A DNA stretch of 64,000 nt from positions 7,744,501-7,808,500 of the forward strand of contig NZ_CP091716.1 of assembly GCF_022009635.1 (NCBI RefSeq), in the 5' to 3' direction. Numbering within the stretch: position 1 is the stretch's first letter; the number at the start of each line of letters is the position of its first letter. The position numbers were made by a program, and so were the translations under genes. The notes under the pieces are model-generated. The model searched no databases and was not told the DNA's origin. It worked only from the letters and a program-made list of their open reading frames with translations. This document shows, piece after piece, positions 1 through 64,000 of this stretch. Source of the DNA: Variovorax paradoxus (lineage in GTDB: Bacteria; Pseudomonadota; Gammaproteobacteria; Burkholderiales; Burkholderiaceae_C).

Positions 1-392
1 CAGGATTGGGGCGTGACGAAGTTCACGCGCAGGCCGCAGACGCGCTGCGCCGCGAGCGCGTCGAGTTCGCTGTCGGTCACCTGGTGGCCGACGACCGCCA
101 CACCGCGTGCCTGCTCGCCCAATTGGGCGAGTGCGTCGAGGGTGCAGGCGTTGTCCGTGCCGTACGTCGAAGGGTTGACCACGACCGTGCGCGAGGTTCC
201 AAGTCGCTGCTGCAGCCGGCGATAGGCCGCGACCTCGGCGTGCGGCGGCTGGCGCTTCCAGTGGGGCGACGGCGCAAACCGCGGGTCGAAGATGTGCATG
301 TGGCTGTCGCAGGCATCGGGGGGCAGCGCAAGCGCGGGCCGGTTGCTCCCCACCGAATGGGGAACCGGCTGTGCGTCGGTCATGGTGTTCAT
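1..392 (-). CDS. Amidohydrolase (LigI/galactarolactone-isomerase-like), N-terminal part only
   Basis: The frame stays open to the window edge, so only the first 130 codons are present. The visible protein has the metal-binding DSHMHIFD motif near residue 30 and a NPSTYGTDN stretch shared with the complete paralogue at 5080-6000. The family (amidohydrolase 2, TIM barrel) contains 2-pyrone-4,6-dicarboxylate lactonase and D-galactarolactone isomerase, which open or rearrange lactones. The start at 392 gives MNTMTDAQP; an in-frame ATG at 383 is also possible. The gene lies 8 bp after the stop of a Bug receptor gene and looks like a downstream member of the 6993-to-1 operon. The exact lactone substrate is unknown. 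Confidence 0.85.
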   Translation of the reverse strand, partial: MNTMTDAQPVPHSVGSNRPALALPPDACDSHMHIFDPRFAPSPHWKRQPPHAEVAAYRRLQQRLGTSRTVVVNPSTYGTDNACTLDALAQLGEQARGVAVVGHQVTDSELDALAAQRVCGLRVNFVTPQS

Positions 393-400
393 GGAGACCT

Positions 401-1366
401 TCAATCGAGCTTGATGTTGCCTTTGCGGATCACGTCCGCCCATTTCGCATCTTCCTTCTTCAGGAATTCGGCGAACTCGTCCGGCGTCGAGCCCACCGGT
501 TGCACGCCGACGTCCACGAAGCGGCGCTTCACATCGTCTTCCTTCAGCACCTCGATCACCGCCTTGTGGAGCTTGTCTGCAATGGGAGCGGGCGTACCGG
601 CGGGCAGCAGCAGGCCGTTCCACTCGTAGGCCTCGTAGCCGGGCACCACCGTTTCGGCGAGGGTCGGGACCTCGGGCAGGCGCGACGAGCGCTGCGGCGA
701 AGACACCGCCAGCGCACGCAGCTTGCCGGACGACACCAGCGGGTACGAGGCAGCGATCGTGCTGAACATGAAGTCGACCTGTCCTCCCATGACATCGACG
801 ATGGCCGGGCCGCCGCTCTTGTAGCCGACATGGACCATGTCCAGGCCGAGCCGCTGACGCAAGAGCTCCGCGGCGAGACGCTGCACGGTGCCGCCGCCAC
901 CGGATGCGAAATTCATCTTTCCCGGCTCGGCCCTGGCCTTGTCCACGAGTTCCTTGATGCTCTTGACCGGCGACTCTGCTCGCACGATCACGATGTTGGG
1001 CGCCAGCGCGACGAGCGCCAGCGGCTGCAACGCGTTGCTGGCAAACGGCATGCGAGGAAAGAGGTGCGGATTGATCGAGTAGGGCGTGGCGTCGTAGAGC
1101 ACCGTGTAGCCGTCGGGCGTGGCCTTGGCCGCAAAGCTGGCGCCGATGGTGCCGCTGGCGCCGGGCCGGTTGTCGACGATCACGCTGGTGCCCAGCTTCA
1201 CGCCGACGCGGACCGCGAGCACGCGCGCCAGGGCATCGGCCGATCCGCCCGGCGCGTAGGGGACGACGAGGGTGATGGGGCGCTCCGGATAGGCGGCGTG
1301 GGCGACGTGCGCGAACGCGGCGGCGCACAGGCACGCGGCGAGCACGCTTCGGATGATCTTTTTCAT
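401..1366 (-). CDS. Bug-family (TctC) periplasmic solute receptor
   Basis: A 321-residue protein with a cleavable signal peptide (MKKIIRSVLAACLCAAAFAH, cleavage near AHA). The mature start reads YPERPITLVVPYAPGGSADALARV, the usual first strand and glycine-rich ligand loop of Bug receptors. Family members bind carboxylates such as citrate, dicarboxylates or aromatic acids for tripartite tricarboxylate transporters or for signalling. Length is typical. No TctA or TctB gene is adjacent; carriers occur at 59162-63243. It is the fourth Bug receptor in this operon, 45 bp after another. The ligand cannot be read from sequence. Confidence 0.93.
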   Translation of the reverse strand: MKKIIRSVLAACLCAAAFAHVAHAAYPERPITLVVPYAPGGSADALARVLAVRVGVKLGTSVIVDNRPGASGTIGASFAAKATPDGYTVLYDATPYSINPHLFPRMPFASNALQPLALVALAPNIVIVRAESPVKSIKELVDKARAEPGKMNFASGGGGTVQRLAAELLRQRLGLDMVHVGYKSGGPAIVDVMGGQVDFMFSTIAASYPLVSSGKLRALAVSSPQRSSRLPEVPTLAETVVPGYEAYEWNGLLLPAGTPAPIADKLHKAVIEVLKEDDVKRRFVDVGVQPVGSTPDEFAEFLKKEDAKWADVIRKGNIKLD

Positions 1367-1411
1367 GATGTCTTCAATGTGGGGTGAGAGCCGGGAAGTC
1401 GCGCAGCGCGT

Positions 1412-2392
1412 TCATTCGGTCTTGAGGTCGAGCGAACGGGCCAACTCGCCATAAAGCTTGACCTCGCGCATCAGTTGCGCGCCGAAGGCATCGCCGCAGA
1501 TGTTCTGCGCTTGCATGCCGAGCGAGCGCAATTTCTCTTGCGTGGTGGATGCCTGTGCGAACTCGGTGGCGACACGGCGCAGGACGGCCAGCACCTCCGG
1601 CGGTGTCTTCGCGGGCGCCAGCAGGCCGTACCACGCGTCGGCCGTGTAGCCCTTGACGCCGACCTCTTCGAACGTCGGCACGTTCGGCAGCAGCGCCGAG
1701 CGCCTGGGCGACGCCACGGCCAGCGCCGTCAGCTTGCCGGACTGCACCTGGTTGAGCACCGAGCCCAGCGTGGCGAAAGAGCTGTCGACCTGGCCGCCCA
1801 TGAGATCCGTCGTCGCCTGCGCCGCACCCTTGTAGGGAATGTGGTTCATCGACGTGCCCGTCATCTGCGTGAAATGCGCGCTCGCGAAATGTCCGGAGCT
1901 GCCGGAGCCCGGCGTCGCATAGGTGCGCTTGCCGGGCTCGGACTTGACCGCCTGCAGGAACGCGCCGAAAGACTTCACGGGCATCGACGGGCCGACGACC
2001 AGCACCGTGGGGCTCACTGCGAGCGAACACACCGGCGCGAAGGAGCGCACGGCATCGAACTTGACCCGCTGGTTGTACAGCGCGGGAATCATCGTGTGGT
2101 TGGTCGCCCCCAGCAACAGGGTGTAGCCGTCCGCCGGGGCGGCCGCAACCGCTTCGGCCGCCAGGATCGTGTTCGCACCGGGTTTGTTGTCCACGATGAA
2201 CGGCTGGCCCAGGGCGCGCGATGCGTGGTCGGCGAAGGCGCGCGCCACCACGTCGGTGGGGCCGCCCGCGGAAAAGCCCACGAGCACCCGCACGGGTTTG
2301 GCGGGCCAGGTCTGTGCCTGCGCGGGCGCCGCCAGCGCGACCATGCAGCCGAGGGCTGCCGCCGCGCAGCGGATGCTTTCGCTTCTTTTCAT
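1412..2392 (-). CDS. Bug-family (TctC) periplasmic solute receptor
   Basis: 326 residues. The signal peptide [20 protein letters not shown] ends near AQA, followed by [20 protein letters not shown], the standard Bug N-terminus. The frame is open upstream, but ATG 2392 is preceded by an AAGGAG ribosome site at good spacing; another ATG at 2410 sits on the wrong side of that site. The gene follows the hydroxyacid dehydrogenase by 53 bp and precedes a further Bug gene by 45 bp. It is probably co-transcribed with the whole minus-strand block. Function is assigned at family level only. Confidence 0.92.
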
Positions 2393-2445
2393 TCCTGTCT
2401 CCTTTTTCATGAGCGACGCCTGCGTCGCATGCCGGCGGCAGCGCC

Positions 2446-3372
2446 TCAGTTCGTTGCCGTCTGGCGCGCGAGCACCTGCAGCAGGTTCCTTGCCGCACCG
2501 ACGCCCATGTTCACGTAAGCATCGCTGGTCACGCCGCCGATGTGGGGACTCAGCACGATGTTCTTTTCGCCCTGGAACGGATGGCCGGGCATCATCGGCT
2601 CGACCGCGAAGCTGTCCAGCCCGGCCATGGCGACGTGGCCCGAACGCACCGCGGCCAGCAGCGCGTCTTCCTCGATCAGCCCGCCTCGCGCCGTGTTGAC
2701 GACGATCACGCCGCGCCGGCATTGCGCCAGGGTGCGGGCATTGAGCAGTCCGCGGTTGTCATCGGTCAGCGGGCAATGCAGCGACACGGCATCGGACTCG
2801 GCCCAGAGGGTCGCCAGGTCCGCGGGTTGCACAAAGGCCGGAAGGTTCTTGGCGAAGGGATCGTGCCCCAGCACGCGCATGCCCAGCGCATCCGCCATGC
2901 GTGCGAAGCGCAGGCCGATCGCGCCGAGCCCGACGAGGCCGATGGTGCGCCCACCCAGCTCCAGGCTCTTGTGCGTCGCCTTGTCCCAGTGGCCGGCGTG
3001 CATGCGCGCGTCCAGGGACACCACCGATTTGGCGCAGGCCAGCAGCAAGGCCAGCGCCTGCTCGGCCACCGCGGCGGCATTGGCGCCCACGGCCGCCACC
3101 ACCTCGATGCCGCGCACCTGCGCCGCCGCCTTGTCGATCGTGTCGGTCCCGCTGCCATGCTTGGAGATCACCTTGAGCGAAGGCGCGGCATCCATCACGG
3201 CGGGCCCCACCCTGCCGTAGCGCACGATGATGGCCACGGGGTCATGCGCGCGGCACAGGGCCACCAGGTCGTCCTCGGTCGGCGCCCTGCCGGCATAGAC
3301 TATGTCGTGTCCTTCGAGCAGGGCGAGTGCCTGCGGCGCCAGATCGGCTCCCGTGACGAGAATCGCGGTCAC
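2446..3372 (-). CDS. D-isomer-specific 2-hydroxyacid dehydrogenase
   Basis: 308 residues from a GTG start at 3372, which overlaps the stop of the RraA-like gene as GTGA, implying translational coupling. The N-terminal substrate domain is followed by the NAD-binding motif GLVGLGAIG (about residue 143). NTARGG carries the catalytic Arg, and SPHIGG near the C-terminus carries the catalytic His. The family (SerA/glyoxylate reductase type) interconverts 2-hydroxy and 2-oxo acids with NAD(P)H. Next to an aldolase-type RraA protein it may reduce or oxidise the 2-oxo-acid product, but that is inference. No ACT domain is present, so it is not a full-length biosynthetic SerA. Confidence 0.92.
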
Positions 3373-4058
3373 AGCGTCTCGCCTTCCTTCAGCACACCGG
3401 CCGCACGCAGGGCCGTGTCCAGCCACTTCGCTGCCGTATCGCCCTCCTTGATGGCCGCAATGCGCGCGGCTTCGTCGCGCACCTTCCTGGCCGCCAGCGG
3501 CAGCAGCGACTCGATCTTCTCGCGCTCGACCACGACCACGCCGTCGCCGTCGCCGATCACGAAGTCGCCGGAGCGCACGGTGACGCCGCCGATGGACACC
3601 GGGTGACCGATGCGTCCGCCGATGTTCTTGGTGGGTCCGTTCGGATTGGTGCCCACGCTGAAGACGGGGAAGTCCATCTCGTCGATCTCGAGGCTGTCAC
3701 GGCACGCCCCGTCCATCACCACGCCGGCGATGCCGAGCTTCTTGCAGGCCGTCATCATGATGGTGCCCATGAGCGCGGAGGTCTGGTCGCCCTTGCCGTC
3801 GATCACGAGCACATCGCCGGGTTGGGCCATGGCGATGGCGGCATGGATCATCAGGTTGTCGCCGGGGCGCACTTCCACCGTGATGGCGGTGCCGGCCAGC
3901 TTCATGCGCGGGCGCAGCGCCTTGATGCGCCCGTCCAGCGCGCCGCGCCGCCCGGCCACGTCGGCAAGGATGGCCGGCTGGAACTCGGCGGCCTGCGCCA
4001 CGATGCGGGCGGGCACGCGCTCGAAGTCGCGAATGATGTCGGGAAGGTTCGAAGACAT
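3369..4058 (-). CDS. RraA-family protein, likely 4-hydroxy-2-oxo-acid aldolase/decarboxylase
   Basis: 229 residues starting at MSSNLPDI. The family core is clear: PGDVLVIDGKGD, then SALMGTI and VVMDGACRDS, with the Arg120-Asp121 pair that in HMG/CHA aldolases binds substrate and Mg2+. Known relatives cleave 4-hydroxy-4-methyl-2-oxoglutarate or 4-carboxy-4-hydroxy-2-oxoadipate to pyruvate plus an oxo acid. The RNase E inhibitor RraA has the same fold, but this operon context (amidohydrolases, dehydrogenase, carboxylate receptors) favours the catabolic role. It is coupled to the downstream dehydrogenase by a GTGA overlap. Upstream frame extensions lack a credible ribosome site. Confidence 0.88.
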   Translation of the reverse strand: MSSNLPDIIRDFERVPARIVAQAAEFQPAILADVAGRRGALDGRIKALRPRMKLAGTAITVEVRPGDNLMIHAAIAMAQPGDVLVIDGKGDQTSALMGTIMMTACKKLGIAGVVMDGACRDSLEIDEMDFPVFSVGTNPNGPTKNIGGRIGHPVSIGGVTVRSGDFVIGDGDGVVVVEREKIESLLPLAARKVRDEAARIAAIKEGDTAAKWLDTALRAAGVLKEGETL

Positions 4059-4096
4059 GGAGGTGCTTTCAGGAAGGGAGAAGAATGGAATGGCGT

Positions 4097-5083
4097 TCAG
4101 TCCGGCTTGACGCCGGCGTCCTTGATGACCTGGGCCCACTTGGCCAGGTCCGCCTTCTGGGTGTCGGCGAGTTGCTGCGGCGTGCTTGCGACCAGCGTGA
4201 CGCCGAGCTTGTCGGCCATCGCGATGAGTTCGGGGTCCTTGAGATGGCGCACCACGTCGTCATGCAGGCGCTGGACCACCGGCGCGGGCGTGCCGGCCGG
4301 CGCATAGACGGCCTGCCACTGCTCCACCACGAAGTCCTTGAAGCCCGCTTGCCCCATGGTCGGTACGTCCGGCAAGGCTTTCAGGCGTGTTGCCGAAGTG
4401 ACGGCCAGTGCCCGGAGGTTGCCGCTCTGGATGTGCGGCAGCGCGGCCGCCACGGGGGCGAACATGAACGTCGCATGGCCCGCCAGGACGTCCTGGATGG
4501 CCGGCGTGTCGCCCTTGTAGGGCACGTGCGTCATCTTCGCGCCGGTCTGCAAACGCAAGAGCTCGCCCTGCATCTGCAGGACGGTGCCATTGCCGCCTGA
4601 TGCGAACGAGAGTTCGCCGGGGTGCGCCTTCGCTTGCGCCACGAGGTCCGCGACCGTGCGAAACGGCTGGTTCGCACCGACGATCAGCACGTGGGGAATG
4701 GTCCCGATGAGCGACACCGGCGCGAAGGCCTTGACCGGGTCGTACTGCATCTTCGGCAGCAGGTTCGGCACGATCGCCTGGGGTCCGATCGATGTGCCCA
4801 GCAGCGTGTAGCCGTCGGGTGCGGCCCGCGCGACAAAGGCCGAGCCGATCGTGCCCGTGGCGCCCGCCTTGTTGTCCACGATCACCGTGGTGCCCAGGGA
4901 GGTGCCCAACCGCTGCGCGATGGCGCGGCCGAGAATGTCGGTCGTGCCTCCCGGCGGGTACGGCACCACCCACGTGATGGGCTTGCCGGTCGGCCATTGG
5001 CCTTGGGCGAAGGCGGGGGCCGACGCGAACGCGAGCACGGCCAGGCCCAGCGCGCCGAAGCGGCGCCGATGGATTCGGATCAT
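4097..5083 (-). CDS. Bug-family (TctC) periplasmic solute receptor
   Basis: 328 residues starting MIRIHRRRFGALGLAVLAFA with an export signal ending near AFA, then WPTGKPITWVVPYPPGGTTD. ATG 5083 overlaps the stop of the upstream amidohydrolase as ATGA and has an AGGAG ribosome site inside that gene's end, so receptor and amidohydrolase are translationally coupled. This pairing suggests that the bound ligand is the amidohydrolase substrate or a relative. The second residue block is followed by a full-length Bug domain ending DAGVKPD. Ligand unknown. Confidence 0.93.
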   Translation of the reverse strand: MIRIHRRRFGALGLAVLAFASAPAFAQGQWPTGKPITWVVPYPPGGTTDILGRAIAQRLGTSLGTTVIVDNKAGATGTIGSAFVARAAPDGYTLLGTSIGPQAIVPNLLPKMQYDPVKAFAPVSLIGTIPHVLIVGANQPFRTVADLVAQAKAHPGELSFASGGNGTVLQMQGELLRLQTGAKMTHVPYKGDTPAIQDVLAGHATFMFAPVAAALPHIQSGNLRALAVTSATRLKALPDVPTMGQAGFKDFVVEQWQAVYAPAGTPAPVVQRLHDDVVRHLKDPELIAMADKLGVTLVASTPQQLADTQKADLAKWAQVIKDAGVKPD

Positions 5084-6000
5084 GAGGTCTCCTGAAGAGG
5101 GGGGTGGCGGTCGAACCCATAGAGTTCGCTCGGGTTGTCGACCAGGACGCGGTTCAGCACGCCCGCGGTGCCTGTCCAGCCGGCGAGCAGCGTCATCTGC
5201 TGTGCGTCGTCCGGCATGGCCTGGTGGCCGGCCGTGGCGGACGCGTGGGGCCAGTCGCTGCCCCAGAGCACGCGGTCCGGCGCGGCTTTCAGGAAGCTGC
5301 GGGCCAGTGCGGCCACGTCTTCGTATCCAGGCGCGCCCTGCTCGCTGACGATGTAGGCGCCGGACACCTTGACCCAGGCGCGGCGCTCCTGGAGCAAGCG
5401 AAGGATCAACGCATGCGACGGATGCTTGCCGGCCATGGAAGGCGCAAGCCGGCCGAAATGATCGAACACGAGCGGCACCGGCAAGTGGGCCAGCGCGCCA
5501 GCCAGTTCGGTCCATGCGTTGGCGGGTGCCAGCAGCTGCAGATGCCAACCCATCGGAGCGATGCGGCGCGCGAGCGGCGCAATCTGCGAAGCGGAGTTCA
5601 CCACACCCAGCGACAGGTTCAGGCGGATGCCGCGCACCCCACGGTGGTGCAGCGCGGCCAGTTCGGCATCGCTGACCTGCTCGTCCACCACGGCCACGCC
5701 ACGTGCCTGCGTACCGAAGGCCGCGAGCGCGTCGCACAGTGCCCCGTTGTCGGTGCCGTAGGTCGAAGGCGTCACGAACACGACCCGCTGCGTTCCCGTG
5801 CGCCGCTGCAGTTGCCGGTAGTCCGCTGCGCTCGCGTCCGGCGGCCTCAGCGTGGCACCCGCCGCCGTGGGATGGCGTGCGTCGTACAGATGCACGTGGC
5901 AATCGCAGGCATCGGGCGGAACGTCGACAGCGGTGCGGCCGCGCCCCGCAGAAAACGGGGCGACGAGCGCATCCGCGCACGAAGCAGCAGGCGAGACCAT
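5080..6000 (-). CDS. Amidohydrolase (LigI/galactarolactone-isomerase-like)
   Basis: 306 residues, the usual size for this TIM-barrel family. Metal and active-site motifs are visible: CDCHVHLYD near residue 33, LVFDHFGR in the middle, and LWGSDWPHA in the C-terminal third with the conserved Asp. Such enzymes hydrolyse or isomerise lactones of sugar acids or of 2-pyrone-4,6-dicarboxylate. It is a paralogue of the truncated gene at 1-392. Its stop overlaps the next receptor start (ATGA), and it begins 6 bp after the first receptor gene. Cytoplasmic, no signal peptide. The precise substrate cannot be decided. Confidence 0.9.
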   Translation of the reverse strand: MVSPAASCADALVAPFSAGRGRTAVDVPPDACDCHVHLYDARHPTAAGATLRPPDASAADYRQLQRRTGTQRVVFVTPSTYGTDNGALCDALAAFGTQARGVAVVDEQVSDAELAALHHRGVRGIRLNLSLGVVNSASQIAPLARRIAPMGWHLQLLAPANAWTELAGALAHLPVPLVFDHFGRLAPSMAGKHPSHALILRLLQERRAWVKVSGAYIVSEQGAPGYEDVAALARSFLKAAPDRVLWGSDWPHASATAGHQAMPDDAQQMTLLAGWTGTAGVLNRVLVDNPSELYGFDRHPPLQETS

Positions 6001-6006
6001 GCCGCC

Positions 6007-6993
6007 TCAGTCCATCTTGACGCCGGACGACTTCACGATGGCGCCCCAGCGGACGCCATCGGTGCGGATCAGCGATGCGAACTTCTCGGGCGGCCCGGTC
6101 ATCACTTCCGCGCCCTGGGCGGCCAGCTTCTTTTGCACATCGGCCGTCGCCAGCGCCTTGTTGAAGGCCGCGTTCAGCTTGGCGATGACATCCTTGGGCA
6201 TTGCGGCGGGACCGGCGACACCGAACCACGTCACGGCCTCGAAGTCCTTGTAGCCGGACTCGGACAGGGTGGGCACATTGGGCAAATCGCGGTTGCGCTG
6301 CAGCGATGTCACCGCCAGCGCGCGCAACTGCCCGCTCTTGATCTGCGCAATCAGTGTCGGCACCGACGAGACATACATCTGGATCTGCCCGCCGACGAGG
6401 TCGGTGAGGCCCTGCGAGGCGCCCTTGTAGGGAACGTGCGTGAACTGCACGCCGGCGGCTTTCTGGAACTGCTCCGTGGCGAGGTGGGCCACGGTGCCGT
6501 TACCCGAACTCGCATAGTTGAGCGCGGTCGGCTTCGCCTTGGCGGCGGCGACCACGTCCGAGAGCGTCTTGTAGGGCGATACAGCGGACACCACCACGAC
6601 CAGCGGCGCCGAGGCGATCAAACCGACCGCGGCCAGGTCCTTCACCGGGTCGTAGGGCAGCTTTGCATAGAGCGAGGGGTTGATCGCGAGGTTGCTGGTC
6701 TGTCCCAGCACCAGCGTGTAGCCGTCCGGATTGGCCTTTGCAGCTGCATCGACGCCGATGTTTCCGCCGGAGCCCGGCTTGTTGTCGATGACGATGGTCC
6801 AGCCTTCAGAGGTTGCGACCTTGTTCGCCACCTCGCGGGCAATGATGTCCGTGCCGCCGCCCGGCGGGAACGGCACCACGAGGCGGATGGGGCGTGCGGG
6901 ATAGGCCTGCGCCAGCGCCATGCCGGATGTGAGCGCGAGGGCCAGGCCGAGCGCGGCACGGCGGGAAATGGAGCTGTTGCTCGAGGTACGCAT
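6007..6993 (-). CDS. Bug-family (TctC) periplasmic solute receptor, first gene of operon
   Basis: 328 residues. MRTSSNSSISRRAALGLALA is a twin-arginine-like (SRRAAL) export signal, followed by YPARPIRLVVPFPPGGGTD. The frame continues upstream across the intergenic region, but ATG 6993 is the first that yields an export signal. It is the first gene of the minus-strand operon and diverges from the IclR regulator at 7124; the palindrome at 7084-7109 lies between them. Expression is therefore probably controlled by that regulator. Receptor family is certain, ligand is not. Confidence 0.92.
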   Translation of the reverse strand: MRTSSNSSISRRAALGLALALTSGMALAQAYPARPIRLVVPFPPGGGTDIIAREVANKVATSEGWTIVIDNKPGSGGNIGVDAAAKANPDGYTLVLGQTSNLAINPSLYAKLPYDPVKDLAAVGLIASAPLVVVVSAVSPYKTLSDVVAAAKAKPTALNYASSGNGTVAHLATEQFQKAAGVQFTHVPYKGASQGLTDLVGGQIQMYVSSVPTLIAQIKSGQLRALAVTSLQRNRDLPNVPTLSESGYKDFEAVTWFGVAGPAAMPKDVIAKLNAAFNKALATADVQKKLAAQGAEVMTGPPEKFASLIRTDGVRWGAIVKSSGVKMD

Positions 6994-7053
6994 GGGGTTG
7001 TCTCCGAATCGTTCGATGAGTGCCTGGCAGCGGTGCTCCGGGCATGCGGCGAC

Positions 7054-7081
7054 TTTAGATTTGCGTTCCGTCTCATACAAT
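7054..7081 (+). promoter_or_regulatory. Candidate promoter of the IclR gene
   Basis: TTTAGA (7054-7059) and TACAAT (7076-7081) are separated by 16 bp and resemble a sigma70 promoter reading toward the IclR gene. The expected transcription start would fall inside the palindrome at 7084-7109, which fits autorepression. This is pattern matching only. Confidence 0.4.
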
Positions 7082-7083
7082 GG

Positions 7084-7109
7084 TGGTCCGTTGCATGCAA
7101 CATGGACCA
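7084..7109. promoter_or_regulatory. Candidate IclR operator between divergent genes
   Basis: A central perfect palindrome TTGCATGCAA (7091-7100) is flanked by TGGTCC (7084-7089) and its complement GGACCA (7104-7109), with unequal 1- and 3-bp gaps. It sits 15 bp before the IclR start and about 90 bp before the divergent receptor gene, where an IclR regulator would control both. The link to this regulator is inferred from position. Confidence 0.5.
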
Positions 7110-7123
7110 CTGTGCGAAACGAA

Positions 7124-7933
7124 ATGCCCGTCGTAAAAAAGAGCACCAGGACAGCAAAGCCCAAGCGATCGGCTGAAGTCGTCGAGGCACCGCGCGAGGC
7201 CGATCTCGAGGCCACCGGTGGCGTCACGGCCGTGACCCGTGCCCTGCAGTTGCTCGATGCGTTCGGAATGCAGGACGAGCGGCTTTCGCTGGCCGAGCTG
7301 ACGCGGCGCAGCGGCATGCACAAGACCACGATCCTGCGGCTGCTTCGCACGCTGGCGCTGAGCGGCTACGTGGTGCAGCGCGACGATGGCGAATGGCGAC
7401 TCGGGCCCGCGGCCGGCTGGCTGGGTGCCCGCTACCAGGCCAGCTTCGATGCCAACAACGTGGTCGAGCCGATGCTCCTCGCGTTATCGCAAGCCACCGG
7501 CGAGAGCGCGGCGTTCTATGTGCGCGAAGGCAGTTCGCGCACGTGCCTGGCGCGCGTGGAAGGGCCGCAGCCGATTCGCCATCACGCGCGCATGGGCGCG
7601 ATGCTCCCGCTCGAGCTGGGGTCTCCGGGGCGGGTGATCCTGGCGTTCTCGGGAGAGCCCGGAAAGCTCTACGAGGACATCCGCAAGAAGGGCTATCACT
7701 TCTCCATCGGCGAGCGCGAGAAGAACGTGGCGACGGTGTCGGCGCCCGTCTTCGGCCTGCGCTGGGCCCTGCTTGGCTCCGTGTGCATTTCAGGGCCGGC
7801 GGATCGCCTGCCCAAGGCCAGGCTCATCGGCCACGCGAAGACGATCATGAAAGCCGCGAACGAACTCTCGTACGCACTCGCCGGTCGCCCTACCGCGCAA
7901 ACGCCGGCAGTCGTTTCCACGTGGCATCCGTAG
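7124..7933 (+). CDS. IclR-family transcriptional regulator
   Basis: 269 residues from ATG 7124 (MPVVKKSTRTAKPKR). A basic, probably disordered N-terminus precedes the winged helix-turn-helix at about residues 35-95 (LSLAELTRRSGMHKTTILRL), followed by the IclR effector-binding domain with a GESAAFYVREG strand and an aromatic-poor ligand pocket region. The frame extends upstream over the divergent promoter, which argues against an earlier start. It is transcribed away from the Bug/amidohydrolase operon and is the obvious local regulator. IclR proteins respond to small organic acids. The effector is unknown. Confidence 0.93.
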   Translation: MPVVKKSTRTAKPKRSAEVVEAPREADLEATGGVTAVTRALQLLDAFGMQDERLSLAELTRRSGMHKTTILRLLRTLALSGYVVQRDDGEWRLGPAAGWLGARYQASFDANNVVEPMLLALSQATGESAAFYVREGSSRTCLARVEGPQPIRHHARMGAMLPLELGSPGRVILAFSGEPGKLYEDIRKKGYHFSIGEREKNVATVSAPVFGLRWALLGSVCISGPADRLPKARLIGHAKTIMKAANELSYALAGRPTAQTPAVVSTWHP

Positions 7934-8061
7934 ATGCGAGTGACCGCCATCAAGAAAGACGCACTGCTGCTGCAGTAGCCCGGCTCCAGCGCGACGGAGG
8001 TGACGCACTGCCCTTCGGCAGGAGCTCCAGTCCACGCAGGAGGCGTCCGCGGGCGAAAGCC

Positions 8062-8316
8062 TCAGTGTGCAGCCAGGACGTGCGCCTGGTAGGACACATC
8101 CAGCAACTTCCCTTTCCGCGCGTAGTAGCGATCGAGCCGCCACTCCTTCAAGATTTCCATGGCAAGGCCGAAGGAGTCGAGGCTCAGCGCGTAGAGATTG
8201 CTCAGGGGAAATTCGGTCTCGGATTCGAGGGCAAGGACAAGCCGGGCCAGAGTCAGAGATTCTTCGCTGTTCGGGTCAGCGGTAATGATCTCGCGTGCTT
8301 CTTTGATGGCGTTCAT
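8062..8316 (-). CDS. Small hypothetical protein (84 aa)
   Basis: I do not recognise this protein. It begins MNAIKEAREIITADPNSEES, is acidic and helix-rich, and has no membrane segment or signal peptide. An AAAGGAAA ribosome site lies at proper spacing before ATG 8316, and codon use is plausible for a real gene. Composition is amphipathic with the pattern LARLVLALESE. It diverges from another small gene at 8496. The 128 bp between it and the IclR gene hold nothing recognisable. Confidence 0.65.
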   Translation of the reverse strand: MNAIKEAREIITADPNSEESLTLARLVLALESETEFPLSNLYALSLDSFGLAMEILKEWRLDRYYARKGKLLDVSYQAHVLAAH

Positions 8317-8495
8317 CGCGTTTCCTTTGGGGGTCGTCGAGCGCTGTCACGGTGCAGAAACCAGGCATCGGCCTACTGTGTGCGGTAGGCGTTCGGTGCG
8401 ACCAGACGCTCGTTGCGTCAAGGTCTTGCGGGAACCATTTCAGTCTAGCACCGGCCTTTTCTTTGGAGTCACGTGCTTTCGCATGTTTCAAAGTG

Positions 8496-8714
8496 ATGCG
8501 TCATTCCTTCGTCTATCGCGGTGTCCGGATCGATGTCGTGCTCCAGGAGCGGGAAGGCGGTTGCCGGTGGACGTGCAAGACGAACGATCCCGCGAAAGTG
8601 CGCTGGACCGGCCTTCGATCGGTCTCGATGGGCGAAGGCCTGCGGCTCGCATGCGCCCAGGCGCGCATGGAGATCGACCGGCGCCAGGACGATGCGGCGC
8701 AAGCACACGAATGA
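8496..8714 (+). CDS. Small hypothetical protein (72 aa)
   Basis: Begins MRHSFVYRGVRIDVVLQERE and contains alternating beta-type residues with a GGCRWTCKTND segment. It is basic and soluble. ATG 8496 was chosen because the upstream open frame has no supportive composition; a GTG one codon earlier is an alternative. No family is recognised. The 179 bp separating it from the gene at 8316 would hold divergent promoters, but I could not pick convincing hexamers. Confidence 0.5.
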   Translation: MRHSFVYRGVRIDVVLQEREGGCRWTCKTNDPAKVRWTGLRSVSMGEGLRLACAQARMEIDRRQDDAAQAHE

Positions 8715-8757
8715 ACCTGGATTCGGCCGCCACTGCGCGCCCTGCGTGAAAGCCCTG

Positions 8758-8803
8758 TGGACAGCGTCCATTTTGGGTATATATTTGTGTACACCGTACA
8801 CAA
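8758..8803 (+). promoter_or_regulatory. Promoter with palindromic repressor operator
   Basis: TGGACA (8758-8763) and TATATT (8780-8785) with 16-bp spacing form a strong-looking sigma70 promoter. Touching the -10 is a perfect inverted repeat, TTGTGTAC (8785-8792), 3-bp gap, GTACACAA (8796-8803). Such GTGTAC/GTACAC palindromes are typical of small dimeric repressors. The site would block the dihydrofolate-reductase-like gene at 8828. No adjacent repressor gene exists. Confidence 0.6.
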
Positions 8804-8827
8804 GGGCAGTTGCTGCAAAGGAAAGCC

Positions 8828-9460
8828 ATGAGCAAGGTATTCGTCAACATCGGACTCAGCCTCGACGGCTACATGGCCCCGGAAGGAATGACCATGGGCA
8901 AGCCCGAATACAAGAACTGGGGCGCGAAGTGGGGTGCGCTGATGGCCTGGCTGCTCAATCAGCAGTACTTTCGCGAGAACCTCCTGAAGCTCGGGCCCGG
9001 GGGAGAGACCGGCCCTATCAACGACCTGGTTCGCAGCACGGTCGAGCGCATCGGTGCCAACATCATGGGCAAGCGAATGTTCGATCAGGGCGAGATCGCC
9101 TGGCCGGAGGACGCCCCGTTTCACACGCCGGTCTACGTCCTCACCCATGAAAAACGCGACCCTTGGGTGCGCCCCGGCGGGACGACTTTCTACTTTGTCA
9201 ACGACGGGCCTGAACGGGCCCTGGAGCTGGCGCGAGAGTCCGCAGGCAGTCGCGACATCCGCATCGCGGGCGGGGCGGATGTGATCCAGCAGTACCTGAA
9301 CCTGGGTGTGGTCGACGAACTGGAGATTGCACTGGCACCCGTGGTGTTCGGCGGCGGGCGGCGTCTTTTCGAGAACCTGCGAGAGTCCGCGCCGCAGTTT
9401 CGCATCGACAGGGTGCTTGATGGTTCGGCCGCCACGCACCTGCGCTATGTGCGCCAGTGA
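8828..9460 (+). CDS. Dihydrofolate-reductase-like (RibD C-terminal domain) protein
   Basis: 210 residues from ATG 8828, with AAGGAAAG as ribosome site. The start MSKVFVNIGLSLDGYMAPEG is the usual RibD-C/DHFR-like first strand; IMGKRMFDQGE and the nucleotide-binding region IRIAGGADVIQQYLNLGVVDE follow, then ELEIALAPVVFGGGRRLF. Members are NADPH-binding reductases of mostly unknown substrate, and are neither folate reductase FolA nor full RibD (no deaminase domain). The gene appears monocistronic and is controlled by the palindromic promoter just upstream, suggesting inducible, perhaps detoxifying, expression. Confidence 0.88.
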   Translation: MSKVFVNIGLSLDGYMAPEGMTMGKPEYKNWGAKWGALMAWLLNQQYFRENLLKLGPGGETGPINDLVRSTVERIGANIMGKRMFDQGEIAWPEDAPFHTPVYVLTHEKRDPWVRPGGTTFYFVNDGPERALELARESAGSRDIRIAGGADVIQQYLNLGVVDELEIALAPVVFGGGRRLFENLRESAPQFRIDRVLDGSAATHLRYVRQ

Positions 9461-9531
9461 GGGTGAACCGGCAGCCGGCTTCAGCCAGGCCGCCGCCGCA
9501 GCGGCTTCGCCCTGGTCGAGCGTGGCCGTGC

Positions 9532-10704
9532 TCAGTCGCGCGCGGGAAACACCGGCTCGCCGAGGTTGAGCATCAGCCGGTTGGCCCAGGCGAAGATCGC
9601 CACCGCATGGATGGTGTCCAGGATCTCGAGGTGGGTCAGGCCGGCGGCACGCACGGCGTGCAGCTGCTCCGCGCCGAAGGCGGCCGGGTTGCGCGTGAGC
9701 GCGATCGACAGCTGCACGATGGCGCGTTCGCGCGCCGTGGTGCCCGCGGTTTCCGGCTCGGTGAACACCTGCGCGATCACGTCGTTGCGCCGCGCCAGTT
9801 GCTCGAAGCGCTGCGCATGCACCGAAGCGCAGTACACGCAGCCGTTGATGCGCGACACCACCGCGCTCGCCAGTTCGCGCTCGGCGCGCGACAGGCCGCC
9901 GGGCGCATACATGATGGCGTTGAACACTGTCGCGCGCTCCTGCAGGATGCGCGGCTGGTGCACCAGCAGCAGGTAGTAGTCGGAGCTGCGCGCCTTCGGG
10001 TGGCTGCTGTCCAGCACCCGCACCTGTTCGGCCGAGGCCTGCGCCAGGTCGATCACCGGCAGCCACGCTTTCCAGCCCAGCGTTTCACTGGTGTAGCCGT
10101 TGATGCGCAGCGGCTCGCCGGGCGGCGGCAGGTTGGCCGGGTGGACGAAGGGGGCCGTGTTCTCTTCCACCGCCGTGGCCACGCTGTCGCCGCCGAGCGC
10201 AGCCAGCGCCTGCAGGCCGGCGACCACGCGCACCTGGTAGGCGACGAAGGCGATCAGCTGCGCCAGCGCCACGGCCTCCGGTGTCGCCAGCCCGGCGGCC
10301 GGCAGCTTGAGCAAGGCCTCGCGGTCGCCCTCGACCGGACGATCGGTCAGCGTGCGCGTGAATGCGAGCACGGCCTGCAGCCGCGGATCGGCGTCGAGCG
10401 ATTCGACCGGGGCGCCATCGGCCGCCGCCTGCTGCGCCGCGCTCAGCGGCGCCAGCGCATCGAGCCGCGCGCGGTAGTGCGCCTGCAGCGCAGCGCTGCC
10501 CGCGCTGCGCGCGATGGCATGGGCCGCGAGCAGCCGCTCGACCAGCGGCGGCCCCGACAGCGCCGGGTCGAACAGGGCCTCGTAGCTGCCCTGCGTGGCG
10601 GCCACCACCTTGTCGCGCTGGTGGCGCACCGCATGAACGGCGCTGCCTTCGGCGAGCGGCACGGAAGCGTCGACGAGGTCGACGGAAAGTTGCGAATCAG
10701 TCAT
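9532..10704 (-). CDS. Double carboxymuconolactone-decarboxylase/AhpD-like fusion protein
   Basis: 390 residues holding two tandem all-helical CMD-type domains. The C-terminal one (from about 200) has an intact AhpD peroxidase motif: Glu277, Cys289, Cys292 and His296 in INGCVYCASVH. The N-terminal one (about 20-185) has lost the cysteines; the matching helix reads AQLIAFVAYQVRV. In other bacteria I recall these as two separate neighbouring proteins (the Avi_7170 CMD and Avi_7169 peroxidase types); here they are joined. The start at 10704 overlaps the preceding hydrolase stop by 8 bp. It is the last gene of the ABC/flavoprotein operon and may use the active CxxC in thiol-peroxide chemistry. Substrate unknown. 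Confidence 0.88.
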   Translation of the reverse strand: MTDSQLSVDLVDASVPLAEGSAVHAVRHQRDKVVAATQGSYEALFDPALSGPPLVERLLAAHAIARSAGSAALQAHYRARLDALAPLSAAQQAAADGAPVESLDADPRLQAVLAFTRTLTDRPVEGDREALLKLPAAGLATPEAVALAQLIAFVAYQVRVVAGLQALAALGGDSVATAVEENTAPFVHPANLPPPGEPLRINGYTSETLGWKAWLPVIDLAQASAEQVRVLDSSHPKARSSDYYLLLVHQPRILQERATVFNAIMYAPGGLSRAERELASAVVSRINGCVYCASVHAQRFEQLARRNDVIAQVFTEPETAGTTARERAIVQLSIALTRNPAAFGAEQLHAVRAAGLTHLEILDTIHAVAIFAWANRLMLNLGEPVFPARD

Positions 10705-12016
10705 GGGTTGTGTCTCCGGAAGATGCGGTGCGCGCGGCCACGGCCTGCTGCAGGAAGCGAAGCACGCCCTGCCAGGAAGCCTCGTCCGCATGCGCGTTGT
10801 TCGCGGGCGTGCCGCCCGATGTGCTGCGCCGGCCCGACACCGGATGCGCATAGCCGAGCTGCGTGGTCGGCACGTACGGGAACAGGATCGAATGGCCCGC
10901 GCCCTCGAAATCGAGGTGCTCCACGGCGTGCGGATGCTCGAACTGCGCGAGGCGTTCGGTCACCATGCGGCTGTAGAGGCTCGACGGCCAGGAGCCGTCG
11001 TCGGTCGCCGACAGCAGCATCACCGGCCCGCGGATCTGTTCGACACGGATGCGCGCGCGCTCGACCGCCTCGGGGTCTTGCAACGCAGTCCGCAGCGCAT
11101 CGGCGTGGCGGCGCGGCTCGGGACCTTCGTCCCATGGCGCCCAGGTCGCGGTACGGTTGTTTTCCCACACATGCGGCAGCGGCTGCCCGCGGAATATCCA
11201 GGCCGGTCCCTCGCGGCCGAGCGATGGGTCGCAGGCGTTCTGCGCGCAATGCACCACGGCGCCGGGCACATAGCCGATCACCGCCGAGACCGATTCGGGA
11301 AACAGCGTGCCCAGCAGCAGCACCAGTTCGCCGCCGCGCGACTGGCCGCTGAGCGCGACGAAGCCGTGCGCCGGCCGCACCGTGCGATGCAGCCAGGCCA
11401 GCGCCGTTTCGAAGTACTCGAGCCGGGTGTTCGAGATGTAGTCCGACAGGCCCGGCGCCTTGAAGTAGGCGAGCGCGAAGGCCGCGTAGCCGTGCGAGGC
11501 ATACAGCGCGGCGCGCGGCTCGTTGATGCCGCCGCCGGAACCGTTGAGGATCATCACGGCCGGATGCGGTCCTGGCCCCGCTGGCAGATAGAGCGTGCCG
11601 ACCAGGCTCTCTTCGCGCACATCGCGGCGCGTCACGCCCTCCCCGGCCAGGCGCTGCACGAACCGGCCCTGGAGTTCGGCCGCGTCGCCGCCGCGGCGCA
11701 CGCTGATGTCGGTGCGCAGCGCCGCGCCCGGCACAGCGCCGAACTGTTCGCGCGCACCGGGCGTGTCGGGCACCTGCGACCAGACCAGGCCCATGGCCGA
11801 TACGCCTTCGTAGCTGCTGCCGGCGACCGGCGCGTCGCGCTGCAGGTCGACCGTGCCGCTGGCGTCGGCCACGAAGCGCGCCGACGCGCGCCACGGCACG
11901 CCGCGCCCACGCTGCGTGCAGCTGGCGATCTCGATCTGCTCGCCCGGCGCCAGGCCATCGACCGCGATGCGCCGGGGCACGTCGATGAGCGCGTCTTCAG
12001 GCGTGATGCTCAACAT
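10697..12016 (-). CDS. Acyl-CoA thioesterase/BAAT-like alpha/beta hydrolase
   Basis: 439 residues. The first 130 or so form the beta-sandwich domain of the bile-acid-CoA:amino acid N-acyltransferase / acyl-CoA thioesterase group (ITPEDALIDVPRRI; later SYEGVSAMGLVWSQ). The rest is an alpha/beta hydrolase with the nucleophile elbow SGQSRGGE, Ser226. An ILNGSGGG oxyanion loop and a C-terminal GAGHSI with the probable catalytic His follow. Ser rather than Cys at the elbow is the usual bacterial form. It lies 10 bp after the ABC binding-protein gene and overlaps the CMD fusion gene. It may act on an acyl or ester group of the imported compound; that is inference. Confidence 0.87.
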   Translation of the reverse strand: MLSITPEDALIDVPRRIAVDGLAPGEQIEIASCTQRGRGVPWRASARFVADASGTVDLQRDAPVAGSSYEGVSAMGLVWSQVPDTPGAREQFGAVPGAALRTDISVRRGGDAAELQGRFVQRLAGEGVTRRDVREESLVGTLYLPAGPGPHPAVMILNGSGGGINEPRAALYASHGYAAFALAYFKAPGLSDYISNTRLEYFETALAWLHRTVRPAHGFVALSGQSRGGELVLLLGTLFPESVSAVIGYVPGAVVHCAQNACDPSLGREGPAWIFRGQPLPHVWENNRTATWAPWDEGPEPRRHADALRTALQDPEAVERARIRVEQIRGPVMLLSATDDGSWPSSLYSRMVTERLAQFEHPHAVEHLDFEGAGHSILFPYVPTTQLGYAHPVSGRRSTSGGTPANNAHADEASWQGVLRFLQQAVAARTASSGDTTHD

Positions 12017-12026
12017 GCGCGCGCCC

Positions 12027-13592
12027 TCACTTGACGGGCGTGACCTGCATCGCCGTCGTACGGTCGCTCAGCAGCGGCACGACCTTCAGGCCCTTCTTGG
12101 CGGCCCAGATGTTCTGGTAGTGGTAGAGCGGGATCTGGCCCACGTCGTCGGTCACCAGCTTGGCGGCGTGGCGGAAGATGGCTTCGCGGCGCTTGGCATC
12201 GAACTCGACGGTGGCCGCGTCCAGCGCCTTGTCGACCGACTCGTTGCTGTAGCGGCCCCAGTTGTTGGAGCCCCGTCCGCGCTTGGCGTCGGGCGTGGTC
12301 AGCGTCTGCAGCAGGCCGTAGCCCGCCTCGCCGGTGCCGTTGCCCCAGGCGATCACGCTGACCGCATATTCGTTCTTGTTGGCGCGGCCCGAGTACACGG
12401 CCCACGGCACCACCTCGACCTTGGTCTTCACGCCGATGCGGCTCCAGAACTGCGCCACGGCCTGCACCGTCTCGGGCGCCTGCGGGTAGCGGTCGCCCGG
12501 CACGTGGATCGCAATCTGGAAGCCCTGCGGGAAACCGGCCTCGGCCAGCAGCTTCTTGGCCTGCTCGGCGTTGTAGGCGATGTCCTTGACGTCGGGGTTG
12601 TAGCCGAAGCTGCCCTTGGGCATCCACTGGTTGGCCTCGGTCACCGTGCCCTGCAGCACGCGATCGACGATGGCCTTGCGGTTGATGGCCAGCGACAGCG
12701 CCTGGCGCACCCTCACGTCGAGCAGCGGGTTCTTCTCGAGCGGCTTGCCCGCGTTGTCGGTGATGAATTCATTGGGACCGGCCTTGAAGGTCGGCTGCAG
12801 CAGCAGCACGCGCAGGCCCGGGTAGGTGTACACGCTGACCTTCGGGTCCTTGCGCAGCTTCTCCACATCGGTCACCGCGACCTTGTCGATCACGTCCACG
12901 TCGCCGGCCAGCAGCGCGGCGGTGCGTGCCGCGCCGTTGTTGATGAAGCGGTAGTTGACCTTTTCCCACAGCGGCTTGGGGCCGTAGTAGCCCGGGTTGC
13001 GCTCGAACACCGTGCGGTCGCCCGGCACGTACGAGACGAACTTGTAGGGGCCGGTGCCGACCACGGCGCGGCCCGCGTTGTAGTCCTCGGTCTTCGACTT
13101 CTCGCCGACGTGCTTGCTCACGATGTAGATCGAGGCGATCTCCAGCGGCAGCATCGGGTTGGGCGTGTTGGTCTTGACGATCAGCGTGGCCGGGTCCTTG
13201 GCCGTGACCGACTCCACCGTGCGCAGCGCGCCCGAGTAAGAGGCCACGCTGCCGGGCACGTTGCGCGAGCGCTGGAAGGAAAACACGATGTCGTCCGCAG
13301 AAAAGGGCGTGCCGTCCTGCCACTTGATGTCGGTGCGCAGCTTGAATTCCCAGGTCTTGTCGTCAAGCGCTTTCCAGCTCGATGCGAGCGCGGGCTCCAG
13401 CTTGCCGCCGTCGCGCGAATTGATGATCGAGTCCCAGAAATGCAGCGCGAGCGAACGGTCGCCCGCATGGTTGTTGAGCTCGGGGTCGACCGAGGAGACC
13501 GGGTCGGCGAAGCCGATGGACAGCGTCTGGGCGGAGGCGGAGACGCCGGTGGCCAGCAGCGCGGCGGCAACGATGGGAAGCAGGCGGTTCAT
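12027..13592 (-). CDS. ABC importer periplasmic binding protein, family 5 (dipeptide/OppA-like)
   Basis: 521 residues with signal peptide MNRLLPIVAAALLATGVSAS and the family-5 signature region around SSWKALDDKTWEFKLR ... IKWQDGTPFSADDIVFSF. An AAAGGA site precedes ATG 13592; an earlier in-frame Met adds residues before the signal peptide and is unlikely. It delivers peptides or other mid-sized solutes to the permeases encoded just upstream (15690-17560). The enzyme genes around it suggest a non-peptide ligand. Length is typical. Confidence 0.93.
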   Translation of the reverse strand: MNRLLPIVAAALLATGVSASAQTLSIGFADPVSSVDPELNNHAGDRSLALHFWDSIINSRDGGKLEPALASSWKALDDKTWEFKLRTDIKWQDGTPFSADDIVFSFQRSRNVPGSVASYSGALRTVESVTAKDPATLIVKTNTPNPMLPLEIASIYIVSKHVGEKSKTEDYNAGRAVVGTGPYKFVSYVPGDRTVFERNPGYYGPKPLWEKVNYRFINNGAARTAALLAGDVDVIDKVAVTDVEKLRKDPKVSVYTYPGLRVLLLQPTFKAGPNEFITDNAGKPLEKNPLLDVRVRQALSLAINRKAIVDRVLQGTVTEANQWMPKGSFGYNPDVKDIAYNAEQAKKLLAEAGFPQGFQIAIHVPGDRYPQAPETVQAVAQFWSRIGVKTKVEVVPWAVYSGRANKNEYAVSVIAWGNGTGEAGYGLLQTLTTPDAKRGRGSNNWGRYSNESVDKALDAATVEFDAKRREAIFRHAAKLVTDDVGQIPLYHYQNIWAAKKGLKVVPLLSDRTTAMQVTPVK

Positions 13593-13626
13593 GAAGATCC
13601 TTTGAGGAAGACGGTGAAGCAGGAGG

Positions 13627-15689
<2,063 letters not shown>

Positions 15690-15693
<4 letters not shown>

Positions 15694-16589
15694 TTCTGCA
15701 ACCTCGGGTTGAGCACGTCGCGCAACTGGTCACCGACAAGGTTGATCGCGACGATGGCGGCCAGCAGGGCGACGCCGGGGAAGAAGCTGATCCAGTATTC
15801 GTTGGACAGCAGGTATTGGTAGCCGTTGGAGATCAGCAGCCCGAGCGAGGGCTCGGTGATCGGCACGCCCAGCCCCAGGAAGGACAGCGTGGCTTCCAGC
15901 GTGATGGCGCGCGCGATCTGCAGCGCGCCGATCACCAGCAGCGGCGGCAGGCAGTTCGGCAGGATGTGGCCGGTGACGATGCGCCAGCGCGGGATGCCCT
16001 GCCCCTGCGCCGCATCCACATATTCGCGCCGCGCCTCGACCAATGCCTGGCCGCGGGCGGTGCGCGCGTAGTAGGCCCATTCGAGCAGCACCAGCGTGAG
16101 CATCACGTTGCCCACGCCCTTGCCGACATAGGCCAGGATCATCAGCGCCATCAGGATGGTCGGGAAGGACAGCAGCAGGTCGACCAGGCGCATGAGCAGC
16201 GCGTCAACCTTGCCGCCGGCATAGGCGGCAATCAGGCCGACCAGCGTGCCGACCACCGCGGCGATCAGCGCCGAGCCCACGCCCACCGTCAGGCTGATGC
16301 GCAGCCCGTAGACGATGGCCGAGTACAGGTCGCGGCCCTGCCCGTCGGTGCCGAGCCAGTAGGTGTAGCCGCCCTCGCTGCTGTGCGAGCCCGGCGGCAG
16401 GCGCGCGTCGAGCACGTCCAGCTGCAGCAGGTCGTAGGGGTTCTGCGGCGTGATCCACGGCGCGAGCAGCGCGGCCAGCACCACGATGCCGAGCACCACC
16501 AGCCCGCCGATGGCGATGCGCGAATGCAGGAAGTCGGCGGCCACGCGCCACCAGATCGAGCGCTCGTCGTAGCTTTTTGCTGCGCTCAT
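15690..16589 (-). CDS. Dipeptide-type ABC permease, DppC-like
   Basis: 299 residues starting MSAAKSYDERSIWWRVAADF, with an N-terminal membrane helix followed by the OppC N-terminal region (LGTDGQGRDLYSAIVYG) and about five more helices. The EAA loop region reads EYVDAAQGQGIPRWRIVTGH. ATGA overlaps link it to the genes on both sides. It forms the membrane channel with the product of 16586-17560. Confidence 0.95.
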
Positions 16590-17560
16590 TTCGCGCCTTC
16601 CAGCCGCACGCGCGGGTCGAGCAGTTTGTAGAGCAGGTCGACGATGAGGTTCAGCGTCACGAAGATCACGACGACCACCATCAGGTAGGCCACCACCACG
16701 GGCCGGTCGAGCGAGTTGATGCTGTCGAGGATCAGCTTGCCGGCGCCCGGCCAGGCGAAGATGCTCTCGGTGACCACCGCATAGGCGATGGTCGCGCCCA
16801 GCTCCAGTCCCAGCACCGTGACCAGCGGGATCATGGTGTTGCGCATCACGTGCATCAGCACCACGCGCGTGGGCGTCAGGCCCTTGGCGCGTGCGAACTT
16901 CACGTAGTCCTGCGGCAGCACTTCGCGCACGCCGGCGCGCGTGAGCCGCAGCACCAGCGAGATCTTGAACAGCGCCAGGTTGAAGGCCGGCAGCAGCAGG
17001 TGCTGCCAGCCGTCGAGCGTGAGCCAGGACCACTGCACGCCGAACAGTTCGCGCGTGGCGCCGCGCCCGCTCGCGGGCAGCCAGCCGAGCTGCACGCTGA
17101 ACACCATGATCAGCATCAGCGCGACCCAGAAGGCCGGCAGCGAGAAGCCGACGATGCTGGTGGCCATCAGCGTGCGCGACACCGGGTGCTCGGGCTTCAT
17201 GCCCGCGAAGAGCCCCAGCGGCACGCCCACCACGATCGCCATCAGCAGCGCCGCGAAGGCCAGCTCCATGGTGGCCGGCAGGCGCTGCAGGATCAGGCGC
17301 ACGGCGTCTTCCTGGTAGACGAAGCTGCGACCCAGGCTGCCGTGCAGCGCGCCGTCGACGAAGGCCAGGTACTGGCGCCACAGCGGCTGGTCGAGCCCGA
17401 GCCGCGCGATGGCGGCCAGGCGCTCCTGCTGGTTCATGTCCTCGCCGATCAGGATGTCGATCGGGTTGCCGATGGCATGCAGGCCGATGAAGACGATCAC
17501 CGTCATCACCACCACGACGCCCAGCGCCTGCAGCACGCGGCGCAGCAGCCAACCGGTCAC
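16586..17560 (-). CDS. Dipeptide-type ABC permease, DppB-like
   Basis: 324 residues from a GTG start at 17560 (VTGWLLRRVLQALGVVVVMT), which overlaps the flavoprotein stop as GTGA. The typical DppB pattern is seen: N-terminal helix, LGRSFVYQEDAV periplasmic segment, then five helices and the EAA-type loop DYVKFARAKGLTPTRVV. The upstream open frame would run into the flavoprotein gene and adds only basic residues, so the GTG start is preferred. Partner of the DppC-like subunit. Confidence 0.94.
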   Translation of the reverse strand: MTGWLLRRVLQALGVVVVMTVIVFIGLHAIGNPIDILIGEDMNQQERLAAIARLGLDQPLWRQYLAFVDGALHGSLGRSFVYQEDAVRLILQRLPATMELAFAALLMAIVVGVPLGLFAGMKPEHPVSRTLMATSIVGFSLPAFWVALMLIMVFSVQLGWLPASGRGATRELFGVQWSWLTLDGWQHLLLPAFNLALFKISLVLRLTRAGVREVLPQDYVKFARAKGLTPTRVVLMHVMRNTMIPLVTVLGLELGATIAYAVVTESIFAWPGAGKLILDSINSLDRPVVVAYLMVVVVIFVTLNLIVDLLYKLLDPRVRLEGAK

Positions 17561-19047
17561 GGCGCCACCTCGCGGTCGCCGGCTTCGGCGGGTTCGACGT
17601 AGGGCGGCAGCGCCGAAGGCGTCCATTCGTCGCCGTCGAGCTCGGGCTCGGCATAGCGCTGCATGGCGGCGAAGTGCTGGTCGGCGTCTTCACTCAGCAA
17701 CCTGGCGGCCAGGCCGCGCGCCAGGCGCTGGGCACCGTCGGTGATCTGCGGAATGTCGCCGGCCGCGGCGCCGTGCGAGAGCGAGGCGGCGTAGTTGAAG
17801 CAGTGCACACGCTCCAGCCCGGGGCAGGCGCCCGGCGTCTTTTCCTGGAATTCGAACAGCGGGCCCAGATCGGGCGATTCGGCGAGCTCGCTGTCGGTCA
17901 TGCCCTCGGGCGGCGCGAAGCGGTCTTGCCAGACACGCACCTGCGAGGAGAACGCGGCGAACTCGGGGCGCAGCGCCCAGTCGGTGCGAAAGCCCGTGCT
18001 GAAGACGACGAAGTCCGCCGCCAGCGGGCCCTGGGCCGTGTCGAGCCGCAATGCGCCGTCGGCCCGCTGCGCCGCGCCCAGCACCGGCGTGCCGAGCTGG
18101 AAATGCGCGTTCGCGTGGCGTGACACGCGCAGCGTGCTGCCGTGCGGCGGGGGCACCTGCTGCACGTTGATGTAGTGGCGAATGCGCCATTTCCATTCGT
18201 CCGGCAATTGCCAGAAGCCGTGGACCATGCCCGGGTTGCCGGCGCCCTTGCCCTTGTTGACGCGCGGCAGGTCGGCGCGGCGGATCAGCAGGTCGACGCG
18301 CGCGGCGCCGGCTTCGAGCGCGCTCGCGGCGGCATCCATCGCCGAAGCGCCGCCGCCGACCACGGCGACACGCTTGCCGCGCAGGCTCGCGGCGTCCCAG
18401 CGTTCCGAAGAGTGGGCCCAGCGATCGCGCGGCAGCGACGCCGCCCAGTCGGGCACCCAGGCGCCGCCGAGACCGTCGCGGCCGGTCGCGAGCACGACGT
18501 GGCGTGCCTGCACGCTGTAGAACTTGTCGCCGGCATCGAGATCGGCCAGGTCGAGCTGCACCACGCCGTCGGCGCGCGGCAGCACCGCCCTCACCTGCTG
18601 CCCGTTGCGCACGTCGAGGCCGAGCACGCGGCGATACCAGCGCAGGTACTCGGCCCACTGCAGGCGCGGAATCTTGTCGAGCGCGTCCCACGCCGCAAGG
18701 CCCCATTGCGCCTCGAACCAGGCGCGGAAGGTCAACGCGGGCAGGCCCAGCGCGGGGCCGGTGAGCTCCTTGGGCGAACGCAGCGTCTCCATGCGCGCGG
18801 TGGTGGCCCAGGGCCCTTCGAAGCCGGCGGGCGCGCGGTCGTAGATGCGGGCGTGCACGCCCAGGTGCGTGAGCGTGGCGAGCAGCGCAAGGCCCGCCAT
18901 GCCGCCGCCGACGATGGCGACGTCCAGCAGCGCATCGCCCTGTGTCGGGTGGGGGGGCACCCAGCGCCTGGCCGGCAGGCCGAGCCATGAGAGGTCTTGC
19001 CGCAGGCGCGTTTCGAGTGCGGGCAGGCCGAGGGGTTCGTTCGTCAC
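17557..19047 (-). CDS. FAD/NAD(P)-binding flavoprotein oxidoreductase
   Basis: 496 residues. A FAD-binding Rossmann motif VAIVGGGMAGLALL lies near residue 45, and a second dinucleotide motif VAVVGGGASAMDAA near residue 225, as in flavin-containing monooxygenases and related two-dinucleotide oxidoreductases. ATGRDGLGG and FSTGFRTDW are typical of the FMO-like group. It is the first enzyme gene after the LysR regulator (8-bp gap) and is coupled to the DppB-like gene. It may oxygenate or reduce the imported solute. Substrate unknown. Confidence 0.85.
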   Translation of the reverse strand: MTNEPLGLPALETRLRQDLSWLGLPARRWVPPHPTQGDALLDVAIVGGGMAGLALLATLTHLGVHARIYDRAPAGFEGPWATTARMETLRSPKELTGPALGLPALTFRAWFEAQWGLAAWDALDKIPRLQWAEYLRWYRRVLGLDVRNGQQVRAVLPRADGVVQLDLADLDAGDKFYSVQARHVVLATGRDGLGGAWVPDWAASLPRDRWAHSSERWDAASLRGKRVAVVGGGASAMDAAASALEAGAARVDLLIRRADLPRVNKGKGAGNPGMVHGFWQLPDEWKWRIRHYINVQQVPPPHGSTLRVSRHANAHFQLGTPVLGAAQRADGALRLDTAQGPLAADFVVFSTGFRTDWALRPEFAAFSSQVRVWQDRFAPPEGMTDSELAESPDLGPLFEFQEKTPGACPGLERVHCFNYAASLSHGAAAGDIPQITDGAQRLARGLAARLLSEDADQHFAAMQRYAEPELDGDEWTPSALPPYVEPAEAGDREVAP

Positions 19048-19055
19048 AAGGGCTT

Positions 19056-20045
19056 TCAGGAAAGGCTTTCGTCGCCTGCGGCGGCGTCGTCGCCGCCGTA
19101 CAGGGTGCGCAGCAGCGCGGCGTGGGCCGACACGTCGTGCCGCACGAAATGCGGCAGCGCGCTGGCGGCGGCCAGCAGGGCGTCGATCAGCGCGCGCACC
19201 GGCGCCGTGATCGGCCTGGCCTGCGGTGTGACCACGCCAAAGACGAAGGGAATATCGGTATCGAGCGGCCGCACGGCCAGGCCTTCGAGCGGCGCGCCGC
19301 AGGCGGTCAGCGGCTCCAGCACGGCCACGCCGAGCCCGGCGCGGGCCAGCGCCTGGGCGTTGACCGACGAATTGGTCTCGATCAGCGCGTCGCGCTGCGT
19401 CGGCGAATGGCCCGCGCGCGCCAGCGTGGCGTCGAGTCGGTGGCGCAGGCGGAACGGGTTGCTCATGGTGATGATGCGGCGCTGCGCCAGTGCCGCCAGC
19501 GGCACCACGTCATGCGCCGCCAGCGGATCGTTCTGCGGGAGCACGGCCACGCAGGGCATCTGCCCGATCCAGTGCACCTCCAGCCCGCGGTGCTCCAGCG
19601 GCAGGCTGCTGGCGCCGAGCTGCACCGCGCCGCTGAGGACCGCATGCACGACCTGTTCGGGCGACGCACTGCGCAGCTGGATGGGCACGGCGCCGGCCTG
19701 CGCTTCCATCTGCCGCAGCGCCTGCGGCAGCAACCCGAGCGCCAGCGCGGAGGTGGCGGCCAGCAGCAGCGGCTGTGCATTGCCGCGCGCGATCTCGGCC
19801 GCGCGCAGGTGAATCTGCTGAAGGCTGCCAAGGGCGCGGTCGACGTCTTCGTAGAGCAGAAAACCCTGCTCGGTCGGCGTCACGCGAGGACCGTGGCGGG
19901 TGAACAGCGCATAGCCGATCTCGGCTTCGAGTTCCTGCACCAGCCGGGACACCGCCGGCTGGGAGCGCGCCAGCAGCCGTGCCGCGCCAGTGACGCTACC
20001 GGTCGACATGACGGCGGCAAAAGCTTCAAGCTGACGATGTTCCAT
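19056..20045 (-). CDS. LysR-family regulator at the head of the ABC operon
   Basis: 329 residues with an N-terminal helix-turn-helix (HRQLEAFAAVMSTGSVTGAA ... SQPAVSRLVQELE) and a LysR substrate-binding domain. Unlike most LysR genes it is not divergent from its target but precedes it: only 8 bp separate its stop from the flavoprotein start, so it is probably co-transcribed and autoregulated. The AT-rich stretch at 20046-20190 upstream is the likely promoter region. Confidence 0.93.
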   Translation of the reverse strand: MEHRQLEAFAAVMSTGSVTGAARLLARSQPAVSRLVQELEAEIGYALFTRHGPRVTPTEQGFLLYEDVDRALGSLQQIHLRAAEIARGNAQPLLLAATSALALGLLPQALRQMEAQAGAVPIQLRSASPEQVVHAVLSGAVQLGASSLPLEHRGLEVHWIGQMPCVAVLPQNDPLAAHDVVPLAALAQRRIITMSNPFRLRHRLDATLARAGHSPTQRDALIETNSSVNAQALARAGLGVAVLEPLTACGAPLEGLAVRPLDTDIPFVFGVVTPQARPITAPVRALIDALLAAASALPHFVRHDVSAHAALLRTLYGGDDAAAGDESLS

Positions 20046-20071
20046 GGGTTTCAGTATCCATTTTCATCATC

Positions 20072-20107
20072 ATGAAGCATTTAGCATGTGATTTGCAAAT
20101 ACTTCAT
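20072..20107. promoter_or_regulatory. Candidate LysR binding region
   Basis: Within the 145 bp between the LysR gene and the divergent NTF2-like gene, ATGAAG (20072-20077) and CTTCAT (20102-20107) form outer inverted arms, and ATTTGCAAAT (20091-20100) is a perfect palindrome. The area is much richer in A/T than its surroundings. Its position suits control of both directions; assignment to the LysR protein is inference. Confidence 0.35.
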
Positions 20108-20190
20108 CCGCATGAGCTTAGACGCGAGGCTTCTAAGCGGCGGGCGGGCAAATGGCTACGCTTGAGCTTCCGTCTGCCTGAAACATTCGC

Positions 20191-20601
20191 ATGTCCACTG
20201 AACACACCCGCGGAATCGTCGAGCAACTCTTTGCCAAGGCCCGCACGGGCGCCGACCCGGATGAAATCGCGTCCTTGTTCGACGAGAAGGTCGATTGGCT
20301 GATCGCGGGCGACGTGGCGACGGTGCCCTGGATCGGCAGGAAAACGGGGCGGGCGGGCGTCGCGACCTTCTATCGCCAGATTCGCGAGCTGCTGGTGTCC
20401 GAGCGCTTCGAGGTGACCGGCATTCTTGTCGACGGTTCTCGCGCCGTAGTTCTGGGCTCGCTCGCTTCACGGGTCAAGCGCACGGGCAAGCTGATCGAGA
20501 CGGAATTCGTCTTCGACATGGCGGTGCATGACGGCCTGATCACGCGCTATCACATGCTGGAGGACAGCTTCGCTGTCGCCCAGGCCCTGACACAGGGGTG
20601 A
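20191..20601 (+). CDS. NTF2-like (SnoaL-type) protein
   Basis: 136 residues with the cone-shaped NTF2 fold pattern: N-terminal helix (TRGIVEQLFAKARTGADPDE), then VDWLIAGD and the C-terminal strands EFVFDMAVHDGLITRYHMLED. Such proteins are small isomerases, hydrolases or ligand binders; the function of this one is unknown. It is transcribed away from the LysR gene and may share its control. No signal peptide. Confidence 0.8.
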   Translation: MSTEHTRGIVEQLFAKARTGADPDEIASLFDEKVDWLIAGDVATVPWIGRKTGRAGVATFYRQIRELLVSERFEVTGILVDGSRAVVLGSLASRVKRTGKLIETEFVFDMAVHDGLITRYHMLEDSFAVAQALTQG

Positions 20602-20617
20602 CTTTCAGCAGCTGCGA

Positions 20618-20737
20618 GCTGCATCGAGGCCGCTGCGGGGCGAGCTCAAGGCCGTCCCGGTGCCTGACGACGCCCATGAAGCCATGCGCGACCTCCGGCG
20701 TGCGCACGAACACCCCTTCAACACGCGACTGAACTGA
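20618..20737 (+). pseudogene. Probable remnant of an IS110-type transposase
   Basis: An intact frame with no start codon of its own encodes LRGELKAVPVPDDAHEAMRD and then LRRAHEHPFNTRLN before a stop at 20735. The part around VPDDAHEAMRDL resembles the segment of IS110-family transposases usually followed by VRAR and an arginine-rich helix; here the helix is interrupted. No terminal repeats or further transposase sequence are visible. This rests on recall of the family motif and is tentative. It lies in the 364-bp gap 20602-20965, whose other content is the operator at 20824. Confidence 0.35.
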
Positions 20738-20823
20738 AGGGACGCGAGTCCTGGGCGCAGCCCGGACACCGACCTCGTCTTTCGACTCATTTTGAAGTGA
20801 GGGCTTTGGTCGATCTCAAAATA

Positions 20824-20855
20824 GGAAGGGATTTCCATTATGGAAATAATTTCCA
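20824..20855 (+). promoter_or_regulatory. Operator shared with the TRAP/AroQ operon (copy 1)
   Basis: GGAAGGGA (20824-20831) is followed by TTTCCATTATGGAAA (20832-20846), an inverted repeat with 7-bp arms. A third half-site TTTCCA follows at 20850-20855, making TGGAAAT-A-ATTTCCA a second overlapping inverted repeat. Half-sites start every 9 bp in alternating orientation. The first 23 bp match, with one mismatch, the complement of 29213-29235. Palindrome plus an extra half-site is the arrangement known for IclR proteins such as PcaU. Confidence 0.65.
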
Positions 20856-20965
20856 CTCAATCCTTATGATCGCCCCCGGCCAGCCCCCGCGACAGCGGAG
20901 CAGCCGGCCAGCCTCAGCAGAGCGCTCGCATGCTCTGCGCCATCGATCAGAACGAGGAGACTCCC

Positions 20966-22027
20966 TTGGAACTTGCCCAATCATTGACTCTCAGGCTCGC
21001 CTTGGCGGCGGCCGTGGCACTGACCGTCGCCGCATGCGGAGGAGGAAGCGGAGGCGGCGCAAGCGTGCCTTTCGCAGCCCTCTCCGCTGCGCCGGCGGCG
21101 TCGAGCAACCCGACCGCGCCCGCGGTCCAAGCGCCGGCCGAGCAGGCAGACCCGGTCGCCGAGGCCGCCGACGACAGCTTCGACACCTACTACAACGTCT
21201 GCAGGGGTACGAATCCCAAGTGCTACAACGACTGGGGCGCCTTCGCCACGACGCCGGATCGCGTGCTGGTGTACTCGCGCACGGCGGGCCCGCGCCATGC
21301 AGTGCTGGGCACGCCGATGGCCTCGGGCCTGAACCCCGTGATGAACCCGGACAACGTGATGCAGGCCGGCCTGGTGCGCATGCTGTCGGCCGAGGGCATC
21401 ACCGTCGATTGGACGGAAGACGTCGCGATCCTCAGCGGCCGCATCAACAACTACAAGGCGATCATTTTCGCGAGCTCGAACCGCGACACCTTGTGGAACG
21501 GGGCGGTCAGCACCAGCCAGGACGCCGCGCGCACCGCGCTGCGCAACTACATGCGCCGCGGGGGCGGCTTCGTCGGCCTGCACAACGCTTTCGGCGCGGA
21601 ATACAACTGGCCCTACTACGAAGGCCTGCTCGGCAACGCAAACTTCTACAACCACGCGCCGAACCGCGCAGGCGATGTCGAGATCGTCTCGGACGATCCC
21701 TCGACGAAGGAGGTGCCCAAGCGCTTCTCCTTCCAGGACGAGTGGTACAACCTCATGCCCTTCCCCACCAAGGTGAAGTTCCTGGCCAAGGTCGACACCT
21801 CGACGCTGAAGCCGCTGACGGCGGCTCCGCACCCCGGCCACGCGGACTTCCATCCGGTCGCCTGGTGCCAGTACTACGACGGCGGCCGCGCATGGCTCAC
21901 GACCCTCGGGCACAACGCCCACTCGTTCACCGCCGACCTGCAGGGCGTCGGCGCCATCGAGTTCCAGAAGCTCGTCATCCAGGGCGTCAAGTCGGCGATG
22001 GGCCTGACGCCTTTTTGCACCGAGTAA
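20966..22027 (+). CDS. ThuA-domain lipoprotein
   Basis: 353 residues from a TTG start at 20966, chosen because GAGGAG lies 8 nt before it and it begins directly with the signal peptide (LELAQSLTLRLALAAAVALT) and lipobox VAAC; an ATG at 20930 would add 12 polar residues. After a Pro/Ala-rich linker, the ThuA domain (glutamine-amidotransferase-like fold) runs from about residue 85, with KAIIFASSNRDTLW, GGGFVGLHNAFG and a C-terminal TLGHNAHSF. ThuA proteins are linked to trehalose and other sugar catabolism and occur beside PQQ or cytochrome dehydrogenases. It is followed after 31 bp by the PQQ-type dehydrogenase and is expected to be membrane-anchored. Confidence 0.85.
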   Translation: MELAQSLTLRLALAAAVALTVAACGGGSGGGASVPFAALSAAPAASSNPTAPAVQAPAEQADPVAEAADDSFDTYYNVCRGTNPKCYNDWGAFATTPDRVLVYSRTAGPRHAVLGTPMASGLNPVMNPDNVMQAGLVRMLSAEGITVDWTEDVAILSGRINNYKAIIFASSNRDTLWNGAVSTSQDAARTALRNYMRRGGGFVGLHNAFGAEYNWPYYEGLLGNANFYNHAPNRAGDVEIVSDDPSTKEVPKRFSFQDEWYNLMPFPTKVKFLAKVDTSTLKPLTAAPHPGHADFHPVAWCQYYDGGRAWLTTLGHNAHSFTADLQGVGAIEFQKLVIQGVKSAMGLTPFCTE

Positions 22028-22058
22028 CGCCCAAGAACCGTTCACGGGGTAGATATCC

Positions 22059-24281
22059 ATGAAGCAAAAATCATTGGTCACGCTGCTGGTCTCCTGCGGC
22101 GTGCTCGCATCGCCGTTGCTGATCAGCGCCTGTGGCGGCTCGAGCGGCGACGGCGCCCCCTTCCTGCCGGTGGCGCCGGCCCCCGCGCCGCCGCCGGCAT
22201 CCGGCGCGCCACCGTCAGCGTCGCCGCCGGCGGCGGCTGCGCCCGCGGCCGACCTGTCCGACTGCTGCACCGCCGGCGACAAGGACTTTCCCAAGGTGGG
22301 GGGCAATCTGGGCAACCAGAACTACTCCAGCCTGCGCAAGATCGACAAAGGCGTGATCGGCCAATTGGGCGGCGCCTGGGTCAACCAGATCGAAGGCGGC
22401 ATGAACACCGGCAACAACCAGAGCACGACGGTGGTGGTCGATGGCGTCGTCTACATCGAATCCGCCGTCGGCAATGTGATCGCCGTGGATGGCAAGACCG
22501 GCCTCACGAAATGGAAATGGACCACGCCCTACGGTGCAATCACCCGCCGCGGCGTGGCTGTGGCGAAGGATCTGGGGCTGGTGTTCACCGTCGCCACCGG
22601 CAACCGGCTGGTGGCGCTGCGGACCGACACCGGCGCGATCGCATGGATCAAGCAATATCCGAGCAGCACCACCGACCCCGACTACCAGGGGTCGCTTCAG
22701 AAAGTGGCGCTCGTCTATCACGACAAGCGCCTCTACCTGGGCACCAACGACGGCAACCGCGGCGCCGCGTTCTCCGCCGATGCCCTCACCGGCAAGGTGC
22801 TGACTTCGTTCTGGGGCGTGCCTCGCGCCGGCGAGATCGGCTACGACACCTGGGGTGGCGCCGCCGAGTCCGATCGCACCGGCGCGACGCCCTGGATCCA
22901 TCCGGCGGTGGACCCCGAGCTGGGTCTTGTCTACTGGACTTTCGGCAACGTGCGCGGGGGTTCGTCGCAGAACGGTTCCACGCGTCCCGGACTGAACCTG
23001 TTCGCCAATTCGATCGTCGCCCTGGACCTCAAGACCGGCGAATACAAGTGGCACTTCCAGTCGGTTCACCACGACATCTGGGACATGGACAACGTCATGT
23101 CGCCAGTGCTCGCGGACGTGAAGATCGACGGACGCGATCGCAAGGTCGTGATCTATGGCAGCAAGACCGGCATGTACTACATCCTCGATCGCAAGGACGG
23201 CAGCGCGCCGCTCGGCATCGACGAAGTGCCGGTGAAACAGGACGCCCGCCAGGCGAGCTGGCCCACGCAGCCCCTGCCGCGCCAGGGTGCCTGGACCGAG
23301 ACCTGCATCGTGGACCAGCCACTGGGCACGGCGATTCCAGGCGACCCCAACCGCGCGGTGCCCAACTATGTGAAGGGCTGCCTCTATGACGCGCATTGGG
23401 ACGTGCCGATACTCTCCATTCCGGGGCATGGCGGCGGAGCCAACTGGAACCACCAGTCGTACAGCCAGCGCACCGGGCTGGTCTACACGGGCATGGGTTA
23501 CGTGTCGGCGGCGCATTCGCTGACCGAGGCGAGCAACGGCCTGCGCCCGCCGGGTACCTACATGACCGGCGCCGTCGTGGCCGTCGATCCCGGCACCAAT
23601 CTGGTCAAGTGGAAAAAGCAGATGCCGTACTCCCTGGCGCACGGCAACGGCATCCTGACCACGGGGTCCAACCTTCTCTTCATCGGCCAGCCCGACGGCA
23701 ACCTGTTGGCCATGGATGCCAATGACGGCAGCGAGCTGTGGCGCTTCCAGACGGGGGCCGCGATCAGCGCCAGCCCGATCACGTACGAGATCGACGGCGA
23801 GCAGTATGTCGCGGTGTTCTCCGGCGGCACGAGCATTCCCTATGGCGACTCGGCGCCCCGCGGCGACCGCCTGTGGGCATTCAAGGTCGGAGGCACGGTG
23901 CAACCGCCCGCAACGCCGATCCCGCCCGTCGTGCGTCGCCCGGTGTCGGGCGCGGCCGTGGAGGGCTCGGCGCTGCCCACGCCCAACACCGTGTTCCTGG
24001 CACGCGTGCAGACTGCGGCGAACGCGCCCGGAGCTGTCGAGTCGACGGCGGTCAACGCCATGACACCGACTTTCATGCGCGTGCCGGCCAACACCACGGT
24101 GACCTTCACCAACCCGGGCGGCAACTCCAACACGCATTGCGCCACCCAGTTCTTCGAAGGCCGCTTCGACTTCAGGCTGGCGCCGGGACAGTCCGCAAAC
24201 CATACCTTCGACACGCCCGGCGAGTATTTCTACAACGACTGCCACAGCCCGCGACCCACCGGCAAGATCGTCGTGTACTGA
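22059..24281 (+). CDS. PQQ-dependent dehydrogenase lipoprotein with C-terminal cupredoxin-like domain
   Basis: 740 residues. A lipoprotein signal (MKQKSLVTLLVSCGVLASPL, lipobox ISAC) and a Pro/Ala linker precede an eight-bladed beta-propeller with repeated tryptophan-docking segments. The HHDIWDMDN motif near residue 335 and LVYWTFGNVRGG are typical of quinoprotein dehydrogenases acting on alcohols, sugars or quinate. The last 100 residues form a cupredoxin-like domain with His693, Cys728 and His729 but no clear axial Met. No haem-c motif (CxxCH) or membrane-helix bundle is present, so the copper-like tail may be the electron exit. A CC pair occurs at about residues 68-69, before the propeller. 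It forms a two-gene unit with the ThuA lipoprotein. Substrate unknown. Confidence 0.87.
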   Translation: MKQKSLVTLLVSCGVLASPLLISACGGSSGDGAPFLPVAPAPAPPPASGAPPSASPPAAAAPAADLSDCCTAGDKDFPKVGGNLGNQNYSSLRKIDKGVIGQLGGAWVNQIEGGMNTGNNQSTTVVVDGVVYIESAVGNVIAVDGKTGLTKWKWTTPYGAITRRGVAVAKDLGLVFTVATGNRLVALRTDTGAIAWIKQYPSSTTDPDYQGSLQKVALVYHDKRLYLGTNDGNRGAAFSADALTGKVLTSFWGVPRAGEIGYDTWGGAAESDRTGATPWIHPAVDPELGLVYWTFGNVRGGSSQNGSTRPGLNLFANSIVALDLKTGEYKWHFQSVHHDIWDMDNVMSPVLADVKIDGRDRKVVIYGSKTGMYYILDRKDGSAPLGIDEVPVKQDARQASWPTQPLPRQGAWTETCIVDQPLGTAIPGDPNRAVPNYVKGCLYDAHWDVPILSIPGHGGGANWNHQSYSQRTGLVYTGMGYVSAAHSLTEASNGLRPPGTYMTGAVVAVDPGTNLVKWKKQMPYSLAHGNGILTTGSNLLFIGQPDGNLLAMDANDGSELWRFQTGAAISASPITYEIDGEQYVAVFSGGTSIPYGDSAPRGDRLWAFKVGGTVQPPATPIPPVVRRPVSGAAVEGSALPTPNTVFLARVQTAANAPGAVESTAVNAMTPTFMRVPANTTVTFTNPGGNSNTHCATQFFEGRFDFRLAPGQSANHTFDTPGEYFYNDCHSPRPTGKIVVY

Positions 24282-24306
24282 CGGCCTTCGTTCGGCGGCT
24301 CGCAGC

Positions 24307-24340
24307 AAAAAAAGCACCGGCATCCGCCGGTGCTTTTTTT
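24307..24340. terminator. Bidirectional Rho-independent terminator
   Basis: GCACCGGC (24314-24321), loop ATCC, GCCGGTGC (24326-24333) is a perfect 8-bp stem. It is bordered by seven A on the left and at least seven T on the right, so it can stop transcription from both sides. It lies between the converging dehydrogenase and ELWxxDGT genes. Confidence 0.92.
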
Positions 24341-24363
24341 TCCTCATGAGGGCGAGCGCCGGA

Positions 24364-25791
24364 TCAGCGCAACCGCTGCTCGAGCGGGTCTCCGATCAAT
24401 GCCACCCGGCCATTGCCGCGGCGTATCCACAGGCGCTCATTGCCATGACCGTCATCGGCGACAAAGAGCACCGCGTCCCCGAATGCACGAAAGCCCAACG
24501 GCATCGAATTGCGAGAACCGGCCGCGATATCGGCCACGGCGCGGGTACCGGCCGGCGAGCCGTCGCTCGTCCAGGGCTCGACGCCGGTGGCGCTTCCGCC
24601 GTTCGCGGAAAACCACAGCCGGGCTCCGATGGCCGCAAAGCGCGCAGGCGACCCGCTCTCGGCGCCTGGCACGATGTCCTTGACCAGCGTGGTCCCCTTC
24701 GCCGTGCCATCGCTGCGCCACAGTTCCGCGCCGGATACACCGTCGGTCGCGGCAAAGTACAGCCGCCCTCCCATCGCCGACAAGGGACTTGCAATGGCGC
24801 CCTCTGCTCCGGGTCGGATGTCCTTCACCAGCGTGGTGCCGGCCGTGGTGCCGTCGCTCTTCCACAGCTCGGTGCCGTGGATACCGTCGTTGGCGGCGAA
24901 GTACAGCATGCGGTCGAGCGCGATCAGGTGCGTGGGACGCGAGGATGCGTCCCCAGGCCGAATGTCCTTCACCATTCGCGTGCCCCGCTCGGTGCCATCG
25001 CTTTTCCACAACTCGGCCCCGTGCACACCGTCGTTGGCGGTGAAGTAGATGCTGTCACCCACGGCGGTCAGGCCCTGGATCTCCGCGTCCTCGATACCCG
25101 GGCGGATGTCCTTCACCATCCGCGTGTTCTCTGGCGCACCTTCGCTGACCCAGAGTTCATGGCCATGCTCGCGGGTGGTCGCGGTGAAGAACAGGCGTTT
25201 GCCGGCCACCGTGAGCTGGCGCGCGACCGCGCGAGGACCGGCGTCGATCGAGGACACGCGCGTCGTGGTCTGCGTGCTGCCCGAGGTCTTCCACACCTGG
25301 AAGCCGGTGCTGCCGTCATTGGCGACAAAGTACAGCGCGTCGCGAAACACGGTCAGCTCGCTGGGCATGGCACCCTCCTCGCCCGGCCGCAAATCGATGA
25401 CGAGCGAAGTGCCCGCGGCCGTACCGTCGGTTCGCCAGAGCTCCAGACCGCTCGCGCCGTCCGTGGCCGTGAAGTAGACATGGCCACGGAACGGCGTCTG
25501 CCAGACGGGAAAAGATCCTCGGAAGCCGGGACGGATGTCCTTGAGCATCGCAGTACCGGCGATGCTGCCGTCCGTGATCCAGAGCTCCTGCCCCGATGCC
25601 ACGTGGAAAGCGGAAAAAAGCACGCGTCCGCCCAGTGGCGTCAGCCCGGTGGGAGAGACGAAGGCAAGCCGCTGGCGCTGTTCGGGAAGAACTTCGCGCT
25701 CGGGATCCCGCGCGGATGCACAAGACTGGGCCAGGAGCGCAAGCGCGGCGAGCCACACGGGGCGCACGAAGCGCATCGGGGCACGGGTCAT
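24364..25791 (-). CDS. ELWxxDGT-repeat lipoprotein
   Basis: 475 residues. MTRAPMRFVRPVWLAALALL and a lipobox ending AQSC indicate a lipoprotein (a start at MRFVRP, 25776, is also possible). The body has eight repeats of about 47 residues built on ELWxxDGTxxGT ... VKDIxPG followed by LYFxAxDG; the repeats FQVWKTSGSTQTT and VEPWTSDGSPAGT are diverged. Such repeats probably form a beta-propeller; the function of the family is unknown. It starts 1 bp after the TRAP DctM stop and so appears to be the last gene of the TRAP operon, which is an unusual partner. Confidence 0.85.
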   Translation of the reverse strand: MTRAPMRFVRPVWLAALALLAQSCASARDPEREVLPEQRQRLAFVSPTGLTPLGGRVLFSAFHVASGQELWITDGSIAGTAMLKDIRPGFRGSFPVWQTPFRGHVYFTATDGASGLELWRTDGTAAGTSLVIDLRPGEEGAMPSELTVFRDALYFVANDGSTGFQVWKTSGSTQTTTRVSSIDAGPRAVARQLTVAGKRLFFTATTREHGHELWVSEGAPENTRMVKDIRPGIEDAEIQGLTAVGDSIYFTANDGVHGAELWKSDGTERGTRMVKDIRPGDASSRPTHLIALDRMLYFAANDGIHGTELWKSDGTTAGTTLVKDIRPGAEGAIASPLSAMGGRLYFAATDGVSGAELWRSDGTAKGTTLVKDIVPGAESGSPARFAAIGARLWFSANGGSATGVEPWTSDGSPAGTRAVADIAAGSRNSMPLGFRAFGDAVLFVADDGHGNERLWIRRGNGRVALIGDPLEQRLR

Positions 25792-25792
25792 C

Positions 25793-27073
25793 TCAGCCCC
25801 CGAACCATCGGGCGGGCACCGTCACCAACTGCGGGAAGATCACCATGACGAACATGATCGCGAACTCGGCCGCCATGAACGGCAGGACACCGCGGGTGAC
25901 ATCGTCCATCTTCATCTTCCCGACGCCTGCGACGACGTTCAGCACCACCCCCACGGGCGGCGTGATGAGCCCGATGGAGTTGTTGATGATGAACATGACG
26001 CCGAAGTAGACCGGGTCGATGCCCGCGGCAATGACGACGGGCATCAGCACCGGTGTCAGGATCAGGATGGTGGGTGTCATGTCCATCGCCGTGCCCACCG
26101 CCATGACCAGCAGCATGACCATGATCATCAGGAGGATCTTGTTCCCCATGAAGGGCTCGAGCAGCCCCACCACCTTGGACGGCAGATCCGCCACCGTGAT
26201 CAGCCAGGCGCTCACCATCGCCGCCGCAATCAGGAACATGACCACGGCGCTTGTCTTCGCGGCGCTCACGAACACCTTGTAGAGCGCGTCGAAACTCAGC
26301 TCGCGATAGATGAAGGTGGCGACAAAGAACGCGTAGACGGCCGCCACCACCGCGGCCTCTGTCGGCGTGAACACCCCCATGCGCAGACCGACCAGGATGA
26401 TGACGGGCAACAGCAGCGCCCAGCCGGCATCCCGCGCGGCCTTCATGACTTCGCGCGCCGGCTTGCGCGGCGGTGGCTGGATCTTCTCGTGTCGAACGAG
26501 CCATGCCCAGGTCACCCACAGCGCGCCGCCGATCAGCAGCCCCGGCACGATGGCGGCCATGAAGAGCTTGGAGATCGATACGTTGGCGGCAACGCCGAAT
26601 ATCACCAGGCCGATGCTGGGTGGAATCACGGGCCCGATGATTCCCGTGGCAGCGATGAGGCCGCCCGCCCGCGCCTTGTCATGGCCCGCCTTGACCATCA
26701 TCGGCAGCAGCAAGGCGGTCAGCGCGGCGGCGTCCGCGACAGCCGAACCGGAGAGCGCCGAGAGCAGGCAGCCGGCCATGATGGTCACGTAGCCCAGGCC
26801 GCCCTTCACGTGACCGACCAGCGCGAGCGCGAGGTCGACGATGCGCTTGGACAGGCCCCCGACATTCATGATCTCGCCAGCCAGCATGAAGAACGGCACT
26901 GCCAGCAGCGGAAAACTGTCGGCGCCGCCGATCACGTTCTGCGCAAGGATCTGCGCATCGAACAGATCAAGGTGCCACATCAGCGCCACGCCGCATGCGA
27001 GCAGGGAGAACGCGATGGGAATGCCCATGGCCATGGCCACGAGCAGGGAGCCCACGAAGACAAGGATGGTCAT
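25793..27073 (-). CDS. dctM: TRAP transporter large permease, DctM-type
   Basis: 426 residues, about 12 membrane segments, with the DctM hallmarks LSGSAVADAAALTALLLPMM and IIGPVIPPSIGLVIFG in the first half. The second half has DMTPTILILTPVLMPV and IGLITPPVGVVLNVV. It is the sodium-coupled transport subunit that takes solute from the periplasmic binding protein. Its start overlaps the DctQ stop (ATGA). The substrate is probably an organic acid; AroQ in the operon hints at a dehydroquinate-like compound. Confidence 0.96.
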   Translation of the reverse strand: MTILVFVGSLLVAMAMGIPIAFSLLACGVALMWHLDLFDAQILAQNVIGGADSFPLLAVPFFMLAGEIMNVGGLSKRIVDLALALVGHVKGGLGYVTIMAGCLLSALSGSAVADAAALTALLLPMMVKAGHDKARAGGLIAATGIIGPVIPPSIGLVIFGVAANVSISKLFMAAIVPGLLIGGALWVTWAWLVRHEKIQPPPRKPAREVMKAARDAGWALLLPVIILVGLRMGVFTPTEAAVVAAVYAFFVATFIYRELSFDALYKVFVSAAKTSAVVMFLIAAAMVSAWLITVADLPSKVVGLLEPFMGNKILLMIMVMLLVMAVGTAMDMTPTILILTPVLMPVVIAAGIDPVYFGVMFIINNSIGLITPPVGVVLNVVAGVGKMKMDDVTRGVLPFMAAEFAIMFVMVIFPQLVTVPARWFGG

Positions 27074-27633
27074 TTGCGTGCTCCCGGTTCCTCGTCTTTC
27101 GGCCCCAGGATCTGCTTGAGCTGGATCGCCTCCTCCGACTCCTGGATCATCACCAGGTCATCGTCGGCGATTCGTCCCGTCAGCAGTCGAAGCAGATCGA
27201 GCCCCAGGATGAACGCGGCCAACACAGAGAACACCACGCCCGAGGCATAGACGATGGCCATCGATGCGCCGGTGACCGGTGCCGTGACGTCCCAGTTGAT
27301 GCGTGCCTGCGCCATGCTCCCCTGAAAGAGAAGCCAGACGATGTAGAGCATGACCACGTGGCCTGTCGCGAGGCAGATTTTCTTGCCGACGGGCGGCAAC
27401 TTCTGCACCACCATGTCCACGCCCAGATGGCCGTGCTCCTTGAGCGCGACCACCGCGCCAAGGAAGGTCATCCAGATGAAGAGCCAGCGCGACACCTCTT
27501 CGGACACGGTGATGCCCGAATTGAAACCGTACCGCAGCACCACATTGCCGAACACGAGCACGACCATGACCGCGAGCGCGGCGGCGATCAGTGCCTCGAT
27601 GCCGGCACAGCACCGATCGATCCATTGATTCAT
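27070..27633 (-). CDS. dctQ: TRAP transporter small permease, DctQ-type
   Basis: 187 residues with four membrane helices and the family segment EEVSRWLFIWMTFLGAVVAL followed by KEHGHLGVDM. It is required with DctM for TRAP transport. The C-terminal 35 residues are a charged cytoplasmic tail (IADDDLVMIQESEEAIQLKQ), a little longer than usual. ATG 27633 lies 47 bp after the AroQ gene. Confidence 0.94.
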   Translation of the reverse strand: MNQWIDRCCAGIEALIAAALAVMVVLVFGNVVLRYGFNSGITVSEEVSRWLFIWMTFLGAVVALKEHGHLGVDMVVQKLPPVGKKICLATGHVVMLYIVWLLFQGSMAQARINWDVTAPVTGASMAIVYASGVVFSVLAAFILGLDLLRLLTGRIADDDLVMIQESEEAIQLKQILGPKDEEPGARK

Positions 27634-27680
27634 CTTGTTTTTCTCTCTGGCGGTCCGTCGACATCGGACAGCCTGGTGTT

Positions 27681-28127
27681 TCAGGAGGCAGCCGCCTGTT
27701 TTTGCATATCGACCAGGGCACGCAATGCGGCCAGGTAGGAGTGCGGCCCCAGGCCTTGCACCGTCCCCTTCACCGCCGGCGAAATGATCGAATGCGCACG
27801 CCAGGTTTCACGTGCAGCGATGTTCGACATGTGCACCTCGATGGTCGGGAACGGCATGGCCTTGATCGCGTCGTGCAATGGCACGCCGTGCTGGGTGAGA
27901 CCCGCTGGGTTGACCAGCGCGCCTTGGGCATCGTCGATATGGGAGTGAAGGAAGTCGATGAGATCGCCTTCGTGGTTGGACTGGATCGTCTCCAGTGCCA
28001 CGCCGAGTTCGCTCGCCAGCGCTTGCAACTGGGCGTTGATTTCCGCAAGCGTGGTCTTGCCGTAGATATGAGGTTCGCGGCGCCCGAACAGGTTGAGGTT
28101 GGGACCGTGGAGAACGAGGATTTTCAT
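27681..28127 (-). CDS. aroQ: Type II 3-dehydroquinate dehydratase
   Basis: 148 residues, the normal type II length. The start MKILVLHGPNLNLFGRREPH is diagnostic, with the catalytic Tyr22 in HIYGKTT, the flexible-loop arginines, NPAGLT and the catalytic EVHMSNI histidine. It converts 3-dehydroquinate to 3-dehydroshikimate by anti-elimination. An earlier in-frame ATG at 28151 overlaps the DctP gene and adds MNAGTAHF. Being embedded between TRAP genes suggests a catabolic (quinate/shikimate route) rather than biosynthetic copy; that is inference from context. Confidence 0.94.
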   Translation of the reverse strand: MKILVLHGPNLNLFGRREPHIYGKTTLAEINAQLQALASELGVALETIQSNHEGDLIDFLHSHIDDAQGALVNPAGLTQHGVPLHDAIKAMPFPTIEVHMSNIAARETWRAHSIISPAVKGTVQGLGPHSYLAALRALVDMQKQAAAS

Positions 28128-28147
28128 GAAGTGAGCCGTGCCTGCGT

Positions 28148-29149
28148 TCATTGTTTGCGGATGCGAGCGAGTTCGTCGTTGTAGAGCTTGACGATGCCGG
28201 CGTCGTACTGCGAAGCGAACTTGTCGATCGCGGGCTTGGCGATCTCGCGCATGCGCACCTGCTCTGCGGCGCTCACCTCGTTGAACTGCGCGCCCTTGGC
28301 TTGCAGGTCTCCGATCGCCTTCTGCGCGGCGGCGCGGCTGACCTGCCGCTGATAGCCTCGCGCTTCGTCGGCCGCCTCATTCATCATCTTCTGCTCGGCG
28401 GCGCTCAGCGAATCCCAGAATTTCTTGCTGACCAGCACGATGTTGGCCGCGTACACGTGGTTCGTGGCGCTCACGAACTTCTGCACCTCGAAGAACTTGT
28501 TTGACAGGATCACCGAATAGGGATTTTCCTGGCCGTCGACCGCCTTCGACTCGAGGGCGCCATAGAGTTCGGCGAAAGGCATCGGCACCGGATTCGCCTT
28601 GAAGGACTTGAAGGTTTCCAGGAACACGGGGTTGGGAATGACCCGGATCTTCAGGCCCTCGAGATCTTCCGGCTTGGCGATGGGGCGCTTGCTGTTCGTC
28701 ACGTTGCGAAAGCCCAGGTCCCAATAGCCCAGGGCCACGAGGCCCTTTTCCGGCAGCTTGGCAATCAGCGCCTGACCCAGCGGACCATCGAGCAGCGCAT
28801 CGGCCTGCGCGAAGTTGTTCACCGAGAACGGAAAGTCGACCAGACCGAACTCCTTGACGATGCCCGCCAGCGAGGTCGTGGCCGGCGCCGACATCTGCTG
28901 CACGCCGCCTTGCAGGGCGGACTGCTGCTGCATCTCGTTGCCGAGCTGGGAGGCCGGGTACTCCTGCACCTTCATCTTGCCGCCGCTCTTGGCGGCGAGC
29001 AGTTCGGCGAAGCGCTTCACGCCGAAGCTCACCGGATGGTCCGCGTTGTTGAGATGGCCGAAGCGGATCACCCGCTCCTGCTGGGCCCAGGTCGGGGCGA
29101 CAAGACCGATGCACAGGCCGGCGACGGCAAGCGTACGAAGAAGTTTCAC
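28148..29149 (-). CDS. dctP: TRAP transporter periplasmic binding protein, DctP-type
   Basis: 333 residues with signal peptide MKLLRTLAVAGLCIGLVAPT, cleaved near TWA. It has the DctP core: RFGHLNNADHPVSFG, the KIRVIPNPVFLE segment with the conserved Arg that clamps the ligand carboxylate, and KAVDGQENPYSVI. It is the first gene of the operon running to 24364; the operator copy at 29213-29235 lies 64 bp upstream. It captures an organic acid for DctQM. A homologue is encoded at 30116-31135. Confidence 0.95.
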   Translation of the reverse strand: MKLLRTLAVAGLCIGLVAPTWAQQERVIRFGHLNNADHPVSFGVKRFAELLAAKSGGKMKVQEYPASQLGNEMQQQSALQGGVQQMSAPATTSLAGIVKEFGLVDFPFSVNNFAQADALLDGPLGQALIAKLPEKGLVALGYWDLGFRNVTNSKRPIAKPEDLEGLKIRVIPNPVFLETFKSFKANPVPMPFAELYGALESKAVDGQENPYSVILSNKFFEVQKFVSATNHVYAANIVLVSKKFWDSLSAAEQKMMNEAADEARGYQRQVSRAAAQKAIGDLQAKGAQFNEVSAAEQVRMREIAKPAIDKFASQYDAGIVKLYNDELARIRKQ

Positions 29150-29198
29150 GGATGGTCTCCAGAGGAAGGCAGAAAAGTCTGACTGGCGCGATTCTGAG

Positions 29199-29235
29199 TT
29201 TTCCGGAAAAGCTTTCCATTATGGAAATCCCTTCC
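29199..29235 (-). promoter_or_regulatory. Operator shared with the ThuA/dehydrogenase unit (copy 2), tandem palindromes
   Basis: A perfect palindrome TTTTCCGGAAAA (29199-29210) is followed by TTTCCATTATGGAAA (29213-29227) and TCCCTTCC (29228-29235). The complement of 29213-29235 repeats the element at 20824-20846 with a single mismatch at the centre. It lies between the divergent dctP and IclR genes, oriented toward dctP as copy 1 is toward the ThuA gene. Binding by the adjacent IclR protein is the natural inference. Confidence 0.68.
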
Positions 29236-29307
29236 CATGATCTGATAGAGTGATAACGTCGCAACGTCGCGCGGACAAATGGGCGCGACTGAACCGGGAG
29301 ACATGAA

Positions 29308-30090
29308 ATGAGCGAAATGCTGGGACGCAGCTTCAAGGTCTTGGAATATCTGGCGGAGCATCCGCAGGGCGTTGCACTGTCCACCGCGGCCAGTCAATTG
29401 CAGATCCCCTTGAGCGCATTGCACCGATTGCTGACGGAACTGATTCGCTGCGGGTACGTGCGGCAGAACCTGGCCGATGGCCACTATGTTCTGACCATCA
29501 AGCTCGTCTCCGTCGGCTTGTCGTTCCTGAGCAACTCGGGGATCGTGGACGTGGCGCAGCCCTTGCTCGACCAACTGGCCTCGACCTCCGGCGAACTGGT
29601 GCGCCTGGCGGTGGTCGATGGCGAAGACCTGACCTTCGTGGCCAAGGCGCAAGGGGCCACGCACGGGCTTCGCTACGACCCGGACATGGGGCTGTCGGTC
29701 GCCCTGTCGTGCAGCGCCGCCGGACACGCATGGCTCTCGACGATGAGCGAGGACGATGCCATGGCACTGGTGGCCAAGAAGGGGCTGGGCAAGCCCGAAG
29801 ACTACGGCCCGAAGGCGCCCACCACGCTCAAGGCGGTGATGACCTATGTGAAAGCCACTCGCCAGCGCGGGTTCAGCATGATCAACGAGGTGTTCGCACC
29901 GGGAATGACCGCCATGGCCGCACCGGTCTTCGCTGTCAACGGTTCGGTGATCGGCGTCATCACCATCGCGGGGCCCGCCGTCAGGCTGACGTCGCAACGG
30001 ATGGAGGCACTGGGACCTGCGCTGCTCGGTACGGTCGAGGAGGTCGCGCGCGCCAGCGGTGCTTCGGCGCTATTCAAGAAAAGAGCATGA
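29308..30090 (+). CDS. IclR-family regulator of the TRAP/AroQ region
   Basis: 260 residues. Winged helix-turn-helix at about 5-70 (LGRSFKVLEYLAEHPQGVAL, then LSALHRLLTELIRCGYV) and an IclR effector domain (GELVRLAVVDGEDLTFVAK; FSMINEVFAPGMTAMAAPVF). It is transcribed divergently from the dctP operon, with the duplicated operator in the 158-bp interval, and is followed after 25 bp by a second DctP gene that it probably shares a transcript with. IclR proteins of the PcaU/PobR type control aromatic and quinate catabolism. Confidence 0.94.
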   Translation: MSEMLGRSFKVLEYLAEHPQGVALSTAASQLQIPLSALHRLLTELIRCGYVRQNLADGHYVLTIKLVSVGLSFLSNSGIVDVAQPLLDQLASTSGELVRLAVVDGEDLTFVAKAQGATHGLRYDPDMGLSVALSCSAAGHAWLSTMSEDDAMALVAKKGLGKPEDYGPKAPTTLKAVMTYVKATRQRGFSMINEVFAPGMTAMAAPVFAVNGSVIGVITIAGPAVRLTSQRMEALGPALLGTVEEVARASGASALFKKRA

Positions 30091-30115
30091 ACGACACAAC
30101 GAGGAGACAACTGCC

Positions 30116-31135
30116 ATGAAGACGAAGAGTGCGATTCGCAGGCTGCTGGTGGCCACCGTCGCCGCCACGGCCGTTCTTGCCGCGTCAGGCGTGGCTGCGC
30201 AGGTCAAGGAGCGCACGCTCAAGTTCGCGTTCCAGAACCAGACCGGCCACCCGCAGGCGCTGGGTGCGCAGAAGTTCGCCGACCTGGTAGCTGCCAAATC
30301 CGACGGCAAGATGAAGGTGAAGTTGTTTGCAGGTGGCGTGCTCGGCGGTGACCTGCAAACCGTGTCGGCGCTGCAAGGCGGAACGATCGAACTCACGGTG
30401 CTGAACGCGGGCATTCTCTCGGCGCAGGTGAAGGAGTTTGCGGCCTACGACTTCCCTTTCCTGTTCAACGATGGCAAAGAGGCCGATGCGGTCACCGACG
30501 GCCCCTTCGGCCAGAAGCTCATGGCCAAGTTGGAGGACAAAGGCCTGTACGGCCTGGGCTACTGGGACCTGGGTTTTCGCAACCTCACCAACAGCAGGCG
30601 ACCGATCACCAGGGCGGACGACATCACCGGCCTGAAGATCCGCGTGATCCAGTCGCCGATCTATATCGACGTGTTCAGCGCGCTGGGCGCCAACGCAACC
30701 CCGCTGCCGTTTCCCGAGCTGTACCCTGCGCTCGAGCAGAAGGCGGTCGACGGCCAGGAGAATCCGAACACGACCATCCTGTCGTCGAAGTTCTCCGAGG
30801 TGCAGAAGTACATCACCCAGACCCGGCACATCTACAACCCGCAGGCGCTGCTGATCAGCAAGAAGACCTGGGACAGCATGAGCGCGGAAGAGAAAAAGAT
30901 CCTGACGCAGGCGTCGAACGAGGCGACCGTGTTTCAGCGCGCCGCCTCGCGAGGCGCCGCCGATGGCGCGCTCGACGCGTTGAAAAAGGCGGGCATGACC
31001 GTTTCGGAAATTTCACCGGAAGAGATGACGAAGCTGCGCGCCAAGGTCAAGCCGGTGATCGACAAGTACGCCGCATCGGTGGGCGACACCACCGTCAAGG
31101 AGTTGATGGCAGAAGTCGAGAAGGCTCGGAAATAG
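30116..31135 (+). CDS. Second TRAP periplasmic binding protein, DctP-type
   Basis: 339 residues from ATG 30116, preceded by GAGGAG. The signal peptide MKTKSAIRRLLVATVAATAV ends near VAA. The core is FAFQNQTGHPQALGAQKFAD, then LKIRVIQSPIYIDVF with the ligand-binding Arg and KAVDGQENPNTTI. It is related to the DctP at 28148-29149 (both share YWDLGFRNxTNS and AVDGQENP). No second DctQM pair is present, so both receptors may feed the same permease. Confidence 0.94.
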   Translation: MKTKSAIRRLLVATVAATAVLAASGVAAQVKERTLKFAFQNQTGHPQALGAQKFADLVAAKSDGKMKVKLFAGGVLGGDLQTVSALQGGTIELTVLNAGILSAQVKEFAAYDFPFLFNDGKEADAVTDGPFGQKLMAKLEDKGLYGLGYWDLGFRNLTNSRRPITRADDITGLKIRVIQSPIYIDVFSALGANATPLPFPELYPALEQKAVDGQENPNTTILSSKFSEVQKYITQTRHIYNPQALLISKKTWDSMSAEEKKILTQASNEATVFQRAASRGAADGALDALKKAGMTVSEISPEEMTKLRAKVKPVIDKYAASVGDTTVKELMAEVEKARK

Positions 31136-31157
31136 GATGGATGCTCTCCTCCGGTCC

Positions 31158-31181
31158 GCGCCCCTTGTTCGGCAAGGGCGC
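31158..31181. terminator. Possible weak hairpin between converging genes
   Basis: CCCTTG (31162-31167), loop TTCGG, CAAGGG (31173-31178), extended by GCG/CGC with one bulged base. It sits in the 90 bp between the converging DctP and TonB-receptor genes but has no T-run, so intrinsic termination is doubtful. Confidence 0.3.
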
Positions 31182-31225
31182 AAAGACGCGAACCGAGCAG
31201 AGCCCAATCGCTACGACGCCGACTT

Positions 31226-33673
31226 TCACCAACGGTATTTCGCGCTCAGCACCGCCGTGCGTTCCGAGCCCCACAGGCAGCCGCTGCTGCAGGTCGCGAC
31301 GTATTTCTTGTTGGCGAGGTTGCTCACGTTGAGTGCGAAGCGCCACGGCCCGCGCTCGTAGTGGATGGCCGCGTCGACCAGCGTGAATGACGGCGTGCGC
31401 ACCGTGTTGGCAGCGTCGTCGTAGGTCGAGCCGACATAGCGCACGCCGACGCCGAAGCCCACGCCCTGCAGATCCCCGCCCTGCACCTTGTAGTCCAGCC
31501 AGGCCGAGGCGGTCTGCTTCGGCGTGTTGACGGGCATCCTTCCCTGGTTGCCGTCGTTGCTGCGCGTGACCTTCACGTCGTTCCAGGTGTAGTTGGCCGT
31601 GGCGTCCAGGCCGCGTGCCAGGCTGAACTTGCCTTCCAGCTCGAGCCCGCGCGAGCGCACTTCGCCGGTTTGCAGGTAGTAGTCGGTGTGATCCGGGTCC
31701 AGCGTGAGCACGTTGCGCTTGGTCAGGTCGAAGACGGCGGCGGTGAACAGGCTGCGGCTGTCCTCGGGCGCGTACTTGATGCCGATCTCGGTCTGCTTGC
31801 CGCGCGTGGGCTTGAAGGCCTCGTCGTAGAAGTCACGGCCCGCCTGCGGCAGGAATGACGTGGCATAGCTCACGTACGGTGCCCAGCCCGAATCGGTGAG
31901 GTAGGTCAGGCCGGCGCGGCCGCTGAAGGCGTGGTCGCTCTGGCGCTGCACGGTGCCGGCCAGGCGGTCGACGGTGCTCTGCGAGGCCCAGTCCATGCGG
32001 CCGCCCAGCGTCAGCAGCCAGTGGCGGTCGAAGCGCAACTGGTCCTGCACATAGAGGCCGGTCTGGCGCAGCTTCTGGCGCGAGTCGTCCGTCAGCTCCG
32101 TCGGCGCGGCGAACGGCAGGCCGTAGACGGGGAACAGCGTGTCCAGATCGGGCGCGGTACCCGGATGCCGCAGGAACGTGAGCTTGCGCTCGGACCAGTC
32201 GGTGCCCACCAGCAGCGTGTGCTCGACGTTGCCCGTGCGCAGCTTGCCCTGCAGCTGCGTGTCGATGACGCTCTGGCGCGTCTTCTCGTCGAAGGCGGCG
32301 GCGTTGCGCTCGATCGTGTGGCCGTCGTCCAGCAACGCGCCGTCCTGCACCCGGCGGTAGTTGACCTTGACATCGGCCACGCGCGCATTCTGGCGGAAGG
32401 TCCACGTGTCGTTCAGGCGGTGCTCGAACTGGTAGCCGATGCTCGACTGGTCCTGGTCGAAGCCGTTGTAGTTGGGCTCGCCGACCAGCACGCGCGTGAT
32501 GCTGCCCACGGGCGGCGGCTCGGGGTTCGTGTAGTAGAAGGCGTAGCCGCGGTTGCGGTCGCGCTTGATTTCCGACAGCAGCGTGAGCGTCGTGTCGGTG
32601 GACGGCTTCCATGTCAGCGAGGGGGCGAGGTAGAAGCGCTGGTTGGCACCCCGATCGCCGTTGCTGTATTTGTCCTGCGTGCCCGTGTCCAGCCCCGTAC
32701 CGACGATGCGATAGAGCAGCTTGCCGTCGGCGTCGAGCTTGCCGCCCAGGTCCGCGGCCACCTGGCGCCGGTTGAAATTGCCGAGCTGCACTTCGATTTC
32801 GTTCACCGCATCGGCACGCGGGCGCTTGCTCACGCGGTTGACGATGCCGCCGGCCTCGCCCTGCCCATAGAGCACCGAGGTCGGGCCGCGCAGCACTTCG
32901 ATGCGCTCCAGGCCATAGGGCTCGGAGCGTTGGTTGGCAAAGTTGGCGTTGGTCGCCATCGGCAGTCCGTCGAGGTACAGCGCCGTTCCGAAACCGTAGA
33001 AGCCGCGCAGGTTGACCCAGTCCTGGCCGCGCGAATCGGGCCCGTACTGGTCGACGGTGACACCCGGCACGTAGCGCAGCGCCTCGGTCACATCGAGCGC
33101 GCCGCGCGACTCGAGTTCGCTGCGCCCGAGCACCGAGATCGACTGCGGAGTCTCGATGATCGGCGTGTCGGTCTTGGTGGCGGTCGCGCTGCGCTTGGCG
33201 GCGTAGCCGTCGACGGGACCGGTGGCCGTTTCGCCTTCCGCCGAGCCGAGCACCGTCACCGTGGGCAGCGCGGCATCGGCAGCGGCTGCCGGCGCCGCTG
33301 CCGGTGCGGCTTGGCGGGTCAGCACATAGCTGCCGTTGGGCTGCTGCGTGGCGCGCAGGCCGCTGCCGGCCAGCAGCGCGTCGAGTCCGCCCTGCACCGA
33401 ATAGCTGCCCTGCAGGCCGTTGCTGCGCATGCCGGCCGTCGTCTCGGTCGGGAACGACAGCAGGATCCCGGCCTCGCGGCCGAAGCGGCCCAGCGCGTCG
33501 TCGAGCCGGCCGGGGGCGATGCTGAAGTTGCGCGTCGGCGCCGCGGCGGGCTGGGCGATGGCGACGCCCGGCAGCGCCAGCACGCTCGCCGCGGCGATAC
33601 CGCCCAGGGCGAACTGATGGATGGCACGCGACAGGGCGTTGCAGAGGGGGCGTTGGGTTGGTCCGCGATGCAT
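31226..33673 (-). CDS. TonB-dependent siderophore receptor with signalling (STN) domain, system A
   Basis: 815 residues from ATG 33673 (MHRGPTQRPLCNALSRAIHQ, signal ending near AIA); a GTG at 33712 is in frame but its ribosome site would touch the start codon. After export the STN domain (about 50-100, FSIAPGRLDDALGRFGREAG) signals to FecR. Next come a linker, the plug domain (ETPQSISVLG ... YGLERIEVLRGPTSVLYG) and a 22-strand barrel ending in the aromatic residue of AKYRW. It imports a ferric siderophore through the outer membrane. A possible ECF-type promoter upstream is GAAAAAAAAT, 16 bp, CGTT on the minus strand near 33740-33770. Confidence 0.94.
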   Translation of the reverse strand: MHRGPTQRPLCNALSRAIHQFALGGIAAASVLALPGVAIAQPAAAPTRNFSIAPGRLDDALGRFGREAGILLSFPTETTAGMRSNGLQGSYSVQGGLDALLAGSGLRATQQPNGSYVLTRQAAPAAAPAAAADAALPTVTVLGSAEGETATGPVDGYAAKRSATATKTDTPIIETPQSISVLGRSELESRGALDVTEALRYVPGVTVDQYGPDSRGQDWVNLRGFYGFGTALYLDGLPMATNANFANQRSEPYGLERIEVLRGPTSVLYGQGEAGGIVNRVSKRPRADAVNEIEVQLGNFNRRQVAADLGGKLDADGKLLYRIVGTGLDTGTQDKYSNGDRGANQRFYLAPSLTWKPSTDTTLTLLSEIKRDRNRGYAFYYTNPEPPPVGSITRVLVGEPNYNGFDQDQSSIGYQFEHRLNDTWTFRQNARVADVKVNYRRVQDGALLDDGHTIERNAAAFDEKTRQSVIDTQLQGKLRTGNVEHTLLVGTDWSERKLTFLRHPGTAPDLDTLFPVYGLPFAAPTELTDDSRQKLRQTGLYVQDQLRFDRHWLLTLGGRMDWASQSTVDRLAGTVQRQSDHAFSGRAGLTYLTDSGWAPYVSYATSFLPQAGRDFYDEAFKPTRGKQTEIGIKYAPEDSRSLFTAAVFDLTKRNVLTLDPDHTDYYLQTGEVRSRGLELEGKFSLARGLDATANYTWNDVKVTRSNDGNQGRMPVNTPKQTASAWLDYKVQGGDLQGVGFGVGVRYVGSTYDDAANTVRTPSFTLVDAAIHYERGPWRFALNVSNLANKKYVATCSSGCLWGSERTAVLSAKYRW

Positions 33674-33731
33674 TTTTCTTGAAGTGCGAAGGTTGAAGGT
33701 GGTGGCTTTCACCTTCCATGTCCCCCGAGAT

Positions 33732-34745
33732 TCAAGAACGGACCACCCCTGGCGATATTTTTTTTCGGGGTGCCAGGCTCACCCGCACCGTTTGCAGGCC
33801 CCAGAAGCGCGTGACGACCTGCACCTCAAGCGACAGCACGGCACTGAGCGTGTCCAGCACCTTGTCGATGTCCGCCAGCGGATACGAGCCCGACACGCGC
33901 AGGTCGGCCACGGCCGGATCGCTCGACAGCGGGCGCGCGCTGTAGCGGCCCAGCTCGGCGAGGAAGTCCGCCAGCCGCATGCCCTTGGCGACGATGAAGC
34001 CCTCGGTCCAGGCGGTGCTGTCGGCGTCGGCCCATTGGGGTGCGTCGATGGTGTCGGCGGCGAAACGGGTCTTCTGGCCGGCCTGCAGCACCTGCGTGCG
34101 CCAGGCCGCGCGCCGCGGCGTGATGCGCACCGCGCCCTCGAACACGGCGATGTCGCTGGCCCCGTCGAACTGGCGCACCGTGTAGCGCGTGCCCAGTGCC
34201 TGCGCCTCGCCCTGCGCGGTCTCGATCAGGAAGGGGCGGCCCAGCGCGTCCTTGGCAGTGGTGATGAGCAATTCGCCCGACAGGAGACGCACGCGCCGTT
34301 CGGTTGCGCTGAACTTCACGTCGACGGCGGTACCGGTGTTCAGGACCAGCACCGTGCCGTCGTCCAGCGTGGTCGTGCGACGTTCGCCGAGACCGGTGCG
34401 TTGAGCGGCGATTTCTTCGCCCCAGCGCGTCTGGCGCCCGACCGTCCACGCCGCGCCGCCCGCGAACAGCAGCACGGCCAGCGCGGTGACGGCCTGACGG
34501 CGCCCGCGCGAACCGGTGCGCGTGAGTGCCGCATGGGCCATGGCCGTGCCGACCGGCGTGGCCAGCCGGTGGAGCTGGCCGTTGACGGCTTCGATGCGCT
34601 GCCAGGCGCGCTCGTGGTCGGGATGCGCAGCGCGCCAGCGCTGCCATTCGTCGCGCAGCCTGGACGCGGCGGGCTCGCCCTGCAGATCGAGCAGCCATTC
34701 GGTCGCGCGCTGTGCGACGTGCCTTGGAACGGGCGCCTCCGTCAT
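33732..34745 (-). CDS. FecR-type anti-sigma/transmembrane signal transducer, system A
   Basis: 337 residues from ATG 34745, overlapping the sigma-factor stop as ATGA. The N-terminal cytoplasmic DUF4880-like domain has RATEWLLDLQGEPAAS and the tryptophan-rich WQRWRAAHPDHERAWQRIE. One membrane helix follows (TALAVLLFAGGAAWTVG), then the periplasmic FecR domain (RTTTLDDGTVLVLNTGTAVD) and a C-terminal STN-interaction-like region. It relays receptor occupancy to the sigma factor. The receptor gene follows after 58 bp. Confidence 0.94.
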   Translation of the reverse strand: MTEAPVPRHVAQRATEWLLDLQGEPAASRLRDEWQRWRAAHPDHERAWQRIEAVNGQLHRLATPVGTAMAHAALTRTGSRGRRQAVTALAVLLFAGGAAWTVGRQTRWGEEIAAQRTGLGERRTTTLDDGTVLVLNTGTAVDVKFSATERRVRLLSGELLITTAKDALGRPFLIETAQGEAQALGTRYTVRQFDGASDIAVFEGAVRITPRRAAWRTQVLQAGQKTRFAADTIDAPQWADADSTAWTEGFIVAKGMRLADFLAELGRYSARPLSSDPAVADLRVSGSYPLADIDKVLDTLSAVLSLEVQVVTRFWGLQTVRVSLAPRKKISPGVVRS

Positions 34746-35257
34746 GCCGGCTGCGCGTCCGCGAAGTAGCACTGCATGGCGGCCTTGACGAGATAGCGCT
34801 TCACCGTGGTGATGGAGATCGACATCAATGCCGCGACCTCGGCGTGGCCCAGGCCGTCGAGCTGGGTCAGCAGGAACACGCGCCTGACGGGCGGCGGCAA
34901 GCCATTGAGCAGGCGGTCGATTTCGGTCAGCGTCTGCAGCAGGATGGCGCGCTCTTCTTCCGAAGGTGCCATCGCCTGCGGCACCTGGGCCAGCGCCTCG
35001 AGGTACGCGCGCTCCAGCTGCTGGCGGCGCCAGTGGTTGGCCAGCACGCGCTGCGCCACCGTGGTGAGAAAGGCGCGCGGCTCCTGGATCGCGACCGCCT
35101 CCTGCTTGGCCAGCAGGCGCACGAAGGTGTCGTGCGCGAGATCGGCCCCCTGATGCATGTCGCCAAGCTTCTTGCCGAGCCAGCCCCGCAGCCAGCCATG
35201 ATGGTCGCTGTAGAGCGATTCGATCTGCGGATGGGCTGGAAATTCAGAAGCCGCCAT
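34742..35257 (-). CDS. ECF sigma factor, FecI-type, system A
   Basis: 171 residues starting MAASEFPAHPQIESLYSDHH; an in-frame ATG at 35299 would overlap the putative Fur box and is rejected. Region 2 contains GADLAHDTFVRLLAKQE, region 4 contains LPPPVRRVFLLTQLDGLGHA followed by a helix-turn-helix. It directs RNA polymerase to the receptor promoter when FecR is activated. Its start is 41 bp from the Fur-box-like element, so repression by iron is likely. Confidence 0.94.
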   Translation of the reverse strand: MAASEFPAHPQIESLYSDHHGWLRGWLGKKLGDMHQGADLAHDTFVRLLAKQEAVAIQEPRAFLTTVAQRVLANHWRRQQLERAYLEALAQVPQAMAPSEEERAILLQTLTEIDRLLNGLPPPVRRVFLLTQLDGLGHAEVAALMSISITTVKRYLVKAAMQCYFADAQPA

Positions 35258-35297
35258 GACAGCAAGGTGCGAGTGGGACGTGGAGTGTAGCGTTCGC

Positions 35298-35316
35298 AAT
35301 GAGAACGATAAGCATT
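35298..35316. promoter_or_regulatory. Putative Fur box between the two sigma-factor genes
   Basis: AATGAGAACGATAAGCATT, embedded in GCA...TGC, matches the left half and both ends of common Fur boxes, with three mismatches near the right centre. It lies in the 146 bp between divergent FecI-type genes, next to a CATAAT -10-like hexamer at 35322-35327 on the plus strand. One box could repress both systems when iron is sufficient. Confidence 0.5.
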
Positions 35317-35403
35317 TGCCACATAATACCTGCCGCGTCCGTCGCGACGCGGCACCTCTTCTCGTCGCCGCCCCCTGCCCTGCGTCCTGTTCGACTTCGT
35401 CCC

Positions 35404-35994
35404 GTGTTCACCCGCTACTACCGCGAACTGCTGCACTTCCTGGGACGCTCGGTCAAGGATCAGCACACGGCCGCGGACCTCGTTCAAGAGAGCTATGCCC
35501 GGGTGCTCGTCGCGCAAAAAAATGGCGAGGACATCGTCGATCCGCGGGCGTTGCTGTACCGCACGGCGCGCAATCTGCTGATCGATCGTCACCGCCACGA
35601 CCAGGTGCGTCGGGCCGCCCTGGGCGAGACCGTGGACACGGATGAGGACGAAGAGACGCTGAGCCAATTGGCCGCGCCGCCCGCCTTCGAACCCGAGGTG
35701 GCCGTCGCGTCACGGCAAGGCGTTCAGGCACTCCTGACCACCATCGGCGAACTGCCGGTGCGTTGCCGCCAGGCCTTTATGCTCCACAAGTTCGAGGGAC
35801 TGTCGCATGCCGAGGTCGCCGAGGAGATGGGGATCACGGTCAAGATGGTCGAAAAGCACATCAAGATGGGCTTGCAAGCCTGCAGAGCTTGCCTGGAGCA
35901 GCAGGCGGGAACAGCGGCTGCACGCGCAACCCGCCAGCCCGCAGGCACGCCGCCGCCTGGCGCTGTCGACCCCTCTGCGAAGACGCCGCCATGA
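35404..35994 (+). CDS. ECF sigma factor, FecI-type, system B
   Basis: 196 residues from a GTG at 35404 (VFTRYYRELLHFLGRSVKDQ). The ATG at 35299 lies on the Fur-box-like element and is rejected; no better start with a ribosome site was found, so the N-terminus is uncertain. Region 2 has AADLVQESYARVLVAQ; region 4 has LPVRCRQAFMLHKFEGLSHA and a helix-turn-helix. A C-terminal tail rich in Pro and Ala (about 25 residues) is unusual. It is followed by its FecR partner. Confidence 0.9.
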   Translation: MFTRYYRELLHFLGRSVKDQHTAADLVQESYARVLVAQKNGEDIVDPRALLYRTARNLLIDRHRHDQVRRAALGETVDTDEDEETLSQLAAPPAFEPEVAVASRQGVQALLTTIGELPVRCRQAFMLHKFEGLSHAEVAEEMGITVKMVEKHIKMGLQACRACLEQQAGTAAARATRQPAGTPPPGAVDPSAKTPP

Positions 35995-36022
35995 CGACAC
36001 CCGGTTATTTTCTTGTGTTGCA

Positions 36023-36050
36023 GGTAGGGTTGAACGCCGCTCGTTCGTCT
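36023..36050 (+). promoter_or_regulatory. Predicted FecI-type ECF promoter before fecR B
   Basis: GGTAGGG (36023-36029), exactly 16 bp, CGTCT (36046-36050). The same two blocks at the same spacing stand before the TonB receptor at 37318-37345, while the DNA between and around differs. ATG of the FecR gene is 27 bp downstream. Likely recognised by the system B sigma factor. Confidence 0.6.
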
Positions 36051-36076
36051 GCAAAGGTAGGAGCGCCCCTTTCACC

Positions 36077-37246
36077 ATGAGTCGCCTGTCGCCCCCGCTC
36101 ACCTCCCCCGGCCTGCCCGACGAGCAGGCGCTGGACTGGTTCGTGCGCCAGCAGCGAGGTCTTTCTCCCGAGGAGCAGGAACAGCACCTGCGGTGGCTTG
36201 CCGATGACGGCGCCCACCGCGCGGCCTATGCGCGGTGGCAGTCCAGTTGGGACGCGCTGGACAACGTGCCCGCCGACGGCTTGGCCGCGTTGAACGCGCA
36301 ACTGACGAAAGACTTGCAGAACCTGGCGACGCAAGAGCAGGAACAAGCGCCCGCGCAAGAGTCGTCCGCCAGCGGCCGTCGCGGTTGGCGCCAATGGGCT
36401 GGCTGGCTGCTGGGCGGCAAAGCCTGCGGCCATGGAACGTCGGCATGGCCCACCGCCTGGGCCGCACCGGCGCTGGCTGTCCTGCTGCTGGCCGGCGGCT
36501 TTTTCGGCTGGGAGTTCTGGCAGCGCCAGCCCACCTACAGCGCGCAACACGCCACCGCGCGCGGCCAGCAGATCCAGGTGCAACTGCCCGACGGCTCGGT
36601 CATGCGGCTCGACACGCTGACGCGCATGGACGTGGCCTTGTATCGCCACCGCCGCGAGGTGCGCTTGTCCGAAGGGCAGGCGGTTTTCCAGGTCGCGCAT
36701 GACGCGAGTCGCCCGTTCCAGGTGCTGGCCGGCCCGTTGCGCATCACGGTGGTCGGTACGCGTTTCTCGGTGCGCTACACCGCCGGCACGCTGGGGCAGT
36801 CCGACGTGCGGGTGGCAGTGGAAGAAGGCCGCGTGAGGGTCGAGCCGATAGAGCCCTCGGCAACGCACGACGGATCGGTGAACCGGCGGGTGGAGCTGAC
36901 CGCTGGCGAGCAGATCGCGAGCGATGCCCAAGGTGGCCTGGGCGCCATCACCCCTGCACCGTCCACAGGCATCGCGCCCTGGCGCAACAACCGGGTGAGC
37001 TTCGACAACACGCCGCTCGACCAGGCGCTGGCCGAATTCGAGCGCTATGGCGCTACGCGATTGCGAGTGCAAGACCCGGCCGTGGCCGCGCTGCGCCTGA
37101 CCGGCACCTTCGATCCACGACACCTCGACAATTTCGTGCGGGCGCTGCCACAGGTGCTGCCCGTGCGTCTGGTGGCCGATCCAACGGCCAAGGCCGGCGT
37201 GGCAGCACCCACGACGTCCGGTCCATGGCTGGTGGTGGGGCGCTGA
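36077..37246 (+). CDS. FecR-type anti-sigma/transmembrane signal transducer, system B
   Basis: 389 residues starting MSRLSPPLTSPGLPDEQALD. DUF4880-like cytoplasmic domain (ALDWFVRQQRGLSPEEQEQH; RWQSSWDALDNVPAD), a long linker, a membrane helix at about 133-152 (APALAVLLLAGGFFGWEFW), then the periplasmic FecR domain (ATARGQQIQVQLPDGSVMRL) and a C-terminal part (NTPLDQALAEFERYGATRLR). Longer than the system A protein because of the linker before the membrane helix. It sits between the sigma and receptor genes. Confidence 0.93.
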   Translation: MSRLSPPLTSPGLPDEQALDWFVRQQRGLSPEEQEQHLRWLADDGAHRAAYARWQSSWDALDNVPADGLAALNAQLTKDLQNLATQEQEQAPAQESSASGRRGWRQWAGWLLGGKACGHGTSAWPTAWAAPALAVLLLAGGFFGWEFWQRQPTYSAQHATARGQQIQVQLPDGSVMRLDTLTRMDVALYRHRREVRLSEGQAVFQVAHDASRPFQVLAGPLRITVVGTRFSVRYTAGTLGQSDVRVAVEEGRVRVEPIEPSATHDGSVNRRVELTAGEQIASDAQGGLGAITPAPSTGIAPWRNNRVSFDNTPLDQALAEFERYGATRLRVQDPAVAALRLTGTFDPRHLDNFVRALPQVLPVRLVADPTAKAGVAAPTTSGPWLVVGR

Positions 37247-37317
37247 ACGCGGGTTCTCCATCGCACCGGATCGCGATCCTCTTTTCGGAACTTTCTTGAA
37301 TATTTTTGCGGCCTGAA

Positions 37318-37345
37318 GGTAGGGCCCGGCCGCGGTTGGCCGTCT
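37318..37345 (+). promoter_or_regulatory. Predicted FecI-type ECF promoter before TonB receptor B
   Basis: GGTAGGG (37318-37324), 16 bp, CGTCT (37341-37345), identical in both blocks and spacing to 36023-36050. The receptor ATG is 44 bp downstream with a GGAG ribosome site in between. Confidence 0.62.
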
Positions 37346-37388
37346 ACATGAGAAGGATTCCCATTTTCTTCTCTTGGAGTACGCGTTC

Positions 37389-39848
37389 ATGCCCCGCCCT
37401 TTTCTGCAGCCCGCGCCCCTGGCGCTCTCGCTGGCCCTGGCTTTTGGTGCCGCCAGCGGGCTGCCTTCGATCGCTCATGCGCAAACGGCCAATCCGGCTG
37501 TGCTGCAACTGCATCTGGCAGCCCAGCCGCTGGGCCAGGCGCTCAATGAACTGGCGCGCCAGTCGCATCTGGAGCTGATGGTGCAGCCTGCGCTGGTGGC
37601 GGGCAAGACAGCCCCCGCGCTGCAGGGCGCATTCACGTTGCAGCAGGCCATCGATCGCCTGCTGACCGGCACCGGCCTGGTCGCGGTGCGGGATGCCAAC
37701 ATGCTCGTCATCAAGAGCGCGCCCGCCGGCACGGCCACCTTGTCGGAAGTGCTCGTGACGGCCTCCAACCGCGAGACACCCTGGGGTCCCGTGTACGGCT
37801 ACGCCGCGCGGCGCGCCATGTCGGCCAGCAAGGACGACGCGGCCCTGAACGAGACGCCACAGTCGATCTCGGTGGTCACCCGCGACCAGATGGACGACCA
37901 GGGCGCACAGACCGTGACCGACGCGCTGCGCTATGTGGCCGGCGTCAACACATCGGCCTATGGCGAGGACCCGCGCTACGACTGGATCACAGTGCGAGGT
38001 TTCAACCAGTCGGTATTCGGCATGTACCGCGACGGCCTGCGGGCCTCCGGCAGCAAGATCGGCATGCGCATCGACCCCTATGGCCTCGAGCGCATCGAAG
38101 TGCTCAAGGGCCCGACCTCCGTGCTGTACGGCCAGAACGCGCCCGGCGGACTGATCAACAGCGTGACCAAGCGCCCCACGAGCGAGCCCGTGCACGAGGT
38201 CTCGCTGGGCCTGGGCTCGCATGAGCGCAAGCAGATGCAGTTCGACCTGGGCGGCCCCGTGGCCGGCAGCGACACGCTGTCATACCGCCTGACGGGCAAC
38301 GTGCGGGAAAGCAATACGCAGATGCAATACGCGCCGGACGACCACGTCTACATCGCACCGGCCATCACCTGGAAGCCGGACGCCAGCACCTCGCTCACGG
38401 TGCTGATGAACTATCAGAAAGACCGCACCGCCTGGGGCCTGTGGTATCCGCGCGCCGGCACGCTCAACCCCAGCCCCTGGGGCCAGATCAAGCCCGGCTT
38501 CTACCCCGGCGAACCGAACTTCAATCAGTTCAAGCGCGAGCAATACTCGGTGTCCAGTCTCTTCGAGCGCAAGTTCGACAACGGCGTCGTGTTCCGCCAG
38601 AGCCTGCGTGCCGAGCACATGGACTACGACGCGGCGTATGTGCGCGGCCGGGGCCTGATCAACACCAAGGGCCAGGTCGACGACAACGGCTACCTGCTGT
38701 TCCGCGACGCCAACCGGGGCCGCCTGAATTCCGACGTGTATGCGGTGGACAACCAGCTGGCCTGGAACTGGCAAGCCGGCGGCGTGGAGCACCACCTGCT
38801 CGCCGGCCTCGACAGCAGCCTGACCCGGTACACCGACCGCCAACTCTCCGGGAGCGCGCCGGTGCTCGACATCCGCAATCCGCAGTACGGACAGCCGATC
38901 AAGGAGCCCACCGACCCCTGGTCGCGCGATGTGACAGCGCGCCAGACCGGCGTGTACCTGCAGGACCGGATCGACCTGGGCGAGCGCTGGGTCGTGCGCG
39001 GCGGCATCCGCCACGACTGGGCCCGCACCGACACCATCGACCCGCTGGGCACCCTGGCACTGCGCCAGAGGAATGGCGCCACCACCTTGCAGGCCGGAGC
39101 CCTGTACAAGGCAGGCAACGGCTGGACCCCATTCGCGAACTACGCCGAGTCCTTCCAGCCCACGGCGCAAGCCAGCAAGTCGGGCGCGCCCTTCGAACCC
39201 ACGAAGGGCAAGAGCGTGGAGGCCGGCGTGCGCTACCAGCCGGACGACAGCCGAAGCATGTTCACCGCCTCGGTCTACAACATCCGCCAGAGCAATGTGC
39301 TGACGCAGGACCCGACCGACAGCCGCTACTCGGTGCAGACCGGTGAAGTGCGTTCCCGCGGGCTGGAGCTGGAAGGCGTGTGGGAGGCCACGCGCCAGCT
39401 GACCGTGATGGCCAGCTACACCTACATGGATGCCAGGGTGACCCGCAGCAACATCCTCGGTGAAGTCGGCACGCGGCCGCGCGACTCCTGGGGCACCACC
39501 TCGCCCAGCCAGATGGCGTCGATCTGGGCTTACTACCGCTTCGGCGACGGCGCCCTGCGCGGCGTGACCATCGGCGGTGGCGCCCGCTACATGGGCAGCA
39601 CGACCGACTACGGCGCATCGCCGTCGGCGCCGGACAACGCCTATTCCTTCCAGGCCAAGACACCGGCCTACACCGTGTACGACCTGGCCCTGGGCTACGA
39701 GCCCGATGCGCATTGGCGCTTCCAGCTCAAGATCAACAACCTGTTCAACAAGCTCTATGTCGCCAACCCCTGCGGTGGCTCGCCCTTGAGCGCCTGCTAC
39801 TACGGTCCGGTGCGCAGCGTGCTGCTCAGCGGCACCTATCGCTGGTAA
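37389..39848 (+). CDS. TonB-dependent siderophore receptor with signalling (STN) domain, system B
   Basis: 819 residues from ATG 37389; a TTG at 37374 is in frame but overlaps the ribosome site. Signal peptide MPRPFLQPAPLALSLALAFG, cleavage near AHA. The STN domain follows at about 35-110 (LQLHLAAQPLGQALNELARQ), then the plug (ETPQSISVVTRDQMDDQGAQ; YGLERIEVLKGPTSVLYG) and the barrel ending LSGTYRW. It takes up a ferric siderophore and signals through the FecR at 36077. It precedes a PepSY membrane protein by 6 bp. Related to, but clearly diverged from, receptor A. Confidence 0.95.
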   Translation: MPRPFLQPAPLALSLALAFGAASGLPSIAHAQTANPAVLQLHLAAQPLGQALNELARQSHLELMVQPALVAGKTAPALQGAFTLQQAIDRLLTGTGLVAVRDANMLVIKSAPAGTATLSEVLVTASNRETPWGPVYGYAARRAMSASKDDAALNETPQSISVVTRDQMDDQGAQTVTDALRYVAGVNTSAYGEDPRYDWITVRGFNQSVFGMYRDGLRASGSKIGMRIDPYGLERIEVLKGPTSVLYGQNAPGGLINSVTKRPTSEPVHEVSLGLGSHERKQMQFDLGGPVAGSDTLSYRLTGNVRESNTQMQYAPDDHVYIAPAITWKPDASTSLTVLMNYQKDRTAWGLWYPRAGTLNPSPWGQIKPGFYPGEPNFNQFKREQYSVSSLFERKFDNGVVFRQSLRAEHMDYDAAYVRGRGLINTKGQVDDNGYLLFRDANRGRLNSDVYAVDNQLAWNWQAGGVEHHLLAGLDSSLTRYTDRQLSGSAPVLDIRNPQYGQPIKEPTDPWSRDVTARQTGVYLQDRIDLGERWVVRGGIRHDWARTDTIDPLGTLALRQRNGATTLQAGALYKAGNGWTPFANYAESFQPTAQASKSGAPFEPTKGKSVEAGVRYQPDDSRSMFTASVYNIRQSNVLTQDPTDSRYSVQTGEVRSRGLELEGVWEATRQLTVMASYTYMDARVTRSNILGEVGTRPRDSWGTTSPSQMASIWAYYRFGDGALRGVTIGGGARYMGSTTDYGASPSAPDNAYSFQAKTPAYTVYDLALGYEPDAHWRFQLKINNLFNKLYVANPCGGSPLSACYYGPVRSVLLSGTYRW

Positions 39849-39854
39849 GCGACC

Positions 39855-41108
39855 ATGCGGGCCTGGATGACACGGCTGCACCGCTGGGCGGGGCTTTTCA
39901 TGGCCGCGTTTCTGTTCGTGGCCGGGCTCACCGGCGCGGTGATCTCGTGGGACCACGAGATCGACGAATGGCTGAACCCTCGGTTGTTCGACGCGCCCGC
40001 ACCTTCGCCCGAGGCACGCAAGCGCACCGCGCTGGAACTGATCGAAGGCCTGGAAGCGGCCGACCCGCGCCTGCGCGTGGCATTTGCGCCGCTGGAAGTG
40101 GAAGACGGCCACGCACTGGGCGTGTCGGTGGTGCCACGGATCGACCCCGCCACCGGCAAGCCCCACGAACTGGGCTTCAATCAAGTCACCCTCGACCCCT
40201 ACACCGGGCAGGTGCAGGGCACGCGCCTGTGGGGAGCGATCTCGCTGTCGCGCGAGAACCTGATGCCGTTCCTGTACAAGCTGCACTACAGCATGCACAT
40301 ACCCAACGTGGGCGCGCTGGAACTGGGCACCTGGTTCATGGGCATGGTCTCCATCGTCTGGGTGCTCGACTGCATCGTGGCGCTCTATATCTCGCTGCCG
40401 GGTGCGCGCGCCTGGCGCCGGTCGTGGCGCAAGTCCTTCGGTTTCCGGTTGCGCCAGGGCGGCCACAAGCGCACCTTCGACCTGCACCGCGCCGGCGGGC
40501 TGTGGGTATGGGGTCTGCTGCTGATCGTCGCCATCACTTCGGTCAGCATGAACCTGCGCCGCGAAGTGGTGCGGCCTCTGGTCGAACGCCTGTCGACCCT
40601 GACGCCCGACGTCTTTGCCTTGCGCGCGCCAGTACCCATGGCCCGGTTTGTCGAACCAGGCATTCGCCGTGAAGAAGCACTGTCCCTCGCCCGGCAAGAA
40701 GCGGATCGTCGAGGCTGGCAAACCCCTGCAGGGGCTGTTTTCTACAGCGCACCCTACAGGCTGTATGGCGTGAACTTCTTCGAGCCGGGCGAAGACCATG
40801 CGAGCTGGGGGCTGGGCAATCCGTGGGTTTACCTGGACGCGCAGACCGGCGCGTACCTCGGCGACCGTGTGCCGGGCACCGGCACGATGGGCGACTTGTT
40901 CCTGCAGGCCCAGCTTCCACTGCACACCGGGCGCATTGCCGGTACGACGGGCCGGATACTGATGACCGCACTGGGTCTCGTGGTCGCCATGCTCAGCGTG
41001 ACCGGCGTGATGATATGGGCCCGCAAGCGGCGTGCGGCGCTGCGGGCTGGCCACAGCGGCGGCGCATCGCAAGGCGCCCTGGCGATGCGACCGCCCAGGC
41101 CTTATTGA
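39855..41108 (+). CDS. PepSY-domain iron-uptake membrane protein
   Basis: 417 residues with four membrane helices: LHRWAGLFMAAFLFVAGLTG at the N-terminus, two central ones (WFMGMVSIVWVLDCIVALYI; GLWVWGLLLIVAITSVSMNL) and one near the C-terminus (MTALGLVVAMLSVTGVMIWA). His residues in LHRWAG, LHYSMHI, FDLHRAGG and PLHTGRIAG match the PepSY-associated TM family, whose members accompany siderophore receptors and may reduce the ferric complex or its iron at the inner membrane. It is co-transcribed with receptor B. Its stop overlaps the converging TetR gene by 7 bp. Confidence 0.9.
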   Translation: MRAWMTRLHRWAGLFMAAFLFVAGLTGAVISWDHEIDEWLNPRLFDAPAPSPEARKRTALELIEGLEAADPRLRVAFAPLEVEDGHALGVSVVPRIDPATGKPHELGFNQVTLDPYTGQVQGTRLWGAISLSRENLMPFLYKLHYSMHIPNVGALELGTWFMGMVSIVWVLDCIVALYISLPGARAWRRSWRKSFGFRLRQGGHKRTFDLHRAGGLWVWGLLLIVAITSVSMNLRREVVRPLVERLSTLTPDVFALRAPVPMARFVEPGIRREEALSLARQEADRRGWQTPAGAVFYSAPYRLYGVNFFEPGEDHASWGLGNPWVYLDAQTGAYLGDRVPGTGTMGDLFLQAQLPLHTGRIAGTTGRILMTALGLVVAMLSVTGVMIWARKRRAALRAGHSGGASQGALAMRPPRPY

Positions 41109-41671
41109 GCGGTCGAAAGCGTCTTCAGCCGCGTCAGCAATGCGCCGACGATGTCGCCCCAGCGGCGTCGCTCGGCCGCACCGACCCACTGCGCGAACGC
41201 CACGCGGAAAACCGCGATCCCCGATTCCGCAAGGAGGCTCGCATCCGGTTCCCCGAATCCCCTTGCGCGCAGGGCCTCGGCCAGCGCCGCGGACAGCCTT
41301 GCCAGCTTGATCAGCTCCCGCTCGTGCAGCTCGCCGTTGGCCGCGATCACCGAGGCGCGCAGGCGGGCGAAGTCGCGACGATCCTCATCGAAGAAATCGG
41401 CGGGCGCCTGCAAGGCGAAAGCGATGGCATCCATGGCCGTTGCATCCATTGGCGCACTGTGCAGCGCAGCCACCATCGACTCTTGCAACACCGTCGATCC
41501 GCTGAAGAGCACCTCGCGCTTGTCGGCGAAATAGCGAAAAAACGTTCTTGAAGTGAGGCCCGCGCGCTCGGCGATGGCGGCGACGGTCGTCTGCTCATAG
41601 CCGATCTCCGCGAACAGCTCCATGGCCGCCATGCGAAGGCGGCCTTCCCCATCAGGCTCCCAGCGACCCAT
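41102..41671 (-). CDS. TetR-family transcriptional regulator
   Basis: 189 residues. The N-terminal helix-turn-helix is canonical (RLRMAAMELFAEIGYEQTTV, then ERAGLTSRTFFRYFADKREV); the C-terminal ligand domain is of unassigned type (LRASVIAANGELHERELIKL). Divergent from the SDR gene at 41749 with a perfect inverted repeat between, so it probably represses that gene and itself. Confidence 0.93.
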   Translation of the reverse strand: MGRWEPDGEGRLRMAAMELFAEIGYEQTTVAAIAERAGLTSRTFFRYFADKREVLFSGSTVLQESMVAALHSAPMDATAMDAIAFALQAPADFFDEDRRDFARLRASVIAANGELHERELIKLARLSAALAEALRARGFGEPDASLLAESGIAVFRVAFAQWVGAAERRRWGDIVGALLTRLKTLSTAQ

Positions 41672-41686
41672 TGCACCCTCGCAGTG

Positions 41687-41725
41687 TTGACACAGAGTGA
41701 CATCATAGGCCTACAATGATGTCAC
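41687..41725 (+). promoter_or_regulatory. Promoter and TetR operator before the SDR gene
   Basis: GTGACATCAT (41697-41706) and ATGATGTCAC (41716-41725) are perfect 10-bp inverted arms around a 9-bp spacer. They cover the space between TTGACA (41687-41692) and TACAAT (41712-41717), spaced 19 bp. A third copy of TGACATCA occurs at 41730-41737. Binding would block transcription of the SDR gene. Confidence 0.68.
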
Positions 41726-41748
41726 TCAATGACATCAAAGGAGCGCAT

Positions 41749-42642
41749 ATGCGAATTCTCGTCACCGGGGCCTCGGGCTGGATCGGCTCGGCCAGCGTCG
41801 TCGAACTCATCTCCGCCGGGCACCACGTACTCGGCCTCGCCCGCAACGAAGAGGCCGAGGCCAAGATCCGAAGACTCGGCGCCGAAGTCGTGCCGGGCTC
41901 GCTCGACGACCTGGCCAGCCTGCGCGCCGCAGCCGCGCGCGCCGACGGCGTCGTGCATCTCGGCTACAAGCACGACTTCTCGCAGATGGCCGATGCGGCG
42001 CGCACCGACCGCGCAGCCATCGACGCCTTCGCCGACGTTCTTCAAGGCACCGGCGGCCCGTTGCTGATCGCCTCAGGCACCCTCGGCCTGGCGCCCGGGC
42101 GGGTGGGCACCGAAAGCGACATGCCGAATCCGGCGGTGCATCCGCGTGTCGGCAATGCGGCGCATGCGCTCGGCCTGGCCGAGCGCGGGATCCGCTCGCT
42201 CGTCGTGCGCTTCGCCCCGACGGTGCATGGCGCAGGGGGCGACCACGGCTTCGTCGCGACGCTGGCGAAGATCGCCCGCGCGAAAGGCGTCTCGGCCTAC
42301 CTCGGCGAGGGCCGCAACCGCTGGTCCGCGGTCAACCGGCTGGATGCGGCCAGGCTCGTGCGGCTCGCCATCGACAAGGCGCAGCCCGGCAGCGTGCTGC
42401 ATGCGGTTGCCGAGGAGGCCATCGCCGCGCGCGACATTGCATCAGCGCTCGGCCAAGCACTGGAGCTGCCGGTGGCGTCGATCCCCGTCGATCGCGCGGC
42501 CGAACATTTCGACTGGATCGGCATGTTCTTCGGCGCCGACGCTCCTGCGTCCAACGCCAGGACGCGCGAGCTGCTGGGCTGGGAGCCAACCCACGCCACG
42601 CTGCTGGAAGACATCGCGGCCGGTCACTATCCGGGCAGCTGA
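41749..42642 (+). CDS. Atypical SDR / NAD-dependent epimerase-like protein
   Basis: 297 residues from ATG 41749 with AAAGGAG at ideal spacing. The N-terminal nucleotide motif GASGWIGSA is intact and the extended-SDR pattern continues (GVVHLGYKHDF; LLIASGTLGL). The catalytic YxxxK is not evident where expected: the segment reads HPRVGNAAHALGLAERGIRS. It may therefore be a non-catalytic NAD(P)-sensing or modified-chemistry member. Single-gene unit, likely repressed by the divergent TetR protein and induced by an unknown compound. Confidence 0.87.
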   Translation: MRILVTGASGWIGSASVVELISAGHHVLGLARNEEAEAKIRRLGAEVVPGSLDDLASLRAAAARADGVVHLGYKHDFSQMADAARTDRAAIDAFADVLQGTGGPLLIASGTLGLAPGRVGTESDMPNPAVHPRVGNAAHALGLAERGIRSLVVRFAPTVHGAGGDHGFVATLAKIARAKGVSAYLGEGRNRWSAVNRLDAARLVRLAIDKAQPGSVLHAVAEEAIAARDIASALGQALELPVASIPVDRAAEHFDWIGMFFGADAPASNARTRELLGWEPTHATLLEDIAAGHYPGS

Positions 42643-42671
42643 AGTCGCCGGCCGGCGGCTAAGCACACCGC

Positions 42672-44126
42672 TTACAAGGCGGTGGCGGAGGCTTGCGCCA
42701 CCCGGTTCGTGACCTGCCGCAAAGGCACACCCTGTGCCATCAGCAGCGCCTGCAGCCGTTTCACGTCCACATCGCGCGGCAGCACGCCCGAGTCCGCTGC
42801 CAGCGCCGCCGCCGTGCCCGCAGCCTGGCCGGTGAGCCAGCATTGCGGGATCTCGCGCATGAAGCCGTGCGAGTTCGTATCGCACGAGATGTGCTTGCCC
42901 GCGGCGAGCACGCCGTCGAGCTTTTCCGGCACCAGCGCGCCATAGGGTACGGAGATGTTCGGGAACTTCGGCGACGGGCTCGGGCTGATGCCGATCTCGT
43001 CGGGCTCCACCGCGCCCTCGTCCCACGCGCCGCGCCGCACGCTCTTCACGCCCACCAGGCGCCGGCCGTGGCGCGTGCCGATCTGCGGCGCCATCAGCAT
43101 GACCCAGGCGTTCTCGAAGCCCGGCGCATGCGCGCGGTAGAACGCAAGGTGTTCGGCCATGCTCTTTCGCGACTCCCACTCGACCTGCGTCATCTCGTCG
43201 ACATCGAGGGCGCTGAAGCCGGACTTGCGTGGCCCCAGAAAGGTGGCCACGTCGTCACGCCAGGAGACGATGGGTTTCTCGAAGCTGCCCAGCGTCTCGC
43301 GTCCTCGTGCGAGCAATGCCGAGTAGGCCTGGGGTTCGTGCGCGCGGAAGTCGAGCCAGCGCCGCATGTCCACCCCCGCGAACAGCCACGAGGTGTTGAT
43401 GCAGTGGTGGATATCGTGCGCGTCGATGTCCGACGCGTACGCCGCGCCGGCCGCCGCATAGAGGTCCCCTTCGCCCGTGGTGTCGACCACCACGTTCGCG
43501 AGGATGGCGCGGCGCCCTTGCTTGCTCTCGAACACGGCCCCCTTGACGCGGCCTTCCTCGGCGATGGGGGCGACCATCCAGCCGTGCAGGATCAGGTCGA
43601 CGCCGGCCTCGCGCACCATCTGGTGATACACGCCCTTGAGCATCTCCGGATCGATGGTGGGCGAATGCGTGACCACACCATGGAAGGCCGCGGTGCGCAG
43701 CGACCAGTAGTCGGCCTTGGCGCTGTCTCGCGAGCCCCAGTCTTCCCGGCGGGGGCCGGCAACGGCAGGCTGCGCCGACCGGCCCAGCCGGTCCATGATC
43801 TCGGCCGCCAGGCCGTGGATGACGTGCCCGCCCGACCAGTCGGTCATGCGGTCGATCCAGATCACCAGGCCGCCGGTCGACAGGCCGCCCAGATGGTTGT
43901 AGCGCTCCAGCAGCACCACGCGCGCGCCGCCACGCGCCGCGGCGACGGCCGCCGCCACGCCGGAAGGACCCGCGCCGAGCACCAGCACGTCGCAGCGCTC
44001 GTGCACAGGCGTCTCGCGCGCGGGCTCGGTGACATGGCCTTGCGGCTGGCGCTGCCTGCGCTGGCTGTCGCGTGCATTGACGTCGGAACGGAAGAAATGG
44101 CGTTCTGCGGGCGTGAGGGTTCCCAT
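42672..44126 (-). CDS. FAD-dependent oxidoreductase (FAD_oxidored/fumarate-reductase-like)
   Basis: 484 residues. After a polar N-terminus of about 40, CDVLVLGAGPSGVAAAVAAA is the FAD-binding motif, followed by LLERYNHLGGLSTGG, typical of the FAD_oxidored family whose substrates are mostly unknown. VVDTTGEGDLYAAAGA and, near the C-terminus, PYGALVPEKLDGVLAAGKHI close the FAD site. No signal peptide. It follows a Bug receptor gene by 73 bp, and the receptor is divergent from a LysR gene; a parallel set exists at 46244-50819. Presumably it oxidises or reduces the captured solute. Confidence 0.87.
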   Translation of the reverse strand: MGTLTPAERHFFRSDVNARDSQRRQRQPQGHVTEPARETPVHERCDVLVLGAGPSGVAAAVAAARGGARVVLLERYNHLGGLSTGGLVIWIDRMTDWSGGHVIHGLAAEIMDRLGRSAQPAVAGPRREDWGSRDSAKADYWSLRTAAFHGVVTHSPTIDPEMLKGVYHQMVREAGVDLILHGWMVAPIAEEGRVKGAVFESKQGRRAILANVVVDTTGEGDLYAAAGAAYASDIDAHDIHHCINTSWLFAGVDMRRWLDFRAHEPQAYSALLARGRETLGSFEKPIVSWRDDVATFLGPRKSGFSALDVDEMTQVEWESRKSMAEHLAFYRAHAPGFENAWVMLMAPQIGTRHGRRLVGVKSVRRGAWDEGAVEPDEIGISPSPSPKFPNISVPYGALVPEKLDGVLAAGKHISCDTNSHGFMREIPQCWLTGQAAGTAAALAADSGVLPRDVDVKRLQALLMAQGVPLRQVTNRVAQASATAL

Positions 44127-44199
44127 GGTGGAGCTTTCGAAGAAGAGATGACTACGGATGCGCCGTTGGCCGATGCCGCGGGCGCGGTGCTGCTGCCGG

Positions 44200-45207
44200 C
44201 TACTCGCCGCGGGCGCCGGTGCGCCGGATCACGTCGCCCCACATCGCCGTGTCTTGGGCGATCCTGCGGGCCAGCGCCTCGGGCGCGGTGCCCAGCGCCT
44301 GCCAGCCCTGATCGAACAGGCGCTGGCGAACTTCGGGCGCCTTCAGGATCCGGCCGATCTCGTCCGACAGCCGCTGCGCCAGCGGCGCCGGCATGGCGGC
44401 GGGAGCGACGATCGCGTTCCACGAGGCGACGTCGAAGGCCTGCGCCTTGCCAAGCGCCGACTGGATCGTCGGAAGGTCCGCGAAGGCCGCGAACGGCGTG
44501 GCGCTGCTCACGCCATACAGGCGCAGCCGGCCGCTCCTGGCCTGCGGCGCGGCGACCGAAGGGATCATGAGCGACAGGTCGATCTGCTTGCCCATCAGCG
44601 CCGTCAGCACCTGAGGAAAGCCCGGAAAAGGCACGTGCACGGCCTGGATGCCGGTCAGCGTCTTCAGCAACTCCATGGCCAGGTGCGAACCCGAGCCGGG
44701 CCCGACCGAAACGTAGCTCAGGCGGTCTCCCTTGTCCCTGGCGTAGGCCAGCAGCCCGCGCAGGTCCGCGGCGGGCATGTCCATGCTGCCGGCCAGCACG
44801 AAGGGGCTGCTGGCCACCAGCGAGATGGGACGCAGATCGCGCGCCGCGTCATAGGGGGTCGCGGGATTGAGCGCCTTGGCGGTGGTCAGCGGGCCGTTGC
44901 CGGTGAGGCCGATGGTGTGGCCGTCCGCGGCCCTCGCGACGGCATTGAGGCCGATGGTGCCGGCGGCGCCGACCTTGTTCTCGACGATGACCGGCTGCCC
45001 GAGCGCCTGCGCGAGCGGGTCGGCCAGGGTGCGGGCCAGCGCGTCCGGCGAGGAGCCGGGCGGAAAGCCGACGATCAGGCGCACCGCCTTCTGCGGCCAG
45101 GGGGCGGCCGCACGGGCCGGAATCGCGAGCGCCGGGGCGATCGCGGCGGCGAGCACGCCCTGCAGCAGGCGCCGCCGGCGCGGAAGGGGAACCCACGGGT
45201 CTTGCAT
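44200..45207 (-). CDS. Bug-family (TctC) periplasmic solute receptor
   Basis: 335 residues. MQDPWVPLPRRRRLLQGVLA is a twin-arginine-like signal, cleaved near ARA, followed by WPQKAVRLIVGFPPGSSPD. The glycine loop of most family members is altered (PPGSSPD for PGGxxD), which may affect ligand preference. It precedes the FAD oxidoreductase in one operon, divergent from a LysR gene with an inverted repeat between. Confidence 0.92.
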   Translation of the reverse strand: MQDPWVPLPRRRRLLQGVLAAAIAPALAIPARAAAPWPQKAVRLIVGFPPGSSPDALARTLADPLAQALGQPVIVENKVGAAGTIGLNAVARAADGHTIGLTGNGPLTTAKALNPATPYDAARDLRPISLVASSPFVLAGSMDMPAADLRGLLAYARDKGDRLSYVSVGPGSGSHLAMELLKTLTGIQAVHVPFPGFPQVLTALMGKQIDLSLMIPSVAAPQARSGRLRLYGVSSATPFAAFADLPTIQSALGKAQAFDVASWNAIVAPAAMPAPLAQRLSDEIGRILKAPEVRQRLFDQGWQALGTAPEALARRIAQDTAMWGDVIRRTGARGE

Positions 45208-45266
45208 GTCTTGTCTCCGGTTGCTGTCTCGTGAAGCGATTCTTGGCCCACAATTCAGCTCGGAAC

Positions 45267-45293
45267 GTGATGATTTCTTATCCCTTTCATCAC
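45267..45293. promoter_or_regulatory. Candidate LysR operator
   Basis: GTGATGA (45267-45273), 13 bp, TCATCAC (45287-45293): perfect 7-bp arms in the 112 bp between the divergent Bug receptor and LysR genes. The dyad size and location are those of a LysR box. The spacer is A/T-rich. Confidence 0.55.
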
Positions 45294-45319
45294 ACTTCCT
45301 GATGACAAGAAAGGCGCCC

Positions 45320-46210
45320 ATGCCCGCGAGAAACGCCCGTCCCGTCAATGCCGCGCCACGCAGCCACACGGTCGACATCGACCTGCTGCGCGTGTTCGAC
45401 ACGGTGGTTCGCATCGGCAGCTTCACCACCGCCGCCAAGGCGCTGTCGCGCACGCAGTCGGCTGTCAGCATGCAGCTGCGCCGACTCGAGGAGCAGCTGG
45501 GCGTGCAGCTGGTGGCACGCGGCACCCGCCAGCTCGCGCCCACGCCGGAAGGCATGCAGCTGTTGCCGCTGGCGCGCCAGATGCTGGGATTGAACGACCA
45601 GTTGTTCCAGGACGTCGACACGCAGGAAGTGTCCGGCAGCATTCGCATCGGCTCCATCGAGTACTACGCGACCCGCGTGCTGCCGGTGCTCATCGCGGAA
45701 TTCTGCCGCCAGCACCCGCGCATCCACGTGGAGCTGCATCACGGCGTGTCCGCGGTGATGCATGCAGAACTCGGCTCACGCTACGACATGGTGATCGGCG
45801 TGGGGGCGGTGGGTTCGGGCGAAGGGCTGCGGCTGACGAAATCGCGCATCGTCTGGGCATCGAATGCCGGATCGGCCACGCACCTGCAGCGCCCCCTGCC
45901 CCTGGCGCTCAACCCCGAAGGGGCGATGCTGCGCGACTGGGCCACGCGCGCGCTGGACCGCGCGGGCATTCCCTGGCGCATCGCCTACACGAGCACCAGC
46001 GTGACGGGCCTCGAAGCGGCCGTGCGCGCGGGCATTGCCGTGGGCGTGTTTCGCGAGGCGACGATTTCGAAGCGGCTGAAGATCCTCGGCGCCAGGGAAG
46101 GCATGCCGTCGCTGCCCGACTCCGAGGTCTGGCTCTCCTCGGTGCCGCTGCCGGGACGCAAGGCCGTGGAATTGCTCGAAGCCTTCCTCATCCAGAAGCT
46201 GCGCAAGTGA
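45320..46210 (+). CDS. LysR-family transcriptional regulator
   Basis: 296 residues from ATG 45320, preceded by AAAGG at 5 nt; the in-frame ATG at 45302 lacks such a site. HTH region IDLLRVFDTVVRIGSFTTAA ... TQSAVSMQLRRLEEQLG, then the LysR ligand domain. The wording of the HTH resembles the branch of LysR proteins controlling transport and central metabolism. It should regulate the divergent receptor/FAD-oxidoreductase pair. Confidence 0.93.
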   Translation: MPARNARPVNAAPRSHTVDIDLLRVFDTVVRIGSFTTAAKALSRTQSAVSMQLRRLEEQLGVQLVARGTRQLAPTPEGMQLLPLARQMLGLNDQLFQDVDTQEVSGSIRIGSIEYYATRVLPVLIAEFCRQHPRIHVELHHGVSAVMHAELGSRYDMVIGVGAVGSGEGLRLTKSRIVWASNAGSATHLQRPLPLALNPEGAMLRDWATRALDRAGIPWRIAYTSTSVTGLEAAVRAGIAVGVFREATISKRLKILGAREGMPSLPDSEVWLSSVPLPGRKAVELLEAFLIQKLRK

Positions 46211-46243
46211 GCCCGGCAAAACATCCGGGCGCGAGCCGCCGGT

Positions 46244-47146
46244 TCAGCCCAACGCGGCCGCCTGCAGCGCCCCGAGTTCCTCCTGTGCCAGCGCGAGGAA
46301 TCTCAGCCCCAGCTGCGACAGCGGCCGGTTGACATTGCTGGCGCTGTAGATCGGAAACTGCGGCGCCCCCGGCACCTCGACAAAAACCAGCCCTTCCGGC
46401 CGATGGGCGCGCGCCGACAGGTCGTCGACGAAAGCGATGCCCGCGCCCGCGGCGGCCATCGCGCAAGCGGCATAGCCCGAGCGCACCTCCACGCCGACCT
46501 GCCGCGCGATGCCGTGCTGCTCCAGCCACTGGTCGATCAACCGGGTCTGCGGCGCCTCGGGACTGTAGACAACGAGCCGCTGACGCAGCGCGGCGGCCAG
46601 GTCGAAGGGCTGGCGCGCCGCGAGCGGGTGCGCCTCGGGCAAAGCGCACAGCAGCGTCCAGCGACCGATCTCGCGCACATCGAGCGCGGGGTGGTCGAGC
46701 GCCGCGCTGGTGATGGCCACATCGGCCTCCTCCGCCACCAGCAGCTTGACGATCTCGCGCGTGGGCAGCGTTTCGAAGAACACCTTCGACTGCGCAAAGC
46801 GCTCCAGCAGGCGCGCCGCGGCACCGGGCACCAGCCGCAGCCCGGTGTTGGCGCTGGCCAGCACGCGCAGCGTGGCGTGGTTGCCGAAGCGCAGGTGGGC
46901 GGCCACATCCTGCAAATGATGCACGCCGAGGTAGACCTTCTCGACCTCGGCATGCAGCGTATGCGCTTCCGGCGTCGCAACGAGGCGGCCGTTGCGTCGC
47001 TCGAACAGCGCGACGCCGAGCTGCAGCTCGAAATGCCTCAGCAACCGGCTGATGCCGGGCTGCGACACATGCAGCAGACGCGCGGCGTTGGTGGTGGAAC
47101 CCGTGGTCATGACGGCCCGGAAGACCTCGATCTGGCGCAGATTCAT
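46244..47146 (-). CDS. LysR-family transcriptional regulator
   Basis: 300 residues, MNLRQIEVFRAVMTTGSTTN followed by LLHVSQPGISRLLRHFELQL, the helix-turn-helix; the ligand domain contains EEADVAITSAALDHPALD and VRSGYAACAMAAAGAGIAFV. It is divergent from the AroE-like/receptor/oxidoreductase operon with a dyad in the 115-bp interval and is the likely regulator of that operon. Confidence 0.94.
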   Translation of the reverse strand: MNLRQIEVFRAVMTTGSTTNAARLLHVSQPGISRLLRHFELQLGVALFERRNGRLVATPEAHTLHAEVEKVYLGVHHLQDVAAHLRFGNHATLRVLASANTGLRLVPGAAARLLERFAQSKVFFETLPTREIVKLLVAEEADVAITSAALDHPALDVREIGRWTLLCALPEAHPLAARQPFDLAAALRQRLVVYSPEAPQTRLIDQWLEQHGIARQVGVEVRSGYAACAMAAAGAGIAFVDDLSARAHRPEGLVFVEVPGAPQFPIYSASNVNRPLSQLGLRFLALAQEELGALQAAALG

Positions 47147-47192
47147 GGCCCGAGGCTACAACAATGGTGTCGGGGATAACCCTAGGGAATAA

Positions 47193-47207
47193 CTCGATGT
47201 TATCGAG
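47193..47207. promoter_or_regulatory. Candidate LysR operator
   Basis: CTCGAT (47193-47198), GTT, ATCGAG (47202-47207) is a perfect dyad. An 8-bp palindrome CCCTAGGG lies just upstream at 47180-47187, and ATAAC occurs on both sides of it. All are in the LysR/AroE-like intergenic region. Confidence 0.45.
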
Positions 47208-47261
47208 ACGCGCCGCATTGGTATTGGATGGATCGCGGCTGCATTCGTAGCATCCCCGGCC

Positions 47262-48167
47262 ATGCAAGCACCCCAGTCCATCCCCGATATCTCCGACATG
47301 GCGCCGCCCGTGAGCGGCCGCACCCTGCTCTTTCCGGTCGTCGGCAATCCCGTGGCCCAGGTGAAGGCGCCCCTGGCTTTCAACGCCCTGTTCCGCCGCG
47401 CAGGCATCGATGCGCTCGTGGTGCCGCTGGAGCTGCAGCCCGCCTCCGTGCTGGACACCTGCCGCGGCCTCCTGGACTCCGGCAGCATCGGCGGCCTGCT
47501 GGTCACGGTGCCCTACAAGAAGACCTTGTTCGAGCTGGTCGCGCAGCCGGGTGAGCCGGCGCGCCTGGTCGGCGCGGTGAATGCGATTCGCCGCAGCGCG
47601 GAAGGCGCCATTGCCGGCGACCTGTTCGACGGCATCGGTTTTGTCGCGGGCCTGCGCGCCGCCGGCCATGAACCCGCCGGACGCAAAGTGCTGCTGGTGG
47701 GCGCGGGCGGCGCCGGCTCGGCCGTCGCGGCGGCGCTGCTGTCGGCCGGCGTCGCATGGCTGGGCCTGTTCGACGTTCACACCGCCCAGGCCGAGGCACT
47801 CGCCGCTCATCTGCAATCGCGTTTCTCCGGCAGCACGGTGGTGTCGCTGCGCACGCTCTCTGAGGTCGACTGCGATATCGCAGTGAACGCCACGCCGCTG
47901 GGCATGAAGCCCGGCGACCCGCTGCCGCTGGATCCCGCCGCGCTTCCCGCGGGCACGCTGGTGGTCGACGTGATCATGCAACCCGCCGAGACGCCGCTGC
48001 TGCGCCACGCGGCGCAGCGCGGCCTGCCCGTGCACCCCGGTCGGCCGATGCTCGATCACCAGCTGCCGGCCTACCTCGACTTCTTCGGCCTGCCGCAGGC
48101 CGCGCAACTGGCGCGCCACGTTGCACCCCCATGCCGATTCCAGCTCTTGACGCAGACCTTTCCATGA
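47262..48167 (+). CDS. Shikimate/quinate dehydrogenase-like protein (AroE family)
   Basis: 301 residues. Family motifs: LLVTVPYKK with the catalytic Lys, GDLFDGIGF with the catalytic Asp, the NAD(P) motif LVGAGGAGSAVA and NATPLGMKPG. The serine pair that binds the shikimate carboxylate (SxS after GxP) is missing; that place reads GNPVAQVKAPLAF. It is therefore probably not the biosynthetic enzyme and may use another hydroxy acid. The stop overlaps the following Bug receptor start by ATGA, tying it to uptake. Confidence 0.88.
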   Translation: MQAPQSIPDISDMAPPVSGRTLLFPVVGNPVAQVKAPLAFNALFRRAGIDALVVPLELQPASVLDTCRGLLDSGSIGGLLVTVPYKKTLFELVAQPGEPARLVGAVNAIRRSAEGAIAGDLFDGIGFVAGLRAAGHEPAGRKVLLVGAGGAGSAVAAALLSAGVAWLGLFDVHTAQAEALAAHLQSRFSGSTVVSLRTLSEVDCDIAVNATPLGMKPGDPLPLDPAALPAGTLVVDVIMQPAETPLLRHAAQRGLPVHPGRPMLDHQLPAYLDFFGLPQAAQLARHVAPPCRFQLLTQTFP

Positions 48168-49147
48168 AAAAAATCGCTCGCCACCTTCTTCTCGGACTTG
48201 CCGCCGGCGCAGCTTTGCTGGCCACCGCCGGCACCGCCCATGCGCAGGCCTATCCCGCCAAGGCCACCACGCTGGTGGTCGGCTTCGCGCCCGGCGGCTC
48301 GGGAGACATCCTGGCCCGGCTCGTCGCGCAGAAGCTCGCGACCTCGCTCGCGCACCCCGTCATCGTGGACAACCGCCCCGGTGCCGGGGGCACCATTGCC
48401 AACAGCTTCGTGGCCGGCGCGCCCGCCGACGGCTACACGCTGCTGTTCGTGACCAGCGGCTTCCCGGGCAGCACCGCGCTGTACCCGAAGCTGAGCTACG
48501 ACACGGTCAAGAGCTTCGCGCCGGTCGCCAAGGTCGGTGCCTCCCCGGTCGTGATGGTGGCGCCCGCCAACTCGCCCTATCGCAGCCTCGCCGACGTGCT
48601 GGCGGCCGCGCGCAAGGCGCCAGGCAAGCTCAACTACGCAGCGGGCGGCGGCGGCGCGACCACCACCAGCCTGGCGGCCGAGTTCCTCAAGAGTGAAGCC
48701 AAGGTCGACATGCTGATGATTCCGTACAAGGGATCGGGCCCGGCATTGACCGCACTGATGGGCAACGAGGTCGACCTGGGCTTCGACATTCCGTCGAGCG
48801 CGCTCCCCCTGATCCGCTCGGGCAAGCTGCGCGCGCTGGCAGTGACCACCAAGGCCCGTTCGCCCGCCATGCCCGAGGTGCCGACCGTGGCCGAGACCGC
48901 GCTGCCGAACTTCGAGGTGACCGGCTGGTTCGGCATCCTCGCGCCGGCCGGCACGCCGCCCGAGGTGGTCGCGCGCCTGAACAAGGACGTCAACGCGGCC
49001 TTGGCCATGCCCGACGTCAAGGAGCGCCTGCAGGCCCTGGGCGTGGAGCCCGCGCACGGCAGCCCCGCGGAGTTTGGCCAGTTGATCCTCTCCGAGACGA
49101 AGCGCTACGGTGACGCGATCCGGCGGCTCGGCCTGAAGGCCGACTGA
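48164..49147 (+). CDS. Bug-family (TctC) periplasmic solute receptor
   Basis: 327 residues from ATG 48164 (MKKIARHLLLGLAAGAALLA, cleavage near AHA), then YPAKATTLVVGFAPGGSGD. The start codon overlaps the AroE-like stop (ATGA), so the two are translationally coupled; an earlier in-frame ATG lies inside the AroE-like gene and would spoil the signal peptide. An FAD oxidoreductase gene follows after 10 bp. Confidence 0.93.
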   Translation: MKKIARHLLLGLAAGAALLATAGTAHAQAYPAKATTLVVGFAPGGSGDILARLVAQKLATSLAHPVIVDNRPGAGGTIANSFVAGAPADGYTLLFVTSGFPGSTALYPKLSYDTVKSFAPVAKVGASPVVMVAPANSPYRSLADVLAAARKAPGKLNYAAGGGGATTTSLAAEFLKSEAKVDMLMIPYKGSGPALTALMGNEVDLGFDIPSSALPLIRSGKLRALAVTTKARSPAMPEVPTVAETALPNFEVTGWFGILAPAGTPPEVVARLNKDVNAALAMPDVKERLQALGVEPAHGSPAEFGQLILSETKRYGDAIRRLGLKAD

Positions 49148-49157
49148 GGGCGCCCGC

Positions 49158-50819
49158 ATGACGACAGGACAAGCGCACATCAGCGCCGCCATCGCGCCCG
49201 GCACCGAAATCGCGACCGACATCGTCGTGATCGGCGGTGGCCTCGGCGGCGTCTCGGCGACGCTGGCCGCGGCGCGGCAAGGCGCGCGCGTGGTGCTGGT
49301 CGAGGAACTCGACTGGCTCGGCGGCCAGCTCACCTCTCAAGGCGTGCCGCCCGACGAGCACCCGTGGATCGAGAGCCTCAGTGCCTCGCAGAGCTACGCG
49401 GCGCTGCGCCACGGCATTCGCGACTACTACCGCACGCACATGCCGCTGACCGAGGCCGCGCGCGGCAGCCTGCGCCTGAACCCGGGCCAGGGCAACGTCA
49501 GCACGCTGTGCCACGAGCCGTGGGTCGCCGTGAAGGTGATCGATGGCCTCCTGGCGCCGCACGTCGCCGCCGGCCGCGTGACGGTGCTGCGGCAGCACCG
49601 CCTGATGGATGTGCAGGCCGACGGCGACCGGTTGCGCGCGGTGCGCGTTCGCGACCTGCCGAACGACCGGGAGCGCGTGCTGCAGGCGCCGATGTTCATC
49701 GACGCCACCGAGATCGGCGACGTGCTGGAGATGGCCGGCGTGGAACACGTGTTCGGTGCCGAGGCGCAAGCGCGCACCGGCGAGCCGCATGCGCTGCCTG
49801 AGGCGGACCCTTTCGACCAGCAGGCCATCACCTGGTGCCTGGCCGCCGACTACCTGCCCGGCGAGGACCACACGATCGACAAGCCCGCGGCCTACGAGCG
49901 GCTCAAGACCCTGCAGCTGGACTGCTGGCCCGGTCCGCAGTTCAGCTGGACACTCAGCGACTTCGTGACGCACCAGCCGCGCGAGCGACCGCTGTTCGTG
50001 GGCCCCACCGATGCCGAGTCGCTCTATGACCTGTGGCATGCGCGGCGCATCGCGTGGCGCCTGAACTTCGAAGCCGGCGCCTATGCAAGCGACATCACGC
50101 TGGCCAACTGGCCGCAGATGGACTACTGGGAAAAGCCTGTCGTCGGCGTTGCGCCTGCGGCCCAGGCCGAAGCACTGGAGGAGGCCCGGCAGTTCAGCCT
50201 GGCATTCTTCTACTGGATGCAGACCGATGCGCCGCGCCACGACGGCGGCTGTGGCTACCGCGGCCTGCGCCTGCGTGGCGACGTGCTGGGCACCCGCGAC
50301 GGACTGGCCAAGCAGGCCTACTACCGCGAGGGACGCCGCATCGAGGCGGAGTTCACGGTGTGCGAGCAGCACATCGGTGTCGCCGCGCGGCCCGGCAAGG
50401 ACGGCGCGCAAGCTTTCTTCGACAGCGTGGGCATCGGCGCCTACCGCATCGACCTGCACCCGAGCACGCGCGGACGCAACACGGTGGACATCGACTCCTT
50501 CCCGTTCCAGATTCCGCTGGGCGCCCTGCTGCCGGTGCGCGTGGACAACCTGCTGCCGGCCTGCAAGAACCTGGGCACCACACGCGTCACCAACGGTGCC
50601 TATCGCGAGCATGCGACCGAGTGGAGCATCGGCGAGGCCTGCGGCAGCCTCGCCGCGTTCGCCCTGGCGCGCAGGCAGCCGCCGCGCGCGGTGCGCGCGC
50701 AGCAGGCATTGCTGCGCGAGTTCCAGGCCACGCTGGAACGCCAGGGCGTGCTGCTCGCATGGCCGAGCTTCGGCGCGCTGACACCCACGCGGCGCGTGGG
50801 CTACGTGCATGCGGGGTGA
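49158..50819 (+). CDS. FAD-dependent oxidoreductase (FAD_oxidored family)
   Basis: 553 residues. DIVVIGGGLGGVSATLAAAR near residue 21 is the FAD motif, followed by VEELDWLGGQLTSQGVPPDE. FIDATEIGDVLEMAGVEHVF and the C-terminal LLPACKNLGTTRVTNGAYRE complete the FAD site as in this family. Only distantly like the protein at 42672, yet it sits in the same kind of module (LysR, Bug receptor, FAD oxidoreductase). Cytoplasmic; substrate unknown. It converges with the GDSL lipoprotein gene, 3 bp apart. Confidence 0.87.
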   Translation: MTTGQAHISAAIAPGTEIATDIVVIGGGLGGVSATLAAARQGARVVLVEELDWLGGQLTSQGVPPDEHPWIESLSASQSYAALRHGIRDYYRTHMPLTEAARGSLRLNPGQGNVSTLCHEPWVAVKVIDGLLAPHVAAGRVTVLRQHRLMDVQADGDRLRAVRVRDLPNDRERVLQAPMFIDATEIGDVLEMAGVEHVFGAEAQARTGEPHALPEADPFDQQAITWCLAADYLPGEDHTIDKPAAYERLKTLQLDCWPGPQFSWTLSDFVTHQPRERPLFVGPTDAESLYDLWHARRIAWRLNFEAGAYASDITLANWPQMDYWEKPVVGVAPAAQAEALEEARQFSLAFFYWMQTDAPRHDGGCGYRGLRLRGDVLGTRDGLAKQAYYREGRRIEAEFTVCEQHIGVAARPGKDGAQAFFDSVGIGAYRIDLHPSTRGRNTVDIDSFPFQIPLGALLPVRVDNLLPACKNLGTTRVTNGAYREHATEWSIGEACGSLAAFALARRQPPRAVRAQQALLREFQATLERQGVLLAWPSFGALTPTRRVGYVHAG

Positions 50820-50822
50820 AGG

Positions 50823-51515
50823 TCACACACACTCGGGCGCGACGGCGTCCAGCACCCTCACCAGGTGCTCGACGAGCCGGCCCGAGTAAGCCTGGGCGGG
50901 GTGGAGGATGTCCGCCATCTCCGTGGGCTGCACCGGCACGCTACCCCAGTCGGCAAAGGGCACCGCCAGTTCCCTGGCCACGCGCCGCACGACCGCGTCG
51001 CCCTGCGCGCGAACCTGCGCCCCGGTCAGCGTGCGCGACAGGCCGGTCAGCACCACGTGGCGGCCCTCCGCCCTCGCACTGGCGACCATGGTGCGCAGGG
51101 ACGGATCCAGGGGCAGCCCCTGCATCGCGTCATTGAGCCCGTGCTCGATGACCACGATGCGGCCGGAGCGCTCTTCGCTGGCGAAGGAAGCCGAACGGGC
51201 GCTCGCCGTCTCGCCGTTCACCGAGCGGTCGACGACCCGGTAGCGCGGACGCAGGCGCCGCAGCGCCGCCGCCGGCGGCTCCCTGAGCCGCTGGTCGCCC
51301 AGGTAGCCGCCGTGAAGGATCGAGTCGCCATACAGCTCGACGCTGCACACGGGCTCGGGCTTTGCGGCGGCCTGGACGCGAACGAGGTCCTCCGACGGCG
51401 CGACATGGGACGGCGAACAGCCGGCCGCAAGCGCTGCGCCCAGAACTGCGGCGGTGATGATGATGATCTTGCGCCGTCTCGCGCGGCGGGTCGGGATACA
51501 GGCGGAATGAGGCAC
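50823..51515 (-). CDS. SGNH/GDSL-family hydrolase lipoprotein
   Basis: 230 residues with a lipoprotein signal (RRRKIIIITAAVLGAALAAG, then Cys33). The SGNH blocks are recognisable: ELYGDSILHGG with the nucleophile Ser, SVNGET, IEHGLNDA with the block III Asn, and DILHPAQAYS with the Asp/His pair. Members are esterases or acyl hydrolases acting at the envelope. No operon partners; the 256 bp upstream also serve the stressosome operon. Confidence 0.85.
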   Translation of the reverse strand: MPHSACIPTRRARRRKIIIITAAVLGAALAAGCSPSHVAPSEDLVRVQAAAKPEPVCSVELYGDSILHGGYLGDQRLREPPAAALRRLRPRYRVVDRSVNGETASARSASFASEERSGRIVVIEHGLNDAMQGLPLDPSLRTMVASARAEGRHVVLTGLSRTLTGAQVRAQGDAVVRRVARELAVPFADWGSVPVQPTEMADILHPAQAYSGRLVEHLVRVLDAVAPECV

Positions 51516-51589
51516 CTGCCGACACTAGGGAGCAATTGAGGGGAAATTGTGGAGATGACCCCGGCCACGAAAGTCGCGCATAGCACAGC

Positions 51590-51607
51590 CGTAGGAGCCA
51601 GCCTACG
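51590..51607. repeat. Short perfect hairpin upstream of the stressosome operon
   Basis: CGTAGG, 6-nt loop, CCTACG. It lies about 165 bp before the RsbR-like gene in a 256-bp interval where I found no convincing sigma70 promoter. Could be an operator or an mRNA leader structure. Confidence 0.4.
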
Positions 51608-51771
51608 TCAAAAGACGCAACTTGGCGGTTCTGCCAACGCGCTTTTGCGGGGTCCCAAAGGTAGGATCGTCCGCGGTGAGACTTCGCGCCGGCACCTGTG
51701 CGGCGCATGCGTCATGGCGGAGCAGCCACGCGTTTCACCAGGAAGACTCCAAAACACCCGAAGAGGAACTC

Positions 51772-52617
51772 ATGAGCCAAGAATTCGAAACGCTGCTCGC
51801 CGCCGTGCGGGAGGAAGAAAAAGACATCGTCGAGAGCTGGCTGAGCGAAGCCCGAGTGACCGACACCGGTGCGCGGCGCACGGCCCAGACCGAGGCACTC
51901 GACATCCTGCGCCACCTGCGCGAAGCGCTGGAAGCCGGCGGCGATCCCTCCCGTTTCGAGACCGCGGCATGGGCGCCGATGCGCGAGTTGCTGGGCAATC
52001 TGTCGAAGACGCGCGCGGCCAAGGGCCAGTCGGCGGCCGACACCAGCCTGTTCGTGCTCGCACTCAAGAAACCGCTCTTCGCCTCGCTGCAGCGCCGCCT
52101 TGCCGACGACCCGCAAGCGATGGCCGCCTCGCTGTGGACGCTCTCCACCACCGTCGACAAGCTCGCGCAACACACGGTGGGCACCTACCAGCTGGCGCGC
52201 GAGGAAATCATCCGTCGGCAGCAGGAAGAATTGCTGGAGCTCTCCACCCCCGTCATCAAGCTGTGGCACGGCGTGCTGGCGGTGCCGATGATCGGCGTGC
52301 TCGACAGCAGCCGCACGCAGATGGTCATGGAGGCCTTGCTGCAGAAGATCGTGGACACCGGCTCCGAGCTCGCCATCATCGACATCACCGGCGTGCCCAC
52401 GGTCGACACCCTGGTGGCGCAGCATCTGCTGAAGACCGTCACGGCCATCCGGCTCATGGGCGCGGACTGCATCATCAGCGGCGTGCGCCCGCAGATCGCG
52501 CAGACCATCGTGCACCTGGGCATCGACCTGCAGGGCGTGCGCACCAAGGCCACGCTGGCCGATGCACTGGCGCTCGCGCTGCAGCAGACCGGCTGGCGCG
52601 TATCGCGCGACAAGTGA
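51772..52617 (+). CDS. rsbR: RsbR-like STAS-domain stressosome protein
   Basis: 281 residues from ATG 51772, preceded by GAGGAA. The N-terminal half (LLAAVREEEKDIVESWLSEA ...) is an RsbRD-type helical sensor; the STAS domain covers about 165-280 with IIDITGVPTVDT (Thr206 area) and ISGVRPQIAQT (Thr245), which correspond to the two threonines phosphorylated by RsbT in Bacillus RsbR. With RsbS it should form the stressosome shell. First gene of a six-gene operon. Confidence 0.92.
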   Translation: MSQEFETLLAAVREEEKDIVESWLSEARVTDTGARRTAQTEALDILRHLREALEAGGDPSRFETAAWAPMRELLGNLSKTRAAKGQSAADTSLFVLALKKPLFASLQRRLADDPQAMAASLWTLSTTVDKLAQHTVGTYQLAREEIIRRQQEELLELSTPVIKLWHGVLAVPMIGVLDSSRTQMVMEALLQKIVDTGSELAIIDITGVPTVDTLVAQHLLKTVTAIRLMGADCIISGVRPQIAQTIVHLGIDLQGVRTKATLADALALALQQTGWRVSRDK

Positions 52618-52627
52618 GCGGCAGGCC

Positions 52628-53002
52628 ATGGACAGAATTCCAATTCTCCGGATGGGCGACACGCTGCTGGTCACCATCCAGGTCGACATGCAGGACCAGA
52701 CCGCCCTGACGCTGCAGGACGACCTGTCCAACCAGATCGCAAGAACCGGCGCCTCGGGCGTCATGATCGACATCTCGGCGCTCGAGATCGTCGATTCCTT
52801 CGTCGGCCGCATGCTCACCAGCATCTCGGGCATCGCACGCATCCTGTCGGCCACGACCGTCGTCGTCGGCATGCAGCCGGCGGTGGCGATCACGCTGGTC
52901 GAACTCGGGCTGTCGCTCGAAGGCGTGAGGACCGCGCTCAATGTCGAGCGCGGCATGGAACTCCTGCAGCGTTCCCGCCAGGAGAACGTCCTTGGCCGTT
53001 GA
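52628..53002 (+). CDS. rsbS: RsbS-like STAS-domain scaffold/antagonist
   Basis: 124 residues, a single STAS domain. The phosphorylation site is present: Ser57 in IDISALEIVDSF, as Ser59 in Bacillus RsbS. MDRIPILRMGDTLLVTIQVD is a typical RsbS start. It holds RsbT inactive until phosphorylated. It begins 10 bp after the RsbR-like gene, and its end overlaps the RsbT-like gene by 11 bp. Confidence 0.93.
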   Translation: MDRIPILRMGDTLLVTIQVDMQDQTALTLQDDLSNQIARTGASGVMIDISALEIVDSFVGRMLTSISGIARILSATTVVVGMQPAVAITLVELGLSLEGVRTALNVERGMELLQRSRQENVLGR

Positions 53003-53396
53003 ACCATCAGGCACATTGCCCCTGCTCACCGAGCAGAACATCGTCGCGAGCCGGCAAATGGTGCGCGCCCTGTGCCAGGACCTGAAGCTCTCGCTGGTCG
53101 ACCAGACCAAGATGATCACGGCCGCCAGCGAACTCTCGCGCAACACGCTGATCCACGGCGGCGGCGGCCGCATGCGATGGGAGTTCGTGGAGCGCAACGG
53201 GCGGCGCGGCCTGATGCTGCATTTCGAGGACGAAGGCCCGGGCATCGCGGATCTGGCCCTCGCCCTCACCGACGGCTGGACCAGCGGCAGCGGCATGGGC
53301 CTGGGCCTGCCGGGCAGCAAGCGGCTCGTGAACGACTTCGACATCGTGTCGGCGTCGGGACAGGGCACCCGCGTGAGCATCACCAAGTGGAAGTAG
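52992..53396 (+). CDS. rsbT: RsbT-like serine/threonine kinase
   Basis: 134 residues from a TTG at 52992 with AGGAGA before it (LAVEPSGTLPLLTEQNIVAS). The GHKL ATP-binding boxes are complete: ASELSRNTLIHGG (N box), DEGPGIADL (G1) and GSGMGLGLPGSKRL (G2). It phosphorylates RsbR and RsbS and then leaves the complex to activate a downstream partner. The start overlaps the RsbS gene by 11 bp and the end overlaps the next gene by 10 bp. Confidence 0.93.
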   Translation: MAVEPSGTLPLLTEQNIVASRQMVRALCQDLKLSLVDQTKMITAASELSRNTLIHGGGGRMRWEFVERNGRRGLMLHFEDEGPGIADLALALTDGWTSGSGMGLGLPGSKRLVNDFDIVSASGQGTRVSITKWK

Positions 53397-54421
53397 TCAC
53401 CGGCTGGACCCACAAGGCCTTTCCCATGAGCGACGCCAGCCGTGTGGGCGAGGCGCGGCGCCATGCCGCGCTCGCGGTGGCGGACATGGGGTGGAGCGAG
53501 GTCGAAACAGGCCGCCTGGCGCTCGTGGTGACGGAGCTGGGCACCAACCTGCACCGGCATGCGAGGAACGGGCGGCTGCTGATCGCGGCCCACCGGCAAG
53601 CAGGCGAAGCCGGCGAGGTCGAGATCATCTCGATCGATGAAGGACCCGGCATCGCGGACCTCGCGCTCGCGATGCAGGACGGCCATTCGTCGGGCAGCAC
53701 GCCGGGCACCGGCCTGGGCGCGGTGCGCCGCCTTGCCAGCGAATTCGACATCCACTCCAGCATGCCGGACGGCACGGTGAGCGTGGCGCGCGTGCGCCCC
53801 GCCGCAAGCTCTGCCGCGGGGGTCGCAAGGCGCGGCGCCGCCCTGCAGATCGGCGCCATCTGCCTGCCCGCGCCGCACGAAACCGTCTGCGGCGACGGAT
53901 GGGCGGCGGCAATCCACGGCGAGCAGGCCACGCTGCTGGTCGCCGACGGGCTGGGTCATGGCCCCGAGGCCGCCAAGGCCTCGCGGGCCGCCATCGCGGC
54001 CTTCGCCACCTCTTTCGAGGCCGATCTGCGCGAGACGGTGCAGAAGGTGCACCGCGACCTGCAGACCACCCGGGGCGCGGCCGTATGCGCGCTGCGCATC
54101 GACACCGACAGCGCCACCGTCAGCTACACCGGCGCCGGCAACATCGCGGGCCGGGTGCTGTCGGGCGTGTTCGACAAATCGCTCATCACCCAGCATGGCA
54201 CCGCCGGCATGCAGATCCGCAAGCCGGAGACCGCCTCGCTGGCGCTGCCGGCGCATGCGCTGGTGATCCTGCACAGCGACGGCATCGAGACACGCTGGAG
54301 CGTCGAGCGCATCCGTCCCCTGCTGCAAAAGGATCCGAAGCTGGTGGCGGCGGTTCTTTTGCGCGACCATACACGTCATCGCGACGACGCCACCGTCGTG
54401 GTGATCCGCCAAAAGGAATAA
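53387..54421 (+). CDS. GHKL ATPase fused to PP2C/RsbX-type phosphatase
   Basis: 344 residues from a GTG at 53387, which retains the first strand (TGWTHKAFPMSD) of the kinase-like domain; ATG 53426 is the alternative. Residues 1-145 form an anti-sigma-type ATPase (LVVTELGTNLHRHARNG, DEGPGIADLALAM, GTGLGAVRRL). Residues 165-344 form a PP2C-like phosphatase with GDGWAAA, VADGLGHGPEA, HSDGIETRW and RDDATVVVI. It combines a second kinase-like module with the RsbX-like function that resets the stressosome by dephosphorylation. Fourth gene of the operon. Confidence 0.9.
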   Translation: MEVVTGWTHKAFPMSDASRVGEARRHAALAVADMGWSEVETGRLALVVTELGTNLHRHARNGRLLIAAHRQAGEAGEVEIISIDEGPGIADLALAMQDGHSSGSTPGTGLGAVRRLASEFDIHSSMPDGTVSVARVRPAASSAAGVARRGAALQIGAICLPAPHETVCGDGWAAAIHGEQATLLVADGLGHGPEAAKASRAAIAAFATSFEADLRETVQKVHRDLQTTRGAAVCALRIDTDSATVSYTGAGNIAGRVLSGVFDKSLITQHGTAGMQIRKPETASLALPAHALVILHSDGIETRWSVERIRPLLQKDPKLVAAVLLRDHTRHRDDATVVVIRQKE

Positions 54422-54424
54422 CCG

Positions 54425-55303
54425 ATGAACAGCACCGGCCTGGCCGACTGTGACGACTCGCAAGCAGCGCTGGCAGCCAGCCGCCGCGAAGTCGATGAGT
54501 TGCGCGCGGAACTCGAGGAGACCAACCGCGGCGTGGTGGCGCTGTACGCCGAGCTCGATGCGCAGGCCGAGCAGCTCAAGAAAGCGACCGAGCTCAAGAG
54601 CCGCTTCCTGGCCTACATGAGCCACGAGTTCCGCACGCCGATCAGCGCGATCCGCAGCATTGCGCGCCTGCTCAGCGACCGCGTGGACGGGCCGCTGACG
54701 CAGGAACAGGAAAAGCAGGTCGGCTTCATCGACGGCACCGCAACCGAACTGGCCGAGATGGTCGACGACCTGCTCGACCTGGCCAAGATCGAAGCGGGCC
54801 GTGTCGATATTTCACCGGCGTGGTTCGAGATGGTCGATCTCTTCTCCGCGCTGCGCGGCATGTTCCGCCCGGTGCTGCACAACCCCGCCACCGCCTTGAT
54901 CTTCGAGGAGCCCGAAGGGCTGCCCAAGCTCTACACCGATGACCGCAAGCTGTCGCAGATCCTGCGCAACTTCATCTCGAACGCGCTCAAGTTCACGCCG
55001 CAGGGCGAGGTCCGCGTGACGGCCATGCGCGTGGGCGAAGACTCCCTGAAGTTCTCGGTCTCGGACACCGGCATCGGTATTGCGCCCGAACACCACGCCG
55101 CGGTGTTCGACGATTTCTCGCAGGTCGACTCCCCCGTGCAGAAACGCCTGCGCGGCACCGGCCTGGGCCTGTCGCTCAGCCGCCAGCTCGCGGTGCTGCT
55201 GGGCGGCCATGTCGAAGTGGCGAGCGAGCTGGGCAAGGGCTCGGTGTTTTCGGTGACCGTGCCGGTGCAGCTGCCCCGCCAGGAAGCCGCGCCGCGGGAA
55301 TAG
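54425..55303 (+). CDS. Cytoplasmic sensor histidine kinase in the stressosome operon
   Basis: 292 residues without membrane segments. An N-terminal coiled coil (SRREVDELRAELEETNRGVV ...) leads into the dimerisation domain with His67 in YMSHEFRTP, then the ATPase domain (LRNFISNALKFTP; DTGIGIAPEH; GTGLGLSLSR). With no sensory domain of its own, its input may come from stressosome proteins such as the free RsbT. It starts 3 bp after the phosphatase gene. Confidence 0.93.
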   Translation: MNSTGLADCDDSQAALAASRREVDELRAELEETNRGVVALYAELDAQAEQLKKATELKSRFLAYMSHEFRTPISAIRSIARLLSDRVDGPLTQEQEKQVGFIDGTATELAEMVDDLLDLAKIEAGRVDISPAWFEMVDLFSALRGMFRPVLHNPATALIFEEPEGLPKLYTDDRKLSQILRNFISNALKFTPQGEVRVTAMRVGEDSLKFSVSDTGIGIAPEHHAAVFDDFSQVDSPVQKRLRGTGLGLSLSRQLAVLLGGHVEVASELGKGSVFSVTVPVQLPRQEAAPRE

Positions 55304-55305
55304 CC

Positions 55306-57294
55306 ATGCCGCCCGAACCACTGATCAACACCACGATCGACCGTTCGCGCCACACGGTGCTGGTGGTCGACGACAACCCGACGACGCGCTATGCGACCGC
55401 GCGAACGATCCGTGCGGCGGGCTTCCAGACCCGCGAGGCAGGCACCGGCGGCGAGGCGCTGGCACTTGCCTCGCAGCACATCTCCGCCGTGGTGCTCGAC
55501 GTGCACCTGCCGGATTTCACCGGCTTCGAGGTGTGCCACGAGCTGCGGATAAAGCCCTCGACCGCCACGCTGCCCGTGGTGCACCTGTCCGCGACCTTCG
55601 TGCGCAACGAGGACAAGGTGGCCGGCCTCAATGCGGGTGCCGACGCCTATCTGGTGCACCCGGTCGAGCCACCGGTCCTCATCGCCACGCTGCAGGCCCT
55701 GATCCGCGCCCGCATGGCGGAAGAAAAGCAGCGCAACAGCGAAGCGCGCTTTCGCGCCATCTACGACCATGCACCCACCGGCATCGCGCTGATCGACGCC
55801 CAGGGGTGCTTTGCCGACGTGAATCCGGCCCTGGTGGCCATGCTCGGACAGTCGCGCGAGGTCCTGGTCGGCCAGCCGGTCAGCGCCTTCGCGCCCGACG
55901 AGTGGACCGCTTTCGTGAAGACCCACACGCAAGGCGTGCAGCCCCCCTCGGCACCATGGACAGGCGAATTCCCGCTGCTGCGGCTCGACGGCTCATGGAT
56001 ACGGCTCGAATGGACCATGTCGGGCCACATCGAGCCCGGCCTGCGCGTGGGCATCGCGCTCGACGTGTCGGAACGCTTCGAGCTGGAGGCGCGCCGGCGC
56101 GAAGTGCTGGAGCGCGAACAGGCGGCCCGCGTCGCCGCCGAGCGGCTGAGCCGGACCAAGGACGATTTCGTGGCCGTGCTTTCGCACGAGCTGCGCAACC
56201 CGCTCAATGTGATCGGCGGATGGGTGCATGTGCTCAAGGCGGGCGGTCGCACGCCCGAGCAGATGGAAAAAGGGCTCACCGCCATCGACCGCAGCGTGAA
56301 GGCGCAGACGCGGCTCATCGCCGACATCCTGGATGTGTCGCGCATCAGTTCGGGAAAGCTGCGCCTTCACCGCGAATGGGCCGAGCCGCGCAGCCTGGTG
56401 AGCGCTGCGATCGAGGCGCTGATGGCGCCGGTGGCCGCCAAGCGGCTGAACATCCTGTTCGACCGGCAGGAGGCCGATCCGCCGGCATGGCTCGATGCCA
56501 CGCGGTTCCAGCAGATCGTCTGGAACCTCCTGTCGAATGCCATCAAGTTCTCCGACGAGGGCGGACGCATCCTGATCCAGCTGCAGCGGCAAGACCACAT
56601 GCTGCACCTGTCGGTGCAGGACTTCGGGCGCGGCATTCGTGCGGACTTCCTGCATCACCTGTTCGACCGCTTCTCCCAGAGCGACTCCCCCGACAACCGG
56701 TTGCACGGCGGGCTCGGGCTGGGCCTGTCGATCGTCAAGAACCTCGCGGAGCTGCATGGCGGCAGCGTGTCGGCCCACAGCGAGGGCGAGGGCCTGGGTG
56801 CGACGCTGCGCGTGACGCTCGGGGTCATTCCCTCGGACGACACGCCGCTGCTGCTTGTCGACGCGCTGGACTCTCGCGCCGGCGGCGCCGCGGCAGTCAC
56901 CGACCGCACGCTTCACGGCCTCGACGTGCTGCTGGTAGAGGACAACGCGGACGCGAGCGAGATCATCACCGTGGTGCTGGCGGACGCCGGCGCCACCGTC
57001 CGCCTGGCCCTCGATGTCGAAGGCGCGCTGCAATTGTTCGATCAGAAATGGCCCGATGTCCTGATCAGCGACATCGGCCTGCCGGGCCGCGACGGCTACG
57101 ACCTGATCCGCGAAGTACGGCAGCGCGAGCGCACGCTCGGCAAGCCCAGGCTCTTCTCGATTGCCCACACAGCCTTCACCCGTCCGCAAGATCTTGCGAA
57201 GACCACGGAGGCGGGATTCGACGCGCACCTTGGCAAGCCGCTGCAGCCGCATGCCCTGGTCGCACTGGTCGCGGGCCATGCCGCGCCAGGCTGA
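55306..57294 (+). CDS. Hybrid histidine kinase: receiver-PAS-kinase-receiver
   Basis: 662 residues. Receiver 1 (about 12-135) has Asp65 in VVLDVHLP, but the conserved Lys is replaced by His118 (AYLVHPVEPP). A PAS domain (about 145-260, FRAIYDHAPTGIALIDAQGC) follows, then the kinase core with His294 in VLSHELRNPLNV and ATPase boxes LLSNAIKFSD and GGLGLGLSIVK. A normal C-terminal receiver has Asp589 and Lys644 (LGKP). It probably accepts or passes phosphate from the preceding kinase and ends the operon. No DNA-binding output is encoded nearby. Confidence 0.93.
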   Translation: MPPEPLINTTIDRSRHTVLVVDDNPTTRYATARTIRAAGFQTREAGTGGEALALASQHISAVVLDVHLPDFTGFEVCHELRIKPSTATLPVVHLSATFVRNEDKVAGLNAGADAYLVHPVEPPVLIATLQALIRARMAEEKQRNSEARFRAIYDHAPTGIALIDAQGCFADVNPALVAMLGQSREVLVGQPVSAFAPDEWTAFVKTHTQGVQPPSAPWTGEFPLLRLDGSWIRLEWTMSGHIEPGLRVGIALDVSERFELEARRREVLEREQAARVAAERLSRTKDDFVAVLSHELRNPLNVIGGWVHVLKAGGRTPEQMEKGLTAIDRSVKAQTRLIADILDVSRISSGKLRLHREWAEPRSLVSAAIEALMAPVAAKRLNILFDRQEADPPAWLDATRFQQIVWNLLSNAIKFSDEGGRILIQLQRQDHMLHLSVQDFGRGIRADFLHHLFDRFSQSDSPDNRLHGGLGLGLSIVKNLAELHGGSVSAHSEGEGLGATLRVTLGVIPSDDTPLLLVDALDSRAGGAAAVTDRTLHGLDVLLVEDNADASEIITVVLADAGATVRLALDVEGALQLFDQKWPDVLISDIGLPGRDGYDLIREVRQRERTLGKPRLFSIAHTAFTRPQDLAKTTEAGFDAHLGKPLQPHALVALVAGHAAPG

Positions 57295-57296
57295 CG

Positions 57297-59015
57297 CTAC
57301 TGCGTGAAATTGTTCTTGAGCAGATCGACGACGTCCGAGGAACGGCCGCTGAGCACGGCCTTGGCCGAATAAAGCATGGTGCCGGCGACTTGGCTGAACT
57401 CCACCTTCGGCGGCATCACCAGCTCGGTCCGGTTGACCGTCACATCCAGCAGCGCGGGGCCGGGATGTGCGAGGAAGGCACGCACCGCGCCGGGCAATTG
57501 CTCCGCGCGTTCGACTTTCTGCCCGTAAAAGCCGATCACCTCCGCCAGCCGCGCGAAGTCGGGGTTCAGCAGGTCGGTGTAGTTGTCGAGCAGGCCTTCG
57601 ACTTTCTGCTCCAGCTCGACGAAGTTCAGGCTCGCGTTGTTGTAGACCACCACCTTGATCGGCAGCTTTTCCTGCACGGCCGTCATCAGGTCGCCCAGCA
57701 GCATTGCGATGCCGCCGTCTCCCGAAAGCGAAACGACCTGGCGGCCAGGGTAGGCCTTCTGCGCCCCCAGCGCCTGCGGCATGGCGTTGGCCATCGTGCC
57801 GTGAAGCAGGCTCACGAGCGTGCGCCTGCGTCCGTTCATCGTCAGGTGCCGCAGCGACCACACCATCGGACTGCCGCCGTCTGCCGTGAAGATCGCATCG
57901 TCGGCCGCCAGTTCGTCGATGATGCGTGTGAGGTGCTGCGGATGGATCCGGCCGTCCTTGCCCGGCCGCTCGTCGCGCCGCAGCGTGTCCACCGCCTCTT
58001 TCCTGTGCCGCAGGCAATCGTCGAGGAAGCTCCGGTCGGTGCGCTCTTCCAGCAACGGGATCAGCGCCTCGATGGTGTTCGCCACATCGCCGACCAGCCC
58101 GAGCGCCACCGGATGGCGCCGCCCCAGGTGGCTGCCGTCGATGTCGATCTGCAGGATGGTGGCCTTGGCCGGGTAGAACTGGCTCCACGCGAAGTCGGCG
58201 CCCAGCAGCAGCAGCGTGTCGCACTCCTGCAGGGCGCGGTAGCCCGACTCGACGCCGAAGATGCCGGTCATGCCCATGTTGAAGGGGTTGTCGTACTCCA
58301 CGAAGTCCTTGGCGCGCGAGGTGTGCGCGATCGGCGCCTTGAGGCACTGCCCCAGCGCGAGCAGCATCTCGTGAGCGCCTTCGCAGCCGTGGCCGGCATA
58401 GATCGCGATCTTCCGCCCCTTGCCGAGCAGCGCCGCCAGTTGCGACAGCTCCGCATCGTTGGGCCGCAGCACCGGCCTGGCGCGATGCACGGCGTACGTC
58501 AGGCCATCCTTCACCTCGGTCTGCGCGATGTCGCTCGGCAGGATGATCACCGCCACGCCCTTGCGCGACAGCGCGGCCTGTGCAGCGAGCGCGGTGAGCC
58601 GCTGTGCCTGCTGCGCCGAGTACACCTGCTCGCAGAAGACGGTGCAGTTCGCGTAGAGCGACTTGAAGTCGACCTCCTGGGGGAACTCCATGCCGAGCTC
58701 GGTCGTGACGACCTGGCTGGCGATCAGCACCACGGGCGCGCGATTGCGGTTGGCCTCGAACACGCCGTTGATGAAATGCAGGCCGCCGGGCCCGCACGAG
58801 CCGGCGCAGGCCGTGAGCTCGCCCGTCAGGTAGGACTCGGCGCCCGCGGCGAATGCCGCCGCTTCCTCATGCCGCACATGGACCCACTCGATGTCGCTGC
58901 GGTGAATGGCGTCGGTGACATGGTTGAGCGTGTCTCCGACGATGCCGTAGCAATGCTTGACGCCCGCGTGTTGAAGGGTTTCGACGACGAGTTCGGCGAC
59001 TTTGCGTTGAGCCAT
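57297..59015 (-). CDS. poxB: Pyruvate oxidase/dehydrogenase (ubiquinone-dependent), PoxB-type
   Basis: 572 residues, the length of Escherichia coli PoxB. Thiamine-diphosphate enzyme domains in order: N-terminal pyrimidine-binding domain with the catalytic Glu in HVRHEEAAAFAAG, the central FAD-binding domain, and the C-terminal diphosphate domain with the Mg2+ motif SGDGGIAMLLGDL ... NNASLNFVELEQ. The last 25 residues (SGRSSDVVDLLKNNFTQ) resemble the amphipathic membrane-binding tail. It turns pyruvate into acetate and CO2, passing electrons to quinone. Converges with the hybrid kinase gene 2 bp away. Confidence 0.92.
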   Translation of the reverse strand: MAQRKVAELVVETLQHAGVKHCYGIVGDTLNHVTDAIHRSDIEWVHVRHEEAAAFAAGAESYLTGELTACAGSCGPGGLHFINGVFEANRNRAPVVLIASQVVTTELGMEFPQEVDFKSLYANCTVFCEQVYSAQQAQRLTALAAQAALSRKGVAVIILPSDIAQTEVKDGLTYAVHRARPVLRPNDAELSQLAALLGKGRKIAIYAGHGCEGAHEMLLALGQCLKAPIAHTSRAKDFVEYDNPFNMGMTGIFGVESGYRALQECDTLLLLGADFAWSQFYPAKATILQIDIDGSHLGRRHPVALGLVGDVANTIEALIPLLEERTDRSFLDDCLRHRKEAVDTLRRDERPGKDGRIHPQHLTRIIDELAADDAIFTADGGSPMVWSLRHLTMNGRRRTLVSLLHGTMANAMPQALGAQKAYPGRQVVSLSGDGGIAMLLGDLMTAVQEKLPIKVVVYNNASLNFVELEQKVEGLLDNYTDLLNPDFARLAEVIGFYGQKVERAEQLPGAVRAFLAHPGPALLDVTVNRTELVMPPKVEFSQVAGTMLYSAKAVLSGRSSDVVDLLKNNFTQ

Positions 59016-59026
59016 GGGGAAGGTCC

Positions 59027-59061
59027 TGGAATCCGTTGCATCAGGCCGATACCTGATTCCA
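59027..59061. promoter_or_regulatory. Inverted repeats upstream of poxB
   Basis: TGGAATC (59027-59033) pairs with GATTCCA (59055-59061), and inside them TCAGG (59041-59045) pairs with CCTGA (59052-59056). The element begins 12 bp before the poxB start, so it would lie in the 5' leader or overlap the promoter. No matching regulator gene is adjacent. The rest of the 146-bp gap to the TctA gene shows nothing definite. Confidence 0.4.
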
Positions 59062-59161
59062 GAAGCCTATGGCCACGATGCAGCGAGGCCGTCGGCAGGC
59101 GTCGGCTGCATCGGTAGGATGGCGCCGCATCGGCCCGGCAAGGGGCCGTGCGGGCACCAGA

Positions 59162-60661
59162 TCACTTCGCCTCGATGGCGACTCTCTTGCGTGCCTGGAA
59201 GAAGAACGAAACGACCTGCCACGCGACGAAGATCGCGATCAGGCTCAGCAGCGTGCCGCTGATGGGGCGGTTGACGAACGTTCCGAAGCTGCCGCGGCTC
59301 AGCAGCATCGCGCGGCGGAAATTCTCCTCGAGCATCGGCCCGAGAATGAAGCCGAGCATGAGCGGCGCCGCGTCCAGTTCCAGCCGCATGAACATGTAGC
59401 CCATGAAGCCGAAGGCGGCCGTGATGAAGACGTCTTCCAGGTTGTTGTTCACGCTGTACGTGCCGATGCAGCAGAAGAACAGGATCGACGGAAACAGCAC
59501 GGCGTACGGAATCTTGAACACCGACAGCCAATAGCGCACCAGCGGCACGTTCAGCACGAGCAGGAAGACGTTGCCGATCCACATGCTCGCAACCAGCCCC
59601 CAGAACAGATCGGGGTGGCTGGCGATCATGTTCGGTCCCGGCTGGATGCCCTTGATGATGAAGGCGGCCAGCATCAGCGCCATCACGGCGTTTTCGGGAA
59701 TGCCGATGCTCATCAGCGGAATGAAGCTCGTGCGCGCGGCCGCTTCGTCGGCGGCAGCCTGTCCGGCCACGCCCTCGATGCAACCGGAGCCGATCTCGTG
59801 CTTGTACTTGCTGACCTTCTTGTCGATCGCGTAGGCCGCGAACTGCGCGATGGTGGGGCCGCCGCCGGGCAGAATGCCCAGGAAGGAGCCGATCACGCTG
59901 CCGCGCAGCGCGCTGGGGATGATCCGCATGAACTCTTCACGCGTGGGAATGAGGTTGATCTTGCCGTTGAAAGGCGAACGCTCTTCCTTCGAATCGAGGT
60001 TCTTCGTGATCTCGGCGATACCGAAGCAGCCCAGCGCGATGCTCACGATCCCGACGCCGTCCACCAGGAAAGGCAGGTCCATGGTGAAACGCTGCATGCC
60101 GCTGTTGACGTCGGTGCCGATCGTTCCCAGCAGCACGCCGATCATGCACATGGCCAGGCCGTTGAGCAGGCTGCCGGTGGTGACGAAGCTCACGCACACG
60201 AAGCCCACCAGCATCATCGCGACGTAGTCGGCGGGGCCGAACAGGAAGGCCACTTCGCCGAGCACCGGCGCCAGAAAGGTCAGCACCAGGATGGCGACCG
60301 TGCCGCCGATGAAGCTGGAGAAGCCGGCCGTGAACAACGCCAGCCCCGTCTGCCCCTTGAGCGTCATCGCGTAGCCGTCGATACAGGCCACGATGCTGCT
60401 GGCATGCGGGATCTTCATCGTGATGGCACTCACGCTGTCGCCATATTGCGCACCGTAGTAGATGCCCGCCAGCATGATGAGCGCGCCGGTCGTCGGAATG
60501 GAATAGGTCAACGGCAGCAGCAGGCTGATGGTTGCCAGCGGACCCAGGCCGGGCAACAGGCCGACCAGGGTGCCCACCGAGCAGCCGATGGCGCAGAACA
60601 TCAGGTTCTGCCATGTCAGGGCATGCGAAAAGCCGAATGCGAGATTGTTCAGGACTTCCAC
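59162..60661 (-). CDS. tctA: Tripartite tricarboxylate transporter large subunit, TctA (pair 1)
   Basis: 499 residues, about 12 membrane helices. The TctA signature region GTLVGLLPGLGPLATISLLL with IMLAGIYYGAQYG is at the N-terminus, and GSFLGILPGGGPTIAQFAAY mirrors it at the second half. It is the carrier subunit that imports carboxylates delivered by a Bug receptor. It lies 10 bp after its TctB gene, but no TctC gene is adjacent. It has clearly diverged from the TctA at 61257. Confidence 0.96.
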   Translation of the reverse strand: MEVLNNLAFGFSHALTWQNLMFCAIGCSVGTLVGLLPGLGPLATISLLLPLTYSIPTTGALIMLAGIYYGAQYGDSVSAITMKIPHASSIVACIDGYAMTLKGQTGLALFTAGFSSFIGGTVAILVLTFLAPVLGEVAFLFGPADYVAMMLVGFVCVSFVTTGSLLNGLAMCMIGVLLGTIGTDVNSGMQRFTMDLPFLVDGVGIVSIALGCFGIAEITKNLDSKEERSPFNGKINLIPTREEFMRIIPSALRGSVIGSFLGILPGGGPTIAQFAAYAIDKKVSKYKHEIGSGCIEGVAGQAAADEAAARTSFIPLMSIGIPENAVMALMLAAFIIKGIQPGPNMIASHPDLFWGLVASMWIGNVFLLVLNVPLVRYWLSVFKIPYAVLFPSILFFCCIGTYSVNNNLEDVFITAAFGFMGYMFMRLELDAAPLMLGFILGPMLEENFRRAMLLSRGSFGTFVNRPISGTLLSLIAIFVAWQVVSFFFQARKRVAIEAK

Positions 60662-60671
60662 GATCGTCGCC

Positions 60672-61094
60672 TCAGAAGAGTGGGAGGTTCAGGCCGAGGA
60701 GCTTCTGCAGCGCCAGTGCCATCACGATCAGGCCGGCCGAGACCTTGACGTTGCGCACCCACGAATACGAGCTGCCCGCGAAGGCCGAGCAGAAGACCAT
60801 GAAGATGATCCCTGCGATCATGTTCAGAAAGGTGGAAATCAGTGCAAACCCGCAGAGGCTTGCAAGGATGAGCGAGATGTTCTTGAAATTGAAGTCCAGC
60901 TTCACCGGTGCGACGAAGAACGACCGGATCACGGTCAGCACGCCGATGGCCAGCAGCATCGCGCTGATCAGGGCGGGGAACAATCCCGCGCCTGCGCGAC
61001 TCAGATCTCCAATGGGGTAGCGAAGCGCTGTCAGGCCGAAGGCCAGCGCGATTGCCATGAGGAAGAGTCCTCTGACAAGGTTCCTGTTTTTCAT
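60672..61094 (-). CDS. tctB: Tripartite tricarboxylate transporter small subunit, TctB (pair 1)
   Basis: 140 residues starting MKNRNLVRGLFLMAIALAFG with four membrane helices and the TctB pattern YPIGDLSRAGAGLFPALISA. It partners the TctA at 59162. A 162-bp gap separates it from the preceding TctA gene (61257) and contains CCGCCG/CGGCGG (61128-61151) and TCCGG/CCGGA stems, possibly a partial terminator, so pair 1 may have its own promoter. Confidence 0.92.
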   Translation of the reverse strand: MKNRNLVRGLFLMAIALAFGLTALRYPIGDLSRAGAGLFPALISAMLLAIGVLTVIRSFFVAPVKLDFNFKNISLILASLCGFALISTFLNMIAGIIFMVFCSAFAGSSYSWVRNVKVSAGLIVMALALQKLLGLNLPLF

Positions 61095-61256
61095 AGTTCC
61101 CGATTTACTGGGTTGTGTTCAAAGTCACCGCCGCGGATCACTCCACGGCGGCCCCGTCTCCATCCGGACTGAACCGGACGCACGGATGCTCTTTCGCCAA
61201 CCTGAGCGTTGTCTGACGCTCGCGTAAGGGGAACTACGTACCTGTCCTTCTGTTCT

Positions 61257-62783
61257 CTATGCGGCCGCGCTACGCGCGGCGTCCAGCGTGCGCTTGGACC
61301 GCACCGTCTTGCGCACCGTGGACCACGCGGCCCAGGCCAGCATCGCCGCGGTGCAGGCCAGCAGTGCGGCACTGATGGGCCGTTCGATGAAGACCGTCGG
61401 GTCGCCGCGCGACAGCAGCATGGCGCGGCGCAGATGCTCTTCCAGCATCGGCCCGAGGATGTAGCCCAGCAGCAGCGGCGCCGGCTCGAAGCGCAACACC
61501 ATCAGCGCGTAGCCCATGATCCCCAGGATCGCGACCGTATAGATGTCGAAGGCGTTGTTGTTCACGCTGTACACCCCGAGCGCGACGAACACCAGGATGG
61601 CCGGATACATCCATGCGAACGGAATGCGCAAAAGCGCGACCCACAAACCGATGGTCGGCAGGTTCAGCACCACCAGCATGATGTTGCCGATGGCAAAGCT
61701 CACGACCAGGCCCCAGAACATGGCCGGCTGCTCGGTGATCAGCATCGGTCCGGGCTGGATGCCGTGGATGATCAACGCGCCCATCATCACCGCCATGACC
61801 GCGTCGCCTGGAATGCCCAGCGACAGCGAAGGCACGAAGGCGGTCTGCGCCGAGGCGTTGTTGGCCGACTCGGGGGCGGTGATGCCCTCGATGGCGCCGT
61901 GGCCGAACCGGCTCGGGTCCTTGGCCACTTTCTTCTCGATCGCATAGGACATGAACGCCGCGATCGAGGGGCCGACGCCGGGCAATGCACCCAGGGCGGA
62001 ACCCAGCGCCGAACCGCGCACCATCGGCTTGATCGTGGCCTTGAACTCGTCCGACGTGGGCACCATCGATTTGAGCGTGACCTTCTCGGGCCGCTGGCTG
62101 GTCTCCGCCGAGTTGATGCAGCGCACCACCTCCGCGACGCCGAACAGCCCCATGGCCAGTGCGATCAGGTTGATGCCGTCCATCAGTTCGGGCACGTCGA
62201 AGCTGAAGCGCGCGACACCCGAATTCACATCGGTCCCGACCATGCCCAGCAGCAGGCCGAACACCACCATGCACAAGCCCTTGGCCGGCGAGCCCGAGGT
62301 CATGGAGGACGCGGCGACCAGGCCCAGCACCATCATCGAGAAGAACTCGGCCGGGCCGAACTTCAACCCGATGCCGGCGATGGCCGGCGAGAACAGCACG
62401 AGCAGGATCAGGCCCGACATCGCGCCCACCAGCGAGGCGATGGTGGTCACGAACAGCGCGACACCCGCCTTGCCCTTCTTGGTCATCGGATAGCCGTCGA
62501 GGCAGGTGACCGCCGACGACGGCGTGCCCGGCAGGTTCAACAGAATGGAGGCCGTCGAGCCGCCGTACTGCGAGCCGTAGTAGACGCCGGCCAGCATGAT
62601 GATCGCGGCGGTCGGCGGCATGTGATACGTGAGCGGCAGCAGCAGCGAGATGGCGGCCAGTGCGCCGATGCCGGGCAGCACGCCGACGATAGTCCCGAGG
62701 AGAACCCCGAAGAAGCAGTAAGCGAGCGTGATGGGCTCGGCGGCGACTTGCAGGCCGAGCCAGAGATTGCTGAGAAGGTCCAT
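61257..62783 (-). CDS. tctA: Tripartite tricarboxylate transporter large subunit, TctA (pair 2)
   Basis: 508 residues. GTIVGVLPGIGALAAISLLL and IMLAGVYYGSQYGGSTASIL are the TctA signature; the second repeat is LGSALGALPGVGPSIAAFMS. About 12 membrane segments. It follows its TctB gene by 13 bp. Paralogous to pair 1 but with a different C-terminus (SAALLACTAAMLAWAAWSTV). No TctC gene is linked, so a receptor encoded elsewhere, possibly one of the six in this window, must supply substrate. Confidence 0.96.
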   Translation of the reverse strand: MDLLSNLWLGLQVAAEPITLAYCFFGVLLGTIVGVLPGIGALAAISLLLPLTYHMPPTAAIIMLAGVYYGSQYGGSTASILLNLPGTPSSAVTCLDGYPMTKKGKAGVALFVTTIASLVGAMSGLILLVLFSPAIAGIGLKFGPAEFFSMMVLGLVAASSMTSGSPAKGLCMVVFGLLLGMVGTDVNSGVARFSFDVPELMDGINLIALAMGLFGVAEVVRCINSAETSQRPEKVTLKSMVPTSDEFKATIKPMVRGSALGSALGALPGVGPSIAAFMSYAIEKKVAKDPSRFGHGAIEGITAPESANNASAQTAFVPSLSLGIPGDAVMAVMMGALIIHGIQPGPMLITEQPAMFWGLVVSFAIGNIMLVVLNLPTIGLWVALLRIPFAWMYPAILVFVALGVYSVNNNAFDIYTVAILGIMGYALMVLRFEPAPLLLGYILGPMLEEHLRRAMLLSRGDPTVFIERPISAALLACTAAMLAWAAWSTVRKTVRSKRTLDAARSAAA

Positions 62784-62796
62784 GACGTGTCGGGAG

Positions 62797-63243
62797 TCAG
62801 TTGCCCCAGGGCCAGATGGGAAGGCTCATTTGCAGAGCCAGGGGAAAGATCAGCGTGGTGAGCACGGCCACCACGGCGCAGACGATCAGCCGCGTGCGCA
62901 AGGACATGACCGAAGGCACCAGCGCCAGCAACGCGGCCAGTGCGGAAGCAACCACCACGCCGACGCGCGGCAAGGTCCAGGCGAACACCAGCAGGCTGGC
63001 GATGGTCCAGCCCAGGTTGCCCCATTGCACGGTGACGGCCGCACCGCGGCGCCACCAGGCGGGCAGCGCCACCAGCAGGCCCAGCACCGCCAGCGTCCAG
63101 CCGAGCACCACCGGGAAGTAGCCGGGGCCCATGCGAGACGCGCTGCCGAAGTTGTAGCGACTGCCGTAGAGGGCGAAGAACAGGCCGGCCGCCACCATCA
63201 GCAGCCCTCCGATCAAGTCGTGAATGTCTCTCGTGATTTTCAT
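62797..63243 (-). CDS. tctB: Tripartite tricarboxylate transporter small subunit, TctB (pair 2)
   Basis: 148 residues from ATG 63243 (MKITRDIHDLIGGLLMVAAG). TctB features: a first helix, YNFGSASRMGPGYFPVVLGW, then three more helices ending LPIWPWGN. The open frame continues upstream, but those residues are hydrophilic and unlike the family. It heads the four-gene TctBA-TctBA block and diverges from another TctB-like gene at 63525. Confidence 0.93.
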   Translation of the reverse strand: MKITRDIHDLIGGLLMVAAGLFFALYGSRYNFGSASRMGPGYFPVVLGWTLAVLGLLVALPAWWRRGAAVTVQWGNLGWTIASLLVFAWTLPRVGVVVASALAALLALVPSVMSLRTRLIVCAVVAVLTTLIFPLALQMSLPIWPWGN

Positions 63244-63386
63244 GTTGCGGGGAATGGAGTCCTCGGACCCTAGGGATGAAACAGGTCGACGCGCGAAGCG
63301 TCGGCGAAGCCCGCGCCGCGACGAGGCCGCGGCATGGGTCTGGCGCGAGCTTAGGTGGGGCTCCATGCCTGGACGGCGGCCATATG

Positions 63387-63430
63387 TATTGCAATATGTT
63401 GGACCGCGCGCTCGACACATTGCATTGCAA
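63387..63430. promoter_or_regulatory. Two palindromes between divergent TctB genes
   Basis: TATTGCAATA (63387-63396) is a perfect palindrome and TTGCA-T-TGCAA (63420-63430) another with the same TTGCA core. Their centres are about 33 bp, three helical turns, apart, in the 281-bp divergent region. They look like tandem operators for one dimeric regulator. No regulator gene is visible in the window here. Confidence 0.5.
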
Positions 63431-63524
63431 GACATGCGCGCCGCGCGCATCGGTTCGTTTCGCATCGGCGATAGATTCGGTTCTTGCCGATGCCATCGAT
63501 CACACACTTCCACTGCGCACGCCC

Positions 63525-64000
63525 ATGAGCGTGCGAACCTGCGACAACGCCGAAGCGCATGAGCGTTCCGGCGAGGGCATGCGCTTCGATCGGCCGGTCG
63601 AATTCCTCTCGGGCGCAGCCTTCAGCGCCTTCGGCATTTCCTTTGCCTGCGGCGCCAGTGTCTTCAACGCCGCGCCTGCGATCCCGGGGGCCGGTGTCTA
63701 CCTGCCGCTGCTGTCGGGCCTGCTCGTCGCACTCACGGGCAACCTCGTCATCCTGAGATCGCTGTCGCTCGGGCGGTTGTATGTCGGGCCGTTCAAGAGC
63801 ACCGGCCGGGCTCTGCTCTGGATACTGCTCGGCAATCTTGTCTTCGCCGCGGCGCTGGGTGCGTGGGCCGCGACGGGACTGCCCACGCTCGGACTGTTCG
63901 GCGGCATCTACGTTGCCTGCTTTGCCGTCTGGCTCGCGGGCCGGGATGTTCGGCCAAGGATCTTCGCGGGCCTTGCCGCGGCGCTGGTGTTCGGCAGCTA
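63525..64000 (+). CDS. TctB-family-like membrane protein, truncated by window end
   Basis: 158 codons are visible without a stop. From ATG 63525 it reads MSVRTCDNAEAHERSGEGMR; ATG 63579, with GGCGAGGG before it, is an alternative start that removes 18 polar residues. Helices VEFLSGAAFSAFGISFACGA and YLPLLSGLLVALTGNLVILR frame a GAGVYLP segment similar in place to the GxGxFP motif of TctB proteins. Probably a third TctB-type subunit on the opposite strand, perhaps of a separate carrier continuing beyond the window. Family assignment is moderate because key residues differ. Confidence 0.6.
   Translation, partial: MSVRTCDNAEAHERSGEGMRFDRPVEFLSGAAFSAFGISFACGASVFNAAPAIPGAGVYLPLLSGLLVALTGNLVILRSLSLGRLYVGPFKSTGRALLWILLGNLVFAAALGAWAATGLPTLGLFGGIYVACFAVWLAGRDVRPRIFAGLAAALVFGS

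Follow-up and report, generated by a model that had tools for sequence, protein, structure and literature searches.

The operators closest to the one described here are those of IclR-family regulators, whose motifs are divided in the main text of PMC8222616 (Suvorova and Gelfand 2021) into two groups, matching the outer-pair and inner-pair palindromes of our locus; the motif table is repeated in PMC13273656. That main text predicts that 32 orthologous groups have three-box alternating sites and that 94 have tandem sites 18 to 22 nt apart, takes both to fit tetramers, and lists DctPQM among the co-regulated genes of IclR regulogs. The terms "dehydroquin," "COG1638," "PQQ," and "Variovorax" are absent from the main text of the same paper, and the regulog analyzed here may already be listed in its supplements. 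Literature searches that covered few subscription journals found nothing that joined at least three of IclR, TRAP, AroQ, and ThuA; ThuA, PQQ, and TRAP; Variovorax, IclR, and TRAP; or IclR, a TRAP transporter, and quinate.

We analyzed a stretch of 64,000 nucleotides, referred to below as the window, in which two gene sets can be tied into one testable regulon. The features concerned are as follows.

20824-20854, + strand: operator array copy 1, with four boxes at 20824-20828, 20832-20836, 20842-20846, and 20850-20854 (19/20 box positions)
20865-20870, + strand: putative -10 TATGAT of the ThuA unit, placed by the conserved offset, with a putative -35 TGGAAA at 20841-20846 and a spacer of 18 bp
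20930-22027, + strand: ThuA-domain protein (PF06283), first gene of unit 1
22059-24281, + strand: PQQ-type beta-propeller protein, putative cofactor use, with a weakly cupredoxin-like tail (below the Pfam cutoff)
24364-25791, - strand: ELWxxDGT repeat protein (TIGR04534), distal gene of the dctP unit
25793-27073, - strand: DctM, large permease of the TRAP transporter (PF06808)
27070-27633, - strand: DctQ, small permease (PF04290)
27681-28151, - strand: AroQ, type II 3-dehydroquinase family (Pfam and some of the AroQ models), one of two genome copies
28148-29149, - strand: DctP1, solute-binding protein (PF03480), first gene of unit 2
29191-29196, - strand: putative -10 CAGAAT of dctP1, with a putative -35 TGGAAA at 29218-29213 and a spacer of 16 bp
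29205-29235, - strand: operator array copy 2, with four boxes at 29235-29231, 29227-29223, 29217-29213, and 29209-29205 (19/20 box positions)
29246-29251, + strand: putative -10 TAGAGT of iclR, with a putative -35 TGGAAA at 29222-29227 and a spacer of 18 bp
29308-30090, + strand: IclR-family regulator, predicted binder of both arrays (PF09339, PF01614)
30116-31135, + strand: DctP2, second solute-binding protein (PF03480), downstream of iclR

An earlier note on this DNA had reported a duplicated 23-bp element, and its coordinates and degree of match proved exact: GGAAGGGATTTCCATNATGGAAA lies at 20824-20846 (+) and 29235-29213 (-), 8.4 kb apart, with 22/23 bases identical and a single central base differing. 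The note had described a 23-bp palindrome with additional half-sites; these sequences are present, but the conserved unit spans 31 bp, in an array of four boxes that alternate in direction, GGAAG-gga-TTTCC-atnat-GGAAA-nnn-TTTCC, when both copies are read toward the structural gene. The half-sites are genuine and keep one register across the two copies; rather than being loose, they form box 4 (20850-20854 and 29209-29205), which in copy 2 overlaps the TTTTCCGGAAAA pointed out earlier. Boxes 1-2 and boxes 3-4, the outer pairs, each form a GGAAR-nnn-TTTCC palindrome, and the centers of the two are 18 bp apart; the inner pair (boxes 2-3) is a TTTCC-n5-GGAAA palindrome, the one recognized in the note. 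The pattern TTTCCATNNNATGGAAA, with a different spacing, gave scattered matches and was rejected as a definition of the element, and no Rfam family was found in the window at gathering thresholds.

With their alternating boxes and palindrome centers 18 bp apart (range, 18 to 22 nt), the arrays fall in layout within the alternating and tandem IclR operators described in the main text of PMC8222616, and this kind of operator is therefore already known. Alternating boxes join the two motif groups in the three-box operators of that text as they do here, but there are three boxes there and four here. The E. coli IclR operator, given in the same text as TGGAAATNATTTCCA, resembles the gene-proximal half of copy 1, TGGAAATAATTTCCA. 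The regulator of the window, however, scored 135.7 bits against the E. coli IclR equivalog model NF008601 (cutoff, 380), and the target genes differ. The earlier note had likened the layout to that of PcaU. The array does share a palindrome plus an external direct box with PcaU and PobR operators, but their boxes are of the GTNCG type (PMC8222616, main text), whereas the boxes of the window and their best-kept part, TGGAAANNNTTTCCA, match the E. coli IclR type, and the array overlaps the presumed -35. Kinship of the regulator with PcaU was not supported: it scored 116.7 bits against the PcaR/PcaU/PobR model TIGR02431, below the cutoff of 284.75, and membership was rejected.

Across relatives, 154 arrays scoring at least 15 were taken with 60 bases of flank, and those at least 75% identical over 151 bp were removed to leave 79 promoters; the result is a precise 31-bp operator with 79 nonredundant natural variants. 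TGGAAANNNTTTCCA is intact in 54/79 of them versus 10/79 for the TTTCCATNATGGAAA palindrome, and box 1 is weak, with AA kept in 71/79 and a full GGAAA in 4/79. Conservation of the scored positions is partly circular because the set was chosen by an array score of at least 15; unscored array positions are also kept (T18 in 96%, A32 in 84%, and G7 in 84% of the 79 promoters), so conservation is not solely an effect of selection.

The best TATAAT-like hexamer was found 7 to 11 bp after the array in 73/79 nonredundant promoters and 8 to 10 bp after it in 68, with a mean best hexamer score of 4.23/6 at offsets 7 to 13 versus 1.99 to 3.16 in the other computable bins. TGGAAA (array positions 18 to 23), 16 to 18 bp upstream of the -10-like hexamer, is the presumed -35. 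Given a hexamer 7 to 11 bp past the array, boxes 3 and 4 cover the presumed -35 and the spacer, and this placement, if the promoter elements are rightly assigned, is a repressor position. On the side toward iclR, the best-scoring hexamer fell at 8 to 11 bp in 47/66 dctP1 arrays (most commonly TAGAGT, TACATT, or TACAGT) versus 3/13 ThuA arrays, and a divergent iclR is missing beside most of the latter.

We consider it highly probable that the IclR-family protein encoded at 29308-30090 uses both arrays as its operators; it would most likely repress both units and itself until a ligand releases it. The sequence of the arrays, their uniqueness, their conservation, and their placement relative to -10-like hexamers are observed, whereas binding, a tetramer, repression, and an inducer are inferred. 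Each array offers two palindromes of the E. coli IclR type (GGAAA-nnn-TTTCC, box 1 being weak) that overlap the inner TTTCC-n5-GGAAA palindrome, and a dimer of dimers would most likely occupy one DNA face. Once bound, the regulator would sit over the -35 and spacer of whichever promoter it meets, that of dctP1 or that of ThuA, and at copy 2 also over the -35 of iclR, a mirror image. It would so repress both units and its own gene, and an inducer, probably an imported organic acid or its product, would release it. A single repressor would most likely control an organic-acid importer and the ThuA/propeller pair through two near-identical switches.

PcaU and PobR, which have three-box sites, are activators, and the inducer-bound regulator might instead activate from the same sites; because some three-box IclR proteins activate, the sign of regulation is not proven. 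Activation fits the external direct box beside the palindrome, which recalls the PcaU-type three-box sites in the main text of PMC8222616, and it fits a presumed -35, TGGAAA, that matches just 4/6 bases of TTGACA. We nevertheless hold it to be unlikely, as the array sits over the presumed -35 and spacer and not in the upstream region and the regulator is below the cutoff of the PcaR/PcaU/PobR model, and we retain repression as the preferred reading.

Conservation was assessed in 101 genomes of the genus of the window, which is Variovorax going by named relatives. The core matched at 13 to 14 of 14 positions upstream of iclR in all 18 genus orthologues of at least 82% identity, and exact cores occurred in 8/101 genomes, at 12 places, all of them at an iclR-dctP or ThuA promoter. 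Within 250 bp upstream of iclR, an array of at least 15/20 was present at 69/80 named loci (at least 16/20 at 61/80), while 1/1600 Markov resamples reached 15. Broken down by iclR identity, the 69 comprised 49/52 loci at 70% or more, 9/9 at 65 to 70%, and 11/19 below; the 11 loci scoring less than 15 were L078, L101, and L109 (iclR about 72% identical) and eight below 65%. Upstream of four DctP1 relatives at 83 to 90% identity, the best score was 14 (L036, L117, and L129) or 12 (L101). ThuA was present in 24/101 genomes: the array upstream scored 17 to 19/20 in 13, a 15/20 variant lay before a preceding dctP copy (a dctP-ThuA-propeller unit) in 5, and no array was found in 6, whose contigs hold just 60 to 359 bp upstream; 1/480 resamples reached 15 on this side. 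ThuA accompanied a close iclR orthologue (at least 82% identity) in 18/18 genomes versus 6/83 others (Fisher p 3.6e-15, kinship ignored), and in G015 the iclR-dctP and ThuA units are about 155 kb apart with the array kept at each. In a 299-genome family sample, the array was found with at most one mismatch in 18 genomes, including that of the window; in the 17 others, two from the genus of the window, 15/18 array places adjoin an IclR, DctP1, ThuA, or propeller relative. The remaining 3/18 have none of these genes within 1.5 kb, and no model named the open reading frames at two of them.

The array is thus strongly conserved and, as the earlier note had it for this genome, stands before the ThuA and dctP1 genes, recurring in relatives ahead of both the ThuA-propeller and dctP-aroQ-dctQM sets. 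The single regulon that the note had predicted to span both units is well supported by this genome comparison.

The note had also placed an IclR gene beside copy 2, and the domains of the 29308-30090 protein agree: HTH_IclR scored 50.3 bits (cutoff, 22) and IclR_C 90.4 (cutoff, 24), both over curated cutoffs, with a lower-than-cutoff score against the BhcR equivalog NF045644 (137.5 bits; cutoff, 350). Residue 38 of its helix-turn-helix domain (29308-29493) is Leu in the window and Ser in the other orthologues among the matches listed at 82 to 95% identity. A first look at the genome gave 41 candidate places for IclR relatives, their status as genes unconfirmed, of which 26 were scored and 29308-30090 was the sole one past 1e-60; given these 41 places, adjacency and co-distribution are the grounds for predicting that the 29308-30090 protein binds the arrays.

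In a tree built from 29 selected iclR rows, lineage A, that of the window, had a support of 97/97 and was distinct from lineage B, whose support of 91/93 is under the star threshold of the tool. In G046, G027, G062, and G023, the dctP-aroQ-dctQM unit has a lineage A gene and the standard array, and a lineage B gene precedes a dctP copy-ThuA-propeller unit with the CCAAGTGTTTTCACTAG variant, which also occurs at lineage B genes in genomes without a ThuA match (for example, G005, G022, and G035). This joint change of regulator and operator is the strongest computational argument for assigning the array to the adjacent regulator, and the swap of regulator lineage offers material on how IclR proteins read DNA. 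The further IclR-like places in the genome would allow another IclR protein, or some other regulator, to bind the arrays beside an incidental iclR, as would G017 (L175, L109), where the ThuA unit has an array but iclR has none of at least 15/20 upstream; against the 69/80 loci and an operator variant that tracks the adjacent regulator lineage, we rate this as very improbable and keep the 29308-30090 protein as the predicted binder. At L173, L185, L186, and L187, the regulator is of the second IclR lineage and comes with the operator variant of that lineage, and a dctP copy precedes ThuA-propeller.

The core TTTCCATNATGGAAA had two exact matches in the 7,953,676-base genome, both in the window, with about 0.001 expected by a zero-order model; one place matched with one mismatch and 11 with two, and the reversed control pattern matched one place within two mismatches in the whole genome. 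TTTCCANNATGGAAANNNTTTCC, the core plus the next box, also had two exact matches, and the lone other distinct place within three mismatches has three. Lone palindromes at other genomic positions (TGGAAANNNTTTCCA with one mismatch, eight places including copy 2) revealed no second array. Rather than the many unrelated genome-wide copies against which the earlier note had cautioned, no further exact copies were found. The 100-base ungapped flanks of the two copies are 36/100 and 22/100 identical versus 27/31 inside the array and so are unrelated, which means that the repeat is not part of a longer duplicated segment. We found no point in favor of a repeat that arose by chance or of a mobile repeat element, and the probability of either is negligible given exactly two copies, unrelated flanks, and a position conserved in relatives; the repeat is real.

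The ThuA and propeller proteins are probably periplasmic. The propeller scored 172.3 bits against TIGR03074, the membrane-bound PQQ quinate/glucose dehydrogenases (cutoff, 832.65), and 260.4 against TIGR03075 (cutoff, 480.05). It does not keep two neighboring cysteines and an acidic position found in the solved alcohol dehydrogenases 1yiq and 1kv9, residues that presumably have PQQ- and metal-site roles; propellers beside pqq genes in relatives are without the same residues, where compared. Genes over the PqqB, PqqC, and PqqE cutoffs trail the propeller in the same direction in G055 and G062, and PqqE lies between the propeller and TRAP genes in 7/15 ThuA genomes tested (G055, G018, G046, G027, G062, G023, and G002). 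The PQQ dehydrogenase of the earlier note is therefore plausible but uncertain, having pqq genes behind it in several relatives but scores below the PQQ enzyme model cutoffs. A reading of the propeller as PQQ-free was not retained, since pqqB, pqqC, and pqqE stand behind propellers of relatives that miss the same residues.

PqqE exceeded its cutoff in 10/18 genomes searched but not in that of the window, its sister G048, or the ThuA genomes G091, G001, G007, G015, G017, and G070; a PqqC search of the genome of the window gave no match, and control genomes gave none either. The presumed PQQ-linked unit thus has its cofactor genes in some relatives and lacks them in the genome of the window, where the stop codon of the propeller gene is 82 bp from that of the ELWxxDGT gene (24281-24364). 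As the next-closest genomes, G055 and G018, carry the pqq block, its loss in the lineage of the window appears the simpler reading. At L181:6442-10566 and L185:7836-11895, the propeller and ELWxxDGT genes flank pqqB, pqqC, and pqqE, together with a gene resembling prolyl aminopeptidase that scored under its cutoff.

The best solved relatives of DctP1 are 4p47 and then 7bbr, which we take to be CxaP, a sugar-acid binder. Xylonic, fuconic, galactonic, and gluconic acid are among the CxaP ligands described in PMC12076931. This second-best relative points to a polyhydroxy-acid ligand, but the AroQ, ThuA, and propeller partners belong to the system of the window; our best guess for the substrate is a polyhydroxy or cyclic acid. 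AroQ, whose other genome copy is at C1:5315783, scored over the cutoffs of Pfam, NF003807, and NF003805 and below those of NF003806 (170.1/171), TIGR01088 (160/169.85), and NF003804 (155.6/195). The paralogue at 27681-28151 reads LTQHG where its solved relative 2uyg reads LTHYS, a difference in a stretch with active-site roles that may affect activity. Quinate catabolism, a possible pathway here, would pair a PQQ quinate dehydrogenase with AroQ, and the propeller misses the cutoff of the membrane-bound family.

A broader reading, which we put forward tentatively and give somewhat less than an even chance, is that one IclR-type switch coordinates an undescribed cyclic or polyhydroxy-acid pathway made up of the periplasmic ThuA-propeller pair, in several relatives its PQQ cofactor genes, TRAP uptake, and the AroQ paralogue. 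The lineage of the window would have lost the cofactor genes and would either take PQQ from neighbors or dispense with it. The ThuA half would, in one Variovorax clade, have passed to the second IclR lineage together with the operator type of that lineage, a natural operator swap.

Among neighboring open reading frames at other loci, four of the first 10 had a Pfam match (a restriction enzyme, a methylase, a glyoxalase, and TetR), and one of a further six did (TENA/PQQC, identified as PqqC); no consistent pathway enzyme was found among these 16, several of which were long wrong-frame picks. DctP2 also lies behind iclR in L180, L181, L182, L185, and L186, and an ELWxxDGT repeat protein also lies behind dctM in several relatives. 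The region at 31226-37246 encodes a TonB-dependent siderophore receptor (TIGR01783, 399 bits; cutoff, 223.5), a pair of ECF-type sigma factors that exceed their cutoff, and a pair of FecR-like proteins that fall short of the FecR cutoff; it probably represents two surface-signaling sets.
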